A program made the translations under genes and the position numbers. The notes below the pieces were generated by a model, which was given only the letters and a program-made list of their open reading frames with translations, ran no database searches and was not told where the DNA came from. Of a stretch of DNA of 64,000 nucleotides, positions 1 to 64,000 are shown one piece after another. The stretch comes from an uncultured Alloprevotella sp. (GTDB lineage: Bacteria; Bacteroidota; Bacteroidia; Bacteroidales; Bacteroidaceae). The stretch is from NCBI GenBank assembly GCA_944322325.1, contig CALUOQ010000011.1, positions 1-64,000 of the forward strand, written 5' to 3'. Within the stretch, counting starts at the first letter, position 1. Each line of letters begins with the position of its first letter.

Positions 1-44
1 TATGAAAATTTTTCGGAAAGAGATAGAACAACAAAGGACTGCCA

Positions 45-118
45 CCGGAAAAACCGGCGCTGCGACAGAATTTCCCGACGCTGCGACAGAAAAAACTATC
101 GCTGCGCCGGGAAAAACT
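45..118. repeat. Degenerate copy of the modular CTACGATAG-type palindromic repeat
   Basis: Short blocks such as CGCTGCGACAG and AACTATCGCTGCG are separated by spacers AATTTCCC and AAAAA. The same blocks occur in the repeat at 53521-53625. The copy lies just past the end of the minus-strand peptide operon, so it may mark the operon's end. Reading frames through it are not credible genes. Confidence 0.5.
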
Positions 119-234
119 ACAGGAAGTAAACAGAAAAGCACTCCCAAGGGCCAAAGGCTGCTGAAAGCCGTCGCGATACCCAAGCAGGGTGCGTGTCCGT
201 ATGCACCCATTGCCTGCGCGCGAAAGCGGCCGCG

Positions 235-633
235 TTACTGTCCGGCGCGGCGGAGCACCTTGTCGCGCAACTTTTCGCGTCCCACGAAAATATATCCGGT
301 CGCATAGGTATCGCCGCCGAGCGTGGACTGCAACCGGGCGAACCCTTCGGGACAATACACATAAAGCACAAGGGACGACGGCTCGCGACGGACGGAGTCG
401 ACAACCAGCGGGGGCAGGTCGCCGTGCGCTGTCTGTCCGACGCGGAGCGTATCGCCGGACTGCGGACGAAAGGCTGCGGTCGGGGTGGTGTACACGCGGC
501 ACGGCCCCTCCCCCACGACGAGGTTCACCGCCTGCTTCGTGCGCATGTCGAAACGGTTCAGGATAAAGAGGATGCCGACAAGCATCAGCACGAGAATGGC
601 AAACACGCCGTAGCGCAAAAGGAGATTCTTCAT
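235..633 (-). CDS. Small membrane-anchored protein at the end of the peptide-export operon
   Basis: The protein has 132 residues. An N-terminal hydrophobic helix (about residues 7-25, after MKNLLLRYG) is followed by a soluble domain that would face the periplasm. I chose the ATG at 633 because the upstream in-frame extension has no hydrophobic logic. The gene starts 50 bp after the C39 ABC exporter gene ends and is the last gene of the minus-strand operon. Position and topology suggest an accessory to the exporter, perhaps a shortened HlyD-type adaptor, but no adaptor coiled coil is visible and I do not recognise the family. No complete HlyD or TolC-type partner is in the window. Confidence 0.7.
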   Translation of the reverse strand: MKNLLLRYGVFAILVLMLVGILFILNRFDMRTKQAVNLVVGEGPCRVYTTPTAAFRPQSGDTLRVGQTAHGDLPPLVVDSVRREPSSLVLYVYCPEGFARLQSTLGGDTYATGYIFVGREKLRDKVLRRAGQ

Positions 634-683
634 TGTGGTCGGATTGGCGATAGTTCTTGAAAACCGTGAAAACGCCGGGTGGC

Positions 684-2870
684 TCAACCCTCGGCCAGTT
701 CCAGCTGGTTCTGAATCAACTCATAGTAATAGCCGCGCTGTGCGACGAGCTCGGCATGGGTGCCGCGCTCCACCACCCGTCCTTTGCGCAGGACGACAAT
801 CTGGTCCGCATTCTTCACCGTCGAGAGCCGGTGGGCGATGACAATGCGCGTACGTCCGCGGAAGTGGCGGTCGAGATTCTCGGTGATGCGCCGCTCGTTC
901 TCGGCGTCGAGCGAGCTGGTGGCCTCGTCGAGCATCAGGTACTGCGGGTCCTTGTAAATGGCACGGGCAATCATCATGCGCTGCTTCTCGCCGCCACTCA
1001 CGCTGATGCCCTCCGAGCCGACTTTCGTCTCGAGTCCGAGCGGCTGTTTCTCGACGTAATCCGTCAGGCAGGCCATCTCGACGGCGCGGGCCAGGCGGGC
1101 GTTGTCCTCGGGCTCACCGAGCAGGATGTTGCGGCGCACCGTGTCCGAGAAGATAAAGTTATCCTGCATCACGATGCCCGACGCCTGGCGCATGGATTTG
1201 GCCGTGTAGTCTGCCAAGGGGCGGCCGCCCAGCAGGATATCGCCGCCGGTGGGCGCATAGAACTTAAGGAGCAGTTTCATGAGCGTTGTCTTGCCGCTGC
1301 CGCTCTCGCCGACGATGGCCGTCATGCGACCGGCCGGGATGGTGAAGCTGACGTCCTCGAGGGCCGGTTGCCCGATGCGCCCCGTGTAGCTGAACGTCAG
1401 GTGGCGCACCTCGATGTCGAGCGGCGCCGCGGCGGGCACTGCCGTCTGCAAGCGGCTGTCCTCGTCCTTGCAAAGGTGCACCTCCTCCGAACGTTCCAGA
1501 CTGATTTTCGCATCCTGAAACTGTTGCAGGAAACCGATGAGCTGCGACAGCGGGCCGTTGACCTGCCCGATAATGGTCGAGATACTCATCATCATGCCGA
1601 GCGTCAGGTTGCCGTCGACCACCTCCGCCGCAATCCAACACGTAATAAAGATGTTGCGCAACTGGCCAATGACTGTGAATCCCGTGCTCTGTATCTGCCC
1701 GAGCTTCAGGGTCTTCTGGCTCATGCGGTACTGCCGCTCCTGGAGCTCGCGCCACTCGTCGAGCTTGTAGTCTTCGTAGGCGTTGAGCTTAATGTCCGTG
1801 ATGCCCGACATGAGCTCGTACTGCTTGTTCTGGTTCTCGGCGCTTATCTTGAACTGCTCGTAGTCCAAGGCCTTGCGCCGCCGGAAGAAGTAGGTCATCC
1901 ACGCCGTGCTCAGTCCCGTCAGGAACAGGTAAGCCACCAGAATGACGGGGCTGTACCAGCCGATGATGGCCAGGTAAAACGGCGCCGACACGAGGGAGAA
2001 GAACGTCTGCAACGTGCTGTAGGTGACGAAGGACTGCAGGCGCCCGTGGTCGCCGAGGCGCTGCTGGTAGTCGCCCACGCTCTTCGTCTCAAAGAAAGTC
2101 ATAGGCAGGCGCAGGAGCTTCGTCAGGTAGTCGCTCAGGATGTGGATGTTGATGCGCGTCGTCATGTACAGGCTCACCCAGCTGCTGATGAGCCCCATGG
2201 AGAACGTACCGACGAAGATAAATATCTGCGCCATCATGATACTCACGATGAGCCCCATGTCGCGCAGCCCGATGCCGTCGTCCACCATGGCCTGCGTCAG
2301 GAACGGCGTCACGAGCGACAGCAAGATGCCGAAGAGCATGCCGAAAGCCGACTGCGACATCTCCCACCGGAAGGGCCACACGTATTTCCGCGCGAAGCGC
2401 ACGAAACTGTGCTTCTCCTTCACCGGCTTCTTGTCGTAGAAGGCTTGCGTCGGGTCGACGGCCACGGCCACACCGCGCTCGCCGTTTAGCCAGAAGTGGG
2501 CGAAACTCTCCTCCGAGAAGGCGTGCTTGCCGTAGGCCGGGTTGGCCACGTAGTATTTCCAGCGGCCGCGCCAGCGGCTGCGCTTCACGTCGTAGAGCAC
2601 GACGAAGTGGTTCTGCTCCCAGTGCAGGATGGCGGGCAGGGGGCACCGCGTGCGCAACTGTTCAAGCGTCAGTTCGAACGTGCCGCTCTCCATGCCTATC
2701 TCGCGCAGGGCGTCGCGAATGCCGGCCACGCTCACGCCCTCGCGGGTCAGGTGAGCCAGCGTGCGCAGATACGACAGGGGGTACTCTTTCCCGAAGGCCG
2801 ATGCCACCATGCGGATGCAGGCCGGGCCGCAGTCCATCTGGTCGAATTGGCGGGTATAGCGCAGTTTCAT
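684..2870 (-). CDS. Peptidase-containing ABC transporter (C39 peptidase, membrane domain, ATPase)
   Basis: The protein (728 residues) should cleave a GG leader and export the peptide across the inner membrane. The N-terminal C39 domain has catalytic Cys14 in QMDCGPAC and His88 in QNHFVVLYD. The usual third catalytic position (DPA in the family) reads NPA here. A six-helix membrane domain follows (about residues 185-470). The ATPase domain carries Walker A GESGSGKT, signature VSGGEKQR, Walker B LMLDEATSSLD and H-loop AHRLST. The ATG at 2870 has an AAGGAC-like ribosome site and puts the catalytic Cys at the usual place. It starts 14 bp after the GT14 gene and is co-transcribed with two GG-leader precursors, which are its likely substrates. 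Confidence 0.95.
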   Translation of the reverse strand: MKLRYTRQFDQMDCGPACIRMVASAFGKEYPLSYLRTLAHLTREGVSVAGIRDALREIGMESGTFELTLEQLRTRCPLPAILHWEQNHFVVLYDVKRSRWRGRWKYYVANPAYGKHAFSEESFAHFWLNGERGVAVAVDPTQAFYDKKPVKEKHSFVRFARKYVWPFRWEMSQSAFGMLFGILLSLVTPFLTQAMVDDGIGLRDMGLIVSIMMAQIFIFVGTFSMGLISSWVSLYMTTRINIHILSDYLTKLLRLPMTFFETKSVGDYQQRLGDHGRLQSFVTYSTLQTFFSLVSAPFYLAIIGWYSPVILVAYLFLTGLSTAWMTYFFRRRKALDYEQFKISAENQNKQYELMSGITDIKLNAYEDYKLDEWRELQERQYRMSQKTLKLGQIQSTGFTVIGQLRNIFITCWIAAEVVDGNLTLGMMMSISTIIGQVNGPLSQLIGFLQQFQDAKISLERSEEVHLCKDEDSRLQTAVPAAAPLDIEVRHLTFSYTGRIGQPALEDVSFTIPAGRMTAIVGESGSGKTTLMKLLLKFYAPTGGDILLGGRPLADYTAKSMRQASGIVMQDNFIFSDTVRRNILLGEPEDNARLARAVEMACLTDYVEKQPLGLETKVGSEGISVSGGEKQRMMIARAIYKDPQYLMLDEATSSLDAENERRITENLDRHFRGRTRIVIAHRLSTVKNADQIVVLRKGRVVERGTHAELVAQRGYYYELIQNQLELAEG

Positions 2871-2884
2871 TCCGTTTGTCCTTA

Positions 2885-3769
2885 TTATAATATAGGTGTG
2901 CCGCCGTCGCGATGGCGATTGATGCACTCGATGAGCCCCGCCGACGTGCGGCTGTCCACCTTACGGGCGAACAAGGCGTCCGAGGCCAGGAGGGCGGGCA
3001 GGTCCGTCTCGTCAAGCACGGCGGGGCTTTGGCCACGGCGCGGGGTCCAGTCGATGTAGCGCAGCAGGCGGTCCGTCAGCGTGTCGCGCAGCGGGGAGTT
3101 CATCAGGAGCGTCTGCACGTACACCTCCTCGGGCACATAGGTATCGGCCAGCCGGTCGTACCACTCGTTCCAGTTGACGTGCGTGCAGACGTAGTCCACC
3201 GCCTCGCGCGTCAGGTCACACCACGTCGACCCGCCGTACACGGGAAAGTCGGGCAACGGGCGCATTTTTCCTGTCGCCCGCTGACGACGCAGATAACGGC
3301 TGTAGATGGCCAGCTCGTGCTCGTTGCGCAGGTCCAGCCGGTCCAGCGGGTGGCGCCAGGCCAGGCGCATCCATCCGCCGTGCCACCGCGGGGTGGGCAG
3401 CGGGAAGATTTCCATGAAGTTCTGCCCCTGGTGCGCCTCGAAAAAGTCACAGAACGCCTGCGGCGACTTCAACAGCAGATCCGTCCCGCTGACGAGGTGC
3501 AGGTAAGCGGCGTCGGGCGAACCCTCCAGCGCGCGGCGGCAGAGCCACAGGATGGCGTCGACGTGTGCCCGGCTGCCCCAGTTGACGGCGTATTCCTGCC
3601 CCACGGCCTTCACCCCGGGCAGCCCCTCCAGCAGGCGCCGTGCCGCCGCGCTCAGGTAGACGCGGCGGTCCACGTGGATGTACACGTCGAACCGCTCGTC
3701 GAAACTCGTGACCAGGTCCACCAGGTGGAGGAAGTCCGTATAAGCCGTTATCAGAATCGCATGTCGCAT
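2885..3769 (-). CDS. GT14-like glycosyltransferase (core-2/I-branching enzyme family)
   Basis: The protein has 294 residues. The N-terminus (MRHAILITAYTDF) and the C-terminal block from YIDW through SPAVL to ALFARKVD match the family of core-2/I-branching beta-1,6-GlcNAc transferases and xylosyltransferases. The middle has a conserved Trp/Tyr/Gly-rich acceptor region (YGGSTWCDL). No signal peptide is seen, so it should act in the cytoplasm. The ATG at 3769 is the first one that gives the family N-terminus. It sits inside the peptide operon between the barrel protein and the C39 exporter. This suggests it extends a sugar on the peptide, although the family is also common in polysaccharide loci. 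The acceptor is inferred. Confidence 0.85.
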   Translation of the reverse strand: MRHAILITAYTDFLHLVDLVTSFDERFDVYIHVDRRVYLSAAARRLLEGLPGVKAVGQEYAVNWGSRAHVDAILWLCRRALEGSPDAAYLHLVSGTDLLLKSPQAFCDFFEAHQGQNFMEIFPLPTPRWHGGWMRLAWRHPLDRLDLRNEHELAIYSRYLRRQRATGKMRPLPDFPVYGGSTWCDLTREAVDYVCTHVNWNEWYDRLADTYVPEEVYVQTLLMNSPLRDTLTDRLLRYIDWTPRRGQSPAVLDETDLPALLASDALFARKVDSRTSAGLIECINRHRDGGTPIL

Positions 3770-3848
3770 AGGCAGCAAAGACAAAATTAGTTCATTTTCC
3801 GTTTCTGGCCAAACCGCGCGCCATTGACAATTAAGATACCGCAGGCTC

Positions 3849-3971
3849 GTAGGGGCGCGCCATAGGCACGCCCGCTTGCCGCATGTCCCCGCAATCACAG
3901 AAACTGGCTTTACGTGAGTCTGCACAGCGGCGAGGCTGGGTTCACGGGCGTGCCTTGCGGCGCGCCCCTAC
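3849..3971. repeat. Inverted repeat with 26-27-base GGGGCGCGCC-type arms inside the peptide operon
   Basis: The left arm (3849-3874, beginning GTAGGGGCGCGCC) is nearly the reverse complement of the right arm (3945-3971, ending GGCGCGCCCCTAC). About 70 bp lie between them. The arms match those of the tandem units at 11700-12213, but the inner sequence does not. It fills most of the 217-bp gap between the barrel gene and the GT14 gene and would be transcribed as a strong hairpin. No open frame inside is credible. It may be a small non-autonomous element or an RNA processing site. Confidence 0.75.
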
Positions 3972-3986
3972 GTGGTCCATGGTTTG

Positions 3987-6890
3987 TCAACGTTGTTTGG
4001 GCTGCTTGCTGAGGCGGTAGGTGATGCGCAACATGCCGTAGCTCGGTATCACGTTGCGCCACTGCTCGGTGCGGCCCTGTGCGTTGAGGCTGTAGCTGAC
4101 CTGCGACAGCTGGCCGAGGATATCGAAGCCGATGAGCGTGAACGTCAGGTTGCCCTTCAGGATGCTCTTCGAGAGCTGCGCGTTCCATACGAGGTCGCGC
4201 GTGTTCATCGACTCGTCCGAGTAGCCATAACGCCAGATGTAGCTGAAGTCCGTGGCCAGCTCCATGTTCCACGGCAGCTGTGCCTTGGCCGACAACCCCG
4301 CGCTCATGTCCGCACCGTTCACGGTTTCAAAACCGGGGCGGTGGCTCGTGGCCCGGTTCCACCAGCTGTCGAAGCTGAAGCCCACGCGCCACTTGTCGCG
4401 GCTGTAGTCCAGCTTAATGGGTGCGTGCAGCGTGTTCGTCAGCACCACGCTGCGGCTGGTGCGCGCCGCGCCGTCCAGCGCCACGAGGTCCACGCTGTGG
4501 TTTACCGTGTGGCCCGGGCTGAAGGTCAGCATCAGGCGCTTCTCCTTGTCCAGCGGCGTGGCGAACGAACCGCTCAACGAGGCGTACCAGTTGCCGTTCA
4601 CGTTCTCGGGGCTGTAGGTGCGCACACCCGTCTGGCTGTCGTACGTGTAGCCCGTGGCCACGGAGTTCTGATATGCCGAAAACTGCGCCCGGGCATTGAG
4701 CATCTGGCCCGATTTCAGCCAACTGCGGGCCCAATATCTGATGTCCAGCGAATACACGTTCGTCCGGCTCAGGTCTATGTCCCAGTCGCGCACGTTGAGC
4801 GGGTCGCTGTCCAGGCGTATCCCCAGCCCGTAGGAAAGCGAGGGGAGCGACTGGCTGAACGTGGCGTTGACGTCAATCTCGTGTTTGTTGCCGGGCGTGA
4901 CACGGGTAAAACCAAGGTTCAGGTAGGGCAGCACCGCCGTGCGCTGCGGGCGTTTGTGCACCTGCCCCTCAAAGGCCAATTGTTCCCGCTGGATGATGAG
5001 ACGCGGACTCCAACTAAAACGTTTTTTTTCATCGCGCTGATACGTCACGCTGTCCAAGACATCCACATCCCAACGTCCTCCGAGATTGAGTGTAACCGTA
5101 TGGTTGTCCTGCGTCTGCAGGTAGCTGTTCACTTCGTCGAGCGTCGAAAGCAGGGCCTCGTGCGTAGAGGGCAGCGCGCCGAGCGGCTCGTCGGCCATAT
5201 CCTCCAGCGCGTCGAGACGGTAGAGGGCGTTGTCCTGCGAACTATGACTATATGAATAAGAAAGATTGGGCGAAAGCATCCATACACCGTCTCCAGAGAG
5301 ATCCCACCATTTACTTAGGGTAAGATTAGCTCTCAAACTATTGGCCGGACGGTCGTAATAACGACGGCGATGGTCAGAAGCAGCCCCCGTAGTGTAGTCC
5401 AAGCGATAGAGGTCATGCGATTCATTCGACTGGCGACTGGCAGTCACACCACCTCCAATGGTATAGCCTCGCTTGCCTGAAAACTCTATCGTACCTCCTC
5501 CGCCAACCGAATAGCCATGGGAAAGTTGCTCGCTACGCACACGGTTGACGAGCAATTGTGTCAAACGTGCGCCGATTTCAGGTGAGCCCATAGAGTCACG
5601 TAAACCGACGTATTCGCTGGGATCGAGGCAAAACTCGCCGGAAAGGTTATGGCTCCAGTTGTCATATTTGCTATAGCTAAAATTAGGAGATATTCTCAGT
5701 TGTGCAAGGAGCTTCGTTTTTTCCTCATTCAAAAAACGAAGTTTCAAACTGTGTGACGTAGACACGGAAGTATTTTCGTTTTCCCCTGTAAACCAGCGCC
5801 GCGCAAAGGTGTTGCTGCCCCCTGGCATGAAGTTCTCCACGGTCTGGTGGGTTTCCGACTTGCCGTCCGTATGCGAAGCCTCCACATTGCCTCCCACTTC
5901 ATAATGATGATTTTTATCCGATATCAGATAATCGAATCCGCCGGTTTTCACCGTAGTTTGCCCGGTGATGTCGCCGGGCCACCAGTCGCCATTGTTGCCT
6001 GGTTTGCGCGTTTCGTTGGTGTTGTTGGCGTTGGCAAAGGCCGAAAGGCGGGACTGCGGCGTGAAGCGTAGCGCAAAGAGGCGCCCCAGCCAGCGGTCCT
6101 CCGTGCCGCCACCCACCTGCGCATTGGCCGTCCAGCCTATCGAGTATTCCCGCTTCAGCCGCACATCCATCACAAGGGCGGGGTCGCTATCCTTGATACC
6201 AGTCATACCACTGAACTCGCTCTGCTTCTCATATACCTTCACATGCTTCACCATGTAAGAGGGCAGGTTTTCAAGCATGATACTGTTTTTCCCATTAAAA
6301 AAAGCCTTACCATTGAGCAGGAGACTCTCCACCTGCTTGCCTTGTACAAAAATGCGACCATCGCGCTTCAACTCCACGCCGGGCAACTGTTCGATAAGGG
6401 CGTCGAGCATCGACCCCTCGGCCAGGTTAAAGGCGTCGGCATTGTAGACCAAGGTATCCCCCTTGTGGTAAAACTTGATTTTCGTGGCGCGCACCACAGC
6501 TGTCCCCAACATTCCTTCTTTCGGCATGCGTTTCAACTCAAACGTGGTGGCTTCCTGCACTTCCCCATCCTTCAGGGTGATGCGCCGCGTCATAGTTTCG
6601 TAACCTTCATGCGTCACCCGGACGATATACTCTCCCGTGGGCGAAGGCGGCTTCAGTGCCGTAAAGTAATGGTTTCGTGAGAATACATCCTGCACCGGTG
6701 CTGCCGCCATAATCAGCACACTGTCCTTAGACAGCAACTCCACCATGGTGCCGTCTACAAGATATTCCCTCGTCACTGCGTCTGTCACCGTTACTCTAAA
6801 ATCAAATCGATTTCCCTTTACTTTCACCTGCGCCGCAAGTTGCATCGACAAAAGGGAAAAGAAGAATAAGAAAATTAATTGCTTTCTCAT
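3987..6890 (-). CDS. TonB-receptor-like outer-membrane beta-barrel protein of the peptide operon
   Basis: The protein has 967 residues. A signal peptide (MRKQLIFLFFFSLLSMQLAA) precedes a carboxypeptidase-regulatory-like beta domain (about 25-125). A plug-like domain follows (about 140-245, with PGVELKRDG and VKVYEK), then a long beta-barrel. The layout fits the outer-membrane beta-barrel family related to TonB-dependent receptors. In this operon it is a candidate route for the finished peptide through the outer membrane, or a receptor for it. The ATG at 6890 places the signal peptide at the start; a longer form would use TTG. A hairpin separates it from the precursor gene upstream. Base composition looks patchy: several stretches between about 5030 and 6890 appear more AT-rich than the 3' part. 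Confidence 0.88.
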   Translation of the reverse strand: MRKQLIFLFFFSLLSMQLAAQVKVKGNRFDFRVTVTDAVTREYLVDGTMVELLSKDSVLIMAAAPVQDVFSRNHYFTALKPPSPTGEYIVRVTHEGYETMTRRITLKDGEVQEATTFELKRMPKEGMLGTAVVRATKIKFYHKGDTLVYNADAFNLAEGSMLDALIEQLPGVELKRDGRIFVQGKQVESLLLNGKAFFNGKNSIMLENLPSYMVKHVKVYEKQSEFSGMTGIKDSDPALVMDVRLKREYSIGWTANAQVGGGTEDRWLGRLFALRFTPQSRLSAFANANNTNETRKPGNNGDWWPGDITGQTTVKTGGFDYLISDKNHHYEVGGNVEASHTDGKSETHQTVENFMPGGSNTFARRWFTGENENTSVSTSHSLKLRFLNEEKTKLLAQLRISPNFSYSKYDNWSHNLSGEFCLDPSEYVGLRDSMGSPEIGARLTQLLVNRVRSEQLSHGYSVGGGGTIEFSGKRGYTIGGGVTASRQSNESHDLYRLDYTTGAASDHRRRYYDRPANSLRANLTLSKWWDLSGDGVWMLSPNLSYSYSHSSQDNALYRLDALEDMADEPLGALPSTHEALLSTLDEVNSYLQTQDNHTVTLNLGGRWDVDVLDSVTYQRDEKKRFSWSPRLIIQREQLAFEGQVHKRPQRTAVLPYLNLGFTRVTPGNKHEIDVNATFSQSLPSLSYGLGIRLDSDPLNVRDWDIDLSRTNVYSLDIRYWARSWLKSGQMLNARAQFSAYQNSVATGYTYDSQTGVRTYSPENVNGNWYASLSGSFATPLDKEKRLMLTFSPGHTVNHSVDLVALDGAARTSRSVVLTNTLHAPIKLDYSRDKWRVGFSFDSWWNRATSHRPGFETVNGADMSAGLSAKAQLPWNMELATDFSYIWRYGYSDESMNTRDLVWNAQLSKSILKGNLTFTLIGFDILGQLSQVSYSLNAQGRTEQWRNVIPSYGMLRITYRLSKQPKQR

Positions 6891-6910
6891 GGCACTACTC
6901 AATCTTTACT

Positions 6911-6939
6911 GTTGGGGAGGCCACGCGTGCCTCCCCAAC
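6911..6939 (-). terminator. GC-rich hairpin between precursor peptides and the barrel gene
   Basis: The arms GTTGGGGAGG (6911-6920) and CCTCCCCAAC (6930-6939) enclose a further CACG/CGTG pairing, giving a stem of about 14 pairs with one bulge. It begins 13 bp after the stop codon of the second precursor gene and ends about 20 bp before the barrel gene start. There is no clear T-run. It therefore looks like a partial terminator or a 3' stabiliser that keeps precursor mRNA abundant relative to the downstream genes. Confidence 0.7.
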
Positions 6940-6952
6940 AATGGTTAGACAA

Positions 6953-7258
6953 TCAGAAGAACATACCGAAACCGGCAATCATCGGAGAGACGGGCTCCTT
7001 GGGCGGGTCGGTGGGTTCGGGGGCTTTTGTCTGACAATTACACGTACAATTGTCATTGTGAGAGCAATAAGGAGAATTACAATCACAGTTCTCATTTCCG
7101 GTGCAATCCCCCGTATTGCAACTGCAATTTCCATTCGTAGCTCCTCCACGACCAACAGTCGCATTAAGCATTACAAACCCTCCACGGAGCAAGCCTTCCT
7201 TGTCTTCCTCCATGCGCGGAACATCTACGAGTTCCGATAGCATTTTCTTGATGCGCAT
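6953..7258 (-). CDS. Cys-rich GG-leader precursor peptide A (radical SAM-modified natural product)
   Basis: The peptide has 101 residues. Residues 1-27 form a leader (from MRIKKMLSEL to LLRGG) with the cleavage pair Gly26-Gly27 used by C39 peptidases. The core has nine Cys in a 13-residue repeat starting at 44, 57 and 70: NCSCNTGDCTGNE, NCDCNSPYCSHND, then NCTCNC. The tail is Pro-rich (TDPPKEPVSPMI) and ends GFGMFF. Leader and tail are almost the same as in precursor B, while the core differs. The ATG at 7258 is chosen; a longer form would need TTG. The maturase, the glycosyltransferases and the C39 exporter are in the same operon. It resembles the GG-Bacteroidales peptide type recalled from protein family models. 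Confidence 0.85.
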   Translation of the reverse strand: MRIKKMLSELVDVPRMEEDKEGLLRGGFVMLNATVGRGGATNGNCSCNTGDCTGNENCDCNSPYCSHNDNCTCNCQTKAPEPTDPPKEPVSPMIAGFGMFF

Positions 7259-7310
7259 ATTCAAAAGTTTTTCTTATTATTCCGGCACTATTGCCATTTA
7301 TTTCTACAAA

Positions 7311-7661
7311 TTAAAAGAACCGCCCAAAACCTGGTATCATAGGTGACACAGGCTCTTTTGGAGGGTCTGTCACCTCGGGAGGTGCCGTATTAACGCAAGT
7401 ACAGTTCATGTTGAAATTGCAAATGTCATTGCAGTCGCAATTTCCATTATCTTCTTCTAACGCACAACTGCAATTTACATTGACTATAAACTCAACATCT
7501 TCACTTAAGCACTCCTTGTTACAAACACAATTTACATTCCTCACATTACTATCAGACCCAGACGAAGACAACATTACGAATCCTCCTCGGAGCAAGCCTT
7601 CCTTGTCCTCCTCCATGCGCGGAACATCTACGAGTTCCGATAACATACGTTTTATTCGCAT
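7311..7661 (-). CDS. Cys-rich GG-leader precursor peptide B (radical SAM-modified natural product)
   Basis: The peptide has 116 residues. The leader (1-27, ending LLRGG) differs from that of peptide A at one residue (Arg5 for Lys5). The core has ten Cys with NCxC units at 44, 63, 74 and 86 (NCVC, NCSC, NCDC, NCTC), at uneven spacing, unlike the exact 13-residue period of peptide A. The tail TDPPKEPVSPMIPGFGRFF matches A. The start ATG at 7661 gives the shared N-terminus MRIKRMLSEL. It lies 47 bp after the radical SAM gene and 52 bp before precursor A. The pair looks like a tandem duplication in which leader and tail stayed fixed while the core changed. Confidence 0.85.
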   Translation of the reverse strand: MRIKRMLSELVDVPRMEEDKEGLLRGGFVMLSSSGSDSNVRNVNCVCNKECLSEDVEFIVNVNCSCALEEDNGNCDCNDICNFNMNCTCVNTAPPEVTDPPKEPVSPMIPGFGRFF

Positions 7662-7708
7662 GATACTAAAAATTATAGGATTAAACTTCAGCGGCACACT
7701 GACCGCCC

Positions 7709-9019
7709 TTAAACTTGTTGTGTTTGTTTCACAATTTCCTCCACGCGGGCCTTGATGTAGGCATCCTTGTCCGCCTCGCTCATGCCGCGGTAACACTCTG
7801 TCTGCTTGGCGGCTTCCATCTTGCTTTGGGAGCAGCCCCCGTTGCAGATGGGCAGGATTTTACAGGCGAGGCAGGCGGGATTGACGTAGCGCAAGCGCAT
7901 ACGCCGCTCGTAAACGTCGTTCAGCTCGACGGAGCCGTCGTCGTGGAGCACCCCTTCGCGCTGGGCGGACACGAAGTCGCGGGCCGTGCACTTGAAGATG
8001 TCGCCGTTGTAGTTGATGACCAGGTGCTGCGGCGTGTCGGCGTAGCAGACGTGGCGGTAGTGGATATTGTCGGTCCCGACGCGGTAGCCGTCTGCCTTGA
8101 AGGCGTCGCGCACCTGAACCAAATAGGGCTGTACGGCCTCGCGGGTGCCGCCGTCCTGCCACACGTGCTCGAACTTCACGGAGAGGAGGTTGCCATAGTC
8201 GGCCAGGTGGCGCGCATTGAAGTCGCCAAGCGTATCGAGGAAAGTGAGGATGTTGTCGAACGTATAGTTGAACCGGACGAACACCTCATGCCCGCGCCGC
8301 AGGGCCGCCTCGACATGAGCGAGAATGACGTCGTACGTCGGCTCGCGGTTGGCGCCGTAGCGCACCCGGTCGTGCCAGTTGCGGTAGCCGTCGAAGGTGA
8401 TTTGGAACGTGGCCGGCTTGGCCAGGGGCAGGGCGTCGAGGGCCTCGAGCACCTCGTCCGTCAGGAGGACGCCGTTGGTCGTGAAGTTGGAGTAAAGCCG
8501 CACCTGCCGAGGCGCACAGGCCTCGGCGGCGTATTGCAGGATGGGGAGCACGGCCTTGCGGAACGAGAGCAGGGGCTCGCCCCCGAAGAACGACACGTTG
8601 AGGCTGCGCAGGCGCTCGTCGGCCGTGCGGGCCGCGATGAGCCGACAGATGGCCTCGCGCGTGGTGTCGGAAATGACGGTGCCGGCGCGGTGCTCCTCAT
8701 AGCAGTACCAGCAGCGCAGGTTGCAGGCCAGCGTGGGGTTGATGGTGATGCCGAAATGGCTGGGGTCGTCGTCCTGGGCCTTCCAGCGGGCCACGAGATC
8801 CTCCGCCTCGTCGGCATCGTCGGGCACGAGGCACTGCGTGCGGTACAGCTGCTCGTAGAACGTGGGGTGGACGTCGCGCAGGGCGTCAGGCTGCCCGGCA
8901 TGGCGGGCCAAAAGCTCGGCCAGCTCGGGCTCAAGCACGAAAATCTGTTCACCAGCGGCGTTGAACAAGAGGGTGCGCCGTCCGTCGGGATGGGTGGATA
9001 CGTATTTGCTCAGTCTCAT
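7709..9019 (-). CDS. Radical SAM/SPASM peptide maturase
   Basis: The protein has 436 residues. The radical SAM cluster motif CNLRCWYC uses Cys99, Cys103 and Cys106. FFGGEPLL is the SAM-binding GGE motif. A C-terminal SPASM-type region with Cys383, 386, 392, 396 and 409 (CKILPICNGGC) would bind auxiliary iron-sulfur clusters. The N-terminal 90 residues are typical of peptide-maturase members. Known relatives make thioether or carbon-carbon crosslinks in ribosomal peptides; the Cys-rich precursors 47 bp downstream are the likely substrates. Its ATG overlaps the stop of the upstream fusion gene (ATGA), which implies coupled translation. The exact linkage cannot be read from the sequence. Confidence 0.93.
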   Translation of the reverse strand: MRLSKYVSTHPDGRRTLLFNAAGEQIFVLEPELAELLARHAGQPDALRDVHPTFYEQLYRTQCLVPDDADEAEDLVARWKAQDDDPSHFGITINPTLACNLRCWYCYEEHRAGTVISDTTREAICRLIAARTADERLRSLNVSFFGGEPLLSFRKAVLPILQYAAEACAPRQVRLYSNFTTNGVLLTDEVLEALDALPLAKPATFQITFDGYRNWHDRVRYGANREPTYDVILAHVEAALRRGHEVFVRFNYTFDNILTFLDTLGDFNARHLADYGNLLSVKFEHVWQDGGTREAVQPYLVQVRDAFKADGYRVGTDNIHYRHVCYADTPQHLVINYNGDIFKCTARDFVSAQREGVLHDDGSVELNDVYERRMRLRYVNPACLACKILPICNGGCSQSKMEAAKQTECYRGMSEADKDAYIKARVEEIVKQTQQV

Positions 9020-11523
9020 GATATGGATTGAACGGTTAGACTTTTATTGGAAATTCTCTCGATGTGTGGCGCCATGAGCATCGCCCGGAGCGAAGCGCCT
9101 GCCACGCCTCCGGCGAGGGAGAGCGACCAGAAATCGGAATTGCGCGGCAGGAACAGGGCCGCCCCGCACCAGTCGGCCGGCGAGGGCGGCAGGTCGTCGA
9201 CGTCGCTGCCATCGCGCCGCAGGGCTGCATAAAGATAAGCATAATAGAGGGCCGTTTCGTCGCACGACGCGTGCTTCACGCGGGCGGCCAGGCGGTCCCA
9301 GCGCCGCAAGCGGGCCGGCGTCCAGCCCGTCGGCGTGCCGAGGCCCAGGCGCAGACACAGGTAGGGCAACACGCCCGCCAGGCCGGTGTCGAAACCAAGG
9401 TTATCGCCACCGGTGGGGTCAAGCAGGGCCAGCTGACGGTCGACAGCGTCGACCAGTTCGGCGGGATAGTCCTCCAGCAGACCGGCACGCCACAGGTAGA
9501 GGGCACACCAGCCCACGCCGCTCAGCCCGTAGCCGAAGCCCCACGGCAGGCGGCAAGCCTGCACGGCGGCTTCCACTTCGGTCCACAAAGCGGCGGCCTC
9601 GTCCTCGCAGGCGGGCCGACCGGCATGGCGCGCATAGCGGCAGAGCCACAACGCCCGTCCGGCCCGGCCCTCATAGAGTCCGTCGCCCACGGGCGCACAG
9701 CGCGTCAGGCGGTCGTAAATGTCGGGCAGGTGGTCCAACAGCTCGCACACGGCGGCGGAGGCGGTGGTGTCGATGCCGCGCCGCTCGGCATGGAGGGAGA
9801 GCACGTCGGCCATCGGGCGCGTGAAAATGGAACGGTAGTAGGCGCGCAAGCGGCCGAGCGAACGGCGGCGGGCCGAAAGGTCGTGCAGGGCCTGCACGGC
9901 GGTGGGTCCCCTTTGCCGCAGGGCACGGACCAGCGCGCGGCAATAGAGCGACTGCGGGAACAGGAGGCGGGCGATGAGCAACTGGTTGTAGACGGACTCC
10001 TTGCCCAGGATGACGTAAGGCGCGGCGTTGCGATAGACGTGACCGATGACGACGTCCTTCAGCAGGACGCAACGACCGCCCTCGAGCCAGACCTTGAAAC
10101 TGAGATAAGCCTCGTCGGAACCGTAACTGCGCAAGCCCGCCAAGCCCCGCAGCCGGGCCCAGTAGCGCCGGCTGGCGGCATAGCCTGCCCCGAGCACGGC
10201 GGCGATGTCCTCGCGCGGCTCGCCGGGACGCATCTCGCGCAGGTTCCACGCGATGTCGGGCCACACGGCCCTGTGACCGAAGGGGCAATAGGCGCCATAA
10301 GTCGTCGGACAGGGATCGACGGCGCTCAGTTCGCCCGTTTCGGGATGGTGATAAAGGAAGCGCGTCTGGCAGCAGAGCAGTTGCCGGTCGTCGGCCTGCA
10401 AGGCCTCAACCACGCGGTCGACCCAAGTGGCGTCATAAAAACGCATGTGGGCGTCGAGCAGCAGGAAATAGGGCGTGCGGCACAAGCGCACGCCCAGGTC
10501 GCGCGAAGCGGCCACGCCGCGGCGCGTACGGTTCAGAACGTAGTGGACGCCACAGGAAGCCAGCTGCTCGCCGTAGGGAAAGCCGTCGTACGAGCCGTCG
10601 TTGATGACGAGGATGTCGACGCGGTCACCTGCCGTATCGCGGACACCGCGGACGGTGGCGACGACCTCCTCGCCTTCGTTGAGGAAAGGAATGATGACGG
10701 TCAGGAGGTTCGAGGTATCGGGCAGGCGGAGGGGCGACGGCAGGGCCCACGGGACTTCGCTGCGCGTCTGCCAACGGACGATTTCCTCCTTGACGCGCCG
10801 ACCGGCCTCGTCCTGCGCGGCCTTGTGCACAGCGCTGACCTGCGCAGGCGACACCCTATATTTAATGAGTGGACGGTCCAGATTAACGAGACGCAGCCCG
10901 GCCTCGAGGGCCATGACCCACAAGCGGTAGTCCTCGGCGTAGATATACTCCTGTTCGTAGCGGAGACCGTGGGCCTCTATCGAGGCGCGCCGCATCATGA
11001 CCGTAGGGTGCATCAGGGCACAGCCGCGCATGAACAGGCTGAACGTCAGTGGCCTTTCGCCGGGTTGCGGCAGGGCAGTGCCGTGCGCACCGCCGAAATA
11101 CGTCATGCCGCCCCCGAGGATGTCGACTTCGGGATGGGTCTCCATGTAGTCGACCTGCACCTGCAGACGGTCAGGCAGCATGAGGTCGTCGGCGTCCATG
11201 CGGGCCACGTAACGGCCGCGGGCCTCACGCAACAAGAGGTTGAGCGAGCCGATATAGTCGTGCGCGTTTTCCAAAAGGCGGATGCGCGGATCGGCATAGG
11301 CCCGGACAACGTCGCGACTGCTGTCCGTGGAGCCATCGTCGACGATGAGAAGCTCGAAGTCGGTATAGGTCTGCGCCAAGATACTGTCGATGCACTCGCC
11401 AAGATGGACCGCGGCATTGTACACGGGCACGCAAACGGAAACAGTGGGAGCGTCGCTACGCATGACGACCGCCTCGCGCGAAGCGGGGGAAGCCGGGCTT
11501 GTGGGAAGAGTTGCGGTCGCCAT
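9016..11523 (-). CDS. Fusion of two GT-A glycosyltransferases (second GalNAc-transferase-like) and a LanC-like domain
   Basis: The protein has 835 residues and heads the operon. Domain 1 (about 26-260) is a GT2 glycosyltransferase with VDDGSTD and ARMDADD. Domain 2 (about 273-520) has VINDGSYDG, a DAH metal motif at 357-359, SDEAYLSFKVWLEGG at 469-483 and GHVYRN at 494-499. This series follows the order seen in polypeptide GalNAc-transferases (DSH, ENLEISFRIWQCGG, GHVFR). Domain 3 (about 595-835) has repeated Gly-rich helices (GLYEGRAGRALWL, FGYGLSGVGW, GFDTGLAGVLPYL) like LanC toroids. I see no CHG-type zinc ligands, so lanthionine cyclisation is doubtful. The second domain suggests O-glycosylation of the precursors. 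Glycosyltransferases are known companions of GG-Bacteroidales peptides. This three-part layout is what stands out. Confidence 0.85.
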   Translation of the reverse strand: MATATLPTSPASPASREAVVMRSDAPTVSVCVPVYNAAVHLGECIDSILAQTYTDFELLIVDDGSTDSSRDVVRAYADPRIRLLENAHDYIGSLNLLLREARGRYVARMDADDLMLPDRLQVQVDYMETHPEVDILGGGMTYFGGAHGTALPQPGERPLTFSLFMRGCALMHPTVMMRRASIEAHGLRYEQEYIYAEDYRLWVMALEAGLRLVNLDRPLIKYRVSPAQVSAVHKAAQDEAGRRVKEEIVRWQTRSEVPWALPSPLRLPDTSNLLTVIIPFLNEGEEVVATVRGVRDTAGDRVDILVINDGSYDGFPYGEQLASCGVHYVLNRTRRGVAASRDLGVRLCRTPYFLLLDAHMRFYDATWVDRVVEALQADDRQLLCCQTRFLYHHPETGELSAVDPCPTTYGAYCPFGHRAVWPDIAWNLREMRPGEPREDIAAVLGAGYAASRRYWARLRGLAGLRSYGSDEAYLSFKVWLEGGRCVLLKDVVIGHVYRNAAPYVILGKESVYNQLLIARLLFPQSLYCRALVRALRQRGPTAVQALHDLSARRRSLGRLRAYYRSIFTRPMADVLSLHAERRGIDTTASAAVCELLDHLPDIYDRLTRCAPVGDGLYEGRAGRALWLCRYARHAGRPACEDEAAALWTEVEAAVQACRLPWGFGYGLSGVGWCALYLWRAGLLEDYPAELVDAVDRQLALLDPTGGDNLGFDTGLAGVLPYLCLRLGLGTPTGWTPARLRRWDRLAARVKHASCDETALYYAYLYAALRRDGSDVDDLPPSPADWCGAALFLPRNSDFWSLSLAGGVAGASLRAMLMAPHIERISNKSLTVQSIS

Positions 11524-11551
11524 ACGTGAATTGTGAATTATAGTTACGCCC

Positions 11552-11582
11552 CAAAGATAAGAAATGTTTTTCGCCCCCCCAA
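11552..11582 (-). promoter_or_regulatory. Promoter of the peptide operon
   Basis: On the minus strand the sequence reads TTG (11580-11582), 20 bases, then TATCTTTG (11552-11559). This is the Bacteroidota primary sigma-factor form. It lies 29 bp before the ATG at 11523. It is the only strong promoter I see for the eight-gene operon, apart from possible internal ones. Confidence 0.75.
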
Positions 11583-11699
11583 GAAAACTTTTACTTTTTT
11601 TCGTTTGTGCTCCGTCGCCTTAATAAAAAAGCCAAACAGGCCTCGTAAAAAAACGACAAGATTCAGTAAAATTCGGACAAAGTAAAGAAAAAAGTCAGG

Positions 11700-12213
11700 A
11701 AAGCACCAGCCGTCAGGCACGCCCGCGGAGCCGGTTTCGTCCGTTGGTATCGGTGTGTCGGGCATAGTTCCTGCAGTCTGCCGGGCGTGCCTGACGGCGC
11801 GCTCCTACCTGCGTTTTCGCTCGACAGCGCTACGTAACGGATTGTTTTATTTGTGGTTAGCGACGGGCGCTGTCTCGTAGGGGCACGCCGTCAGGCATGC
11901 CCGCGAGCCCGGTTTCGTCCGATGGTATCGGTGTGTCGGACGTAGTTTCTGGCGGGCAGCCGGGCGTGCCTGACGGCGCGCCCCTACCTGCGTTTTCGTT
12001 CGGCGGCGCGACGTAACGGCGTGTCTTATTCGCTGTTAGCGACGGGCGCTGACTCAAGGGGCGCGCCGAAAGGCACGCCCGCGAACCCGGTTTCGTCCGT
12101 TGGGAATCGGTGTGTCGGGCGCAGCTTCAGGCGGGCAGCCGGGCGTGCCTTGCGGCGCGCCCTTACCTGCGTTTTCGCTCGGTAGCGCGACGTAACGGAT
12201 TGCCTTATTGTAT
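11700..12213. repeat. Three tandem copies of a 178-bp unit
   Basis: Units lie at about 11700-11876, 11877-12054 and 12055-12213, the last one short at its 3' end. Landmarks such as GCCCGCG recur at 11721, 11899 and 12077, a constant 178-bp step. Each unit contains an inverted repeat with GGGGCGCGCC-type arms around a block with GGTTTCGTCCG, then a conserved tail with CCTGCGTTTTCG and GCGACGTAACGG. Copies 2 and 3 differ by scattered substitutions. Together with the AT-rich stretch 11584-11700 this fills the gap between the peptide operon and the FKBP operon. I see no gene in it. Confidence 0.9.
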
Positions 12214-12241
12214 GCGCTGCATCCCTATGGTCATATACGCA

Positions 12242-12277
12242 CCGTGCGGGCACTCCGGAAAGGGAATGCCCGCACGG
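12242..12277 (-). terminator. Hairpin after the FKBP operon
   Basis: Arms CCGTGCGGGCA (12242-12252) and TGCCCGCACGG (12267-12277) form an 11-bp perfect stem about 40 bp past the stop of the last FKBP gene. It probably ends the minus-strand FKBP transcripts. Confidence 0.6.
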
Positions 12278-12317
12278 CTTGGGTGACCACCCGCGGCGCG
12301 GAGCCGCGTCGGAGGGG

Positions 12318-13193
12318 TTATTTCACGATGTTGAGCAGCTCGACCTTGAAGATGAGCGTCGAGAACGGCGGGATGCCCTGGTTACCCCGTTCGCCGTAGG
12401 CCAGGTTGTAGGGAATGAACAGCTCCCATGTGGAACCCACGGGCATCAGTTGCAGGGCCTCGGTCCAGCCCTTGATGACCTGGTTGCAGGCGAACGTGGC
12501 CGGCTTGCCGCGTTGGTAGGACGAGTCGAAGACGGTGCCGTCGATGAGGCGGCCTTCGTAGTTCACCTCGACCTGGCTCGTGTCGGTGGGCAGGGCGCCG
12601 GTGCCCTTCTTCAGGATACGGTATTGCAGTCCCGAGGGGAGCGTGACGACGCCCTCAGCCTCCTTGTTGGCTTCGAGGTAGGCCATGTTGCGCAGGCTGT
12701 CCTGCTGGCGGACGAAGGCAGACTGGCGCTCGATGAGGGCAATGGCCTCCTGCTGTGTCAGGCCGGAGGGCTGGTGCAAAAGGCCTTCGGAGAGTCCTTT
12801 CTCGAAGAGTTTGCGGTCGATGTAGGTGGTGTCCTTTTTGCCCGTCGCCACCTGGTTAAGCGAAGGCAGGGCAGCCGTGTTCATCTGCGCGATCTTCAGG
12901 CCGGCAGCATAAGCGATTTTGCCTTTGGCGGCCTTCTCGTTGAAGCCGGCAATCATGCCGCACACGACGTCGTTGAGATAGGCCGTGTCAACGCCTTCAC
13001 GCTGCACGAGGTACTGCTTCAGGCTGGCGCTCTGAGCCAGTCCCATGGCGTAGCTGAACGAATCGGCCGGCACGGGCTGGAGGCGCTCGACTTGGGGGTC
13101 CTTCTTCGACGTTTTCTTCTTCCGCGAGCTGGCCGGGGAGGCGAGGCAGACGCTCAAGGCCAGTCCGACGAGAAATAGGGTCTTCCGTGTCAT
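12318..13193 (-). CDS. FKBP-type peptidyl-prolyl cis-trans isomerase, secreted
   Basis: The protein has 291 residues. The signal peptide (MTRKTLFLVGLALSVCLASPA) lacks a lipobox. A basic linker (RKKKTSKK) and an FkpA-type N-terminal dimerisation region (about 40-180, beginning FSYAMGLAQS) follow. The C-terminal FKBP domain (about 185-290) shows VEVNYEGRLIDGTVFDSS, VIKGWTEALQLMPVG and IPYNLAYG. It should fold proteins in the periplasm. It is the last of three tandem FKBP genes on the minus strand, 9 bp after its neighbour. Confidence 0.93.
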   Translation of the reverse strand: MTRKTLFLVGLALSVCLASPASSRKKKTSKKDPQVERLQPVPADSFSYAMGLAQSASLKQYLVQREGVDTAYLNDVVCGMIAGFNEKAAKGKIAYAAGLKIAQMNTAALPSLNQVATGKKDTTYIDRKLFEKGLSEGLLHQPSGLTQQEAIALIERQSAFVRQQDSLRNMAYLEANKEAEGVVTLPSGLQYRILKKGTGALPTDTSQVEVNYEGRLIDGTVFDSSYQRGKPATFACNQVIKGWTEALQLMPVGSTWELFIPYNLAYGERGNQGIPPFSTLIFKVELLNIVK

Positions 13194-13202
13194 GACGCCG
13201 CG

Positions 13203-14096
13203 TTATTTAGCAATGCCGTCCACGGTGACCTTGAAAATCAGCACGGAGTAAGGCGGGATTTCGGGAGTACCCTGGTTGCCATAGGCCATTTCGGCGGGAA
13301 TGTAAATCTCCCACGTCGAGCCGACAGGCATGTGCGTCAGCGCAGCGCCGAAGCCCTTAATGCTGCGCGAAGGCACCATCTCGATGGCCTTGCCGTTATT
13401 GGTCTTGTCGGTGGAGTCGAAAACTTTTCCGTCGGTCAGACGGCCTTCGTAGCGGATCAAGACGCGCGAGGTGTCAGCGGGGATTTCGCCCTTGCCTTCG
13501 GTGATGACGCGATACTGCACGCCGTCCTGCAACTGCTTGACGCCGTCCTTCTTGGCATTCTCGGCGAGGAACTTCTCACCGGCGGCCTTGACGTCGCCGT
13601 ATTTCTTCTCGAGCACGCTGCTGCGGATAGCGTCCATGCGCTTCGTAGCCGACTCGTAGGCCTCCATCGGGGTGAGGACCTTTCCGTTCACCTCGACGGT
13701 GTTGATCTCCTGCACACCGGCCGCAAAACCGGCCACGACGTTCTTCACGCTGAGGTGCTGGGTGGAGTCGCCGTCGAAGATCTGCATTTCCATGCCGCGG
13801 ACCATGCGCTGGCTGATCTCCTGACCGATCTGAATACCGGCGTAGTAGGCCGATTTCTTCTTGTCGTCGGCGGAGAGGGCTCCGTCGCGGACACCCTTGA
13901 GGAACTCGTCGACATAGGCGGAGTCGACGCCGTACTGCTGGGTCATGATGGCCTTGAAGTTGTTCGAGCTGGCCAGACCCATCTCGTAGCTGAGCGAGTC
14001 GACTTCCGTTTTGAGGTTCGCCTTGGGCGTACCGTTGTTGCAGGCGCTCACAAGCGCCGTTGCGGCCACAGCGGCCGCCATGATTACGTGTTTCAT
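13203..14096 (-). CDS. FKBP-type peptidyl-prolyl cis-trans isomerase, lipoprotein
   Basis: The protein has 297 residues. The lipobox LVSAC at about residues 15-19 predicts a lipoprotein. An FkpA-like N-terminal region (DSLSYEMGLASSNNF) leads to a C-terminal FKBP domain with VLIRYEGRLTDGKVFDSTD, SIKGFGAALTHMPVG and IPAEMAYGNQG. It differs from its neighbour in being membrane-anchored. It lies 42 bp downstream of the cytoplasmic FKBP gene, and the two are probably co-transcribed. Confidence 0.93.
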   Translation of the reverse strand: MKHVIMAAAVAATALVSACNNGTPKANLKTEVDSLSYEMGLASSNNFKAIMTQQYGVDSAYVDEFLKGVRDGALSADDKKKSAYYAGIQIGQEISQRMVRGMEMQIFDGDSTQHLSVKNVVAGFAAGVQEINTVEVNGKVLTPMEAYESATKRMDAIRSSVLEKKYGDVKAAGEKFLAENAKKDGVKQLQDGVQYRVITEGKGEIPADTSRVLIRYEGRLTDGKVFDSTDKTNNGKAIEMVPSRSIKGFGAALTHMPVGSTWEIYIPAEMAYGNQGTPEIPPYSVLIFKVTVDGIAK

Positions 14097-14138
14097 ATAA
14101 AGATTATTATACAGTGGCGTGAATAAACCGGACCGGGG

Positions 14139-14744
14139 TCAGAGCACCTCGATAAGCTCCACATCGAAGATGAGGGCGGCGTACGGCGGAATGGAGGCGC
14201 CGGCCCCGTTGGCGCCGTAAGCCAGGTCAAAGGGGATGAAGAAGCGGAACTTGGCGCCCTCGCTCATGAGCTGCACACCCTCGGTCCACCCCTTGATTAC
14301 TCCGTTGAGCGGGAACACGGCGGGCTCGCCGCGACGATACGAAGAGTCGAATACCGTGCCGTCTATCAGGGTGCCCTCGTAGTGGCACTTTACCTTGTCC
14401 GTGGCTTTCGGCTTGCGGCCTGTTCCGGGCGTAAGCACCTGATATTGCAGGCCGCTGGGCAGGGTAACGATGCCTTCCTTCGCGGCGTTTTGCTTAAGGA
14501 ACGCCTCGCCTTCGGCGCGGGCAGCCTTGCCCTTCTCGGCCATGGCGGCCTGCTGCCTGGCCTCCTGTTCGGCCAGGAATGCCTGCACGAGCCGTTGCGC
14601 CTCGGCAGCGCCGAGGGCCGGTTCGCGGCCGGCGATGATGTCCTTGATAGCGGCGGCGAAGTCGTCGATGTTGAGTTCCTTGCCTCCCATGCCGAGCAGT
14701 TGCTGCCCGATGCCCAATCCGAGGGCGTAGCTTACTTTATCCAT
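14139..14744 (-). CDS. FKBP-type peptidyl-prolyl cis-trans isomerase, no signal peptide
   Basis: The protein has 201 residues and starts directly at the dimerisation region (MDKVSYALGLGIGQQL). A helical linker rich in Ala, Glu and Gln follows, then an FKBP domain (KCHYEGTLIDGTVFDSS, VIKGWTEGVQLMSEG, IPFDLAYGANGAG). With no signal peptide it should be cytoplasmic. A minus-strand -7 box TACTTTTG lies at 14789-14796, 45 bp upstream of the ATG, so this is likely the first gene of the three-FKBP operon. Confidence 0.92.
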   Translation of the reverse strand: MDKVSYALGLGIGQQLLGMGGKELNIDDFAAAIKDIIAGREPALGAAEAQRLVQAFLAEQEARQQAAMAEKGKAARAEGEAFLKQNAAKEGIVTLPSGLQYQVLTPGTGRKPKATDKVKCHYEGTLIDGTVFDSSYRRGEPAVFPLNGVIKGWTEGVQLMSEGAKFRFFIPFDLAYGANGAGASIPPYAALIFDVELIEVL

Positions 14745-14899
14745 TATACGGTCAGGATTCTGGTGAGTAGTTACAATTTTGTCGGTCGCAAAAGTACGAC
14801 TTTTTATCGTAGTGTCCGTGGCTTACCCGTTATTTTTGCGTAGTTTTGCCGTAATCTACCAGGAAACGCAGACTACACGCTGCATAAAAAGTCGAAACG

Positions 14900-15619
14900 A
14901 TGAAGAAATTAGTGGTACTGACCGGCGCGGGCATCAGCGCCGAGAGCGGACTGAGCACCTTCCGCGACGCGGGCGGGCTCTGGGACAATTATCCGGTGGA
15001 GCAGGTGGCCACGCCCGAGGGCTGGGCGCGCGACCCGGCCCTCGTCACCCGGTTCTACAACAACCTGCGGCGCCAGCTGCTGGCGGCCCGCCCCAGCCGC
15101 GCCCACCGGCTACTGGCACGGCTGGAGGCGGCGTACGACGTCACGGTGGTGACACAAAACGTCGACGACCTGCACGAGCGGGCCGGGTCGACGCGCGTCG
15201 TCCACCTGCACGGCGAACTGATGAAAGTATGCTCCTCGCGCGACCCGGACAATCCGCGCTTCGTCCGCACCCTCACGCCGCCCGACGTCGAGGTAGCACC
15301 GGGCGAGCGCGCCGCCGACGGCTCGCTGCTGCGCCCGTGGATAGTGTGGTTCGGCGAGGCCGTGCCCCAGATGTCCACGGCCTGCGAGGCGGCGTCCGCG
15401 GCCGACGTGTTCCTCATCATCGGCACGTCGCTCAACGTCTATCCTGCCGCCGGGCTGGTGCAATACGTACCCGCCGGAACGCCCGTCTACGTCATCGACC
15501 CCAAGCCGGTGCCTGTGGCCTCCTCGCCCCACCTCCACGTGCTGCGCACGACGGCCTCGGCCGGCATGGAGCAGGTCTACACCGAACTGACGGGCCATGC
15601 CGCACCCCCGACCGAGTGA
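14900..15619 (+). CDS. Sir2-family NAD-dependent protein deacylase (zinc-less)
   Basis: The protein has 239 residues and is cytoplasmic. It has the sirtuin NAD motifs GAGISAESGLSTFRD, TQNVDDLH and the catalytic His in HLHGEL, with GTSLNVYPAAGL near the C-terminus. The zinc module is missing: only one Cys (near residue 121) occurs where the family often has four. In the specificity motif of CobB/SIRT5-type enzymes (YxxR), Tyr53 is kept but the Arg position reads Leu56 (FYNNLRRQL). Removal of acidic acyl groups may therefore be weakened; this is inference. A cluster of TAnnTTTG boxes (14831-14848) lies upstream. Confidence 0.9.
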   Translation: MKKLVVLTGAGISAESGLSTFRDAGGLWDNYPVEQVATPEGWARDPALVTRFYNNLRRQLLAARPSRAHRLLARLEAAYDVTVVTQNVDDLHERAGSTRVVHLHGELMKVCSSRDPDNPRFVRTLTPPDVEVAPGERAADGSLLRPWIVWFGEAVPQMSTACEAASAADVFLIIGTSLNVYPAAGLVQYVPAGTPVYVIDPKPVPVASSPHLHVLRTTASAGMEQVYTELTGHAAPPTE

Positions 15620-15661
15620 GCGGCGCGGCGGATACGGACTTCCGCACATTTTTCCAGACCA

Positions 15662-15707
15662 CAAATCGGCACAAAGGTGGACTTTTTTCTACCTTTGTGC
15701 CGATTTG
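15662..15707 (+). promoter_or_regulatory. Perfect 17-bp inverted repeat with a -7 box, upstream of the GH35 gene
   Basis: Arms CAAATCGGCACAAAGGT (15662-15678) and ACCTTTGTGCCGATTTG (15691-15707) are exact reverse complements around a 12-bp T-rich spacer. The right arm contains TACCTTTG (15690-15697), a Bacteroidota -7 box, 40 bp before the GH35 ATG. It could be a regulator-binding dyad over the promoter. It could also be a terminator for the sirtuin gene, whose stop is 43 bp before it. The overlap with a -7 box favours a regulatory role. Confidence 0.6.
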
Positions 15708-15736
15708 CATAACTAAAACAACTTCAGACAATACCC

Positions 15737-18454
15737 ATGGAAGCCAAACTATTCCCACCGAAGGCAAACGGAAACCGCCTGACGCGGCTGGTTCTGTGCG
15801 GCACACTGGCGCTGACCGGCACGGCAGCCCTGCACGCACAGTACAGCATGGACCTGAGTCGCATCAACCTGCCCGACACGACTTACCTCACCCTGGGCCA
15901 TCCCGGCCCGACGGGAAAGGAAATCCGCGTAAACAACCTCTACATGGACGTAGGCGGCGTGCCCTGCCTGCCGGTGATGGGCGAAATTCACTACTCGCGG
16001 ATGCACCCCAGGTACTGGCGCGACGCGCTGATGAAAATGAAAGCCTCGGGCATCGACGTCGTGGCGACTTACTGCATCTGGAACCTGCACGAGGAGTTCG
16101 AGGGCGAGCTGTCGTGGGAGGGTCGGCGGGACTTGCGCCGCTTCCTGAAACTGTGCCAGGAGTTGGGATTGAAAGTCCACCTGCGCATCGGGCCCTACTG
16201 CAACGCCGAGATACGAAACGGCGGACTGCCGGACTGGATTGTGAACAACCCGAAGCTCGAGACGCGGTCCAATTCGCCGCTCTACCTGGCCTACGCCCGG
16301 CGCTGGTATCAGGCCGTCTACGACCAAGTGAAAGGCCTTCTGTACAAAGACGGAGGCCCCGTCATCGCCCTGCAGCTGGAGAACGAATACGTGAAACCGG
16401 GACAGATCATCTCCCACCTGACGACATTGAAACGCATGGCGGTGGACATCGGCTTCGACGTGCCGGTTTACAGCATGACGCACTGGATGGACAGCGAGTA
16501 CCCGCGCGGCGAAATCATCCCCTACGCGGGTTTTTACATCGAAGCTCCCTGGACGGCATCCGGGAAAAACGAGATACCGACGGGCAACTTCGAGTTTTTT
16601 ACCTACAACCGACTCTCGGACAACATCGGCACCGACATCATCAAGATCGAGGGCGACGTGCAGTCGCTAAGCGGCAAGGACAACGACTCGCCCTTCTTCA
16701 CATGCGAGGTGGGCGTCGGTACGACGGCCTTCTACCACCGCCGCGCCGTCGTGCCCGAAGAAATGGCCGGCGAGATGGTCAATCTGCGCCTCGGCTGCGG
16801 TGCCAACCTGATGGGGTACTACATGTACGCCGGCGGCACCAACCCCGTGGGCCGGGCGACCACCCTGCAATCCTCCGGCCCGCGCGTCAGCTACGACTAC
16901 CAGGCCCCCATCCGCGAGTTCGGCACCCTCGGGACCGTCATGAAGGAAGTCAAAAAATACAACTACTTCATGAACGATTTCGGCCAGGCACTGGCGCCCG
17001 CCGTGGCCTACCTGCCGACCACGAACGAGAACCGCGACAGCCTGCAATGGGCCGTGCGCTACGACGGCCGGGGCGGCTACCTGTTCTGCTCGAACTACCT
17101 GTACAAGCACCACCGGGGCGACTACGACGGGGTGCAGTTTGCCCTGCAACTGCCCGGGGGCGAGCTGCGCGTACCGCGCTCGCCGGTCCGCGTCAAGGGC
17201 GGCACGTACTTCCTGTGGCCTTTCGAGCAACAACTGAACGGTGTACGGCTGCGCTACGCCACGGTCCAGCCGATATGCCGCATCGACGATGACGGCGTGC
17301 CCACCTACTTCTTTTTCGAGGACGACGGCATCGCGGGCGAGTACTGCCTCGCAGCGGACAACGTGAAACGCGTCCGCGCGCACAACGCCCGGTGCACGAA
17401 GGAGGCGGACGGTTACTTCATCGACGGCCTCACGGCGGGCCGGGACTGCATGGTCGAGATCGCACTTAGGAACGGCGGACGCGTGCGCCTCGTCACCCTG
17501 ACCGAGGACGAGTCCGACCGCCTCTGGCGCGGCCGCATAGGGGGCAAGGACTTCCTGTGCCTGACCTCGTCGGCCCTCACGTATGACGACGAGGGCGTCA
17601 CCCTCATCGACGAACGTCCGGAGGTCAGCGCCGACTTCTACGCCGACGGCAAGTTTGCACGCCAGACGCGGTCTGCCGCTCCGCGCAGCCTGCGCGCCGA
17701 GGTGCACCCGCTGCCCCCGATGGACGGCGCGCAGTGGATACGGCCCGCAAAGGGCGACGGCGTAGGGCGCACATTCACACTCCACTCGCTCTCCTCGGTC
17801 GAAAAAGCCCTTCTGCGCTTCGCCGCCCCGACGGGGGCTTCGTGCCACATCAACGGCAAAGCGGTTGAGACCCGGCAGACCGGCGAATACCGGCTGGCCG
17901 ACGTCACACAGTTCATCAACGTAGGCACCGACTCCGTGCGCTTCACCCTCCCGGCGGGCGAAAGCGTCGTTGCTGAAATCGAGATACTGATGCAGAACGG
18001 CGAGCGCTGGGTGTGGAACACGGACGCCACGTGGCTGTCGGCCGACAGTACGACGCCCGTCGCCATCCTCACCGACAAGGGCAAACCCACGGCCTACGCG
18101 CCCGAGGAACACCTGGCCCTGTACGCCGTCAGCACCCCGCGGCCCGCGGGCGGCGACGAGGAGACGCGCCTCTACCTCACCTATCGCGGCGACGTGGGCA
18201 ACCTCTACCAGGACCGCCAGCTCGTGGCCGACTCCTACTACGACGGCACGGACTGGATTGTGGGTCTCGACCGCCTGCCCTGCACTCCCGGCGCCGAGCC
18301 CCTCATCGTGCGTATCGACGGCCTGCACTCGGCCGACGCGCCCGTCTATTTCGAGAAGAACGTCGACCCCGCCACATGCGTGTACCCCACCCTCGAAAAG
18401 GCCGACGTGCGCCAGGAATACCGCTTCAGACTGCTGCCCGACGAGCTGGAATAA
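15737..18454 (+). CDS. GH35-family beta-galactosidase, exported
   Basis: The protein has 905 residues. A signal peptide (about 1-35, ending ALHAQ) is followed by the GH35 TIM barrel (about 65-420). GEIHYSRMHPRYW and WNLHEEFEG are characteristic. The acid/base Glu is in ALQLENEY (about residue 217) and the nucleophile Glu is in FFTCEVGVG. C-terminal beta-sandwich domains follow. It should release terminal beta-linked galactose from oligosaccharides in the periplasm or at the cell surface. The gene stands alone, with no SusC/SusD pair nearby, behind a perfect dyad that may control it. Confidence 0.92.
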   Translation: MEAKLFPPKANGNRLTRLVLCGTLALTGTAALHAQYSMDLSRINLPDTTYLTLGHPGPTGKEIRVNNLYMDVGGVPCLPVMGEIHYSRMHPRYWRDALMKMKASGIDVVATYCIWNLHEEFEGELSWEGRRDLRRFLKLCQELGLKVHLRIGPYCNAEIRNGGLPDWIVNNPKLETRSNSPLYLAYARRWYQAVYDQVKGLLYKDGGPVIALQLENEYVKPGQIISHLTTLKRMAVDIGFDVPVYSMTHWMDSEYPRGEIIPYAGFYIEAPWTASGKNEIPTGNFEFFTYNRLSDNIGTDIIKIEGDVQSLSGKDNDSPFFTCEVGVGTTAFYHRRAVVPEEMAGEMVNLRLGCGANLMGYYMYAGGTNPVGRATTLQSSGPRVSYDYQAPIREFGTLGTVMKEVKKYNYFMNDFGQALAPAVAYLPTTNENRDSLQWAVRYDGRGGYLFCSNYLYKHHRGDYDGVQFALQLPGGELRVPRSPVRVKGGTYFLWPFEQQLNGVRLRYATVQPICRIDDDGVPTYFFFEDDGIAGEYCLAADNVKRVRAHNARCTKEADGYFIDGLTAGRDCMVEIALRNGGRVRLVTLTEDESDRLWRGRIGGKDFLCLTSSALTYDDEGVTLIDERPEVSADFYADGKFARQTRSAAPRSLRAEVHPLPPMDGAQWIRPAKGDGVGRTFTLHSLSSVEKALLRFAAPTGASCHINGKAVETRQTGEYRLADVTQFINVGTDSVRFTLPAGESVVAEIEILMQNGERWVWNTDATWLSADSTTPVAILTDKGKPTAYAPEEHLALYAVSTPRPAGGDEETRLYLTYRGDVGNLYQDRQLVADSYYDGTDWIVGLDRLPCTPGAEPLIVRIDGLHSADAPVYFEKNVDPATCVYPTLEKADVRQEYRFRLLPDELE

Positions 18455-18483
18455 CCCCGGGCTCGCCAAGTGCAGCCCAGCGA

Positions 18484-18545
18484 AAAACGGGGACTACGAT
18501 AGAAATTCCTGTCGTAGTCCCCGTTTTTTCTGTCGTAGTACTTGT
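18484..18545. repeat. Modular CTACGATAG palindromic repeat
   Basis: Arms AAAACGGGGACTACGA (18484-18499) and TCGTAGTCCCCGTTTT (18512-18527) are perfect complements and are followed by CTGTCGTAGTACTTGT. It lies between the convergent GH35 and symporter genes and its T-rich 3' end could work as a terminator. It belongs to the dispersed repeat family described in the findings. Confidence 0.8.
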
Positions 18546-18556
18546 TCGTGCGGACC

Positions 18557-20023
18557 TCACCGCCGGAGCCTCGCCCGCCCCGCCGAGGCCAGCCACAGGC
18601 CGGCGAAGGTGAGCGCCCCGTTGAGCAGGAGCAGCTCGTAGCCGAAACGGTAGCCCGTCAGCCGCGGTACAGCGAAGTCGAGCCCCGCACAGACCAGCGG
18701 AGCCGTCAGGGCGACGGGCAGGATGGCCCAAGCGCGGGGCTGCCGCCGCGTGAAGAGGCCGAAAGCGTAGAGTCCGAGCAACGGGCCGTAGGTGTACGAG
18801 GCCATAACGTAGACGGCGTCGATGACGCTCGTGCTGTTCACCGCCCGGAACAGCAGGATACACCCGCCGAAGGCCACTGCCATGAGGGCGTGTACCGCCT
18901 TGCGCCAGCGCTCGCGGCGGCGCGTGTCCCATCCCCGTTCCTCAAGGCGCAGCAGGTCAATGCAACAACTCGTCGTGAGCGAGGTCAGTGCCGAGTCGGC
19001 GCTCGAAAAGGCGGCTGCCACTATCCCCACGGTGAAGGGCACGACGACGGCCGTGCCCAGCCATCCGCCCCCGACGAGGAAGGGCAGCACCTCGTCGCCC
19101 GCCGCGGGAAGGGCGACGTGCTGGCGGGCGGCAAACGTGTAGAGCAGCACGCCCAGCGCAAGGAAAAGCAGATTGACGGGAACGAAGGCGCAACCGTAGG
19201 CACACATGTCCTTCTGCGCGGCACGCAGGGACGGGCAGGTCAGGTTCTTTTGCATCATGTCCTGATCGAGCCCCGTCATGACAATGACGACAAAGGCCCC
19301 GCTGATGAATTGTTTCCAGAAGTTCTGCGGCGTCAGCCAGTCGTCGAAAACGAAGATGCGGCTCATGGGACTCCCGGCCACCGTCTGCACCACGCCGGCC
19401 ACGTCGAGCCCCATGCGCCCCGCGACGATCACCATGACCCCCACCAGCGCTGCAAGCAGGCAGAGCGTCTGGAGGGCGTCGGTCCACACCAGCGTACGAA
19501 TGCCGCTGCGCCGCGTGTAGAGCCAGATGAGCGCCAGCGTCGCCGCCACCGTCGCCCAGTAGGGCACACCCAGCCGGTCGGCCACGAAGGTCTGCAACAC
19601 GAGGCAGGCCAGATAGAGGCGCGCCGACGCCCCGGTGAGTTTGCTCAGCAGGAAGAAAGCGGCCCCCGTGCGCCGCGTCGCCCTGTCGTAGCGCTGGCCC
19701 AGATAGCCGTAGATGCTGGTCAGTCCCAGCCGGTAGTAGAGGGGCAGCAGCACGAAGGCCACCGCCACATAGCCGACACAAAAGCCGAGACACATTTGCA
19801 GATATGTCATGCCCGTCTGCGCCACCCAGCCCGGCACCGAGATGAAGGAGACGCCCGAAATGCTGGCGCCGATCATGCCGAAGGCCACGGCGCCCCAGGG
19901 CGAGCGGCGGTTGCCGCGGAAAAAGGCGTCGTTGTCCCCACGCCGCGCGACAAGACGGGAAACAAGGAGCAAAAGGGCGAAATAGGCCACCATCGTGGCG
20001 ACGACAAAAAGGGCGGTAGTCAT
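18557..20023 (-). CDS. Sodium:solute symporter family transporter
   Basis: The protein has 488 residues and about 13 hydrophobic helices. Family hallmarks include an N-terminal helix followed by the FFRGNRRSPWGAVAFGMIG region, the GASARLYLA segment and VGIVAAAFSSADSALTS, the Ser-rich region linked to sodium binding in this superfamily. It should import a small organic solute with sodium across the inner membrane; the substrate cannot be read. I chose the ATG at 20023, which begins the first helix. A minus-strand TACTTTTG box lies at 20062-20069. Confidence 0.88.
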   Translation of the reverse strand: MTTALFVVATMVAYFALLLLVSRLVARRGDNDAFFRGNRRSPWGAVAFGMIGASISGVSFISVPGWVAQTGMTYLQMCLGFCVGYVAVAFVLLPLYYRLGLTSIYGYLGQRYDRATRRTGAAFFLLSKLTGASARLYLACLVLQTFVADRLGVPYWATVAATLALIWLYTRRSGIRTLVWTDALQTLCLLAALVGVMVIVAGRMGLDVAGVVQTVAGSPMSRIFVFDDWLTPQNFWKQFISGAFVVIVMTGLDQDMMQKNLTCPSLRAAQKDMCAYGCAFVPVNLLFLALGVLLYTFAARQHVALPAAGDEVLPFLVGGGWLGTAVVVPFTVGIVAAAFSSADSALTSLTTSCCIDLLRLEERGWDTRRRERWRKAVHALMAVAFGGCILLFRAVNSTSVIDAVYVMASYTYGPLLGLYAFGLFTRRQPRAWAILPVALTAPLVCAGLDFAVPRLTGYRFGYELLLLNGALTFAGLWLASAGRARLRR

Positions 20024-20139
20024 AGGCAGAACAGATTGCGGAGCCGGCACTTTGCGGCGCGCAAAAGTAGTTTTTTCCGCCGACATTCCCTGCACAGCCG
20101 GGGAGAAATGGCTACATTTGCGCCGTAATCTCTCCGCCC

Positions 20140-20541
20140 ATGAAGCACCCCGTACGCCTCACCGTCGTCACGCACACCCGCTGCGGCGACCAGCGCGAAA
20201 CCCTCGAGCACCGCTTCACCGGCCACATGGTCCGGCGCGGCGACCGCACACTGCTCGTTTACCGCGAGCCCGAAACCGACAGCCTGACCCACCTGCTCGT
20301 GGAGCCCGGCCGCGTCGACCTGCGCCGCAGCGGCGCCTTGAAAAGCCGCATGGTGCTCGCGCCGGGCCTGCGCCACGACTTCGACTACTGCCACCCGCTG
20401 GCCCGCGTGAGCATGGCAGTCGTCACGCACTCGCTCAGCCTCGCGGCCGACGGACTGACCGCCGAATACGACCTCTACACCGGCACGGAGCGCCTCGCCT
20501 CGCACCGCCTCGTCATCCGCTGGCAGGTCCTGACGGACTGA
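20140..20541 (+). CDS. DUF1934 (YwiB-like) beta-barrel protein
   Basis: The protein has 133 residues, is cytoplasmic and has no signal peptide. The pattern matches the calycin-like DUF1934/YwiB family: RETLEHRFTGHMVRRGD, then LLVYREPE, RVDLRRSGALKSRMVL and AVVTHSLSL. Its function is unknown. A TACATTTG box (20113-20120) lies 20 bp before the start. The gene is divergent from the symporter gene. Confidence 0.75.
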   Translation: MKHPVRLTVVTHTRCGDQRETLEHRFTGHMVRRGDRTLLVYREPETDSLTHLLVEPGRVDLRRSGALKSRMVLAPGLRHDFDYCHPLARVSMAVVTHSLSLAADGLTAEYDLYTGTERLASHRLVIRWQVLTD

Positions 20542-20581
20542 CCACCCCGCCGGCCACGCGTACCGTTTTCACCCTTATCCC

Positions 20582-20612
20582 TTGCTCCCTTGCTGAAAAA
20601 AGGCGAACTTTG
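20582..20612 (+). promoter_or_regulatory. Promoter of the ABC-F gene
   Basis: TTG (20582-20584), 20 bases, then GAACTTTG (20605-20612), close to the TAnnTTTG form. It leaves a leader of roughly 55 bases before the TTG start at 20674. Confidence 0.55.
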
Positions 20613-20673
20613 CATCGCTTAACGCCGGCAGGCACACCTCATTAAGAAGCTGCCTCCGGGAAAACTTGCAGTT

Positions 20674-22608
20674 TTGATTTCAGTAGAAGGACTCTCCGTA
20701 GAATTCGGCGCACGCCCGCTGTTCAGCGACGTGAGCTTCGTCATCAACAAGAAAGACCGCATCGCACTCGTAGGGAAGAACGGCGCGGGCAAATCGACGT
20801 TGCTGAAAATCCTGGCCGGGATGCAGCAGCCCACGTCGGGCACCGTGGCCGTGCAGAAGGACATCACCGTGGGCTACCTGCCGCAGGTGATGGTCATCAG
20901 CGACGACCGCAGCGTCATCGAGGAAACGGAACGCGCGTTCGACAAAGTCAGCGAGATGCAGGACACCATCGCACGCCTCAACAACGAACTGGCCGAACGT
21001 ACGGACTACGACAGCGCGGACTACATGGCGCTCGTGGAGCGTTTCACGCACCTGAGCGAACGCTTCCAGATGATGGGCGGCCTGAACTACCGCGCCGAGA
21101 TGGAGCGCACCCTGCTGGGGCTGGGCTTCCTGCCGACGGACTTCGACCGCCCCACGCGCGAGTTCTCGGGCGGATGGCGTATGCGCATCGAGCTGGCCAA
21201 GATACTGCTCCGCCGGCCCGACGTCTTGTTGCTCGACGAGCCGACCAACCACCTCGACATAGAGTCCATCGCATGGCTGGAGCAGTTCCTGGCACGCAGC
21301 GCCGGGGCGGTGGTGCTCGTCAGCCACGACCGCGCGTTTATCAACAACGTCACCAACCGCACCATCGAAATCTCGTGCGGACGCATCGCGGACTACCGCG
21401 TGAAGTACGACGACTACGTGCGTCTGCGCGCCGAACGGCGCGAACAGCAGCTCCGCGCCTATGAAAACCAGCAGAAAGAAATTGCCGACATCAAGGACTT
21501 CATCGAACGCTTCCGCTACAAGCCGACGAAAGCCGTGCAGGTGCAGAGCCGCATCAAGCAGCTGGAAAAAATCGTACCCATAGAGATCGACGAGGTCGAC
21601 ACCTCGGCGCTGCGCCTGAAGTTCCCGCCCTGTATGCGCTCGGGCGACTTCCCGCTCATCTGCGAGGACGTCCGTAAGGACTACGGCGACCATTGCGTCT
21701 TCCACGACGTCACCCTGACCATCCGGCGCGGCGAAAAGGTGGCCTTCGTCGGCAAAAACGGCGAGGGAAAGTCCACCCTGGTGAAGTGCATCATGGGTGA
21801 GATTCCCTACACCGGCACCCTGAAGGTGGGGCACAACGTCCAGATCGGCTACTACGCCCAGAACCAGGCCCAGCTGCTCGACGGCGAAATCACTGTCTAC
21901 GACACCATCGACCGCGTGGCCAAGGGCGACATCCGCACGAAGATACGCGACATCCTCGGCGCCTTCATGTTCGGCGGCGAGGCGTCCGACAAGAAAGTGA
22001 AGGTGCTCTCGGGCGGCGAGCGCAGCCGGCTGGCCATGATCAAACTGCTGCTCGAACCCGTGAACTTCCTGATACTCGACGAGCCGACTAACCACCTCGA
22101 CATGCGCACTAAGGACGTGCTGAAGAACGCCATCCGCGAATTCGACGGCACGGTCATCGTCGTGAGCCACGACCGCGAGTTTCTCGACGGGCTCGTCACC
22201 AAGGTGTACGAGTTCGGCGGCGGACGCGTGCGCGAGCACCTCGGCGGCATCTACGACTTCCTGCGCACCCGCCAGCTCCAGTCGCTCGACGAACTCCACC
22301 TGGCCGCGCCGGCCCCGAAAGCCGCGCCGGCTCCCGAGCCCACCGCGGGCAAACTGAGCTACGAGCAGCGGAAAGAACAGCAGCGCCAGCGGCGCAAACT
22401 CGAAAAAGCCGTGGCCGACTGCGAGGCCCAGATAGGCGAGCTCGAAAGCGCCGTAGCTATCCTCGAAACCCAGATGAGCACTGCCGAGGGAGCCGCCGAC
22501 GCCTCGCTCTTCGAGCGCCACGCCACGCTCAAGCGGCAGCTCGAAACCGTCATGGACGAATGGGAGAAAGCCGGCGAGGCACTCGAAGCCTTCGCCGCCG
22601 AAGCATAA
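20674..22608 (+). CDS. ABC-F family ATP-binding protein
   Basis: The protein has 644 residues: two ATPase cassettes on one chain and no membrane segments. The first Walker A is GKNGAGKST with signature FSGGWRMR and Walker B VLLLDEPTNHLD. The second Walker A is GKNGEGKST with LSGGERSR and FLILDEPTNHLD. A linker of about 75 residues rich in charged residues joins them. The C-terminal extension (about 560-644) is an Arg/Lys/Glu-rich coiled coil. These proteins act on the ribosome. The most likely start is TTG at 20674, giving the common N-terminus MISVEGLSVEF; no ATG fits. It could be a housekeeping or an antibiotic-protection member, and I cannot tell which. Confidence 0.92.
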   Translation: MISVEGLSVEFGARPLFSDVSFVINKKDRIALVGKNGAGKSTLLKILAGMQQPTSGTVAVQKDITVGYLPQVMVISDDRSVIEETERAFDKVSEMQDTIARLNNELAERTDYDSADYMALVERFTHLSERFQMMGGLNYRAEMERTLLGLGFLPTDFDRPTREFSGGWRMRIELAKILLRRPDVLLLDEPTNHLDIESIAWLEQFLARSAGAVVLVSHDRAFINNVTNRTIEISCGRIADYRVKYDDYVRLRAERREQQLRAYENQQKEIADIKDFIERFRYKPTKAVQVQSRIKQLEKIVPIEIDEVDTSALRLKFPPCMRSGDFPLICEDVRKDYGDHCVFHDVTLTIRRGEKVAFVGKNGEGKSTLVKCIMGEIPYTGTLKVGHNVQIGYYAQNQAQLLDGEITVYDTIDRVAKGDIRTKIRDILGAFMFGGEASDKKVKVLSGGERSRLAMIKLLLEPVNFLILDEPTNHLDMRTKDVLKNAIREFDGTVIVVSHDREFLDGLVTKVYEFGGGRVREHLGGIYDFLRTRQLQSLDELHLAAPAPKAAPAPEPTAGKLSYEQRKEQQRQRRKLEKAVADCEAQIGELESAVAILETQMSTAEGAADASLFERHATLKRQLETVMDEWEKAGEALEAFAAEA

Positions 22609-22629
22609 ACCATCAAAAACCTATCATTT

Positions 22630-24642
22630 ATGAAACTAACGCATCTTTTACCGCTCGCAGCCCTCTGCCTGGCCGCCTCGTGCGCCCAGAAGGAGGCCGA
22701 CACCGGTTTCATGAACCCCGACGCCGACCCGGGAGCCGACTTCTTCGAGTATGCCAACGGCGGCTGGAACGCAGCCCACCCGCTCACCGCCGAGTACTCC
22801 ACCTACGGCGTCATGGACGACATCGCGGAGAACAACCGCAAACAACTGCGCGACCTCATTGAAGGCCTCGCCGCCGAGACCCACGCACCCGGCTCGCTCG
22901 AACAGAAAATAGGCGACCTCTACAAACTGGCCATGGACAGCACACGCCGCAACGCCGAGGGCTGGGCCCCCATCCAGGGTGACCTCGACGCCATACAGGG
23001 CGCCAAGGACAAGGCCGGACTGCTGCGCGTCATCGCCCAGCTGAGCCGCAAGGGTGTACCGACGTTCTTCGGCGTGTGGGTCGACGCCGACCTGAAAAAC
23101 AGCAAGCAGAACCTCGTCTACATCAGCCAGGGCGGCCTGTCGCTCGGCGAACGCGACTACTATCTCGAAGCGGACAGCGCGACGGTCGGCATACGCAAGG
23201 CTTACCGCGACTACATCCAGCGCCTCTTCGAACTGACCGGCGACGACACGGCAACGGCTTCGGGGAAGGCTGACGCCGTGCTGCGCCTCGAAACGGCCAT
23301 CGCCCGCCCGTCGTACAGCGCCACGCAGCGCCGTGACACCGAGGCCAACTACCACAAGATGGCTTACGCCGACCTGAAAGCCGACTACCCGGCCATCGAC
23401 TGGGACACTTACTTCAACCTGCTGGGCTTCCCGGCCTTCACTGAAGTGTGCGTGAGCCAGCCCGAACCCATCCAGGCCGTCGGGACGCTATGGACCGACA
23501 CGCCCATCGACGACCTGAAGACCTACACGAGCTTCAAGCTGATCAACTCGGCCGCCGGCGCGCTGAGCGACGACTTCCGCAAGACTTCGTTCGACTTCTA
23601 CGGGCGCACCCTGAGCGGCCGCCAGCAGGAAAGCCCGGCGTGGAAACGGGCTGTCAGCGGCGTGGAAGGCGTGCTGGGCGAAGCCGTAGGACGCATGTAC
23701 GTGGCCAAATACTTCCCGGCCACGTCGAAGGAACGCATGACCGAACTCGTCAAGAACCTGCAGACTGCCCTCGGCCAACGCATCGACGCCCAGGAGTGGA
23801 TGAGCGACACCACCAAGCAAAAGGCGCACGAGAAGCTCGCGACTTTCCGGGTGAAGGTGGGATACCCCGACCAGTGGCGCGACTACTCGAAGCTGACCAT
23901 CGACACCGCGTCGTACTGGGCCAACCTCTGCCGCGCCTCGGAGTTCGACCTGGCGTACATGATAGAGAAAAAAGTCAATAAGCCCGTCGACCCCAACGAG
24001 TGGCTCATGACGCCGCAGACCGTCAACGCCTACTACAACCCGACGACCAACGAAATCTGCTTCCCTGCCGGCATCCTGCAACCGCCCTTGTTCGACCCCC
24101 AGGCCGACGACGCCCGCAACTACGGCGCCATCGGTGTGGTCATTGGCCACGAGATGACGCACGGGTTCGACGACCAGGGACGCCAGTTCGACAAGGACGG
24201 AAACCTGGCGGACTGGTGGACACCCGGTGACGGCGAGCGCTTCAAGGCCAAGACGGCGCGCATGGTCGACTTCTTCAACCAAATCGAAGTGTTGCCCGGA
24301 CTCAAGGCCAACGGCCAGCTCACACTGGGCGAGAACATCGCCGACCACGGCGGCCTCAAGGTAGCCTATCAGGCCTTCCAGAACGCCACGAAGGACCAGC
24401 CGGCCGAGGAAATCGACGGCTTCACTCCCGCACAGCGTTTCTTCATCGCTTACGCCAACGTCTGGGCCGGCAACATCCGCGACGAGCAGATCCGCATTTA
24501 CACCAAGGGCGACCCGCACTCGCTGGGCCGCTGGCGCGTGAACGGCGCACTGCCCCACATCGACGCCTGGTACGAGGCGTTCGGCATCACGGAACAGGAC
24601 TCCCTCTTCGTGCCCAAGGCCGAACGCGTGGACATCTGGTAA
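22630..24642 (+). CDS. M13-family zinc metallopeptidase, lipoprotein
   Basis: The protein has 670 residues. The lipobox AASC (about residues 16-19) predicts a lipoprotein. The N-terminal helical M13 domain begins DADPGADFFEYANGGW. The catalytic domain has the zinc motif HEMTH in VIGHEMTHGFDDQGRQFD, the third ligand in ENIADHGG, and the substrate-binding NAYYNPTTNEICFPAG. It should cleave peptides at the cell envelope, like neprilysin-type endopeptidases. It starts 21 bp after the ABC-F gene. Confidence 0.95.
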   Translation: MKLTHLLPLAALCLAASCAQKEADTGFMNPDADPGADFFEYANGGWNAAHPLTAEYSTYGVMDDIAENNRKQLRDLIEGLAAETHAPGSLEQKIGDLYKLAMDSTRRNAEGWAPIQGDLDAIQGAKDKAGLLRVIAQLSRKGVPTFFGVWVDADLKNSKQNLVYISQGGLSLGERDYYLEADSATVGIRKAYRDYIQRLFELTGDDTATASGKADAVLRLETAIARPSYSATQRRDTEANYHKMAYADLKADYPAIDWDTYFNLLGFPAFTEVCVSQPEPIQAVGTLWTDTPIDDLKTYTSFKLINSAAGALSDDFRKTSFDFYGRTLSGRQQESPAWKRAVSGVEGVLGEAVGRMYVAKYFPATSKERMTELVKNLQTALGQRIDAQEWMSDTTKQKAHEKLATFRVKVGYPDQWRDYSKLTIDTASYWANLCRASEFDLAYMIEKKVNKPVDPNEWLMTPQTVNAYYNPTTNEICFPAGILQPPLFDPQADDARNYGAIGVVIGHEMTHGFDDQGRQFDKDGNLADWWTPGDGERFKAKTARMVDFFNQIEVLPGLKANGQLTLGENIADHGGLKVAYQAFQNATKDQPAEEIDGFTPAQRFFIAYANVWAGNIRDEQIRIYTKGDPHSLGRWRVNGALPHIDAWYEAFGITEQDSLFVPKAERVDIW

Positions 24643-24656
24643 ACACGCCCGACGCC

Positions 24657-25544
24657 ATGCCGCTACTTGTACCCGCCGGCCTGCCCGCCGCCACCACGCT
24701 GAAGGAGGAAGGCACTCCTCTGCCCGACCGCGCCCCCGAGGGGGTGCGTCCCCTGCGCGTGCTGCTGCTCAACCTGATGCCGCAGAAAGCCGTCACCGAG
24801 CTCGACTTCGTGCGCATGTTCGCCCCCCTGCCGCAGTGGGTCGAACTGATACCCGTGAAAATCGCCGGGCAAACGTACAAGACCACACCGATGGCCTACA
24901 TGGAGCGCTTCTACACGGACATCGACCGCCTCTTCGGCGACACGTTCGACGGCCTCGTCGTGACGGGCGCACCGGTGGAACACCTGCCCTTCGAGCAAGT
25001 GCGCTACTGGCGCCAGCTCTGCGACATCTTCGACTGGGCCGAACGCCACGTACGCTCCACCCTGAACGTCTGCTGGGGCGCGCAGGCCGCGCTCTACCAC
25101 CGCTACGGCATCGCCAAGCACGTCCTGCCGGCCAAGATGTTCGGCGTGTTCGCCCAGCGGGTGCTCGCGCCGGACGTCCCGCTGCTCGACGGCCTGTCGC
25201 CGGCATTTCCCATGCCCAACAGCCGCCACACCGAAGTGCGCCGCGCCGACTTCCCCGTGACGGGCACCCTGCGCGTCGTAGCCGAAAGCGACGAATCGGG
25301 CGTAGGGCTGGCCGTTGACGACGCACGCCGCGCCATCTATGACGTGGGGCACCTGGAATATGAGCCTATGACCCTCGACCGCGAGTACCGTCGCGACGTG
25401 GCCAAACAGCTGCCCATCGACCCGCCGCGCCACTACTACCACGACGACGAGCCGGAACGCGGCGTGCGCTTCAGCTGGCGCGAAGCGGCCCTGCGCTTCT
25501 ACGCCAACTGGGTGGCCTACTACGTGAGCCCTGCCGCCGGCTAA
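24657..25544 (+). CDS. metA: Homoserine O-acyltransferase MetA, predicted to use acetyl-CoA
   Basis: The protein has 295 residues and is cytoplasmic. It is the first committed enzyme of methionine synthesis, activating homoserine. The catalytic Cys is in NVCWGAQAALYH and the His/Glu pair in VGHLEYEP. The donor-specificity position falls in VTGAPVEHLPFEQ. Glu stands where succinyl-transferring enzymes such as that of E. coli have Gly (TGAPLG), and Glu there is linked to acetyl-CoA use. I therefore predict O-acetylhomoserine as product, despite the common succinyltransferase label. It starts 14 bp after the M13 peptidase gene. Confidence 0.93.
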   Translation: MPLLVPAGLPAATTLKEEGTPLPDRAPEGVRPLRVLLLNLMPQKAVTELDFVRMFAPLPQWVELIPVKIAGQTYKTTPMAYMERFYTDIDRLFGDTFDGLVVTGAPVEHLPFEQVRYWRQLCDIFDWAERHVRSTLNVCWGAQAALYHRYGIAKHVLPAKMFGVFAQRVLAPDVPLLDGLSPAFPMPNSRHTEVRRADFPVTGTLRVVAESDESGVGLAVDDARRAIYDVGHLEYEPMTLDREYRRDVAKQLPIDPPRHYYHDDEPERGVRFSWREAALRFYANWVAYYVSPAAG

Positions 25545-25576
25545 AAGTGCACCGGACGGTGTAGTGTGAAGAAAAC

Positions 25577-25634
25577 CTAACACTACGATAGAATTTACGG
25601 GGACTACGATAGGATTTTCTATCGTAGTCCCCGT
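25577..25634. repeat. Modular CTACGATAG palindromic repeat after metA
   Basis: Arms ACGGGGACTACGATAG (25597-25612) and CTATCGTAGTCCCCGT (25619-25634) are perfect complements and are followed by TTTTTT. An extra block, CACTACGATAG, precedes them. It sits between metA and the convergent helicase gene, so it may end metA transcription. Confidence 0.8.
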
Positions 25635-25655
25635 TTTTTGCAGGGCAGCACTTGT

Positions 25656-25722
25656 CATTTTCCTCATTGGCCCCACCAGTCCCAGTGCTGCGATGAGGCC
25701 AATGGGGCTTATGGGGAAAATG
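25656..25722. repeat. Imperfect inverted repeat with CATTTTCC / GGAAAATG ends
   Basis: CATTTTCC-CAT-GCCCCA on the left pairs with TGGGGC-ATG-GGAAAATG on the right, with small mismatches. The core AATGGGGCTTATGGGG resembles AATGGGGCTAATGTGGG at 55654-55671. It lies between the metA repeat and the helicase gene. Confidence 0.5.
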
Positions 25723-25741
25723 GATTGCCCGGAGGAAGGAA

Positions 25742-27205
25742 TCAGTCGTCGGACGACGGGGCACCCTCGGTCTGCCCGCGGGGCCAGTTGACCAGATACA
25801 GGCGGTCGGAAGTACGGGTGAAGGCGGTGTAGAGCCAGCGCAGATAGGCGTCGTCGGGCAGGGTGTTGCCCAGATAACCCTGGTCGACAAACACGCGGCT
25901 CCACTGCCCGCCCTGGGCCTTGTGGCAGGTGACGGCGTAGGCATACTTGATTTGCAGGGCGTTGTAGTAGGGGTCCTGACGGAGCTGCTTCATGCGCTCG
26001 CGCCGGTTGCGGATATGGGCATAGTCGGCGTTGACGGCCTCGAACAGGCGGTCGCGCTCGTCGGCCGTCATAGCCGGTGCCTCGCTCTGCAACGTATCGA
26101 GCACCACGCGGCAGGTCAGCTCGTAGCCGTCGTAGTCGGGCCAGCGCAGGGTGGCGTCGGCGAAGCGGAAACCGTGCATCTCGTGCACGTTGCGCAGGCG
26201 GACCACCTCGGCGATGTCGCCGTTCGCGATGAAGTCGAACGGCAGGCGTTCCCCCCTGGGCAGCGCCGCGGCGGCCTGTTCGGCCCAATAGTAATTGTTC
26301 TTCACCGCCATGACAAGGTCGCCGCGTGTCAGTTCGCCCTCACGGTCGAAAATGCGGGCACGGATGCCGTTGTTGTAGACCACGGCCCGGCGGTTGGAAC
26401 GCGTGACGACGATGGTGTCGTCCGTGCCGCCATAGCCGTAGGCGCTGACGAGTTCCTCGATGAGCTCGTCGCCGGGCACGACGCGCACGTCGGCGAAGCC
26501 CTCGGTGCGGATACGCGGAAAGTCCGCACCGCCCGCCCCCACAAGGCGGCGCAGGCGGGTGGCGTTCCACAGCACGCCCGACTCGGTAGCCTGGCGCACC
26601 ACCTCCGACAGCTCCACGCCCGCCACGTGCAGGCCGAAACGCGCCAGGGCGTCGCCGTCGAGGGCGGGACTCACCTCCTCGCCCACCGGCGGGAGCTGCG
26701 CCGTGTCGCCCACGAGGAGCAGGCGGCAGTTCTCGCCCTCGTAGACGTAGCGCACGAGGTCGTCGAGCAGGCACCCTGTGCCAAAGAGCGAGCCGGCCGC
26801 GGCACGCCCCGAAATCATCGACGCCTCGTCGACTATGAAAACGGCGTCGCGCAGCTTGTTGAAGCCCAGCGCGAAGCGGGTGTCCTCGCCGTTGAAGGAC
26901 TCCTGACGATAGATGGCTTTGTGGATGGTGAACGCCGCCGCGCCGGCATAAAGCGAAAACACCTTGGCCGCGCGGCCCGTCGGGGCCAGCAGCACCGGCA
27001 GGCGGCCGATACGTTTCAGGGCGCGCACCAGGGCGGCCACGAGCGACGTCTTACCCGTGCCCGCATAGCCGCGCAGGACGAAGGCCGGCCGCGGGCGCGG
27101 CGTCATGACGAAGCGCGCCAAGGCCAGCATGGCGGCCGTCTGCTGGTCGGTGGGCTCGTGGGGGAACTCGGCCCGGAGGATGCGGAAGACTTCGTCGTGA
27201 AGCAT
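25742..27205 (-). CDS. RecD-like AAA ATPase / DNA helicase
   Basis: The protein has 487 residues and is cytoplasmic. Motif I is GYAGTGKTS, motif II VFIVDEASM, motif III LLLVGDTAQLPPVGEE. The C-terminal region has YAVTCHKAQGGQW and WLYTAFTRTSDRLYLVNW, the last helicase motifs of the RecD/Pif1-like superfamily 1B. It lacks RecBC-interaction regions and is shorter than RecD2, so it is a stand-alone helicase of the kind common in Bacteroidota. The ATG at 27205 is the natural start. It begins 10 bp after the cardiolipin synthase gene ends, so the two are likely one transcript. Confidence 0.9.
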   Translation of the reverse strand: MLHDEVFRILRAEFPHEPTDQQTAAMLALARFVMTPRPRPAFVLRGYAGTGKTSLVAALVRALKRIGRLPVLLAPTGRAAKVFSLYAGAAAFTIHKAIYRQESFNGEDTRFALGFNKLRDAVFIVDEASMISGRAAAGSLFGTGCLLDDLVRYVYEGENCRLLLVGDTAQLPPVGEEVSPALDGDALARFGLHVAGVELSEVVRQATESGVLWNATRLRRLVGAGGADFPRIRTEGFADVRVVPGDELIEELVSAYGYGGTDDTIVVTRSNRRAVVYNNGIRARIFDREGELTRGDLVMAVKNNYYWAEQAAAALPRGERLPFDFIANGDIAEVVRLRNVHEMHGFRFADATLRWPDYDGYELTCRVVLDTLQSEAPAMTADERDRLFEAVNADYAHIRNRRERMKQLRQDPYYNALQIKYAYAVTCHKAQGGQWSRVFVDQGYLGNTLPDDAYLRWLYTAFTRTSDRLYLVNWPRGQTEGAPSSDD

Positions 27206-27215
27206 AAGGACAGGG

Positions 27216-28646
27216 TCAGAGCAAAGGCGAAAGGATGCGCGTGAACGACTCGAGCAGCCGACGGCGCACGGGACGACGGCGCCACTCGGCGAGGCTGACC
27301 TCGGTACACTGAAGAAGGTCGTGCTCGAAAATAGCCTTGACGCGCAACGCCGCGGAACGGCCGTAGATGAAAGCGTTGGCCTCGAAATTGTTCTCGAAAC
27401 TGCGGAAGTCCATGTTGGTGGAGCCCACGGTACACCAGTCGTCGTCCATGACAATCGCCTTGGAGTGGAGGAAGCCCGGAGCGTAGGTGTACACGCGTAT
27501 GCCCGCCGAGAGGACGTCGGCGAAGTAGGAGTCGTTGGCCCAGCGAAGCCAGAAGCTGTCAGGCTTGAGCGGCACCATCAGCCGGACGTCGACCCCGGAG
27601 AGCGCAGCGGTCTGGAGCGCTTGCAGGACGGGCTCGGTCGGCATGAAGTAAGGGGTCTGGATGTACAGGTAGCGGCGCGCGTTCTGAATCATCCAGGTCA
27701 GGCCGTACATAATGTCGGGCCACTTGGCCACAGGGTCGGTCGTGACAATCTGGACGAGGTCCGTGTCGTCCGCCGCGGGCTGGGGAAGGTCGGGATAGTA
27801 GTGGCGGTCGGTCACGAGTACGTGGGTGGCGAAATACCAGTCGGCCAGGAACACATGCTGCAAGCCCAAGACGGCCGGACCGTCGATGCGCAGGTGCAGG
27901 TCGCGCCAAGGCTGCCCGTCAGCGCCGCGCACGTAGCGCCGGGCGAGGTTCATGCCGCCCACGAAGCCCACGCGGCCGTCGACGACGCAGACCTTGCGGT
28001 GGTTGCGGTAGTTGACCTTGTGCGTCAGGCTGGGGTAGCGCACCGGAAGGAAGTCGCCCACGAAGACACCCGCCTTCGTGAGACGGTCGAAAAAGGCCTG
28101 GCGCACGTCCCAGCAGCCCACGTCGTCGTAGATGAGGCGCACGGTGACGCCGGCGCGGGCCTTGTCGATCAGGGCGTCGGCCACGAGGCGCCCCACGGCG
28201 TCGTCGTCGATGATGTAGCTTTGCAGATGTATGTGATGGCGGGCGCTGCCGATGGCGTGGAGCAGGGCGAGCGTGAAGCGGCTGCCCTCGTCGTAAATGT
28301 CGATGTGGTTGCCGTAAAAGGGCAAGGCCAGGTTGCGCCGCTCGAAGAAGCGGATGACCGGAGCGTAACGCACGGGACGCTCGGCCGGCAGCCGTGCGGC
28401 CGCCTCGGCCAGCAGGCGCCGATGGCGCAGGCCGGGGATGCGCCGCAGGATGATGTGGTCCTTACGGACGTTCTGCCCGAAAAAATAGAAGAAGACCAGA
28501 CCCACCACGGGCAGGGTCACCAGCACGAGGGTCCAGGCGATGGTCTTGACGGGCTGGCGGTTTTCGAGCACGACGACAAGGACCGTGCTGAACACGATGC
28601 AGAGATAAAGCGCCAACGCGGTCCACATCAGAATTGTCTGCCACAT
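27216..28646 (-). CDS. cls: Cardiolipin synthase (phospholipase D family)
   Basis: The protein has 476 residues. Two N-terminal membrane helices (about 5-55) are followed by two phospholipase D domains with catalytic motifs NHRKVCVVDG and LHSKAIVMDDD, each with GG or GSTN partners (FVGGMNLA, VGSTNMDFRSFENNFE). It condenses two phosphatidylglycerols into cardiolipin at the inner membrane. The ATG at 28646 gives MWQTILMWTALAL, the first helix. It heads a two-gene unit with the RecD-like helicase. Confidence 0.93.
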   Translation of the reverse strand: MWQTILMWTALALYLCIVFSTVLVVVLENRQPVKTIAWTLVLVTLPVVGLVFFYFFGQNVRKDHIILRRIPGLRHRRLLAEAAARLPAERPVRYAPVIRFFERRNLALPFYGNHIDIYDEGSRFTLALLHAIGSARHHIHLQSYIIDDDAVGRLVADALIDKARAGVTVRLIYDDVGCWDVRQAFFDRLTKAGVFVGDFLPVRYPSLTHKVNYRNHRKVCVVDGRVGFVGGMNLARRYVRGADGQPWRDLHLRIDGPAVLGLQHVFLADWYFATHVLVTDRHYYPDLPQPAADDTDLVQIVTTDPVAKWPDIMYGLTWMIQNARRYLYIQTPYFMPTEPVLQALQTAALSGVDVRLMVPLKPDSFWLRWANDSYFADVLSAGIRVYTYAPGFLHSKAIVMDDDWCTVGSTNMDFRSFENNFEANAFIYGRSAALRVKAIFEHDLLQCTEVSLAEWRRRPVRRRLLESFTRILSPLL

Positions 28647-28790
28647 GTCGAAATGTATGAAAGTTTGCCTGCCCCGCAAATCTACGAAAAAAATACGAAA
28701 AACCGCCCTGCGCGTGCGAAAGGTTGCGACCGTCAGGGGTACTATTGCCCCGACGACGGCAAGTGCCGTCCCCGGTCCAAACAAGTACTA

Positions 28791-28861
28791 CGACAGAAAT
28801 TCCTGGCGTAGTCCCAGAAAATTCTGTCGTAGTACTTGTAAAATCCTGTCGCAGTACCTGT
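28791..28861. repeat. Modular CTACGATAG palindromic repeat
   Basis: ACAAGTACTACGACAGAA (28791-28808) and TTCTGTCGTAGTACTTGT (28822-28839) are perfect complements. A further block, CCTGTCGCAGTACCTGT, follows. It lies between the tetR gene end and the cls gene start, both on the minus strand. Confidence 0.8.
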
Positions 28862-28880
28862 CCGTCGCGACGGCGGGAGT

Positions 28881-29510
28881 CTACTTCCTGTAGCGCTCGA
28901 GAAAGGCGTCGATAAGCTGCTGTCCGGCCGGCGTGGCGCAGCCGCGCAGACAGACGGGGACAATGTTGATGAAGACGGTGCGCACGTCGTAATCGCGGCT
29001 GAGCAGGTTGTTGAATATCTGCGCGATTTGCCCCACGAGCAGGCGGTAGAAGATGTCGAAATCTATGTCCTGTCGGAACAGGCCCTGCTCCACGCCCTGG
29101 CGCAGGAAAGCCACGGCCTCCTCGGCGTCGGCCTCGCTGCAACGGTCGAAAAATTCCGTCACCGTGCGGTACTTGCCCATATCCGTAAAGAAAGCCGGGA
29201 CCGTATGCTCGAGCTCCTGCATACGGTGATCGAAGATTTCGAGGATGGCATTGAGCACGTTGGGCGATTCGGCCAGCGTGGCCTCCATTTCCTGCCGCTC
29301 GCGGATGCGGCCCAGCTTAAGGCCCTCGAGCAGCAGCTCTTCCTTGTCGGTAAAGAGCAGGTAGAGCGTCCGTTTCGAAATAGTCAGCGCGTGGGCGATG
29401 TCGTCCATCGTGACGGCCTTGATGCCGCGCGTCCGAAACAAGGCAAGCGCCGTTTCGACCACGCGGCGGCGCAGCGCTCCGTCGTGGCGGCCGGTCGTGT
29501 GCACGTCCAT
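28881..29510 (-). CDS. TetR/AcrR-family transcriptional regulator
   Basis: The protein has 209 residues. The N-terminal helix-turn-helix reads ALFRTRGIKAVTMDDIAHAL then ISKRTLYLLFTDKEELL, the standard TetR pattern. The rest is a helical ligand-binding domain. The ATG at 29510 is used; a GTG at 29528 would add six residues. A minus-strand TAACTTTG box at 29534-29541 lies just upstream. No efflux operon is adjacent, so its target is unknown; it is divergent from the small barrel protein gene at 29697. Confidence 0.88.
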   Translation of the reverse strand: MDVHTTGRHDGALRRRVVETALALFRTRGIKAVTMDDIAHALTISKRTLYLLFTDKEELLLEGLKLGRIRERQEMEATLAESPNVLNAILEIFDHRMQELEHTVPAFFTDMGKYRTVTEFFDRCSEADAEEAVAFLRQGVEQGLFRQDIDFDIFYRLLVGQIAQIFNNLLSRDYDVRTVFINIVPVCLRGCATPAGQQLIDAFLERYRK

Positions 29511-29696
29511 GGTTGTTTTTTGTTTCACGGCGGCAAAGTTAAGAAGAAAACTTTTTGAACCCGCTTAGTTTTATTCAAAAAATTACGCCTACGCCTGTTG
29601 ATTTTTCCGAAAAAGCGGGACCGGGACCTGCCGGTTGGTAAAAAAAGACTATCTTTGCCCTCGACGCAACAAGTACTAATCACAAAACGAGTGACT

Positions 29697-30182
29697 ATGA
29701 AGAAAGCTATTTTCACCCTGCTGTTCGCCCTCATGGCCGTAACCGGATGGGCACAGCGCAGCCCGCACGCGCTGGGTCTGCACTTCGGTGGCGCCACGGC
29801 CGACATCGAATACCAGTACCACTTCAGCCAGAAGAATTTCCTGAACGTCGACGCCGGTATCTTCAACCTCGGCGACGGCTTCACCGTCAGCGCCATCTAC
29901 AACTGGAACATACGCCAGTGGAGCGACTGGACGCCCCGCGCCGGCACGTGGAAGTTCTGGGGCGGCGTGGGCGCAGCGGCCGGCGGCACGACGTACGACA
30001 AATACGACGGCGGCTTTATCGGCCCGATGGGAAACCTTGGCTTCGGCATCACGTTCGACGGGGCACCCGTCACGCTCGGCCTCGACTACCGCCCGATGGT
30101 AGCCATCGTATTCGGCGACGAGACGGGCGTACTGACACCAGGCTTCTGGAATTTCGGTCTCACGGTGACCTACCGCTTCTGA
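29697..30182 (+). CDS. Small outer-membrane beta-barrel protein
   Basis: The protein has 161 residues. A signal peptide (MKKAIFTLLFALMAVTGWAQ) is followed by alternating beta strands with aromatic ends. The last strand ends GLTVTYRF, the C-terminal Phe expected for an outer-membrane barrel. It probably forms an 8-strand barrel of unknown role. A TATCTTTG box lies at 29650-29657. A GC hairpin (30218-30252) follows the gene. Confidence 0.85.
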   Translation: MKKAIFTLLFALMAVTGWAQRSPHALGLHFGGATADIEYQYHFSQKNFLNVDAGIFNLGDGFTVSAIYNWNIRQWSDWTPRAGTWKFWGGVGAAAGGTTYDKYDGGFIGPMGNLGFGITFDGAPVTLGLDYRPMVAIVFGDETGVLTPGFWNFGLTVTYRF

Positions 30183-30217
30183 CGCCGCGAGGCAAAGCAC
30201 GGGTTTAGCCTAATTTA

Positions 30218-30252
30218 ACGGGGGTTCCGCCACGAAAAGGCGGTACCCCCGT
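30218..30252 (+). terminator. Terminator after the small barrel gene
   Basis: Arms ACGGGGGTTCCGCC (30218-30231) and GGCGGTACCCCCGT (30239-30252) pair at all but one position around a 7-base loop. The hairpin starts about 35 bp after the barrel gene stop. Confidence 0.7.
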
Positions 30253-30313
30253 TGTCGTTTTCCGCACGATTGGCTAACTTTGCGCACGCATTGCTCAAGG
30301 ATAATTATCAACT

Positions 30314-32605
30314 ATGGTAAAGATTACGAAAGAAGCCGCCCTGCGTTATCACGAGCAGGGCAAACCGGGCAAAATTGAAGTTGTCCCGACCAAGCCTTAC
30401 CGCACGCAGACCGACCTTTCGCTGGCCTACTCGCCCGGCGTGGCCGAACCCTGCCTCGAAATCCAGAAAAATCCGCACGACGCCTACCGCTACACCAACA
30501 AGGGGAACCTCGTGGCCGTCATATCGAACGGCACGGCCGTGCTCGGACTGGGCGACATCGGCGCACAGGCCGGCAAACCCGTCATGGAGGGAAAAAGCCT
30601 ACTCTTCAAGATATACGCCGGCGTCGACGCCTTCGACATCGAAGTCGACGAGAAAGACCCCGACAAGTTCATCGAGGCCGTCAAGGCCATCGCCCCCACG
30701 TTCGGCGGCATCAACCTCGAGGACATCAAAGCCCCCGAGTGCTTCGAAATAGAACGGCGGCTAAAAGAGGAACTCGACATCCCGGTGATGCACGACGACC
30801 AGCACGGCACGGCCATCATATCGGCCGCCGGCCTGCTCAACGCCCTCGAAGTGGCCGGCAAGGACATCGACAAGGTACGCATCGTGGTCAACGGAGCCGG
30901 CGCAGCCGCCATCTCGTGCACCCGCCTGTACTGCTCGCTCGGCGCGCGGAAGGAAAATATCGTCATGCTCGACTCGAAAGGCGTCATTACGAGCGACCGC
31001 CCGAACCTGACGGAACAAAAGCGCGAGTTTGCCACCGACCGCCGCGACGTACACACGCTCGAGGAGGCCGTAAGGGACGCCGACGTGTTCGTCGGCCTGT
31101 CGAAGGGTAACGTGCTGACCGGCGACATGGTCCGCTCCATGACGGAAAAGCCCATTATCTTCGCCCTGGCCAACCCCGTGCCCGAAATCTCGTACGAGGA
31201 GGCCAAAGCCGCCCGCCCCGACGTGCTCATGAGCACCGGGCGCACCGACTATCCGAACCAAATCAACAACGTCATCGGCTTCCCGTACATCTTCCGCGGC
31301 GCCCTCGACACCGCCGCCACCGCCATCAACGAGGAGATGAAACTGGCCGCCGCACGCGCCATCGCCGACCTGGCCAAACGCCCCGTGCCCGACATCGTGA
31401 ACCGCACCTACCACGTGCGCAACTTCACCTTCGGTCCGGACTACTTCATCCCCAAACCCGTCGACCCGCGCCTCATCACGGAAGTCTCGATGGCCGTGGC
31501 CAAAGCCGCCATCGACAGTGGCGTCGCCCGCAAGACCATTACGGACTGGAAAGCGTACCGCACGCACCTGCGCGAACTGATGGGACAGGAAAGCCGCTTT
31601 ACCCAAAACCTGTACGACACGGCGCGGCTCGACCCGCAACGCGTCGTCTTTGCCGAAGGCACCCACCCCACCATGCTCCAGGCCGCCGTCCGCGCCCGCG
31701 CCGAAGGCATCTGCCACCCCATCCTGCTGGGCAACGACGTGCAAATCCACCGCATGGCCAAGGAAATGGAGCTGAGCCTCGACGGAATAGAGATTATCAA
31801 CCTGCGCGACGACGAGCAGTCGGAACGCCGGCTGCGCTACGCCCACATCCTGGCCGAGAAGAAACAGCGCGAGGGCTACACCCTGCAAGAAGCGACGGAC
31901 AAGATGTACGAGCGTAACTACTTCGGCATGATGATGGTTGAGACCGGCGACGCCGACGCTTTCATCACCGGACTTTACACCAAGTATTCCAACACCATCA
32001 AGGTGGCGCACGAAGTCATCGGCGTGCGCGAAGGCTACAGCCACTTCGGCACGATGCACCTCGTCAACTCGAAGAAAGGCACTTACTTCATTGCCGACAC
32101 GCTCATCAACCGCCACCCCGACAAGGACACCCTCCTGGACATCGCGAAGCTCAGTGCGTCGACCGTGCGCTTCTTCAACCGCACGCCGGTCATGGCCCTG
32201 ATTTCCTACTCCAACTTCGGCACCGACAGCGTCGGCAGCCCGGCCATGACGCACGAGGTCGTGGCGCGCATGCAGGCCGAGTATCCCGACTTGGCCATCG
32301 ACGGCGAAATGCAGGTCAACTTCGCGCTCAGCAAGGAGCTCCGCGACGAGCAGTACCCCTTTACCCGGCTGAAGGGACTCGACGTCAACACGCTCGTCTT
32401 CCCCAACCTGACGTCGGCCAACGCTTCCTACAAGATGCTGAAGGCCGTTTCGGACGAGGCGGAGGTACTCGGCCCTATCCAGATGGGCCTCAACAAACCG
32501 ATTCACTTCACCGACTTCGGCTGCTCGGTGCGCGACGTGGTCAACATCACTGCCGTGGCCGTCGTCGACGCTATCGTACAGCACAAGAAAGCGGAACAGG
32601 CCTGA
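30314..32605 (+). CDS. maeB: NADP-dependent malic enzyme with C-terminal phosphotransacetylase-like domain
   Basis: The protein has 763 residues and is cytoplasmic. The N-terminal 430 residues are malic enzyme: [30 protein letters not shown], the metal site [22 protein letters not shown] and the NAD(P) fold [12 protein letters not shown]. The C-terminal 330 residues resemble phosphate acetyltransferase, starting around [21 protein letters not shown]. In MaeB-type enzymes this domain is regulatory (acetyl-CoA sensing) rather than clearly catalytic. It converts malate to pyruvate with NADPH production. Confidence 0.96.
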
Positions 32606-32633
32606 CGCGGGTCTGCCCCGGATGATACCGACC

Positions 32634-32672
32634 GCGGGGGACGTCTCACAGAGAGGCGCCCCCGCTTCTTTT
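32634..32672 (+). terminator. Terminator after maeB
   Basis: GCGGGGG (32634-32640) pairs with CCCCCGC (32659-32665); GTCTC and GAGAG extend the stem inward. TTCTTTT follows. It begins about 30 bp past the maeB stop. Confidence 0.7.
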
Positions 32673-32766
32673 GCGCGACCGTGCGGAAACCTGCCCGCCT
32701 TTCTGAAAACTTTTGGAGCCGTATGGGGCATATTTCGCCGGAGTTCGGCTATCTTTGCACATATAT

Positions 32767-35700
32767 ATGAATAAAAGAAAGACTATCCGGCACGTAGCCA
32801 TCGGGCTGACCCTCGTGGTGACCGTGCCTGTCGTGCTGTTTCTCGTACTGGCCGTATTGATATACCTGCCGCCGGTACAGCGCTTCGCCGTGGACCGCAC
32901 CACGGCCATCCTGTCCGAAACGACGGGAATGCACATCCGCATCGGCCACATACGGCTGGCCTTCCCGCTCGACCTCACGCTGGGCAACATGCAAGCCGTC
33001 GCGGGGCGCGACACCCTGCTCGACGCCCGTGCCCTGCGCGTAGGCGTCAAGCTGTGGCCGTTGGTGTACGGCCGCGCCGAGGTTGACGGTATTTACGTAT
33101 TCGACGCCAGCCTCAACACCCTCGACCTCATTCCCGACACCCACCTGAAGGGGCGCGTCGGCGTGCTGACCGCCGCACTGCCGGGAGGCGTCGACCTGCC
33201 CGGAGAGCGCGTCGACGTGGACCGCGTCCTGCTGAAAAATACCACCATGGCCGTCGAGCTGAGCGATACGGCCCAAAAGGACACTACGCCCTCGGCCAGC
33301 CGTTGGGATATCCGCGTCAGGCGCGCCGACGTGCTCAACACGACGGTGTTCCTGCGAATGCCGGGCGACTCCCTGCGCATCGGCGCCCGCTTAGGGCGCG
33401 TGGCGCTGCGCGGCGGACGATTCGACACGGGGCGCAGCTACTATGCCGTGCGCCGCTTCGCGCTCGACCGCTCGAGTGCCACTTACGACGTGCCGCAGGC
33501 TGTCCGCCTGCGACAGGGCCTCGACCCGAACCACATTGCCGTCGACCGCCTGAGCCTGCACGTCGACTCGCTGAGCTATGACTCCGCCGGACGCCTGTCG
33601 GTCGACCTCCGCCAGCTCGCCTTCCGCGAGAAAAGCGGCCTTGCCGTCGACCGCACCGCCGGCCGCGTCGGCCTCGACACGCTGGGGCTGACGCTGCCCG
33701 GCCTGACCCTGTCCACGCCCCACTCGCGACTGACGGCCGAAGCCGCCCTCGACTGGAACGCCCTCGCGACGGGGCGGGGCGGCCGGCTCCATGCCCGGCT
33801 CGAAGCCCACATCGGACGAGCGGACGTACTGGCCCTGACGGGCGACCTGCTCCCGGCCGACGTGCGCAGCATCATGCCGGCCACGGCGGCAAGCCTGAGC
33901 CTGCAAGCCGACGGCAACGTCAGCCGCCTGACGCTGGACCGGCTCGAGGCGGACGTGGCCGGCGTCGTGCGCCTCACGGCCAAGGGAAACGCGGCCGACC
34001 TGCTCACCGGACGGCGCAGCGGGCATTTCGACTGGACCCTGCGCACGGGCAACCCGGCACCGCTGGGGCGGCTGCTGCCGTCATCCCTGGCCTTCCCGCG
34101 GGGACTGAGTGCCCGGGGCGACCTGCGATTCCAGGGCGACGACTACCGCGCGAACCTGCGCGTTTCGGCTTCAGGCGGACGACTCGACGTAGGTGCGCGT
34201 GCCGGCCTGTCCTCGGAGCGCTACGCCGCACAGGTCACTGCCCGCGATTTTCCCCTCGGTGCCTTCCTGCCCGACCTGCCGCTCGGCGACTTCAGCGGCA
34301 GCCTGAAGGCTTCGGGCCAAGGCTTCGACCCGATGACCCGTCGCGCTGCGGTCGCCGCCAAGCTGGCGATTGACTCGCTCCGTTACGACCGTTATCCCCT
34401 CGGCGGACTGCGTGCCGAGCTCGACTACCGCCGCCAGAAAGGCCGACTGACCTTCGAGACCGACAACCCGCTGCTCCAAGGAAACGGAACGCTCGAGGCA
34501 ACAGTGGCCAAGCAGCGCATCGACGCCACACTCACAGCCGACTTCCCGCTCATCGGGCTGCACCACTTCATGACCATGGAGGACACGCTCGACCTCGGTG
34601 CGGCGCTCACGCTGAACGCCGCGACCCGCCCCGACCTGGAAGCCTTGGCACTCGACGGCAGCCTGAGCAACATCCGCTTCCTTACGCCCCGGCAAAGCGT
34701 CACGATGAAAGACATCGCGTTCGCTTTCGGCACCAGTCCCGACACGACGCACGCCCAAGTGAAGTCCGGCGACTTCGACCTCAGTCTGCGCGGCCATGCC
34801 GGCCTCGGACGCATCAGCGAACGCGTAGGGCGCTTTACCACCCTGCTGACGCAGCAACTCGACGAACGCCGGCTCGACCAGGAAGCCCTGAAGCAGCAGT
34901 TGCCCCGCCTGTCGCTCCACGTCAGCGCCGGACGGGAGAACCCCGTCAGCCGCTTCATTGCCATGAAAGGCATCGACATAGACAGCGTGAACCTCAACGT
35001 GAACGCCGACCCGCTCGTCGGGCTCAACGGCACATCCAAGCTCTTCACGCTGCGCACGGGCGGGCTGCAACTGGACGACATCAGCTTCCGCATCGCGCAG
35101 GACAGCAACGGCGTCAAAATGAACACCCTCGTCGTCAACTCGGCCCCTGACAATCCCCATCATTTCGAAGTCCACTCCGACGCCTACGTACTGCCCGCCG
35201 GTGCAGGCGTCGAGGTGAAATACATCGACAGCGACCAGCGCACCGGCGTGGACCTCGGTCTGCGTGCCGAGCTCGTCGACAGCGGCATGTACGTCCACCT
35301 CTATCCCGAGCACCCCGTCATTGCTTACCGCGACTTCACCGTCAACCGCCGCAACTACATCTACCTGAACAACCACCAGCAGCTCTTCGCCGACGTGGCA
35401 CTGCTTGCCGACGACGGCACGGGACTCCAGATTTACGGACAGCCGCGCGACTCGGTCAACGACCTGACCGTGAGCGTCAAGCGGCTGAACCTGGGCGAAC
35501 TGTCGAACGTTTTGCCCTACCTGCCGCGGATTGAAGGCCTGCTGAGCGGCGACGTCCACTTACTGCAAAGCCCCAACGACCTGTCGGCCATGACGATGCT
35601 CGAAGTCGACGGCATGGCCTTCGAGGGCACGCCGCTCGGCCGCATCGGCCTGAACGCCACTTATATGCCCGACACCGTACATCATCTTTTCGACGCCAGC

Positions 35701-37362
35701 GTCCTGCGCAACGACGACGAGATTCTGCAATGCAGCGGTGTATATGCCGACAAGGGCGGCGGCTACTTCGCCGGAAGGGCCCAGCTGGTGCGTTTCCCGC
35801 TCGGTATACTCAACGGTTTCATGGCAGGCAGCGACATGGCCTTCACAGGCGACTGCAACGGCGCCGTCACCCTGCGCGGCCCCGTCGACACCCTGCGCAT
35901 CGACGGCGAGGTCGTTTTCGACTCGGCGCACGTCTATTCGGACGTCTACGGCTTCGACTTCCGCATGGCCGACACCCCGATTCGCATCGCCGGCAACCGC
36001 CTGACGTTCGACGACTACGCCCTCTACTCCACCGGCTCCGAGCCGCTCCGTCTGGGCGGCGCGGTGGACTTCAGCGACTTCGGCAACGTGACTCTGGCAC
36101 TCGACATGCGGGCCCGCAACTACGAGCTCATCAACACAAAGCGCAAGCGCGAATCCCTGCTCTTCGGCAAAGTGTTCGTCGACTTCGACGGCTCGCTCCG
36201 CGGCAACATGGAGCACCTCTTCATCCGGGGCAACGTCTCCCTGTTGGGAAACACGGACATGACGTACGTGCTCAAGGATTCTCCCCTCACGGTGGAAGAC
36301 CAGCTCGAAGGCCTCGTGCAGTTCGTCAACTTCAACGACAGCCTGGCGCCCCCGCCCGCCGAACCGACTGTCATGGGCCTCGATCTGACGCTGGGCATCG
36401 ACATCAGCGAGGCGGCCCACTTCCGTTGCGACCTGAGCGACGACAAGGAGAGCTACGTGGAGCTCGAAGGCGGCGGCAACCTGAACTTCCGCCTCACGCA
36501 GCAGGGCGACATGCGCCTGACGGGCCGCTTCACCACCAACAGCGGCGAGATGAAATATGCCCTCCCGGTCATCCCGCTCAAGACGTTCCAGCTCGTCGCG
36601 GGCAGCTACGTGGATTTCACGGGCGACGTAATGAACCCCACGCTCAACATTACGGCCAAGGAGCGCGTCAAGGCGACCGTCACCGAGAACGACGTACCGC
36701 GCTCGGTCAACTTCGACGTCGGCGTAGCCATCACCAAGCCGCTCGAGCAGATGGGGCTGGAATTCATCATCGAGGCACCCGAAGACCTGAGCATCCAGAA
36801 CCAGCTGGCCGCCATGTCGGCCGAACAGCGCGGCCGCGTAGCCGTCACCATGCTGGCCACCGGCATGTACATCACCGACGAGGGCGGCATGGGCGGCACG
36901 AGCGGATTCAAAGCCAACGACGCCCTCAACGCGTTCCTCCAGAGTGAGATACAGAACATCGCCGGCAGCGCCCTGCGCACCATCGACGTGAGCCTCGGCG
37001 TAGAGAACGCCACGTCGGCCACCGGCGCCGAGCAGACCGATTATTCCTTCCAGTTCGCCAAACGTTTCTGGGGCAACCGCATCAGCGTCATTGTCGGCGG
37101 AAAGGTGAGCACCGGTGCCGACGCCGAGAACTCCGCCGAGAGCTTCATCGACAACGTATCCATCGAATACCGCCTCGACAAGAGTTCCACGCGCCACGTC
37201 AAAGTTTTCTACAACCGCAACACCAATGACCCGCTCGAGGGCCTCCTGACCAAAACGGGCGCCGGCCTTGTGCTGCGGCGCAAGACTAACCGGCTGGGCG
37301 AGCTCTTCATTTTCCGCACACGGAAGCCCCAGACCACCCAGACGCCCGTCCCGACAAAATAA
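32767..37362 (+). CDS. tamB: TamB-like translocation/assembly module protein
   Basis: The protein has 1531 residues. One N-terminal membrane helix (about 8-33) anchors a very long beta-rich periplasmic chain of AsmA/TamB type. The C-terminal TamB (DUF490) domain is at about 1130-1490, with GGNLNFRLTQQGDMRLTGR and SEIQNIAGSALRTIDVS. It probably bridges the two membranes for outer-membrane protein or lipid transfer. The ATG at 32767 gives the membrane helix; a TATCTTTG box lies at 32750-32757, so the leader is very short. The partner Omp85 gene follows by 6 bp. Confidence 0.92.
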   Translation: MNKRKTIRHVAIGLTLVVTVPVVLFLVLAVLIYLPPVQRFAVDRTTAILSETTGMHIRIGHIRLAFPLDLTLGNMQAVAGRDTLLDARALRVGVKLWPLVYGRAEVDGIYVFDASLNTLDLIPDTHLKGRVGVLTAALPGGVDLPGERVDVDRVLLKNTTMAVELSDTAQKDTTPSASRWDIRVRRADVLNTTVFLRMPGDSLRIGARLGRVALRGGRFDTGRSYYAVRRFALDRSSATYDVPQAVRLRQGLDPNHIAVDRLSLHVDSLSYDSAGRLSVDLRQLAFREKSGLAVDRTAGRVGLDTLGLTLPGLTLSTPHSRLTAEAALDWNALATGRGGRLHARLEAHIGRADVLALTGDLLPADVRSIMPATAASLSLQADGNVSRLTLDRLEADVAGVVRLTAKGNAADLLTGRRSGHFDWTLRTGNPAPLGRLLPSSLAFPRGLSARGDLRFQGDDYRANLRVSASGGRLDVGARAGLSSERYAAQVTARDFPLGAFLPDLPLGDFSGSLKASGQGFDPMTRRAAVAAKLAIDSLRYDRYPLGGLRAELDYRRQKGRLTFETDNPLLQGNGTLEATVAKQRIDATLTADFPLIGLHHFMTMEDTLDLGAALTLNAATRPDLEALALDGSLSNIRFLTPRQSVTMKDIAFAFGTSPDTTHAQVKSGDFDLSLRGHAGLGRISERVGRFTTLLTQQLDERRLDQEALKQQLPRLSLHVSAGRENPVSRFIAMKGIDIDSVNLNVNADPLVGLNGTSKLFTLRTGGLQLDDISFRIAQDSNGVKMNTLVVNSAPDNPHHFEVHSDAYVLPAGAGVEVKYIDSDQRTGVDLGLRAELVDSGMYVHLYPEHPVIAYRDFTVNRRNYIYLNNHQQLFADVALLADDGTGLQIYGQPRDSVNDLTVSVKRLNLGELSNVLPYLPRIEGLLSGDVHLLQSPNDLSAMTMLEVDGMAFEGTPLGRIGLNATYMPDTVHHLFDASVLRNDDEILQCSGVYADKGGGYFAGRAQLVRFPLGILNGFMAGSDMAFTGDCNGAVTLRGPVDTLRIDGEVVFDSAHVYSDVYGFDFRMADTPIRIAGNRLTFDDYALYSTGSEPLRLGGAVDFSDFGNVTLALDMRARNYELINTKRKRESLLFGKVFVDFDGSLRGNMEHLFIRGNVSLLGNTDMTYVLKDSPLTVEDQLEGLVQFVNFNDSLAPPPAEPTVMGLDLTLGIDISEAAHFRCDLSDDKESYVELEGGGNLNFRLTQQGDMRLTGRFTTNSGEMKYALPVIPLKTFQLVAGSYVDFTGDVMNPTLNITAKERVKATVTENDVPRSVNFDVGVAITKPLEQMGLEFIIEAPEDLSIQNQLAAMSAEQRGRVAVTMLATGMYITDEGGMGGTSGFKANDALNAFLQSEIQNIAGSALRTIDVSLGVENATSATGAEQTDYSFQFAKRFWGNRISVIVGGKVSTGADAENSAESFIDNVSIEYRLDKSSTRHVKVFYNRNTNDPLEGLLTKTGAGLVLRRKTNRLGELFIFRTRKPQTTQTPVPTK

Positions 37363-37368
37363 ACGAAG

Positions 37369-39852
37369 ATGAAAAAACTACGCCACGCGCTTTACCTCAT
37401 ACTTTGCGCCACGCTGAGCGCGGCCTGCTCCGTGACGGACAAGATTCCCGACGACGAACTTTTCTACCTCGGCACGAAAGGCATCACCTACGTCGACCAG
37501 CAAAAACGGGACAAAGCCGGGCGCGACAGCGTCGGTGTCATCACCTCGATTGCCGAAGCCGTCGAAGCCGTCGACGCGCTGGTCAGCGGCAGCGCCCCCG
37601 TACGCGGCGACAGCCTCGCCGCCGACACCGCCACCCGCCGCCCGCCCAGCCGCGAAGAACGCGCCCGCCGCCGCATGGAGGCAGAGCAGGAACAAAAAGC
37701 CTTTGAGACAGCGAAGGCCGAAATCGACGCCGTGCTGAGCTACCCGCCCAACGGTTCGCTCTTCGGCTCCTCCTCGCTGCGCTGGCCCGTACAGCCCGGG
37801 CTCTGGATATACAGCGGCTTCGCCGACAAGCGCGGCAAGCTCGGCCGGTGGGTGTTCCGCAACTTCGCCAAGGCGCCCGTGCTCGTGTCCACCGTCAATC
37901 CCGACGTGCGCGTCAAGGTAGCCACCAACACCCTGCGCAACTACGGTTACTTCAATGCCGAGGTCGATTACGACGTCCTCCCCGCCAAGAATCCCAAGAA
38001 GGCCCGCCTGGCCTACAACGTGCGCACCCGCCAGCTCTACCGCCTTGACTCCATCGCCTACGTCGGTTTCCCACCCGTGGCCGACAGCCTCATCCGCGCC
38101 ACGTCCGACGAGACCCTCCTCCACCGCGGCGACGCTTTCAACGTGGTCAACCTCAGCGGCGAGCGCACCCGCCTCGAGAAACTCTTCCGCGAGAACGGAT
38201 TTTACTACTACGCCGCCAATTACACCACCTACCGCGCCGACACGTTCCAAGTGAAGAACCGCGTACAGCTACAGATGCGCCCGCTCGAGAACATCCCGGC
38301 CCGCGTCAGCCGCCGCTGGTACATCGGCAACACGCACGTCACCGTGCGCAACAATCCCGGCGACACACTCACCACGCACCGCACGTTCCGCAACTTCACC
38401 TACGACTTCCCGGGCAGCCGGATACCGCTGCGCTATCCCATGTGGTGGCGCGCCGTGAGCCACCGCCGCGGCGAGCTTTACAGCCTTACGCACCAACAGA
38501 TGACCCTTGAGAAACTCAACGCCATCGGTGTGTTCAGCCAGCTCGACGTCAACTACCTGCCGCGCGACACCTCCGCCACGTGCGACACCCTCGACATCTA
38601 CATCAACGCCGTCATGGACAAGCTCTACGACAGCAATTTCGAGGTCAACGCCACCTTTAAGAGCAACCAGCAGGTGGGTCCCGGCGTCAGCTTCGGCTTG
38701 GCCAAGCGCAACGCCTTCCGCGGCGGCGAAAAGGTCTCGTTCGACATTTACGGCTCCTATGAGTGGCAGACGGGCGCCGGGCGCGGCGACAACTCCCTGC
38801 TCAACTCCTACGAGCTCGGCACGAAGCTCTCGTTCGACTTTCCCCGCTTCGTCTTCCCCGGCATGGGGCGCCGCCACGTACGCTTCCCCGGCTCGACCGT
38901 CTTTGCCGTCGACGCCGACTGGACCAACCGCGCCGGCTTCTTCAACATGGTCAATGCCGGCGTCAGCGCCACTTACAAATGGCACCGCCGCAGCAACTCG
39001 CGCCACGAGCTCGCCCTGCTCGACATCGACTACGACCACATGCTCAGCACCACCGCCACGTTCGACTCCATCATGACCGAGAACCCCGCCCTCTCCGTCA
39101 GTATGCGCAATCAGTTCGTGCCCTCCGTCAGCTACATGTACACCTACACCTCGCCCGCCGGCCGACGCAATCCCGTCTGGTTCCAAGCCACGCTCAAGGA
39201 GGCCGGCAACCTCACCTCCGCCATCTACGCCCTAGCCGGCCACGGCTTCAACCAGCGCGACAAGGAGTTACTCGGCAATCCCTATGCCCAGTTCATAAAG
39301 GCCACGGCCGAGGTTCACAAAAGTTTTGAGCTTGCGCCGAAAGTCCAGGTCGCCACGCGCCTGTTCGGGGGCGTCATCTACAGTTACGGCAACAGCCTCC
39401 AGGCCCCTTACGCCGACCAGTTCTACGTCGGCGGCGCCAACAGCGTGCGCGCCTTCACCGTGCGCACCGTCGGGCCCGGCAGTTTCCGCACCGACCGCAG
39501 CCGTTACTCCTACATGGACCAGACCGGTGACGTCAAGCTCGAAGCCAATGTCGAGCTGCGCTTCCCCATTTTCGGCTCGCTCTACGGCGCGGCCTTTCTC
39601 GACGCCGGCAACGTATGGCTGCTGCGCGACGACCCTCAGCGTCCCGGCGGCAAGTTCAGCCTTGGCAACCTGCGGCGCATCGCCGTGGGCACCGGTGTCG
39701 GCCTGCGCTACGACCTGAGCTTCATTGTCGTACGCCTCGACTACGGCATTGCCCTCCATGCGCCCTACGACACCGCGCGCCGCGGCTGGTACAACATCGA
39801 GCGTTTCTCCGACGGCAACGCGTTCCACTTTGCCATCGGTTATCCTTTCTAA
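37369..39852 (+). CDS. tamL: Omp85-family outer-membrane lipoprotein, TamL-like
   Basis: The protein has 827 residues. The lipobox SAAC (about residues 17-20) makes it a lipidated Omp85 protein, as known for the Bacteroidota TamA counterpart TamL. POTRA-like modules span about 170-450 and include the long Ala/Arg/Glu-rich insertion at 70-125. The C-terminal barrel (about 460-827) has the surface-antigen motif YVGGANSVRAFTVRTVGPG and ends FHFAIGYPF. It pairs with TamB, whose gene ends 6 bp before. A strong hairpin follows the gene. Confidence 0.93.
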   Translation: MKKLRHALYLILCATLSAACSVTDKIPDDELFYLGTKGITYVDQQKRDKAGRDSVGVITSIAEAVEAVDALVSGSAPVRGDSLAADTATRRPPSREERARRRMEAEQEQKAFETAKAEIDAVLSYPPNGSLFGSSSLRWPVQPGLWIYSGFADKRGKLGRWVFRNFAKAPVLVSTVNPDVRVKVATNTLRNYGYFNAEVDYDVLPAKNPKKARLAYNVRTRQLYRLDSIAYVGFPPVADSLIRATSDETLLHRGDAFNVVNLSGERTRLEKLFRENGFYYYAANYTTYRADTFQVKNRVQLQMRPLENIPARVSRRWYIGNTHVTVRNNPGDTLTTHRTFRNFTYDFPGSRIPLRYPMWWRAVSHRRGELYSLTHQQMTLEKLNAIGVFSQLDVNYLPRDTSATCDTLDIYINAVMDKLYDSNFEVNATFKSNQQVGPGVSFGLAKRNAFRGGEKVSFDIYGSYEWQTGAGRGDNSLLNSYELGTKLSFDFPRFVFPGMGRRHVRFPGSTVFAVDADWTNRAGFFNMVNAGVSATYKWHRRSNSRHELALLDIDYDHMLSTTATFDSIMTENPALSVSMRNQFVPSVSYMYTYTSPAGRRNPVWFQATLKEAGNLTSAIYALAGHGFNQRDKELLGNPYAQFIKATAEVHKSFELAPKVQVATRLFGGVIYSYGNSLQAPYADQFYVGGANSVRAFTVRTVGPGSFRTDRSRYSYMDQTGDVKLEANVELRFPIFGSLYGAAFLDAGNVWLLRDDPQRPGGKFSLGNLRRIAVGTGVGLRYDLSFIVVRLDYGIALHAPYDTARRGWYNIERFSDGNAFHFAIGYPF

Positions 39853-39875
39853 ACAAGCGACAACAGGAAACAACA

Positions 39876-39920
39876 AGCGCGAGGATTCCCGGCCCGCCGT
39901 GGGCCGGGAATCCTCGCGCT
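39876..39920. terminator. Bidirectional terminator between tamL and the AraC gene
   Basis: Perfect 20-bp arms lie at 39876-39895 and 39901-39920, around a 5-base loop (GCCGT). The core reads GAGGATTCCCGGCCC. It sits between converging genes with AAAAA on the right side, and likely ends transcripts from both. Confidence 0.85.
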
Positions 39921-39933
39921 GCAAAAAGGGGGA

Positions 39934-40827
39934 TTATTCCTTGTCCGGCTGACCCATTTTGGCGCGGAAATGCTTGGGCGAGCAGCCCAAATGATGGCGG
40001 ACGTACTTCCCGAAAAACGAAAGGTTGGGAAACTGGAGTTCGATGGCTATCTCCTTGATGCTCTTCGTCGTGTTACGGAGCAGATAGACAATGTCCGCCA
40101 CGATGTAGCGCTGGATGAACGGCGAGGCGGAGAGTCCGGTCCTCTCCTTGACCACCGCGGAGAAGTACTTGGGCGTCACGCTGAGGCGACTGGCGTACCA
40201 GGCCACTTCGCGCGGACGGGGATAGGTGTCGCTGATAAGGTTGATGAAGTCCTTAAAAAGGCGATCGCTCGACGTGTAGCCCTGGGGCGTGAAGCCGGAG
40301 AAGCGCTCCGTCGTGTCGTAGAAGTCGTAAAGGAAAGCCGTGAGCAGGGCGCTGGCCAGCTCGCGGTGGTGCTGGCGCCGGGGGCGGGTGAGCTTTGTGT
40401 GGAGCAAGTCGTAATACTGCCGGAACAGGCCGGCTTCCTCGTCGGTCAGCGCGAGCACGGGATTGTGCTTCAGAAAGAGGTGCATGTCCCAGTTATTCCC
40501 CGCCATCATCGTCAGCCGCTCGGCATAGGTGCGGGCCAGCACGATACTGCGCGACTCGACATCGGGCGAAAGGTCCACGTGCTCGATAACCGTGTTGGGC
40601 ACACAGACGAGCAAGTCGTTGCACCCGATGGTATAAGGTTCACCGTTGATTTTCAGGGTGTACGTGCCCTGCGTGCAGAGCGTCAGGACAATCGCCCCCA
40701 GCCGCACGGCATGTTCGGAATAAAGCTCCTTCGGTGTCTCGGCCAGCGCCAGCATGCCGTCGTTGTAACTGATGGCTGTGCTAACCTTGGCGTCCGTAAT
40801 GTCTCGGGTAGTGAGGTCTTCTGTCAT
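39934..40827 (-). CDS. AraC-family transcriptional regulator
   Basis: The protein has 297 residues. An N-terminal cupin-like sensor region (about 30-150) precedes the double helix-turn-helix at about 195-290. VAWYASRLSVTPKYFSAVVK and TKSIKEIAIELQFPNLSFFGKYVRHHLGCSPKHFR are typical. A minus-strand TAACTTTG box is at 40847-40854. The target is unknown; no catabolic genes lie beside it. Confidence 0.9.
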   Translation of the reverse strand: MTEDLTTRDITDAKVSTAISYNDGMLALAETPKELYSEHAVRLGAIVLTLCTQGTYTLKINGEPYTIGCNDLLVCVPNTVIEHVDLSPDVESRSIVLARTYAERLTMMAGNNWDMHLFLKHNPVLALTDEEAGLFRQYYDLLHTKLTRPRRQHHRELASALLTAFLYDFYDTTERFSGFTPQGYTSSDRLFKDFINLISDTYPRPREVAWYASRLSVTPKYFSAVVKERTGLSASPFIQRYIVADIVYLLRNTTKSIKEIAIELQFPNLSFFGKYVRHHLGCSPKHFRAKMGQPDKE

Positions 40828-40946
40828 GGCTGGAATTATTGAATGGCAAAGTTAAGGAAAAAAGCCTTACCTCCCTATACGGATTCTTCGTCTAAACTGT
40901 CGGAAAATTCGCCTTTACGACGGGACCGGCTGTCCGCCAGCCAGCC

Positions 40947-41126
40947 TCACCAGAAACGGTTGTACTCGGCGCTGTACTCAAACCCCGCTTCGGCCAGCTG
41001 GGCCTTGAGTCCGCTTTCGTCGACGTGGAGGTCGTCGCACAGGGCGTCAAGCGAGGGATACACGTCGCGCAGCTTCATGTTGACCACGCTGAAAAGCATC
41101 ATCGGGTCTTTAGGCAATTCGTTCAT
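40947..41126 (-). CDS. DUF4250 small protein
   Basis: This 59-residue gene reads MNELPKDPMMLFSVVNMKL at its start, then RDVYPSLDALCDDLHVDESG, and ends EYNRFW. It matches the small DUF4250 family (LPKDPxMLLSxVNxxLRDxYxxLDxLC), which has a helix-turn-helix-like pattern but no known role. Its ATG (41124-41126) overlaps the rsmD stop as ATGA, so it is translated with rsmD. It is the last gene of the vanZ-DUF3822-rsmD unit. Confidence 0.85.
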   Translation of the reverse strand: MNELPKDPMMLFSVVNMKLRDVYPSLDALCDDLHVDESGLKAQLAEAGFEYSAEYNRFW

Positions 41127-41683
41127 GGGTTTTCGGATTTGTTATTGTCGGGTTTGCGGAAAAAGGAGAAGTTCACGCTGCCATAGGCGCGGTGTTCGAC
41201 GAAGCAGGGGTGCCCGTCGAACCGATGGTCCTTGCCGTGCTCGAGCACAAAAATCCCCCCGTCGGCCAGCAGCGCCGAACCGAACACGCGGTCGGGCAAT
41301 TCGGGCAGCTCGGCCAAGGCATAGGGCGGGTCGGCAAAGACCAGGTCAAACTGTTCGCGGCAACGGGGAATGAACTTCAGCGCGTCCGCACGCAGCACGC
41401 GCCCGGCCCTGTCGTCCAGCGCGCGGAGCACCGACTGGATGAAGGCGTGGTGCGACGCCTCGCGCTCGACAGCCACCACGCGCGGGCATCCCCGCGAGAG
41501 GAGCTCAAGCGTGATGCTGCCCGTGCCGGCGAAAAGGTCGAGCGCCCGCGTCTCCTCGAAGTCCACGTAGGCGCGCAGCACGTTGAACAGGTTCTCCTTG
41601 GCGAAGTCCGTCGTCGGACGGGCTTTGAAGGTGCGCGGCACGTCGAAGTGGCGCCCTTTGTATTTTCCGGTGATTACTCTCAT
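41123..41683 (-). CDS. rsmD: 16S rRNA (guanine(966)-N2)-methyltransferase RsmD
   Basis: The protein has 186 residues. The N-terminus MRVITGKYKGRHF and RPTTDFAKENLFNVL is the RsmD signature. The SAM-binding motif is ALDLFAGTGSITLELLSRG and the catalytic motif is VFADPPYA. It methylates G966 of 16S rRNA on the small subunit. It lies 15 bp after the DUF3822 gene and overlaps the DUF4250 gene. Confidence 0.95.
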   Translation of the reverse strand: MRVITGKYKGRHFDVPRTFKARPTTDFAKENLFNVLRAYVDFEETRALDLFAGTGSITLELLSRGCPRVVAVEREASHHAFIQSVLRALDDRAGRVLRADALKFIPRCREQFDLVFADPPYALAELPELPDRVFGSALLADGGIFVLEHGKDHRFDGHPCFVEHRAYGSVNFSFFRKPDNNKSENP

Positions 41684-41698
41684 GTCAGTCTGGCGTAG

Positions 41699-42517
41699 TC
41701 AACTCATCTCCAGCAAAAAGCAGGCCAAGTCGTAGGGTACCTGCTTGTTCCTCACCACGGGGTGGCGGTTGAACTCGGCCGCCGGGTGGATGGCGTTCAC
41801 CTGGCGGACGTATTTTCGCAGTTCGCCGAGGATGGCGTCGCGCAGGTCGCTGCTGCCCGCCACGTAGAAGGTAGCCGTCTGCGGGTCGGTCCCCGTGCGC
41901 CGTGCCATGTTGAGCAGGTAGTAGGCCGCGTCGGTCGGCGCCTGCATCCGGTAGCTGTTGGCCATGAGCAGGCGGCCGCCCTCGAACACCGACAGGTGGA
42001 GCCGCCCCTCGGCAGCGTAGGCGTAGAGGCGCTGGCCGCCCTGCGAGCTCTTGTCGGCGAAGTGACGCATCAGGGGGGTGAGGGCCGAAACGTAGTGTAC
42101 CGACCCGAACGCGTCCTCGAGCGTGCGGGCCAGCTGGCGCTGTAGGGCAAAGAGCAGCACGGCGTTGGCCATGGGCAGCACGTCGTAGTAGACTTCACAG
42201 CCCTGGCTCTCGGGGAAACAGTAGCCGTAGAGGGCGGCACAGTCTTCCTCGCGAAAATGGGCCAGGGGGACCAGCGTCACGGGACTCGCCGCCACGAGCA
42301 CTTGGGCGTCGGTGACGGTGTTGTCGGCCGGCGGCAGCGTGTCAAGCGCCGTACGCAGGTTGACCGCGAGCGAAGCCGTCGGGTTGACGTCGTAGGCGAA
42401 AAACGAAAAGCTCTCGGGCTGGCGGGCGTCGTAACGGGCGAAGTCGATGCCGTCGCCCAGCCTGACGAACAGGCGTTGACGCCCGGCGCCGACGCGGGAG
42501 GGGGTGGGCTGCGTCAT
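41699..42517 (-). CDS. DUF3822-family protein
   Basis: The protein has 272 residues with no signal peptide or membrane segment. It matches the Bacteroidota-specific DUF3822 family, which has a divergent actin/hexokinase-like ATPase look (DVLPMANAVLLFALQRQL, RLYAYAAEGRLHLSVFEGGRL, YLLNMARRTGTDPQTATFYVAG). Function is unknown. The family is often found immediately before rsmD, as here. Its ATG overlaps the VanZ stop (ATGA at 42514-42517). Confidence 0.85.
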   Translation of the reverse strand: MTQPTPSRVGAGRQRLFVRLGDGIDFARYDARQPESFSFFAYDVNPTASLAVNLRTALDTLPPADNTVTDAQVLVAASPVTLVPLAHFREEDCAALYGYCFPESQGCEVYYDVLPMANAVLLFALQRQLARTLEDAFGSVHYVSALTPLMRHFADKSSQGGQRLYAYAAEGRLHLSVFEGGRLLMANSYRMQAPTDAAYYLLNMARRTGTDPQTATFYVAGSSDLRDAILGELRKYVRQVNAIHPAAEFNRHPVVRNKQVPYDLACFLLEMS

Positions 42518-42939
42518 GGGCGGGATTCGGTTGAGGTGAAAAAGCCGCGGCGGCCGGCCACGCGCGGCAGGACGTAACGCCCCAGGAGGGCGGCCAGCAC
42601 GATGCCGATGCAGTTGGCCGCAAAGTCGGCCCAGTCGCCGCTGCGCGTCGCGGTGGCGTTGGCCTGCAGCCACTCGATGAGGCCGCTCATGGCGGCCGGC
42701 GCCACTACGGCCCACGTCAGCAGGCGCCGCCACTGCGGCCGGCGGTGCGCGCGCAGGTATTCGAACCAGATGAGGCTGCACGTGCCCAGATACATGGCGA
42801 CATGCACCCACTTGTCGATGAGCGGCACGTCGTTAAGGCGCGTGCGCGGCGCGTTGAACAGCAGGCAGAGGTACCAGATGGCTGCAACGCAAAGCAGCGA
42901 GAGCGGGTAGCGCTTGACAAAGCGAATCAGGCGAGACAT
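42514..42939 (-). CDS. VanZ-like membrane protein
   Basis: The protein has 141 residues and four hydrophobic helices. The VanZ family pattern is visible: DKWVHVAMYLGTCSLIWFEY, then SGLIEWLQ and GDWADFAANCIGIVLAALLG. Its role is unknown; the family is named for a teicoplanin-resistance protein, but most members are not resistance genes. It is first in the coupled vanZ-DUF3822-rsmD-DUF4250 unit. Confidence 0.88.
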   Translation of the reverse strand: MSRLIRFVKRYPLSLLCVAAIWYLCLLFNAPRTRLNDVPLIDKWVHVAMYLGTCSLIWFEYLRAHRRPQWRRLLTWAVVAPAAMSGLIEWLQANATATRSGDWADFAANCIGIVLAALLGRYVLPRVAGRRGFFTSTESRP

Positions 42940-42954
42940 AGGCTGGGCGATGGG

Positions 42955-42993
42955 TTTTTACGGGGACTGTGACAGGATTTCCGAGGACTACAC
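42955..42993. repeat. Degenerate modular repeat remnant
   Basis: TTTTTACGGGGACTGTGACA, then GGATTTCC and GAGGACTACACTT, echo the blocks of the CTACGATAG family, but the palindrome is largely lost. It lies between the RluA-type gene end and the VanZ gene start. Confidence 0.4.
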
Positions 42994-43039
42994 TTCTCTT
43001 CACGCGGGCGGCACTTACGGACGCCCGCACGTCAACGGC

Positions 43040-43735
43040 TCAGTCAAGCCCGGCGTCAGCGTCGGCCATGGCGGCGAAGGCCGGCCACGGCGGCAGCGCC
43101 GGGAGCGGGGCCACGGCGCGCACGGTGGCGTGGGTCACCGGGTGCTCGAACTCCACACTGCGGGCGTGCAGGCAGATGCTGCCGTCGGGGTTGGAGCGCG
43201 GCGCGCCGTACTTCAGGTCGCCCCTGATGGGGCAACCGATGGCGGCGAGTTGGCAGCGTATCTGGTGATGGCGCCCCGTGTGGAGCTGCACGGCGAGCAG
43301 GGCGTAACGCTCGGAGCGGCCGACGAGGCGGTAGTCGAGCACGGCGCGCTTGCTCCCGGGCACCTCGGCGGCGTGGACAAACGACTTGTTCAGCCGCTCG
43401 TTGCGCGTCAGCCAGTGGGTCAGGGTGGCCGCCGCCGGACTGGGCTCGCGCCCCACAACGGCCAGATACGTCTTCCGCACGCGGCCCTCGCGGAACAGGG
43501 CGTTGAGCCGGGCGAGCGCCTTGCTCGTACGGGCAAAGACGACGAGGCCGCTCACGGGCCGGTCGAGCCGGTGGACGACGCCAAGGAAAACGGCGCCGGG
43601 CTTGGCGTAGCGTTCCTTGATGTAAGCCTTGACGCTGTCGGCCAGGGTGGCGTCGCCGGTCTTGTCGCCTTGCACGATTTCGCCGGCTGCCTTGTTGACG
43701 ATGATCAGGTGGTTGTCCTCGTAGACTACGGTCAT
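43040..43735 (-). CDS. RluA-family pseudouridine synthase
   Basis: The protein has 231 residues. The catalytic motif HRLDRPVSGLVVFARTSKA contains the active Asp. The N-terminus MTVVYEDNHLIIVNKAAGEIVQ and the LHTGRHHQIRCQLAAIG motif are typical of the RluA class. There is no S4 domain, as in the short members. It modifies rRNA or tRNA uridines; which site cannot be told. The ATG at 43735 gives the family N-terminus. Confidence 0.93.
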   Translation of the reverse strand: MTVVYEDNHLIIVNKAAGEIVQGDKTGDATLADSVKAYIKERYAKPGAVFLGVVHRLDRPVSGLVVFARTSKALARLNALFREGRVRKTYLAVVGREPSPAAATLTHWLTRNERLNKSFVHAAEVPGSKRAVLDYRLVGRSERYALLAVQLHTGRHHQIRCQLAAIGCPIRGDLKYGAPRSNPDGSICLHARSVEFEHPVTHATVRAVAPLPALPPWPAFAAMADADAGLD

Positions 43736-43768
43736 GGGCTGGATGGGGGTAACGGGGTGAGACACGAG

Positions 43769-43817
43769 CGGAGTGCCGCCGGGCTGCGCCGGCAGGGCGC
43801 GCCCGGGCGGCACTCCG
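43769..43817 (-). terminator. Hairpin between fabG and the pseudouridine synthase gene
   Basis: Perfect arms CGGAGTGCCGCC (43769-43780) and GGCGGCACTCCG (43806-43817), with further GC pairing inside. It lies about 30 bp past the fabG stop on the minus strand and probably ends the tetR-fabG transcript. Confidence 0.6.
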
Positions 43818-43844
43818 GGAAGGGGTCCGGACGCTGAGGCGCCG

Positions 43845-44591
43845 TTACATGTTCATGCCGCCGTCGACCTGAATGACCTGACCGGTCACGTAGCTCGACA
43901 GGTCACTGGCCAGGAAGACTGCCACGTTGGCGATGTCCTCGACGTGGCCGCCGCGGCGCAGGGGGATTTTGCTGGTCCAGTCCTTGCGCACATCCTCGGG
44001 CAGGGCGGCCGTCATGGCCGTCTCGATGAAACCCGGCGCGATGGCGTTGGCGCGGATGCCGCGCGAGCCCATTTCCTGGGCGATGCTCTTCGCCAGGGCG
44101 ATGAGTCCGGCCTTCGAGGCAGCGTAGTTGCACTGACCGGCGTTGCCGTGTACGCCCACGACGCTCGCCATGTTAATGACGGAACCGCTGCGCTGGCGCA
44201 TCATGATGGGCGTACAGGCGTGGATGAAGTTGAAGGCCGACTTGAGGTTGACGGCAATAACGGCGTCCCACTGCTGCTCGGTCATGCGCATCATGAGGCC
44301 GTCCTTCGTGATGCCGGCGTTATTGACAAGGATGTCGATCGACCCGAAGTCTTCCTTCACCTTGCCGACCACTTCGGCCGTCTGGGCGAAGTCGGCGGCG
44401 TTCGAGGCGTAACCGATGCACTTGACGCCCTTGGCGGCGATTTCGGCTTCGGTGGCCTTGCCGTTCTCGTCGATGACGAGGTCGGTGAATGCGATGTTAG
44501 CGCCTTCTTCGGCGAACTTCAGGGCAATGGCCTTGCCGATGCCGCGGGCGGCGCCGGTGATCAAGGCGGTCTTTCCGGTTAAAAGTCCCAT
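43845..44591 (-). CDS. fabG: 3-oxoacyl-[acyl-carrier-protein] reductase FabG
   Basis: The protein has 248 residues and is a short-chain dehydrogenase. NADP-binding TGAARGIGKAIA, NNAGITKDGLMMRM and the catalytic Ser/Tyr/Lys (INMASVVGVHGN then CNYAASKAG) are all present. The end YVTGQVIQVDGGMNM is typical of FabG. It reduces 3-oxoacyl-ACP in each round of fatty-acid elongation in the cytoplasm. It lies 30 bp after a tetR-type gene, so the regulator may tune fatty-acid synthesis or simply share the transcript. Confidence 0.95.
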   Translation of the reverse strand: MGLLTGKTALITGAARGIGKAIALKFAEEGANIAFTDLVIDENGKATEAEIAAKGVKCIGYASNAADFAQTAEVVGKVKEDFGSIDILVNNAGITKDGLMMRMTEQQWDAVIAVNLKSAFNFIHACTPIMMRQRSGSVINMASVVGVHGNAGQCNYAASKAGLIALAKSIAQEMGSRGIRANAIAPGFIETAMTAALPEDVRKDWTSKIPLRRGGHVEDIANVAVFLASDLSSYVTGQVIQVDGGMNM

Positions 44592-44621
44592 AGTAGTGAT
44601 TATTTGTATTGATGTGTAAAC

Positions 44622-45215
44622 TCAGTAATTATAACTCATGCCCAGCGTACGCCTGACAAGGCTGGCCACGATGGGGCGGCTGTCGGCCTCGGTCAGGCCG
44701 CGGCCCAGGCGGCCGTAGATGTAGGGCACCTCAAGCCCCTTGACGGAGTAGTGCAGGATGTCGGCCATAAGGTCAACGTTGTCGATGCGGAACTTGGCCC
44801 TGCGGCAACCCTCCACGAGCACTTGGCGGAAGAGCTCGCGCTCGTCGTGGTCGAAAGGCTTACGGACCTGCTCCACTTTCCAGATGTTGCGGAAGAACTC
44901 GGCCCGGAGACTGCCGTTGCGGGCCACGGTCTCCTTGATCATGTTGAGATGCGTATAGATCAGCAACAACACCTTCTGCTCGGGCGAGATGTCCATGTGC
45001 GCCACTTCGTCCATGCGCTCCGAGAGGCGCTCCAGCTCGCCCTCGATGACGGCGTAGTAGATGTCCTCCTTGTTCTTGAAGTAGGTGTAGAGCGTACGCC
45101 GGCCCTTGCCCGACTCCACGGAGATGTCGTTCATCGTCGTGGCGTCGAAGCCCTTTTGCGCGAAGAGCTTGCGGGCTACTTCGACGAGGGTCTGGCGGGT
45201 CTTGGTTATCGACAT
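44622..45215 (-). CDS. TetR-family transcriptional regulator upstream of fabG
   Basis: The protein has 197 residues. Helix-turn-helix: LFAQKGFDATTMNDISVESG, then KGRRTLYTYFKNKEDIYYAV. The C-terminal helical domain begins near residue 65. It is transcribed with fabG, 30 bp apart, from the promoter at 45277-45307. Regulators of fatty-acid genes often belong to this family, which fits the pairing, but the effector is not visible. Confidence 0.9.
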   Translation of the reverse strand: MSITKTRQTLVEVARKLFAQKGFDATTMNDISVESGKGRRTLYTYFKNKEDIYYAVIEGELERLSERMDEVAHMDISPEQKVLLLIYTHLNMIKETVARNGSLRAEFFRNIWKVEQVRKPFDHDERELFRQVLVEGCRRAKFRIDNVDLMADILHYSVKGLEVPYIYGRLGRGLTEADSRPIVASLVRRTLGMSYNY

Positions 45216-45276
45216 GGTTGTGAGCGGTTCGTTGACAGCTGTGCCTGCACGCTTCTTCGTTTTTTGTGCAGCCCTG

Positions 45277-45307
45277 CAAAGTTATGACTTTTCAGGGGAA
45301 AGAACAA
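45277..45307 (-). promoter_or_regulatory. Promoter of the tetR-fabG unit
   Basis: On the minus strand: TTG (45305-45307), 20 bases, TAACTTTG (45277-45284). It matches the Bacteroidota form exactly and lies 62 bp before the ATG at 45215. Confidence 0.75.
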
Positions 45308-45399
45308 CGTTCGCCGCCAAGAAGTTTTGCAAAAGGCCGTCGGCGCGGACACCCGCGGCTGGCGCAAGGCCTATGACCCCGACGGAACGAATGAAAATG

Positions 45400-45494
45400 A
45401 CGGTCCCGACGGGCAAGTGCTGCCCCGCGAAAAACAAGTACTACGATAGAAATTCCTGGGACTACGATAGGAAAAACTGTCGCAGTACTTGTTT
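45400..45494. repeat. Modular CTACGATAG repeat, left copy of a direct pair
   Basis: The first 60 bases (45400-45459) are identical to 46730-46789. They comprise a 5' block (GGGCAAGTGCTGCCCCGCG) and ACAAGTACTACGATAGAAAT. The 3' part (GACTACGATAGGAAAAAC, CTGTCGCAGTACTTGT) then differs. The two copies flank the structured RNA, the XRE gene and an exported-protein gene. Confidence 0.85.
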
Positions 45495-45670
45495 GCACGA
45501 ACTGGCTGACGAATTATTTCAAGGGAAATGCTTATATTTGCCGAAACTCCGGCACATGCATGCACGGCAGTCCGGAGCGCGACAGACACTGCATGTGAAA
45601 CCCATAAAACCCTGAAATAAAACACGGAAACAGTTTAACGAATAACGACATAAGACCCTGAGCTTACGGC

Positions 45671-45829
45671 TCTTATTCTCTCGTCTGAAAACCGCCAAAC
45701 TGATGTATGTGAGAGTAAGCCTCGTAGTTCACGTCCCGCCGAGGGCGTGAACTGTTTGTGCTTATCTACATACAAGGTGCTTGGCGGTGCCTCAGACGAA
45801 GGTGAGCGATAAACGGTTCCGCCTTTTTT
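45671..45829 (+). ncRNA. Long rod-shaped structured RNA, 6S-like, abutting the XRE gene
   Basis: Nested complementary arms make one long hairpin: TCGTCTGA/TCAGACGA (45681-45688/45792-45799), ACCGCCAA/TTGGCGGT (45691-45698/45781-45788), GTATGT/ACATAC (45705-45710/45768-45773), GTAAGC/GCTTAT, and AGTTCACG/CGTGAACT (45726-45733/45746-45753). TTAT and CTC extend the base. Internal loops interrupt the rod, as in 6S RNA and the Bacteroidales-1 RNA family. GTTCCGCC and a seven-T run (45823-45829) follow and directly touch the ATG at 45831. A -7 box, TATATTTG (45533-45540), lies upstream, and no closer promoter is seen. It is either a free small RNA ending at the T-run or a cis leader of the XRE gene. 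Confidence 0.6.
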
Positions 45830-45830
45830 T

Positions 45831-46064
45831 ATGCTTCACGTCGGACAACTCATCAAACGCGAACTGGAACAGCAGGAACGGACGCCGGCATGGCTGGCGC
45901 GGAAGATATGCTGCGACCGCACGAATGTACACAAAATTTTCCTGAGACCGAGCCTCGACACCGCCCTGCTGGCCCGCATCAGTCTGGCCCTACGACACAA
46001 TTTCTTTGAGGACTTGGCTGAGGATTGCCCCGTAGAGCGTGAACAAACGGCAACTGCGGAGTGA
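45831..46064 (+). CDS. Small XRE-type helix-turn-helix regulator
   Basis: The protein has 77 residues, almost all of it one DNA-binding domain. The pattern LIKRELEQQERTPAWLARKI, then DRTNVHKIFLRPSLDTALLARISLAL, fits lambda-repressor-like HTH proteins common in Bacteroidales. The ATG follows a seven-T run by one base, so a transcript ending at that run would exclude the gene. Expression may depend on read-through of the structured RNA upstream. Confidence 0.8.
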   Translation: MLHVGQLIKRELEQQERTPAWLARKICCDRTNVHKIFLRPSLDTALLARISLALRHNFFEDLAEDCPVEREQTATAE

Positions 46065-46142
46065 ATTATGGTCACGCCCAAACGCATGGACGAGGCTGCC
46101 ATTCCCTTTATTTTTGCTTTTGTTGAATAAAGAACCCCTGCT

Positions 46143-46640
46143 ATGCGAAAATTTTTAGCCTTGACAATGGCCCTTGCCACCTTGAATCTCTCCGTTTTTG
46201 CAGCTACTCCGCTAACGCGCGGCACCATGCTGAACGTAAAAATTGGCTCTGCCATCAACAGCAAGCACAAAAACACGCCTGCCGCTTACGTGGATATTGA
46301 CGTAAGGAATGCACAAGGAATCGTCATTATCAAACGCGGAACACCCGTCGAGACAGCCGTCACGCGCAAGAAGGCCCGAGGTTGCGGCCGCGCCGGAGAA
46401 ATTACGGTAAAGTGTCTGTATACGACGGCCGTAGACGGACAAACCATTATGCTACAGGGCGAAATATCTGAAGAAGGACAACAAAGAATAGGCTTAGCCA
46501 TCGGACTTGGCGTCGGTTTGGGCCTGTTTTTCTTGCCGCTCGTCAGCCTTCTTGCCATTAAGGGCAAACAAGCCGTCGTTGAAGCTGACACGACCATCCC
46601 GAACGTAATGGTCACCAACGATTACCTGATAGCCGAATAA
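46143..46640 (+). CDS. Exported protein of unknown function
   Basis: The protein has 165 residues. A signal peptide (MRKFLALTMALATLNLSVFAA) precedes a small beta-rich domain (about 25-115, with KRGTPVETAVTRKKARG). A Gly-rich hydrophobic segment (IGLAIGLGVGLGLFFLPLVSLLAI, about 118-141) could cross or associate with a membrane. I do not recognise a named family. A TATTTTTG box is at 46109-46116. By eye the gene is less GC-rich than its neighbours, and it lies between two direct copies of the CTACGATAG repeat, which hints at transfer. Confidence 0.75.
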   Translation: MRKFLALTMALATLNLSVFAATPLTRGTMLNVKIGSAINSKHKNTPAAYVDIDVRNAQGIVIIKRGTPVETAVTRKKARGCGRAGEITVKCLYTTAVDGQTIMLQGEISEEGQQRIGLAIGLGVGLGLFFLPLVSLLAIKGKQAVVEADTTIPNVMVTNDYLIAE

Positions 46641-46729
46641 GGCCGCGTCCAAAACATTCGAAGTTACTCCTCAGGCAGACAAAAGCAAGCCTATAATACC
46701 TCCTTAGCTCCACACGCCCAACGGGCGCA

Positions 46730-46823
46730 ACGGTCCCGACGGGCAAGTGCTGCCCCGCGAAAAACAAGTACTACGATAGAAATTCCTGGCGTAGTCCCAG
46801 AAAATTCTATCGTAGTACTTGTT
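46730..46823. repeat. Modular CTACGATAG repeat, right copy of a direct pair
   Basis: Sixty bases (46730-46789) are identical to 45400-45459. The body then forms a palindrome, ACAAGTACTACGATAGAA with TTCTATCGTAGTACTTGT (46805-46822). It lies between converging genes and could act as a bidirectional terminator. Confidence 0.85.
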
Positions 46824-46845
46824 CGGAGCCGTCGGTGCGGCCGGG

Positions 46846-47121
46846 TCAGAACTCGAACTGCTCGAGCTTCATCTGGCCGAGCTGCTCTATCTGACCGACG
46901 TAACGCTCAAAGTGCTCGGTGGCCGAATGGGCCGCGAGGGCGTCGGCGTCGGCCCAAGTCTCACAGATGAGGAGCACGTCGGGGCGCGTGGCGCTCTCGA
47001 AGATGTCGTAGGCGATGCAACCCTTATCCTGCAAGGAGCAGGCGGTGAGGGCCTTGGCGGCCTCGAGGGTGGCGGCGCGGCGCTCGGCGCTGACCTGAAT
47101 GAAAACGTTGAGGCGTATCAT
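46846..47121 (-). CDS. Antibiotic-biosynthesis-monooxygenase-fold protein (putative quinol monooxygenase)
   Basis: The protein has 91 residues, a single ABM/YgiN-type ferredoxin-like domain. MIRLNVFIQVSAERRAATLEAAKAL, in two segments, then GCIAYDIFESATRPDVLLICETW and AHSATEHFERYV are typical. Members oxidise quinols or degrade small aromatics without cofactors, but many are uncharacterised. It is cytoplasmic and lies just downstream of an unrelated barrel-protein gene. Confidence 0.85.
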   Translation of the reverse strand: MIRLNVFIQVSAERRAATLEAAKALTACSLQDKGCIAYDIFESATRPDVLLICETWADADALAAHSATEHFERYVGQIEQLGQMKLEQFEF

Positions 47122-47167
47122 GTTTTCGATAGGATTATGCGGTGAAACAAAACGACGGTCACTCGGA

Positions 47168-47764
47168 TCAGAACAGGTAGGCCACCTGCACCTGCCATGT
47201 GTTGGCCTTGGCGCTGAGGTCGACGTCCGGATCCTTGCTCTCGGCCCACTTGCCTATGCCGAAATTGTAACCGGCACCGACTTGCAGGTGATTGAGCAGC
47301 GTGAGGCCAAAGCCTACGTTCCACGTCACGTTGGCGTCCTTCACCGATATATCCATGTCGCGGAAGAGGCTCTTGTCGCAATTGAAGCCGAACTGCGGAC
47401 CGGTGGCGCCATAGATGGAGACGAGGGAGCTGAGGCCAATCGTGTAGCGGACGTTGATGGGCACCTCGATGCTCTTGTACGTCTGACTGTCGCTGAACTC
47501 GTACTCACTGGAGTTCAGGCGGCGCTGGGAGTACTGGATGGAGGCGTCGAGGCCGAGGCCGATGAGCGGCAGGGTGAACTGCGCTTTCGGACCGATGTAC
47601 CAGCCGCAACGGTTGTCGGAGCTCAGGAGGCCTTTGTCGCCGCCCGAGAAGGACATCTTACTGAGGTTCAAACCGCCCACTACGCCGAATTTCAGTTCGG
47701 CCGATGCCGGAGTGGCCCAGGCAAACGTGAGCAACAGGGTCAGCGCGAGAAATAGTTTCTTCAT
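47168..47764 (-). CDS. Outer-membrane beta-barrel protein (PorT-like family)
   Basis: The protein has 198 residues. A signal peptide (MKKLFLALTLLLTFAWATPA) is followed by a barrel domain starting LKFGVVGGLNLSKMSF, the usual opening of the outer-membrane beta-barrel domain. It ends VQVAYLF with a terminal Phe. Its role is unknown. A minus-strand TACCTTTG box (47807-47814) gives it its own promoter downstream of nhaD. Confidence 0.85.
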   Translation of the reverse strand: MKKLFLALTLLLTFAWATPASAELKFGVVGGLNLSKMSFSGGDKGLLSSDNRCGWYIGPKAQFTLPLIGLGLDASIQYSQRRLNSSEYEFSDSQTYKSIEVPINVRYTIGLSSLVSIYGATGPQFGFNCDKSLFRDMDISVKDANVTWNVGFGLTLLNHLQVGAGYNFGIGKWAESKDPDVDLSAKANTWQVQVAYLF

Positions 47765-47857
47765 AACGTGTACTTGTTTTTAGAGGTGAATAAATAAATC
47801 CGCGGGCAAAGGTACGGATTTCCGGGGAAAGCACCGCACCTCTGCCCGCAGTTAGCG

Positions 47858-49264
47858 TCAGAACAGGAGGGCCCGCACGACCCAGTAGGCGCCGATGCCG
47901 GCCACGTAACCGATGAAGGCAATCCACGTGATGTGGCGCAGGTACCAGCCGAAGGAGATTTTCTCCAGCCCCATGACGACCACGCCGGCCGCACTACCGA
48001 TGATGAGCATACTGCCGCCGACTCCGGCGCAATAGGCGAGGAGCTGCCAGAAAATGCCGTCCTGCACGAAGTTGGCCAGCGACGGGTCGGCCAGCGCGGC
48101 GGCTGCGGGCGCAATGTCGTACATGCCCATGCAGCCGGCCACGAGGGGCACGTTGTCCACGATGGCGGACACGACGCCGATGAGGCCCGTGACGAGATAG
48201 GCGTTGTGGTCGGAAGCCTCGTCAATCCAGGCGCCGAAAGCCGAGAGAACCCCGATCTCCTGAAGCGTCGACACGGTCATCAGGATGCCGAGGAAGAAAA
48301 GAATCGTGGACAGGTCGATGCGCGACAGCAGGCGACTGACACGCTGGCCCGCGGACTCCTCCACGCCCGGCAGGGAGCGATAGAAAATCTCCGTCATCGT
48401 CCACAGCACGGCCAAGACCAGCAGAATGCCCATGAAAGGGGGCAGACCGGAAAGAAAACGGAAGATGGGGACGAACACCAGTCCGCCGACACCCACCCAG
48501 AACACGGCGGTACGCTGACCCTGGGACAGGTCGAGGCGCACGGACTCCTCCGCCTCGGCGACGGGCGTCAGCGAGCCGCGCAGCTTCGTCTGGAAAAGCA
48601 GCGCCGGGATGGCTACCGAGACGAGCGAAGGCACGATCAGCTCGGTAATCACGCCGACCGTGGTGATATTTCCCTTAATCCAGAGCATAATCGTAGTGAC
48701 ATCGCCAATCGGGGAGAAAGCCCCGCCGGCATTGGCGGCCAGGATGATGAGCGAGGCGTAGAGCAAACGGTCCTGGCGCTCGGCGACGAGTTTGCGCAGC
48801 ACCATGATCATCACGATACTCGTCGTCATGTTGTCGAGCACCGCCGAGAGGAAAAACGTCATGAACGTGATGCGCCAAAGCAGCTTGCGCTTGCTCGTCG
48901 TGCGCAGCTTGTCGCGCACGAAGTTGAAGCCGCCGTTGGAGTCGACCACTTCGACGATGGTCATGGCGCCTAAGAGAAAGACGATGATCTCGCACGTGTC
49001 GCCCAAGTGCTCCAGCAGTACGCTTTCGCTGACGAACTGACGGGCTTGCGCAAGCATACTGCCGTCGGCTGCCGAACCGAGGAACGCGGCGAAATCGGCG
49101 GCGTGGAACTGGCTGACGTAGGGCAGGCAGTCCGCCATGTAGAGCGTCCAGCACGCCACGCACATGAGCAGGGCGACGGCGGCTTTGTTGATTTTCAGTC
49201 CTGCCTCGAGTGCGATGCAGGCATAGCCGACAATAAACACGGCTACGATTACAGTTGTCATCAT
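47858..49264 (-). CDS. nhaD: Na+/H+ antiporter, NhaD type
   Basis: The protein has 468 residues and about 12 hydrophobic helices. It matches the ion-transporter superfamily NhaD branch, with [53 protein letters not shown] and [17 protein letters not shown]. The paired DN motifs are in the transport core. It expels sodium in exchange for protons at the inner membrane. The start is ATG at 49264 or 49261 (MMTTVIV). Confidence 0.93.
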
Positions 49265-49469
49265 TGCAGTTTTTTTACAGATTTTCGTTACGCTTGCAAA
49301 GAAAATCAAAATTGCGGAGTCGCGCAAGGCCGCCCCGGCTTTTTTCGGCACACCTATTAATAATATAAGGAGGCGGCCCGCTATTTTCAGGGAGGCCACG
49401 GCGCGCGTCGGGGCTTTTTCGTACCTTTGCACCCCGGTAATTGTCCGAACAGTCAAAGCATTCACGATT

Positions 49470-50954
49470 ATGGAACACCAGCTTCAGATTTACAATACCC
49501 GCTCGCGGCGCAAGGAGGTCTTCGAACCGATCCACGCGGGCCACGTCGGCATGTACGTGTGCGGCCCCACGGTCTACGGCGACGCCCATCTGGGCCACGC
49601 CCGCCCGGCCATCACGTTCGACCTCGTATTCCGTTATCTCCGCCACCTGGGTTACAAAGTGCGCTACGTACGCAACATCACCGATGTCGGCCACCTCGAG
49701 CACGACTCCGACGACGGAGAGGACAAAATCGCCAAAAAGGCCAAGCTCGAGCAACTCGAACCGATGGAGGTGGCTCAGTATTACACCAACCGCTTCCACC
49801 ACGCCATGGAGGAGCTCAACGTGCTCCCGCCGAGCATCGAGCCGCACGCCACGGGGCACATTATCGAACAGGAGCAGCTCGTCCGGAAAATTCTCGACAA
49901 CGGCTACGCCTACGAAAGCCACGGCAGCGTGTACTTCGACGTCGAAAAGTACAACCGCGACCACCACTACGGCGTGCTCTCCGGCCGCAATCTCGAGGAC
50001 GTCATCAACAATTCGCGCGCCCTCGACGGTGTGGGCGAGAAGCGCAACCAGGTGGACTTCGCCCTATGGAAGCACGCACAGCCGGAGCACATCATGCGCT
50101 GGCCGAGTCCGTGGGGCGACGGCTTCCCGGGCTGGCACTGCGAGTGTACCGCAATGGGGCGCAAGTACCTCGGCGCCCATTTCGACATCCACGGCGGCGG
50201 CATGGACCTCGTCTTCCCCCATCACGAGTGCGAAATCGCCCAGGCTGTCGCCTCGCAGGGCGACGAGATGGTGAAGTACTGGATGCACAACAACATGATC
50301 ACCATTAACGGCCAGAAGATGGGCAAGAGTCTCGGCAACTTCATCACGCTGGACCAGTTCTTCACCGGGACGCACGAGGCCCTCGCCGAGGCGTACTCGC
50401 CCATGACGATTCGTTTCTTCATCCTCCAAGCCCACTACCGCTCGACGGTGGACTTCTCGAACGAAGCGCTGCAGGCCAGCCGCAAGGGACTGGAGCGCCT
50501 CATGGAGGGCGTAGCGCAGCTCGACCGCCTCGCCGCCTCGGCCGACGGCGACGTCACCCTGGCCTGGGTCGACGAACTGCGCGCAAAGTGCTACGCCGCC
50601 ATGGACGACGATTTCAACTCGCCCATCGTCATCAGCCACCTCTTCGACGCCTGCCGCACGGTGAACCGCGTCGCCGACGGCAAGGCCCGCATCACGCCCG
50701 AGGCTCTCGACGCCCTGAAGGAAGTGTTCCGCACGTTCGTCTTCGACCTGCTCGGCCTGCGCGCCGAGGCCGACGGCAACGCCGCGCGCGAAGAAGCCTT
50801 CGGCCGCGCTGTCGACCTGCTGCTCGACGTGCGCCAGACGTCCAAGGCAAACAAGGACTGGGCTACGAGCGACAAAATCCGCAACGAACTGACGGCCCTC
50901 GGTTTCGAAGTAAAGGACACAAAGGACGGCGCTACGTGGCGGCTTAACAAATAA
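49470..50954 (+). CDS. cysS: Cysteine--tRNA ligase
   Basis: The protein has 494 residues, a class I synthetase. The HIGH-type motif is [10 protein letters not shown], preceded by the zinc Cys in [10 protein letters not shown]. Further zinc ligands are in GWHCECTAM and HHECE. The KMSKS motif reads KMGKS. The C-terminal DALR/anticodon region ends [15 protein letters not shown]. It charges tRNA-Cys. A TACCTTTG box (49421-49428) lies 41 bp before the start. Confidence 0.97.
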
Positions 50955-50967
50955 ACGATACGGAAAC

Positions 50968-50999
50968 TTTGGTCGGTCGCACGAAAAAGCGTACCTTTG
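50968..50999 (+). promoter_or_regulatory. Promoter of rpsP
   Basis: TTTG (50968-50971), 20 bases, TACCTTTG (50992-50999). This is the fullest match to the Bacteroidota promoter form in the window and suits a highly expressed ribosomal protein gene. It leaves a leader of about 50 bases. Confidence 0.8.
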
Positions 51000-51055
51000 C
51001 GCCGCCGTTACGAGATAACGGTAGATTCAAACCTATTAACTACAAATAAAACAGA

Positions 51056-51616
51056 ATGGCAACAAAAATCAGATTGCAGCGCCACGGCCGTAAGGGCTAC
51101 GCCTTCTACAGCATCGTCGCCGCTGACTCGAGAGCACCACGTGATGGTAGATTCATTGAGAAGTTAGGTACGTACAACCCGAACACTAATCCTGCCACCG
51201 TAGATTTGAATTTTGAACGCGCCCTCTACTGGGTGGAAGTCGGCGCGCAGCCCACGGACACCGTACGCAACATCCTGTCGCGCGAGGGAGTGATGTTGAT
51301 GAAACACCTCAAGGGCGGCGTAAAGAAGGGCGCCTTCGACGAGGCCGCCGCTCAGGCCAAGTTCGACGCCTGGAAGACCGCGAAAACGCAGTCGCTGAAC
51401 GCCGCTATCACGAAGACGGCTGAAGCCAAGAAGAAGGCTGCCGCAGCCCGTCTGGAGGAAGAGAAAGCCATCAACGCCAAAGTCGCAGAAAGAGTAGCCG
51501 AGAAGAAAGCCGCTGAGGCCGCCGCCAAGGCTGAGGCCGAGGCTGCCGCAGCCGTTGAGGCCGCCGGCGAAGAGGCTCCCGCAGCAGAAGCTGCCGAGGC
51601 TCCCGCCGAGGCATAA
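51056..51616 (+). CDS. rpsP: 30S ribosomal protein S16 with a long Ala/Glu/Lys tail
   Basis: The protein has 186 residues. Residues 1-85 are the S16 domain ([60 protein letters not shown]). The remaining 100 residues are a charged helical region passing into an Ala/Glu-rich low-complexity tail. Typical S16 is 80-90 residues, and long tails are a Bacteroidota trait. It has its own strong promoter and a terminator, so it is a single-gene unit here. Confidence 0.97.
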
Positions 51617-51641
51617 CTTCCCGCATCCGCTGAAAAATTCA

Positions 51642-51684
51642 GGGCCGGTACGCTCCGCATCGCGGACGCTGCCGGCCCTTTTTG
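51642..51684 (+). terminator. Intrinsic terminator of rpsP
   Basis: GGGCCGG (51642-51648) pairs with CCGGCCC (51672-51678), with more pairing inside and TTTTTG after. It begins 26 bp past the rpsP stop. Confidence 0.85.
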
Positions 51685-51869
51685 TATCCCCGTCGTTTTT
51701 TTCCTTACCGTGCCGATGGCATGACACGGCGGAGCCACCCTGCCTCGCAGCACTCCCGCGCGAGGCCACGCCCGGCCTTGCCGTCGCGCGAAAACCGCCC
51801 GCGACGTTGGCGGGAGGGCATACGAAAACAGCCAAGCGGCAATCAAATTGTCTACTTGGCTGTCTGAAG

Positions 51870-51942
51870 TTGCGGAGGCTCGACTCGAACGAACGACCTC
51901 CAGGTTATGAGCCTGGCGAGCTACCAACTGCTCCACTCCGCG
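51870..51942 (-). tRNA. tRNA-Met (CAU), initiator type
   Basis: The cloverleaf folds fully over 73 bases. The acceptor stem is CGCGGAG/CTCCGCA, with an unpaired C1-A72, the mark of bacterial initiator tRNA. The anticodon loop is CTCATAA (anticodon CAU) on stem CCAGG/CCTGG, and the T-loop is TTCGAGT. CCA is not encoded. Initiators usually have three GC pairs next to the anticodon loop; here there are two and then an A-T pair. Confidence 0.95.
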
Positions 51943-51963
51943 GTGTTCTCTTGATTTCGAGTG

Positions 51964-51994
51964 CAAAGGTAGCACTTCCCGGGATAAGTACCAA
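51964..51994 (-). promoter_or_regulatory. Promoter of the tRNA-Met gene
   Basis: On the minus strand: TTG (51992-51994), 20 bases, TACCTTTG (51964-51971), 21 bp before the tRNA 5' end. It matches the Bacteroidota form. Confidence 0.75.
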
Positions 51995-52070
51995 ATGTTC
52001 CCCGGACTTTTTTGCGAAAAAAATGAGCCGTTCCGCTCTTTCCTTTCGCGCCGTGCTGTATGTCAGTCGC

Positions 52071-52406
52071 TTAGAAGTAGGTGACCAGGACTTCGTAATT
52101 TTTCCGCCTCGTAGCTCCCATGATGAGAAACCAGTCGACGATGGTCCACACGCCGCAGCCGCCGCCCGTGAGGAGCTTGGCGATGCCCAGTCCCACTTGC
52201 CCCAGATAGAATCTGTCTATGCCCAGCGAGCCGATAAGCAGGGAGATGATGAGCGCCACGGTGGGACTCTTGTACGGGTAAGCCGCGATTCGCGTGAACT
52301 GGCTGTCGTCGAGCAGGCCCAGCTGTTCGCGGATCATCGGCACCGACTCCGTCGGAAACTTGTTCCCGTGCATGAGGATGAACTGGTCGATACGGTTAAC
52401 GTCCAT
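52071..52406 (-). CDS. TM2-domain membrane protein
   Basis: The protein has 111 residues. An N-terminal soluble part (MDVNRIDQFILMHGNKFPTE) precedes the two-helix TM2 domain, with PTVALIISLLIGSLGIDRFY, LGQVGLGIAKLLTGGGCGVW and TIVDWFLIMGATR. Such proteins are common in Bacteroidota, and their function is unclear. I chose the ATG at 52406; the long upstream frame belongs to a different gene's shadow. Confidence 0.88.
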   Translation of the reverse strand: MDVNRIDQFILMHGNKFPTESVPMIREQLGLLDDSQFTRIAAYPYKSPTVALIISLLIGSLGIDRFYLGQVGLGIAKLLTGGGCGVWTIVDWFLIMGATRRKNYEVLVTYF

Positions 52407-52501
52407 AGGCAAGATGTTTATTTCGGTAATAGTTGTGTTTTGGGGCAAATTAAGCGAAAAGATTTGAGCCGGACAAGGGATGCCGGCCACTTTTTTCAGC
52501 C

Positions 52502-53482
52502 TCACTCGTTGACGGCGCCGCAATGCGGACAGCGCCCCAGGCGGTTGATGCGCCGGCCGCAGCGGCCACAGACGTAGCGCGGCGAGCGGTGGCGGAGGTA
52601 GCGCGTCAGGGCAAAGGCCCAGTAAGCCACGAGGCACGGGTAGCCCAGATAACAGGGCGTAGTGAGCGAGAAGAAAAGGTAAAGCACCATGCACACGCCC
52701 AGCAGGCTGGCGCCGTAGGCCGGTATGTCCGCCCAGTCCATGCGGCGGCGCAAGTCGTCGGCCGCGGCCAGAGCCGTGATGACCATCAGCCACACCGACG
52801 CGACGAACACCGACAGCACCGCCGGCAGGCCGAAGGGATTGAGCGTCGGGTGATAGTAGAACTCCTCCCACGTCTCGGGGACGAAGTGCTGCATACTCCC
52901 GTAAAGCGTGGCCGCCCCCGAGACCGTCAGGCAAAGCAGTGTGGGATAGAAACTGTCGATGTCGTTGAAGTGAACGGTGCGCAGGTGGCGCCGACGGATG
53001 CCCTGGACCAGAAAAAGCAGGAAGGCCGTGGCCGCCACGAGCAGCGCCACGCGCATACGGCTGCCGCTGAACGTATGGATGAACTGCGAGATGGGGTCGG
53101 CGGGTACGGCGTGGTCCGTCAGCCGGCTTTCCGCAATCCAGCCCATTGTGCCCTGATCGCGCGCCACTTTGACCCACAGGCTGTCCGTGCTGTCCTCGGG
53201 CACGAGGGCTATGTCCGCCACGACCACCTTGTCGCCCCGTCGGATCGTGCACGAGTCCGGTGCCCACGCCAGCCGGCTCTCGCCCGGCCGTCGCAGGCTC
53301 AGGCGCAGCGAGTCGCCCGTCACCTTGAAGTTATAGTTCAGTCCGTAGTGGTGCTCGCGCACGAAGGCGGCCGTGTCGAGGCCTCCCCGCGTCGTCCGCC
53401 AGCCGTCCGAGGGCGAAGCGTCGTCGTAGTGGCAGGCCGTCAGTGTCAGCAGCCCCACGAGCAGCAGGGCCAGCCGGCGCAT
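52502..53482 (-). CDS. Membrane lipoprotein with SH3-like region, helices and a C-terminal zinc ribbon
   Basis: The protein has 326 residues. Lipobox LTAC (about residues 14-17); then a periplasmic domain with an SH3-like stretch (RGDKVVVADIALVPEDSTDS then LWVKVARDQGTMGWI). Four or five membrane helices follow (about 140-300). The C-terminal zinc ribbon has CGRCGRRINRLGRCPHCG, which must face the cytoplasm. This layout recurs in Bacteroidales but I know no function. The ATG at 53482 gives the lipobox. A copy of the CTACGATAG repeat lies just upstream. Confidence 0.8.
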   Translation of the reverse strand: MRRLALLLVGLLTLTACHYDDASPSDGWRTTRGGLDTAAFVREHHYGLNYNFKVTGDSLRLSLRRPGESRLAWAPDSCTIRRGDKVVVADIALVPEDSTDSLWVKVARDQGTMGWIAESRLTDHAVPADPISQFIHTFSGSRMRVALLVAATAFLLFLVQGIRRRHLRTVHFNDIDSFYPTLLCLTVSGAATLYGSMQHFVPETWEEFYYHPTLNPFGLPAVLSVFVASVWLMVITALAAADDLRRRMDWADIPAYGASLLGVCMVLYLFFSLTTPCYLGYPCLVAYWAFALTRYLRHRSPRYVCGRCGRRINRLGRCPHCGAVNE

Positions 53483-53520
53483 CGCAGCCGCGGCCCGCAG
53501 TCCTGCCGGGAGCGTCCCGA

Positions 53521-53625
53521 CAAGTGTAGTCCCCGTTTTTCCTGTCGCAGCGATAGGATTTTCTGTCGCAGCGACAGGAATTTCTATCGTAGTACTTGTT
53601 TTTCCTATCGTAGTACTTGTTTTTC
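53521..53625. repeat. Longest modular CTACGATAG repeat array
   Basis: At least six blocks occur in a row with 7-8-base spacers: TGTAGTCCCCG, CTGTCGCAGCGATAG, CTGTCGCAGCGACAG, CTATCGTAGTACTTGT and a second CTATCGTAGTACTTGT. Spacers read GATTTT, GAATTT and TTTTC. The array lies upstream of the zinc-ribbon protein and downstream of the U32 gene, both on the minus strand. Confidence 0.8.
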
Positions 53626-53666
53626 GTGCCGTCGGACGGGCTGTTCGCGTGTGGCTGTACAAAGGT

Positions 53667-55490
53667 TTATTCGGGCGCATGGACTTTCATCAGACAACGT
53701 TGGCAATCAAAACTCAGGGGGAAGCGGCGCCCGTCGGGCAGGCGAAGGGCAAGGGGTTCGCGCCAAGGCGCTCGGCGTCCCTGACGGACGGGACAGACGC
53801 CCAGGGCGTAGCGCAGGCAGTAGCGGCACGTCATCAGCACGGCGCCCGCAGGCGGCGCGAGCTCGTAGGCGGGGTCCGCCTCGCTGACCCCGTGCGCCGC
53901 ATAGTAGTGGCGGGCACGGGCGTTGGCCACGTTGCCCAGATAGGTCAGGCGCCGCTCGGGATAGAGGGGCTCTCCCCTCTCCTTGCGGCTGCGTGGCCGC
54001 ATCGCGACAGGCTGGCGCATCAGGGCTTCGACGGCCTCGCGGCGCCAGGCGCCCAGCAGCGAGGCCGGAATGAAGCGCTCGCCGCGCAGGTCGAGGTCCA
54101 CGCGCCGCGCCGCGTAGGGCGTCTGGCCCAGCTTGCTGAGCTGCTGCACCAGCTGGTCGCGCTGCGGCGTACGGGCGTCCTGCTTTTCGGCCGGAAAACT
54201 GAGCCTGACGCTGCGTCCACCCTCGTCGCTGAGCGCCAGGGCGTAGCCCTCGTCCGTCTCGCTGAGGCACAGGTCCAGCGCCAGACGCCGCTCGGCCGAG
54301 GGGCGCGCCAGGAGGCGCTCGAAAGCCTGGTCGGCGTTGCGGAACAGGGGCGTGCCGCGCCGCAGGCCGTGGGGCATCTCGGCCGGATAGAGCCAGCCGT
54401 CCGCCACGCGGTTGACGCGGAAACCGCGCAACTGTCCGTCGCTGTCAACGAAGCACAGCCCGTCGCCGTTGGCAAATTCGGCCGCGCCGTCGGTGCGCAG
54501 GGCGCGGCCGCGTATCTCGCGGACACGGCCGACGGGCTCGCCCGTCGCCTTGGGGGTGTCGAACGACGACATGTCGGCCGTGCGGCCGTGCAGGAAGTAG
54601 TCCGTAAACCCCCGGTTGAAGCTCTTGGCCGGCGCGGGGCTGAAGCTGAAACGCGACTCGCCCAGCGAGGCCCGCCGGTAGTCGTCCGGCCGACGCCGGA
54701 GGATGGCGTCGAGCTGCTGGCGGTAGTGGGCCGTGACGTTCTTGACGTAAGCCGTGTCCTTCAGTCGGCCTTCGATTTTCAGGGAACTGACCCCGGCGTC
54801 CAGCATCGCCTCCAGGTCGGCCGTACGGTTCATGTCGCGCAGTGAGAGGAGGTGCTTCTGCCTGACGACGGTGCGCCCCTCGGCGTCGACGAGGTCGAAG
54901 GCCAGCCGGCAGAACTGGGCACACTCGCCGCGGTTGGCCGAGCGGCCGAAACAGTACTGCGAGGCGTAGCACTGGCCGCTCAGGCTCACGCAAAGCGCAC
55001 CGTGCACGAAGACTTCGAGCGCCACGGGCGTGGCGGCGTGGATGGCGCGGATTTCGTCGAGCGTCAGCTCGCGCGCCAGGACAACCTGCTCGAAGCCGGC
55101 GTCCGCCAAGAAGCGCACCTTCCCGGGCGTGCGGTTGTCCATCTGCGTCGAGGCATGGAGCGCGATGGGCGGCAGGTCGAGCTCGAGCAGCCCCAGGTCC
55201 TGCACGATGAGCGCGTCGGCCCCTGCGCGGTACAGCTGCCACGCCATCTCCCGGGCCTGCTCCAGCTCGTCGTCGTAGAGGATGGTGTTGAAAGCCACGT
55301 AGACCCGCGCGCCGAAGAGGTGGGCATACGCGGCGAGGCGCTCGATGTCGGCCACGGAGTTTCCCGCGGCGGCCCGGGCGCCGAACCCCGGCCCGCCTAT
55401 GTAGACGGCGTCGGCGCCGTGGCGGATGGCCTCGACGCCCGTATCGGCGTCGCGCGCCGGGGCAAGGAGTTCAATGTTTCTCGGAGTCAT
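53667..55490 (-). CDS. U32-family protein, RlhA-like (RNA hydroxylation)
   Basis: The protein has 607 residues and is cytoplasmic. The N-terminal TIM-barrel-like part begins IELLAPARDADTGVEAIRHG, then ADAVYIGGPGFGARA. The conserved Cys cluster lies in EVFVHGALCVSLSGQCYASQ, then YCFGRSANRGECAQFCR. A C-terminal DUF3656-like domain follows, with extra Cys at the end (CRYCLRYALGVCP, CQRCLMK). U32 members include RlhA (23S rRNA hydroxylation) and TrhP (tRNA hydroxylation), and the double-domain length fits RlhA. The ATG at 55490 is used. A TAACTTTG box is at 55536-55543 on the minus strand. Confidence 0.88.
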   Translation of the reverse strand: MTPRNIELLAPARDADTGVEAIRHGADAVYIGGPGFGARAAAGNSVADIERLAAYAHLFGARVYVAFNTILYDDELEQAREMAWQLYRAGADALIVQDLGLLELDLPPIALHASTQMDNRTPGKVRFLADAGFEQVVLARELTLDEIRAIHAATPVALEVFVHGALCVSLSGQCYASQYCFGRSANRGECAQFCRLAFDLVDAEGRTVVRQKHLLSLRDMNRTADLEAMLDAGVSSLKIEGRLKDTAYVKNVTAHYRQQLDAILRRRPDDYRRASLGESRFSFSPAPAKSFNRGFTDYFLHGRTADMSSFDTPKATGEPVGRVREIRGRALRTDGAAEFANGDGLCFVDSDGQLRGFRVNRVADGWLYPAEMPHGLRRGTPLFRNADQAFERLLARPSAERRLALDLCLSETDEGYALALSDEGGRSVRLSFPAEKQDARTPQRDQLVQQLSKLGQTPYAARRVDLDLRGERFIPASLLGAWRREAVEALMRQPVAMRPRSRKERGEPLYPERRLTYLGNVANARARHYYAAHGVSEADPAYELAPPAGAVLMTCRYCLRYALGVCPVRQGRRAPWREPLALRLPDGRRFPLSFDCQRCLMKVHAPE

Positions 55491-55597
55491 TATATAATAT
55501 GTGTGGCGACCGGCGCGTCGCGCCCGCTGCTGCGGCAAAGTTAACCATTCGCCCGCAGACGCCGCGCCGGCGGGAGTCAAAATCTCGCCCGCCGCCC

Positions 55598-55677
55598 CTC
55601 ATCGGGCCCATCCGGGCTCATTAAATCCAGGATTACCATGGACCCGATGGAGGCAATGGGGCTAATGTGGGAAACTT
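55598..55677. repeat. Inverted-repeat element with CATCGGGCCCAT / ATGGACCCGATG arms
   Basis: The two arms pair nearly perfectly across about 25 bp. To the right, AATGGGGCTAATGTGGGAAA resembles part of the element at 25656-25722. It sits in the divergent gap between the U32 gene and the sigma-factor gene, just before the sigma-factor promoter region. Confidence 0.45.
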
Positions 55678-55738
55678 TTTTGAATAAAAGTGGGGCGGAG
55701 ATGTTACGTTTTCGCGCTTCAGGTGTCATCTTTGTAGT

Positions 55739-56230
55739 ATGGAACGAGTCGAGTTCGAGCAGTGGACCGTCTGCCTGCGTCCCTCGCTGATGGAACAGGC
55801 ACAGCGTCTGCTTCCCCACGAGGAGGCCGAGGACATCGTGCAGGACACGCTGTGCCGGCTGTGGCTGCTGCGCCACCGGCTCGATGCCTACCGCTCGCGG
55901 GACGCGCTGGCCCGCACCGTGCTTCGCCACCTGGCGCTCAACCGCCTGCGCGACACGCGGCGCACGGCCGCCCTGCTCGACACGAGGGCCGAAGTGCCCG
56001 ACCTCGCGGACGTCACCGGCGACACGGACGAGCGCCTCGCCGCCGTCCTGTCGCTCGTCGACCGTTTGCCCGACCGGCAGCAGACCATCCTGCGCATGAA
56101 GCACATCGACGGGATGGAGGTGCCCGACATCGCCCGACTGACGGGCTGCTCGCCCGAGGCGGTGCGCATGAACCTCAGCCGCGCCCGCCGGCAAATCCGA
56201 GACCAGTTCTTAACCCGACAAAAGCCATGA
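55739..56230 (+). CDS. ECF-type RNA polymerase sigma factor
   Basis: The protein has 163 residues. Region 2 (about 20-85) has EEAEDIVQDTLCRLW, and region 4 (about 105-160) has LPDRQQTILRMKHIDGMEVP, then DIARLTGCSPEAVRMNLSRA. This is the domain set of extracytoplasmic-function sigma factors. It overlaps the next gene, a membrane protein that is probably its anti-sigma, by 4 bp. The two secreted proteins downstream may be part of its regulon. Confidence 0.93.
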   Translation: MERVEFEQWTVCLRPSLMEQAQRLLPHEEAEDIVQDTLCRLWLLRHRLDAYRSRDALARTVLRHLALNRLRDTRRTAALLDTRAEVPDLADVTGDTDERLAAVLSLVDRLPDRQQTILRMKHIDGMEVPDIARLTGCSPEAVRMNLSRARRQIRDQFLTRQKP

Positions 56231-56784
56231 CACAGCCCATAAACACCCCGCCCGAACGCGTGAAACGCCTGATGGAACGCTTCTTCGACGGCGCCACGAG
56301 CAACGCCGAGGAACGCGAGCTCTACGCCTACTTCCGCCGGCCCGACCTGCCGGCCGAATGGCTCGCCTACCGCGACCTCTTCGCCTACTTCGAGCAGGGC
56401 CTGACCGACGCGGCGCTGCCCCCGGTGGCCGCCACGCCGGGCCGCCTGCACCGCCTGTGGCGCCGCGCCATGGCGGTGGCAGCCGTCGCCGTCGCGCTCC
56501 TAGCGACCGGCGCCACGGGCTGGCACCACGCCAGGATGGAGCGCTGGATGCACACCTACGAAGGCAGCTACCGCATCGAGCATGGGCGGAAAATCACGGA
56601 CCTGCGCGACCTGCGGCCCTACATCGAGCAGTCGCTGGCCAGCGCACGCCAGCTCCGCCACGAGGCACGCGCCATCGAGCAGGCACAGGCCCGCCAGCTC
56701 GACGAACTGCGGCAGTCGCTGACCGACGGCGTCGACGACCCCGAACTGCGCCGGGTGATAGAAGAAGTCTGCTCGCAACCCTAA
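56227..56784 (+). CDS. Putative membrane anti-sigma factor
   Basis: The protein has 185 residues. The N-terminal cytoplasmic part (about 1-75) includes RVKRLMERFFDGATSNAEER, an anti-sigma-like opening (FFxGxTSxxEE) frequent in this phylum. One membrane helix (about 78-97) precedes a helical, charged outer part rich in Gln, Arg and Leu. It overlaps the sigma gene stop (ATGA). Role is inferred from order, overlap and layout. Confidence 0.75.
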   Translation: MTQPINTPPERVKRLMERFFDGATSNAEERELYAYFRRPDLPAEWLAYRDLFAYFEQGLTDAALPPVAATPGRLHRLWRRAMAVAAVAVALLATGATGWHHARMERWMHTYEGSYRIEHGRKITDLRDLRPYIEQSLASARQLRHEARAIEQAQARQLDELRQSLTDGVDDPELRRVIEEVCSQP

Positions 56785-56802
56785 CCCTACGGAGGACTGA
56801 AC

Positions 56803-57195
56803 ATGAAACGCTGGTTATTAATCGCCTGTCTCGGCGCCTCGCTGATGCTGACCACCGGCGCCCGGGCGCAAAAACGCATCGACGACGTGGTGGACCGCCT
56901 GTCGCTCATCGGGAAGGCCACCTATACCTCCACGCTGGTGCGCGACCCCAAGACGCGCCGCGTGCGCACCATCGTGCGCGAGCTGAGCGTGACTTCCGCG
57001 CCTCAGCTGGGCCATACGCTGAAAGAGGCCTTCCGCGAGGAAACCAAGAACGCCACCCGCTCTACCCAAAAGCAGGAGAAAGGCACTTTCCAGCAGTGGC
57101 TCACCTTCGAGAACAAGTCGCGCGAAAGCGTCTATCGCCTGAGCGTGGAAGCCAGCGGGGCCGCCGAGGTGACCATCGTCGTGAAAATCAAGTAA
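56803..57195 (+). CDS. Small exported protein, possibly DUF5024
   Basis: The protein has 130 residues. A signal peptide (MKRWLLIACLGASLMLTTGA) is followed by a small alpha/beta domain starting KRIDDVVDRLSLIGKATYTS. The pattern recalls DUF5024 proteins that accompany ECF sigma operons in Bacteroides, but I am not sure of the number. GGAGG (56791-56795) gives an unusually clear ribosome site for this phylum. Confidence 0.7.
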   Translation: MKRWLLIACLGASLMLTTGARAQKRIDDVVDRLSLIGKATYTSTLVRDPKTRRVRTIVRELSVTSAPQLGHTLKEAFREETKNATRSTQKQEKGTFQQWLTFENKSRESVYRLSVEASGAAEVTIVVKIK

Positions 57196-57223
57196 AACCA
57201 TAACCCCATAAAACACAACTCCC

Positions 57224-58003
57224 ATGAAAAAGACACTCACCCTGCTTGCGACCCTCTGCCTCGTCACGGGCGCACAAGCCTGCCGCAACGCCACGGCCAG
57301 CCAGGCTGCCCTCACGAATCCGGCCACTACGGCCGCGGCATCCGCGTCCGACGACACCATCCACCGTCCGGACGTCGACATCTCGGACCTGCACGCACTC
57401 AACGTGGAGTCCGGCGCCACGATCATCTACCGCACCGGCCCGAAGCCCCGCATCGTCGTCCATGCCTCGGAGGAGGAATACCAACAGACCGATATCAGCT
57501 GCGAGGGCGGCGTGCTGACCATCCGCGAAAAGCCCGGCAACTCACGCCAATACATACCGGGCTGCACGTACTACATCACGACACCGGCGCTTTCGCACAT
57601 CGACGTCAAGGGCCACCTGAAGTTCGTCGCGTCCGAACGGGTCGCGCTGCCGGAAATGACGTGGGACGTGAAAGGCGCCCTGAGCCTCGACATGGACGAG
57701 GCTGAAATAAAGGATTTCAAAATGGACATATCGGGCGCAGCCTCGCTCGACCTGAATTTGAGCGAAACCGAGCTTTGCGAAATCGACGTCAAAGGGGCCG
57801 GCAGCGGCTACATAGACCTCTCGGGTTCGGAATGCGCGGTCAGAATGTGGGGAGCGTCGTCCATGACACTGAATGTCGACTGTCGCACTTTGAACGTGGT
57901 GAATAGAGGGGCCGGCACGCTGCGCATCACGGGGCTGGCCGATAGCGTGAACCTCGACGGCTCAGGCGTGACGACCATCGACGTCACGGGCCTGAACCGC
58001 TAA
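57224..58003 (+). CDS. DUF2807 (GIN-domain) putative lipoprotein
   Basis: The protein has 259 residues. An N-terminal signal with GAQAC suggests a lipoprotein. The mature part is a repetitive beta-helix-like GIN domain: VESGATIIYRTGPKPRIVV, then VKGAGSGYIDLSGSECAVRM and LDGSGVTTIDVTGL. Such proteins commonly close sigma/anti-sigma operons in Bacteroidota and sit at the envelope. Function is unknown. A hairpin ends the operon. Confidence 0.85.
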   Translation: MKKTLTLLATLCLVTGAQACRNATASQAALTNPATTAAASASDDTIHRPDVDISDLHALNVESGATIIYRTGPKPRIVVHASEEEYQQTDISCEGGVLTIREKPGNSRQYIPGCTYYITTPALSHIDVKGHLKFVASERVALPEMTWDVKGALSLDMDEAEIKDFKMDISGAASLDLNLSETELCEIDVKGAGSGYIDLSGSECAVRMWGASSMTLNVDCRTLNVVNRGAGTLRITGLADSVNLDGSGVTTIDVTGLNR

Positions 58004-58036
58004 GCCGGGGTCACGAGCGACACAGTTTCGACATCG

Positions 58037-58069
58037 GGCGGGGCGCTGCCGGCGACGGCGCGCCCCGCC
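58037..58069 (+). terminator. GC-rich hairpin after the sigma-factor operon
   Basis: Perfect arms GGCGGGGCGC (58037-58046) and GCGCCCCGCC (58060-58069). The loop is 13 bases. It begins 33 bp after the DUF2807 stop. T residues are few. Confidence 0.55.
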
Positions 58070-58160
58070 TTGCGTGTGCCGATGCGCTTTTCAGCGTACA
58101 CGCCCGGCGGTTTGCCCATTTTTTCGTAAGTTTGCCGCAGAACCTGCATCACCGAAAAAT

Positions 58161-59963
58161 ATGGCAACCATTCCCCCCTCTGAAATCACGCGGCGCGTCG
58201 AGAGCCTGCGCCAGTGGATGCGGCAGCGCGGGCTGTCCGCCTTTGTCATTCCCAGCACCGATCCGCACGCCAGCGAGTACGTCCCCGACCACTGGCTGAC
58301 GCGGCAGTGGATTTCGGGCTTCGACGGCTCGGCCGGCACGGCGGTCGTCACGCTCACGGCGGCGGCCCTGTGGACCGACTCGCGTTACTTCCTGGCCGCC
58401 GGGCAGCAACTGGCGGGCACACCGTTCAACCTGATGAAAGACGGACTGCCCGAAACGCCCTCCGTCGCGGACTGGCTCGCGGCGAACACGGAGCCGGGCG
58501 CACGCATCGGTGTGGACCTCTGGGTGTTCAGCGTGGCGGAATACCGCCACCTGGCGGACGCGCTTTGCCCGCACAACCGCCTGCTGACCGGGGCCGACGA
58601 CCCGGCCGCCACGCTCTGGACCGACCGCCCCGCCCTGCCCGCTGACCCCATACGGGTGCAACCGCTGGAATACGCCGGACAGCCCGCCACGGACAAAGTG
58701 GCCGCCCTGCGCCGCGCCACGGCGGAAGCCGGCTGCACGCACCTGCTCGTGACGGCCCTCGACGAGGTGGCGTGGACGCTGAACCTGCGCGGGACGGACG
58801 TCCACTGCAATCCCGTTTTCGTCGGCTACCTGCTACTGTCGCCCGACGGCGCCACGCTTTACGTCGACCCGGCGAAGGTGACGGACGAGGTCAGCACCTA
58901 CCTTTCCGCACAGGGCGTCGGCCTCCGGCCCTACGGCGCCATCTGTGACGACCTCACCGGTCTGCGAAGCGGCCGGCTGCTTCTGTCGCCCACAGCGAAC
59001 TTCCGGCTCTTCATGGATGCACAGGAAGCCGTCGACGTCGACGTCGCCCCCTCGCCCGTTGCCCCGCTCAAGGCCGTGAAGAACGACGCCGAGATAGCCG
59101 GTTTCCGCCGCGCCATGGAGCGCGACGGCGTGGCGCTGGTCCGCTGGCTGCGCTGGCTGTACCCGGCCGTAGCGGCAGGCGGACAGACCGAAATGAGCAT
59201 CGACCGCAAGCTCTCCGAGCTGCGCGCTGCCTCGCCCCTCTATCGCGGTCCGAGCTTCGACACGATTGCCGGATACGGCCCCCACGGCGCCATCGTGCAC
59301 TACGAGGCCACGCCCGACACCGACGCACCCCTCGAGCCGCGCGGCCTGCTGCTGGTGGACACCGGCGCGCAGTACCTCGACGGCACAACCGACATCACGC
59401 GCACCTTGGCGCTCGGCCCGGTCAGCGACGAGGAGCGCCGCGTCTACACCCTAGTGCTCAAGGGCCACATCGCGCTGAGCCGCTGCCGCTTCCCGGACGG
59501 CGCCTGCGGCACGCAGCTCGACGCCCTTGCCCGCGAGGCGCTCTGGCACGAAGGACTAAACTACGGCCACGGAACCGGCCACGGCGTGGGCGCCTACCTG
59601 AACGTGCACGAGGGACCTCACCAGATCCGCATGAACTACATGCCCGCCCCGCTCCGCGCCGGCATGACCGTCACCGACGAGCCGGGCGTGTACGTCGCCG
59701 GGCACTTCGGCGTGCGCTTGGAGAACACCCTCCTCGTCCGCCACTGGCGCACGACGGACTTCGGCCGCTTCCTCGAGTTCGAGCCCCTGACGCTCTGCCC
59801 CTTCGACCGCGCGCCCATCGACCGCGCCCTGCTGCGCCCGGACGAGGTGGCATGGCTCGACGACTACCACGCCGAGGTGCGACGCCGCCTGCTGCCACTG
59901 CTCGACGACGAGGCCGACCGCCAGTGGCTCACCGAGGCCACGCGCCCGCTACACGACGAATAA
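58161..59963 (+). CDS. M24-family Xaa-Pro aminopeptidase
   Basis: The protein has 600 residues, the three-domain form of aminopeptidase P, with no signal peptide. Two creatinase-like N-terminal domains (about 5-300) begin RVESLRQWMRQRGLSAFVIP, then STDPHASEYVP. The catalytic M24 domain has metal ligands in LLLVDTGAQYLDGTTDITRT, YGHGTGHGVGAYLNVHEGP and TVTDEPGVY, and a final Glu in GVRLENTLLV. It removes N-terminal residues before proline. The ATG at 58161 precedes the family start. Confidence 0.95.
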   Translation: MATIPPSEITRRVESLRQWMRQRGLSAFVIPSTDPHASEYVPDHWLTRQWISGFDGSAGTAVVTLTAAALWTDSRYFLAAGQQLAGTPFNLMKDGLPETPSVADWLAANTEPGARIGVDLWVFSVAEYRHLADALCPHNRLLTGADDPAATLWTDRPALPADPIRVQPLEYAGQPATDKVAALRRATAEAGCTHLLVTALDEVAWTLNLRGTDVHCNPVFVGYLLLSPDGATLYVDPAKVTDEVSTYLSAQGVGLRPYGAICDDLTGLRSGRLLLSPTANFRLFMDAQEAVDVDVAPSPVAPLKAVKNDAEIAGFRRAMERDGVALVRWLRWLYPAVAAGGQTEMSIDRKLSELRAASPLYRGPSFDTIAGYGPHGAIVHYEATPDTDAPLEPRGLLLVDTGAQYLDGTTDITRTLALGPVSDEERRVYTLVLKGHIALSRCRFPDGACGTQLDALAREALWHEGLNYGHGTGHGVGAYLNVHEGPHQIRMNYMPAPLRAGMTVTDEPGVYVAGHFGVRLENTLLVRHWRTTDFGRFLEFEPLTLCPFDRAPIDRALLRPDEVAWLDDYHAEVRRRLLPLLDDEADRQWLTEATRPLHDE

Positions 59964-60020
59964 CGATTTTTATATACACGCGACGCCAGCCGTCGCGTTT
60001 TTTTGTCTAATTTCGCGGCC

Positions 60021-60635
60021 ATGAAACGTTGCTGGCTTGCCCTTGGGCTCATGGTCCTGCCCCTCGCCACGATGGCGCAGGAAACGGCGTCCGAAGAGGT
60101 CGTAGCCCCCGCCGTGGCCTTGGAAGTGCAGGTGGGGAAAGCGCTGTACAAGGGCGACAGCATCCCGCACGTCATCCTCCCGACGCTGAGCAAATACCCG
60201 CCCCTGAAATTTGCCAACGAAAGGGAGCGCCAGCGCTACAACCGCCTGGTGGCGAACGTGAAGAAAGTGCTGCCCATCGCCAAGCTGGCGAAGCACACCA
60301 TCATCGAAACGTACGACTACCTCGAGACGCTGCCCACGAAGGAAGAGCGCGACGCCCACATCCGCCAGGTGGAGCTCGGGCTGCGCCGGCAGTACACGCC
60401 ACTGATGAAGAAACTGAGCTACTCGCAAGGGAAACTGCTCGTAAAGCTCGTGGACCGGGAGTGCAACCAAACGTCGTACGAGATCGTGAAAGCGTTCATA
60501 GGACCTCTGCGCGCCGGGTTCTACCAGGTTTTTGCCGGGCTCTTCGGCAACAGCCTCACGAAGCGCTACGACCCCGACGGGGACGACCGCTACACCGAAC
60601 GGGTGGTGCGGATGGTCGAAAGCGGGCAGCTCTGA
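60021..60635 (+). CDS. DUF4294 exported protein
   Basis: The protein has 204 residues. A signal peptide (MKRCWLALGLMVLPLATMAQ) precedes the DUF4294 domain: YNRLVANVKKVLPIAKLAKH, LSYSQGKLLVKLVDRECNQT, then YDPDGDDRYTERVVRMVESG. The family is confined to Bacteroidota and has no known function. A terminator follows. Confidence 0.85.
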   Translation: MKRCWLALGLMVLPLATMAQETASEEVVAPAVALEVQVGKALYKGDSIPHVILPTLSKYPPLKFANERERQRYNRLVANVKKVLPIAKLAKHTIIETYDYLETLPTKEERDAHIRQVELGLRRQYTPLMKKLSYSQGKLLVKLVDRECNQTSYEIVKAFIGPLRAGFYQVFAGLFGNSLTKRYDPDGDDRYTERVVRMVESGQL

Positions 60636-60707
60636 GCGGCGACAGGTCCGCCAGCCGTGCCCGGGCGTCGCCGCCCCGTTTCCTTTTCACCCCCCTTGTT
60701 TTTTCCG

Positions 60708-60745
60708 CCTCCGCGAGCCGCTTCACGCCCGCGGAGGTTCTTTTT
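60708..60745 (+). terminator. Intrinsic terminator after the DUF4294 gene
   Basis: Arms CCTCCGCG (60708-60715) and CGCGGAGG (60730-60737), then TTCTTTTT. The rest of the 310-bp gap 60636-60945 holds only the promoter of the next gene; I see no other element. Confidence 0.75.
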
Positions 60746-60882
60746 GCACCCTCGCCGCCGGTCCGTCCGGGAACACGGTGCGCACATTTTTTCGGCCCGA
60801 CGGTGCAGCGTTACTCACTTTCGGGGATTACGGCGCGCACCGTGCACAGTACGCGGGGCGAAGAAATCACATTTTGTAGGTA

Positions 60883-60913
60883 TTGCCGCGACGGCGGGAT
60901 TGTCCGACCTTTG
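60883..60913 (+). promoter_or_regulatory. Promoter of the XusA-like receptor gene
   Basis: TTG (60883-60885), 20 bases, GACCTTTG (60906-60913), close to the Bacteroidota form and 32 bp before the ATG at 60946. Confidence 0.55.
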
Positions 60914-60945
60914 CACCCGGTTAACAAAGGTAAAAAGAACATCCC

Positions 60946-63375
60946 ATGCACATAAAAGCCCTCCTACGTTGCGCCACGCTCGTCGCCCTTTGGCTGACAG
61001 CAAGCGCAACACCCGCACAGCCCGTCGGCCAGGCCGTCGTGACCGGCCGCGTCACGGAAGGACATCCTGCCAAGGGCGTCCCCTTTGCCACGGTCCGGCT
61101 CAAAGAAACCCGCCACGCCGTCACGACCGACGCCAAAGGCGCGTTCCGCCTCGAAGCGCCGGCCGGCAGCTACACGCTCGTCGTCTCGTCCGTGGGGTAC
61201 CGCACAGCGGAAACCGCCGTGCGGCTGATGCCGGACAAACCGGAAAAGGTGCACATCCGGCTCAAAGCCGCCGACCGCGAACTGGGTGAGGCGCGCGTGA
61301 CGGCGGGGCGCATCAGCCGCGTCCGGCAAACGGCCTACAACGTCGTGGCCGTCGACACGCGCGCCCTGCAAAACACGACGAAAAACCTGGCCGACGCCCT
61401 GACGGCCCTGCCCGGACTGAAGCTCAGGGAGTCGGGCGGCGTGGGCTCGGACATGCAAATGACGCTCGACGGATTCACGGGCAAGCACGTCAAGGTGTTC
61501 ATCGACGGCGTACCGCAGGAAGGCGTCGGGCAGGCGTTCGACCTGAACAACATACCGGTGAACTTTGCCGAGCGTATCGAGGTGTACAAGGGCGTAGTCC
61601 CCGTGGGCTTCGGCACCGACGCGCTGGGCGGCGTCATCAACATCGTCACCGCCAAGCAGCGCCGCCGCTGGTTCGTGGACGCCTCCTACTCCTACGGCTC
61701 CTTTAATACGCACAAGAGCTACGTCAATGCGGGCCAGACCCTCAGCCGCGGACTGACGTGGGAGGTCAACGCTTTCCAGAACTACTCCGACAACGACTAC
61801 TGGATCGACACCCCGGTCGAGGACTTCGCCACCGGCGCCATCAACCGCCGCAAACCGGAACACGTGCGCCGCTTCCACGACAAGTACCACAACGAGGCCG
61901 TGCAGGGCAAGCTCGGCCTGACGGGCAAGTCCTGGGCCGACCGCCTCATGCTGGGACTGACGTGGGCCAACTTCTACAAGGAGATTCAGAACGGCGTGCT
62001 CCAGACGGTCGTCTTCGGCGGCAAGTTCCGCGAGGGCCACTCGTGGATGCCCTCACTCGAGTGGAGCAAACGCAACCTCGGCGTCAAGGGCCTCGACCTG
62101 CTGGCCACGGTCAACTACAACCGCAACCTGACGCACAACGTCGACACCGCCCGCACCCGATGGAACTGGCACGGCGAGACGAAGCAGGGCAGCGGGCGCG
62201 GCGAGCAGTCGTACCAGGACGCCGAGTTCCTGAACGAGAACTGGAACGCTACCTTCACGGCCAACTACCGCCTGGGCCGCTGGCACACCTTCACCCTGAA
62301 CAACGTCTTCACCCACTTCACGCGTCACGCCCAGACCGACGCGTCGTCCACGGCCGCCACGAGCAGCCTGTTCGACAAACGTACGGCGAAGAACATCACC
62401 GGCCTGTCGTACCGCCTGATGCCTTCGCGACAGTGGAACGCCACGGCTTTCGCCAAATACTACTGGACGCGCAGCGAGGGCGCCGTGGCCGAGAGCGAGA
62501 ACTCCTCCGTCTACCTCCCGGCCAGCGGCAGCAGCCGCACACCTGGCTGGGGCGTGGCCGGGACGTGGTTCCCCCTGCAGACGTTCGGCCTCGACGAACG
62601 CGCCGGCGACGTCCAAGTAAAACTGTCCTACGAACGCGCTTACCGCCTGCCCTCCGACACAGAGCTCTTCGGCGACGAGGACCTCGAGATGGGCAACGTC
62701 AACCTGCGCCCCGAGCGGAGCGACAACTACAACCTCAACCTCAGCTACGAGGTGCGCCTGCCCCGCCGCCACACCCTCTACGTCGAGGGCGGCCTCGTCC
62801 TGCGCGACACGAAGGACTACATCATGCGCACCACCGACCGCTACTCGGGCAATAAGTACTACGCCTCCTACAACAACTGGGGCCGCGTCATCACCAAGGG
62901 CGTCAACGTCTCGGCCCGCTGGGCCTGGTCGCACTGGCTCTCCGTCGGCGGCACATTCAACTATATGAACGCCCGCGACCACGAACGCTACGAGTCGCTC
63001 GAGACGGGCCTTAAGCCGAGCCTCACGTACAAGGTGCGCATCCCCAACCAGCCCTACCTGTACGCGAACTCCGACGTGGCTTTCCACTGGCGCGGCCTCG
63101 GCGGCGAGGGCAACGTGCTCAGCCTCACGTACGACAACTACTACGTGCACCGCTTCCCCCTCTATTGGGAAAACATCTCCGCCGCGGGCAAGGAGGAGGT
63201 GCCCACGCAGTTCTCGCACAACCTCGGCCTGACGTACAGCCTCCGCGACGGGCGCTACAACTTCTCGCTGGAATGCCGCAACTTCACTAACGAAAAGCTC
63301 TACGACAACTTCAGCCTCCAGAAGGCCGGCCGGGCTTTCTACGGCAAGGTGCGCATCTACTTCGCCGGGAAATAG
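60946..63375 (+). CDS. TonB-dependent outer-membrane receptor, XusA-like
   Basis: The protein has 809 residues. A signal peptide (about 1-24) precedes a carboxypeptidase-regulatory-like domain (about 30-108, with VPFATVRLKETRHAVTTDAK). The plug follows (about 115-225, with LADALTALPGLKLRESGGVG and GTDALGGVINIVT), then a 22-strand-type barrel ending VRIYFAGK. It should take up a metal chelate with TonB energy. The next gene encodes a DUF4374 lipoprotein. This receptor plus DUF4374 order matches the xenosiderophore system XusABC of Bacteroides thetaiotaomicron, so an iron role is inferred. Confidence 0.9.
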   Translation: MHIKALLRCATLVALWLTASATPAQPVGQAVVTGRVTEGHPAKGVPFATVRLKETRHAVTTDAKGAFRLEAPAGSYTLVVSSVGYRTAETAVRLMPDKPEKVHIRLKAADRELGEARVTAGRISRVRQTAYNVVAVDTRALQNTTKNLADALTALPGLKLRESGGVGSDMQMTLDGFTGKHVKVFIDGVPQEGVGQAFDLNNIPVNFAERIEVYKGVVPVGFGTDALGGVINIVTAKQRRRWFVDASYSYGSFNTHKSYVNAGQTLSRGLTWEVNAFQNYSDNDYWIDTPVEDFATGAINRRKPEHVRRFHDKYHNEAVQGKLGLTGKSWADRLMLGLTWANFYKEIQNGVLQTVVFGGKFREGHSWMPSLEWSKRNLGVKGLDLLATVNYNRNLTHNVDTARTRWNWHGETKQGSGRGEQSYQDAEFLNENWNATFTANYRLGRWHTFTLNNVFTHFTRHAQTDASSTAATSSLFDKRTAKNITGLSYRLMPSRQWNATAFAKYYWTRSEGAVAESENSSVYLPASGSSRTPGWGVAGTWFPLQTFGLDERAGDVQVKLSYERAYRLPSDTELFGDEDLEMGNVNLRPERSDNYNLNLSYEVRLPRRHTLYVEGGLVLRDTKDYIMRTTDRYSGNKYYASYNNWGRVITKGVNVSARWAWSHWLSVGGTFNYMNARDHERYESLETGLKPSLTYKVRIPNQPYLYANSDVAFHWRGLGGEGNVLSLTYDNYYVHRFPLYWENISAAGKEEVPTQFSHNLGLTYSLRDGRYNFSLECRNFTNEKLYDNFSLQKAGRAFYGKVRIYFAGK

Positions 63376-63448
63376 GTGTCCCTCCGCCGCCGAAACACAT
63401 TCGCCCCGTAATCCCAATTTGTCTCATCACCCTAATCATTCACACACT

Positions 63449-64000
63449 ATGTACAAACCCCTTCCCCTCCTCGCGCTGACGGCCTCGCTGACGCTGGCCG
63501 GCGCCCTCACCTCGTGCTCCGACGACACCGTCGACACCCCGACGCCCACACCGCCCACCGTCACCGACTCGACCGGCGTCGCCACCGGCCCCGGCATCTC
63601 GGCCCTCAACGACTACGCCATCGTCGCCACAACGTCCGACGTCAACAGTATCGTGCAGACCGGCAACCTCAACACGGGCAGCGTCACTTCCGTGAACAAC
63701 GGCCTGCAGACCGGCGCCGGAACCACGTGGCTCTTCTGGCGCGACAAGTACCTCTACCGTCTGCAATATAACCAAGGCAACGCCGGCGTGACGTCGTCGT
63801 ACCGCATGGGAGCCGACGGCCGCGTCGAGGAGCGCGACATGCAGTATAACATCACGCGCTTCGTCACGTACGGCACCTGGGGCGACAACGTCATCACAGC
63901 CTCGGCCATCGACACCGACGAGAGTATCAGCTCGGACGTATTTCTCAACGACAGCACCGTCTATGCCAAAGGTCTGGGCATTGTCTACCTCAATGCCGAA
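63449..64000 (+). CDS. DUF4374 lipoprotein, XusB-like (cut by window end)
   Basis: The 184 residues present begin with a signal and lipobox LTSC (about residues 20-23), then a Thr/Pro-rich linker. The start of a beta-propeller-like DUF4374 domain follows: YAIVATTSDVNSIVQTGNLN, then TTWLFWRDKYLYRLQYNQGN. The gene continues beyond 64000 with no stop. DUF4374 proteins include XusB, a surface lipoprotein that binds siderophores and works with the receptor encoded 73 bp upstream. A PepSY-type membrane protein (XusC) would be expected next. Confidence 0.85.
   Translation, partial: MYKPLPLLALTASLTLAGALTSCSDDTVDTPTPTPPTVTDSTGVATGPGISALNDYAIVATTSDVNSIVQTGNLNTGSVTSVNNGLQTGAGTTWLFWRDKYLYRLQYNQGNAGVTSSYRMGADGRVEERDMQYNITRFVTYGTWGDNVITASAIDTDESISSDVFLNDSTVYAKGLGIVYLNAE

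What the first reader, a model, noticed from the sequence alone, without database searches (positions are those of the whole stretch)
235..11582. Eight-gene operon for a Cys-rich, probably glycosylated, radical-SAM-modified peptide
Seen: eight minus-strand genes from one good promoter encode two GG-leader Cys-rich precursors, a radical SAM-SPASM maturase, a glycosyltransferase/LanC-like fusion, a GT14 enzyme, a C39 exporter, an outer-membrane barrel and a small membrane protein. Known: GG-Bacteroidales systems with a maturase, a glycosyltransferase and a C39 exporter have been described as protein-family neighbourhoods. Inference: the product carries both radical-SAM crosslinks and O-linked sugars and may cross the outer membrane through its own barrel. 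That combination is, to my knowledge, not characterised.
Basis: partly seen in the sequence, partly recalled or inferred. Interest (0 to 1): 0.85.

Follow-up and report, generated by a model that had tools for sequence, protein, structure and literature searches.

The report
Mucin-like tailed Asn-Cys radical-SAM peptides
A gut-type Bacteroidales bacterium carries several gene sets that appear to make small exported peptides with a cross-linked Asn/Cys-repeat body and a probably sugar-coated, mucin-like Thr/Pro tail, each paired with its own outer-membrane barrel; this looks like an undescribed natural-product family, but no product has been seen.

Summary
The operon is real and belongs to a family. 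The genome holds three more loci of the same design; 17 of 399 sampled family genomes match its glycosyltransferase-fusion profile. The 19 fusion loci mapped share a radical-SAM/SPASM maturase; a GT2 + GT27-like (polypeptide-GalNAc-transferase-like) + LanC-like fusion without LanC zinc ligands; GG-leader precursors; a barrel. Findings: (1) 142 of 199 Cys in 28 precursors have Asn three residues upstream (N-x-x-C; 49 expected), against 25 of 107 (22 expected) in relatives lacking the fusion; (2) a Thr/Pro-rich tail occurs in 25 of 28 precursors, against 1 of 23; (3) a strong hairpin follows the precursor gene in 19 of 22 places; (4) barrel homologues are widespread (341 of 399 genomes) and persist in loci without intact biosynthetic genes, so a receptor or immunity role fits better than a dedicated export conduit. 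Cross-linking and glycosylation are inferred. It is not the GG-Bacteroidales family (maturase 44 bits, cut-off 300), and a second promoter-like site precedes GT14. Best reading: an undescribed family of glycosylated, N-x-x-C cross-linked RiPPs with cognate outer-membrane partners. Structure prediction could not be obtained.

The parts
11552..11582 (-). Bacteroidales-type promoter-like site (TTG-N20-TAnnTTTG) before the first gene
   Evidence: 6 matches in the window, 0.10 expected from shuffles; the consensus itself is recalled
9016..11523 (-). GT2 + GT27-like + LanC-like fusion (835 aa)
   Evidence: residues 272-512 match ppGalNAc-T10, E 4.2e-13; D357, H359 and H495 in 19 of 19; no Cys or His column conserved at 50% in residues 600-835
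7709..9019 (-). radical SAM/SPASM maturase (436 aa)
   Evidence: best PDB match 5wgg; CX3CX2C in 19 of 19 and seven SPASM Cys in 18 of 19 of its group
7311..7661 (-). precursor A1: GG leader, N-x-x-C core (10 of 10 Cys), T/P tail ending GFGRFF
6953..7258 (-). precursor A2: near-identical leader, N-x-x-C core (6 of 9 Cys), T/P tail ending GFGMFF
6908..6942 (-). 14-bp hairpin between the precursors and the barrel gene
   Evidence: z -3.4; a strong stem in 19 of 22 homologous places
3987..6890 (-). outer-membrane barrel with a carboxypeptidase-regulatory-like N-terminal part
3782..3812 (-). second promoter-like site, 12 nt upstream of the likely GT14 start
2885..3769 (-). GT14 (Core-2/I-branching) glycosyltransferase; the longest ORF reaches 3925
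   Evidence: xylosyltransferase 1, E 1.6e-5
684..2870 (-). C39 peptidase-ABC exporter; third catalytic residue is Asn as in most of its group
235..633 (-). small one-TM protein directly 3' of the exporter; adaptor role is a guess
   Evidence: no convincing relative

Best explanation
The operon makes two exported RiPPs. Shown by sequence: GG leaders, N-x-x-C repeat cores, Thr/Pro-rich tails, hydrophobic C-termini, a radical SAM/SPASM enzyme of the kind that matures Cys-rich peptides, a fusion with a GT27-like domain, a C39 exporter, and a barrel gene directly after the precursors. Inferred steps: (1) the maturase binds the leader and links Cys to the Asn three residues before it, most likely by a thioether to a side-chain or alpha carbon; (2) the GT2/GT27-like/LanC-like fusion puts O-linked sugars on the Thr/Ser of the tail in the cytoplasm, the LanC-like part serving as a non-catalytic peptide holder, and GT14 (GT11 in a sister locus) extends the sugar; (3) the hairpin behind the precursor gene sets the precursor above the barrel; (4) the exporter cuts after GG and exports the product; being the only full C39-ABC found in this genome, it probably serves the sister loci too; (5) the barrel is the cognate surface partner of the peptide (receptor, or immunity form of its target), not merely its way out.
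For: N-x-x-C: 142 of 199 Cys in 28 precursors against 48.7 (sd 5.1) in shuffles; relatives without the fusion 25 of 107 against 22.2. Tails: at least five T+P in 15 Cys-free residues in 25 of 28 precursors against 1 of 23; T+S+P maximum 8.9 against 3.2 on average; per locus 19 and 19, p 2.6e-7 (loci are not independent). GT27-like match E 4.2e-13 with its motif residues in 19 of 19. Fusion-linked maturases, 18 of 18, are one side of a tree branch, support 81. Fusion in the same locus as a maturase in 19 of 20 places. Sugar genes in sister loci: GT11, GT14, a nucleotide-sugar dehydratase-like gene, an FkbM methyltransferase. Hairpin in 19 of 22, controls 0 of 15 and 2 of 14. One full C39-ABC in the genome. 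A precursor directly upstream of 22 of 25 barrels; barrels kept in partial or bare loci.
Against: No product, mass or structure is known. The T/P tail, hydrophobic C-terminus, N-x-x-C, fusion and barrel all mark one group, so their associations may reflect one event; the branch that unites its maturases has support 81, under the 95 that the program stars. PapB does not accept Asn for Asp (PMC8172795, passage), so a thioether to Asn is not a given. Exceptions in fusion loci: the precursor of L155 has 0 of 4 Cys in N-x-x-C; precursors of L185, L161 and the second of L158 have under five T+P. The LanC-like and barrel matches are below their Pfam cut-offs, and the barrel profile has no PDB match. 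Barrels of fusion loci are somewhat clustered in the tree (9 changes, shuffles 13.6, 3 of 500 as low), as a locus-bound role would also give.
Confidence: 0.5

Rival explanations
1. The barrel is a dedicated export conduit for the peptide, working with the C39 exporter and the small membrane protein.
For: Barrel gene directly after a precursor in 22 of 25 cases; no membrane-fusion-protein-like gene noticed beside the exporters of fusion loci (by eye, not a family search); PCAT + OMP without MFP noted in other Bacteroidales clusters (PMC10352776, section 3.2), and TonB-receptor-related proteins predicted to export graspetides (PMC8939145, passages); some clustering of locus barrels in the tree.
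Against: Barrel homologues in 341 of 399 genomes; 0 of 20 genomes chosen for close barrels outside such loci have the full fusion; locus and solitary barrels mix in the tree; the small protein shows no homology to MFPs.
Confidence: 0.2
2. The peptide is an antimicrobial that hits relatives through a surface barrel, and the operon's barrel is the producer's resistant version, as in the BSAP toxins.
For: Precursor-barrel pairing, with tandem pairs in L154 (three, the last cut by the contig end) and L163 (two); solitary close barrels in genomes without the fusion; BSAP genes lie beside resistant target replacements (PMC4999547, abstract and passages).
Against: No killing known; no immunity gene recognised by eye; solitary barrels could equally be receptors for uptake.
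Confidence: 0.35
3. The peptide is a metal- or nutrient-binding public good and the barrel its TonB-type uptake receptor, pirated by non-producers.
For: Cys-rich cores with CxC pairs; plug-like N-terminal sequence by eye; genomes with barrels far outnumber those with the fusion.
Against: Cross-linked Cys would not bind metal as thiolates; no metal-import or reductase genes noticed by eye among the neighbours; no plug recognised by Pfam.
Confidence: 0.15
4. The GT fusion glycosylates something else (surface glycan or the barrel) and is only a passenger.
For: Its first domain is a common GT2; the barrel is also a surface protein.
Against: Fusion in the same locus as the maturase in 19 of 20 places; its presence goes with Thr/Pro tails in the precursors; GT27 enzymes act on polypeptides (established for the eukaryotic family).
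Confidence: 0.12
5. The maturase does not link Asn to Cys; it acts on Asn alone (for example epimerisation) or on Cys with other partners, and the Cys form disulfides after export.
For: N-x-x-C says only that the two residues are tied to each other; none of the maturase models listed reaches its cut-off (best 25 of 60 shown), so the chemistry cannot be read from a family name.
Against: The best-scoring models shown are largely for maturases of Cys-rich peptides and the best PDB match is the ranthipeptide maturase CteB; full SPASM ligand set.
Confidence: 0.25

Closest known systems
Ranthipeptides / sactipeptides (PapB, CteB, RumMC)
   Same: radical SAM/SPASM maturase, Cys-rich core, leader; best PDB match 5wgg, which PMC10352776 names CteB
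   Different: acceptor pattern is Asn three residues before Cys; no listed NCBIfam maturase model reaches its cut-off; GT fusion, barrel and T/P tail
GG-Bacteroidales system (TIGR04148/04149)
   Same: Bacteroidales, GG leader, radical SAM, C39-type export
   Different: maturase 43.7 bits against cut-off 300; the ten precursors scanned match no model
Bacteroidales RiPP clusters BGC3-5 of PMC10352776 (radical SAM + LanC-like; BGC3 with glycosyltransferase)
   Same: LanC-like parts without zinc ligands; radical SAM; GG-type precursors
   Different: there LanC-like proteins, glycosyltransferase and pseudo-radical-SAM proteins are listed as separate enzymes; here GT2, GT27-like and LanC-like parts are one protein (pseudo-radical-SAM genes were not searched for; none was noticed)
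Mycofactocin (MftF glycosylation)
   Same: radical-SAM-modified RiPP that is then glycosylated (PMC7491314, abstract; the radical SAM step is recalled)
Polypeptide GalNAc-transferases (GT27) and GT14 branching/xylosyltransferases
   Same: second GT domain matches ppGalNAc-T10; GT14 matches xylosyltransferase 1
   Different: bacterial, fused to GT2 and LanC-like parts; donor sugar unknown
BSAP toxins with adjacent resistant target (PMC4999547)
   Same: gene of a secreted agent beside an outer-membrane protein gene with relatives in other strains
   Different: BSAPs are MACPF proteins, not modified peptides

Membership tests
GG-Bacteroidales system | maturase over TIGR04148 cut-off | tested here: not met
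   43.7 bits, cut-off 300
GG-Bacteroidales system | precursor matching TIGR04149 | tested here: not met
   no match for the two window precursors or in the genome (that search rang in no control genome either)
RiPP with PCAT export | GG leader plus C39-ABC in the locus | tested here: met
   catalytic Cys and His present, third residue Asn (the triad is recalled)
Radical SAM/SPASM peptide maturases | CX3CX2C and seven SPASM Cys | tested here: met
   19 of 19 and 18 of 19; the 19 include L156, whose contig ends before a fusion could be seen, and L185, the one without, whose gene is split
Ranthipeptide / sactipeptide | Cys thioether to a beta/gamma or alpha carbon | not testable with these tools
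   needs mass spectrometry/NMR
Named Cys-rich maturases (TIGR04280, TIGR04463, CefB NF038107, Clo7bot TIGR04334, PapB NF047865) | score over the curated cut-off | tested here: not met
   140.5/400, 128.6/525, 123.9/600, 119.2/600, 100.9/340 bits
Lanthipeptide cyclase (LanC) | conserved zinc ligands | tested here: not met
   no Cys or His column conserved at 50% in residues 600-835 of 19 fusions
GT27 | DxH metal motif and later His in the GT domain | tested here: met
   19 of 19 (motif recalled); PDB match
GT27 | transfer of GalNAc to Ser/Thr | not testable with these tools
   needs an enzyme assay
TonB-dependent receptor | plug domain and TonB box in a 22-strand barrel | tested here: inconclusive
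   Pfam finds OMP_b-brl_3 below its cut-off and no plug; structure prediction was not obtained
Membrane fusion protein (HlyD type) for the small protein | profile similarity to MFPs | tested here: not met
   hhalign aligns only TM residues, probability under 1%; best PDB hit E 0.17; Pfam only one weak match of the TM end below its cut-off in one of 6 members and chance-level others

The most novel reading that the evidence does not exclude
A new class of bacterial 'mini-mucin' RiPPs: cores stapled by a radical SAM enzyme at every N-x-x-C, a Thr/Pro tail O-glycosylated in the cytoplasm by a GT27-like enzyme and elongated by GT14/GT11 enzymes, and a one-to-one cognate outer-membrane receptor that non-producing gut species keep or acquire without the biosynthetic genes, giving a peptide-receptor economy like that of siderophores or bacteriocins.
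Probability: 0.3. Interest if true: 0.9.

Novelty: new variant of a known kind. Interest (0 to 1): 0.72.

Why it matters
If right, it adds a RiPP family from gut-type Bacteroidales (a named strain, Paraprevotella xylaniphila YIT 11841, carries a locus) that joins radical-SAM cross-links to mucin-type O-glycosylation, offers a bacterial polypeptide glycosyltransferase fused to a LanC-like part, and names a peptide-barrel pairing that makes it possible to ask which gut species produce, sense or resist such peptides. The N-x-x-C rule is a concrete, testable prediction about the chemistry.

Tried and rejected
GG-Bacteroidales membership: rejected by score. A lanthionine route through the LanC-like part: rejected, no zinc ligands. 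The small protein as a shortened membrane-fusion protein: considered because small or full-length MFP-like proteins (by eye) sit at the same place behind other C39 exporters (L167, L181, L076; L175, L176, L085), but profile comparison with L167/L181 and L175/L176 gave nothing. Barrel as specific export partner: weakened. Viral contigs: no match to the maturase patterns. Two further N-x-N-C-x-C DNA matches in the genome (C8, C13) lie in or beside ribosomal-protein and glycosidase-like genes, with no precursor-like ORF seen. Ten literature searches, all that were allowed, listed no paper that I recognised as describing this family: (open-licence PubMed Central papers only; most papers seen as titles and abstract starts). 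Structure prediction of the fusion and of the barrel was tried and not obtained.

Limits of the counts: genome searches sampled 295 genomes of the order and 399 of the family; the fusion and barrel searches scored only the two best candidates in each genome, the family maturase search four. Three of the 17 fusion genomes rest on partial matches (G304, G318, G416). Set B consists of 23 GG-like small ORFs picked by eye from the candidates; several loci without fusion yielded none. Set A (28) leaves out L156 (contig ends before a fusion could be seen), the partial loci L238, L243, L251, L257, and L068-L070, which are the same contigs as those of L158, L154, L153. In one search the leader end was set wrongly for two rows (window A1, L170); one search corrects this for the N-x-x-C counts, and the T/P counts were not redone. 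The 25 barrels include L156. The neighbourhoods were mostly chosen for a close barrel, so 'barrel kept' is partly by selection, and several lie on short contigs. The shuffles kept only base composition; one search repeats the test with dinucleotide shuffles and controls. Trees are quick ones with SH-aLRT support only.
Full report
WHAT IS THERE. Eight minus-strand genes run from 11523 to about 235: a glycosyltransferase fusion (9016-11523), a radical SAM/SPASM maturase (7709-9019, overlapping the fusion by 4 bases), precursors A1 (7311-7661) and A2 (6953-7258), a barrel (3987-6890), GT14 (2885-3769 by the likely start), a C39-ABC exporter (684-2870) and a small one-TM protein (235-633). The window begins at a contig end. 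Pfam and NCBIfam support the domains, the LanC-like and barrel matches only weakly. A promoter-like site of the Bacteroidales type (consensus recalled) lies before the first gene, and a second just before GT14; the whole window has 6 such sites against 0.10 expected. The second lies only 12 nt before the start codon, so it needs an experiment.

THE FUSION ENZYME. The first part is an ordinary GT2 domain; residues 272-512 match solved polypeptide GalNAc-transferases (ppGalNAc-T10, E 4.2e-13; others weaker). In the fusions of the 19 loci mapped, D357 and H359 of the DxH motif and H495 are present in 19 of 19; of the first domain's DxD, D110 is present in 15 and D112 in 16 of the 16 that have a letter there. 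The C-terminal part resembles LanC only weakly (E 0.017) and has no conserved Cys or His, as others reported for LanC-like proteins of Bacteroidales RiPP clusters (PMC10352776; sections 3.2 and 3.4 read, passages of others seen).

SISTER LOCI IN THE SAME GENOME. A search with the maturase found two more loci (C7, C1) and a profile search a fourth on C6. Each has fusion, maturase, precursor(s) and barrel. The C7 locus begins with a GT11-family gene. In the C6 locus the maturase is split over two overlapping frames. Of 18 N-x-N-C-x-C DNA matches in the genome 16 lie in five precursors; the control, the pattern read backwards, gives 5. C39 matches: two in the genome, the window's exporter (100 bits) and a weak one just over the cut-off (23.2 bits) in a C39-VKOR-thioredoxin protein. 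The genome is 90.67% complete, so another exporter may be missing. That one exporter serves all four loci is an inference.

ACROSS GENOMES. The maturase profile (E 1e-70 or better) hits 31 of 399 family genomes, the fusion profile (E 1e-120) 17 of 399. Of the 20 fusion places, 19 lie in the same locus as a maturase (in G648 and G416 with a barrel between them); the exception is G304, where a fusion cut short, GT14, a precursor and damaged barrels remain. In neighbourhood maps exporters of fusion loci are 66-81% identical to the window's (eight of 15 loci of other genomes; the rest are mostly cut by contig ends or lack one in view); more distant maturases (Flavobacteria, other Bacteroidales) mostly sit with a C39-ABC without fusion, L173 being an exception with GT14 and barrel. 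In a tree of 53 maturases the 18 fusion-linked ones are one side of a single branch (support 81, not among the starred; shuffled labels need 14.9 changes). The four loci of this genome are not all recent copies of each other: the window's maturase pairs with G479 (99) and C7 joins these two (99), but C1 pairs with G538 (99) and C6 with G355 (100). Named hosts include Paraprevotella xylaniphila YIT 11841 and an uncultured Alloprevotella; contig lengths equate the latter with G390, a genome of the window's own genus, so the window is probably from that genus (inference).

THE PRECURSORS. Leaders share '..EG.LRGGF'. In 28 precursors of the 19 fusion loci, 142 of 199 Cys have Asn at -3 (48.7, sd 5.1, when non-Cys residues are shuffled); another 12 have Asp. 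In 23 precursors of related loci without fusion the count is 25 of 107 (22.2 expected). The window's N-x-N-C-x-C is thus two interleaved N-x-x-C units; many relatives space them as C-x-N-x-x-C (Cys spacing 5 in 67 of 173 intervals, 2 in 41). Window A1 has 10 of 10, A2 6 of 9; L155 is an outlier with 0 of 4. Behind the core comes a Thr/Pro-rich tail: at least five T+P in some 15-residue Cys-free window in 25 of 28 against 1 of 23; T+S+P maximum 8.9 against 3.2 on average; per locus 9.8 against 3.2, 19 loci each, p 2.6e-7. The exceptions are L185, L161 and the second precursor of L158 on one side, one of the two precursors of L181 on the other. The last residue is hydrophobic in 24 of 28 against 7 of 23. 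No NCBIfam model matches the ten precursors scanned. These traits mark one group and cannot be separated from each other statistically.

MATURASE. CX3CX2C is present in 19 of 19 maturases of the group (18 fusion-linked plus L156) and in 37 of 37 others; the seven SPASM Cys in 18 of 19, the one without being the split C6 gene. The models that score best are largely those of maturases of Cys-rich peptides, none over its cut-off; the best PDB match is 5wgg. Thioethers to Asn are known from thurincin H and ruminococcin C, but PapB refuses Asn in place of Asp (PMC8172795, passages). So an Asn-Cys thioether is the likeliest chemistry, not a shown one.

HAIRPIN. In the 90 nt after the precursor stop codon a strong fold (z -3 or lower) is found in 19 of 22 places (the others: L157 -2.5, L158 -2.4, one of the two in L163 +0.6); the stems differ in sequence, except near-copies in L152 and L154; after the maturase gene 0 of 15; after the barrel gene 2 of 14, both where the next called gene is on the other strand (window stem). 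It probably shields or ends part of the transcripts so that precursor outnumbers barrel (inference).

THE BARREL. In the fusion loci and L156, 22 of 25 barrels have a precursor directly upstream, with three tandem pairs in L154 and two in L163. But barrel homologues (E 1e-100 or better) occur in 341 of 399 genomes; of 20 genomes chosen for close barrels none has a full fusion (4 of 20 show a partial match in its first GT domain); in a tree of 42 barrels the 24 of fusion loci mix with solitary ones (9 changes, though fewer than the 13.6 of shuffled labels). Of 34 neighbourhoods examined, 8 show other operon-like pieces beside a barrel (L236, L238, L243, L244, L251, L257, L262, L272); in six of these a barrel frame of over 900 residues is open, while that of L244 has a stop inside and those of L251 are broken; the other 26 show barrels only. 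A protein needed only to let the product out should vanish with the biosynthetic genes; one that receives or withstands a product made by neighbours need not. BSAP toxins of Bacteroides give a precedent: toxin genes lie beside a resistant version of the target (PMC4999547, abstract and passages). The published view that such barrels may export RiPPs (PMC8939145, passages) stays open.

NOVELTY. It is a RiPP of known general logic, but below the cut-off of the maturase models listed and with a combination that ten full-text searches of open-licence papers did not turn up. 'Radical SAM plus sugar' alone is not new (mycofactocin). I call it a new variant of a known kind. Chemistry, sugar and biological role are untested.

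Noticed in passing
L148 (G000:C8:10001-30000), about 3506-14149: Another possible peptide system in the same genome: two barrels of the same family, a C39-like/VKOR/thioredoxin protein, a methyltransferase-like gene, two small genes resembling GT25 by eye (no Pfam match) and a small Cys-containing ORF with a Gly/Ser stretch.
   Followed up: partly
window 11709-12209: Three tandem copies of a GC-rich intergenic repeat, spacing 178-179 bp, with inverted repeats, between the operon and two genes that look like peptidyl-prolyl isomerases by eye.
   Followed up: no
window 2490-2864 and homologues: The exporters of fusion loci have Asn where C39 peptidases have their third catalytic residue Asp (8 of 9 distinct exporters with that region; L152 keeps Asp), while the others aligned have Asp (triad recalled).
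   Followed up: partly
L185 9462-10771: Maturase of the fourth own locus is split over two overlapping frames while its precursor, fusion and barrel are open.
   Followed up: no
L150 5648-7756 and L164 6734-8914: Genes that look like an ECF sigma factor and its partner lie next to the RiPP locus, a possible regulator (by eye, no family search).
   Followed up: no
L166 7206-7892: A stand-alone gene that looks LanC-like by eye (no Pfam match) behind a C39-ABC and maturase without fusion.
   Followed up: no
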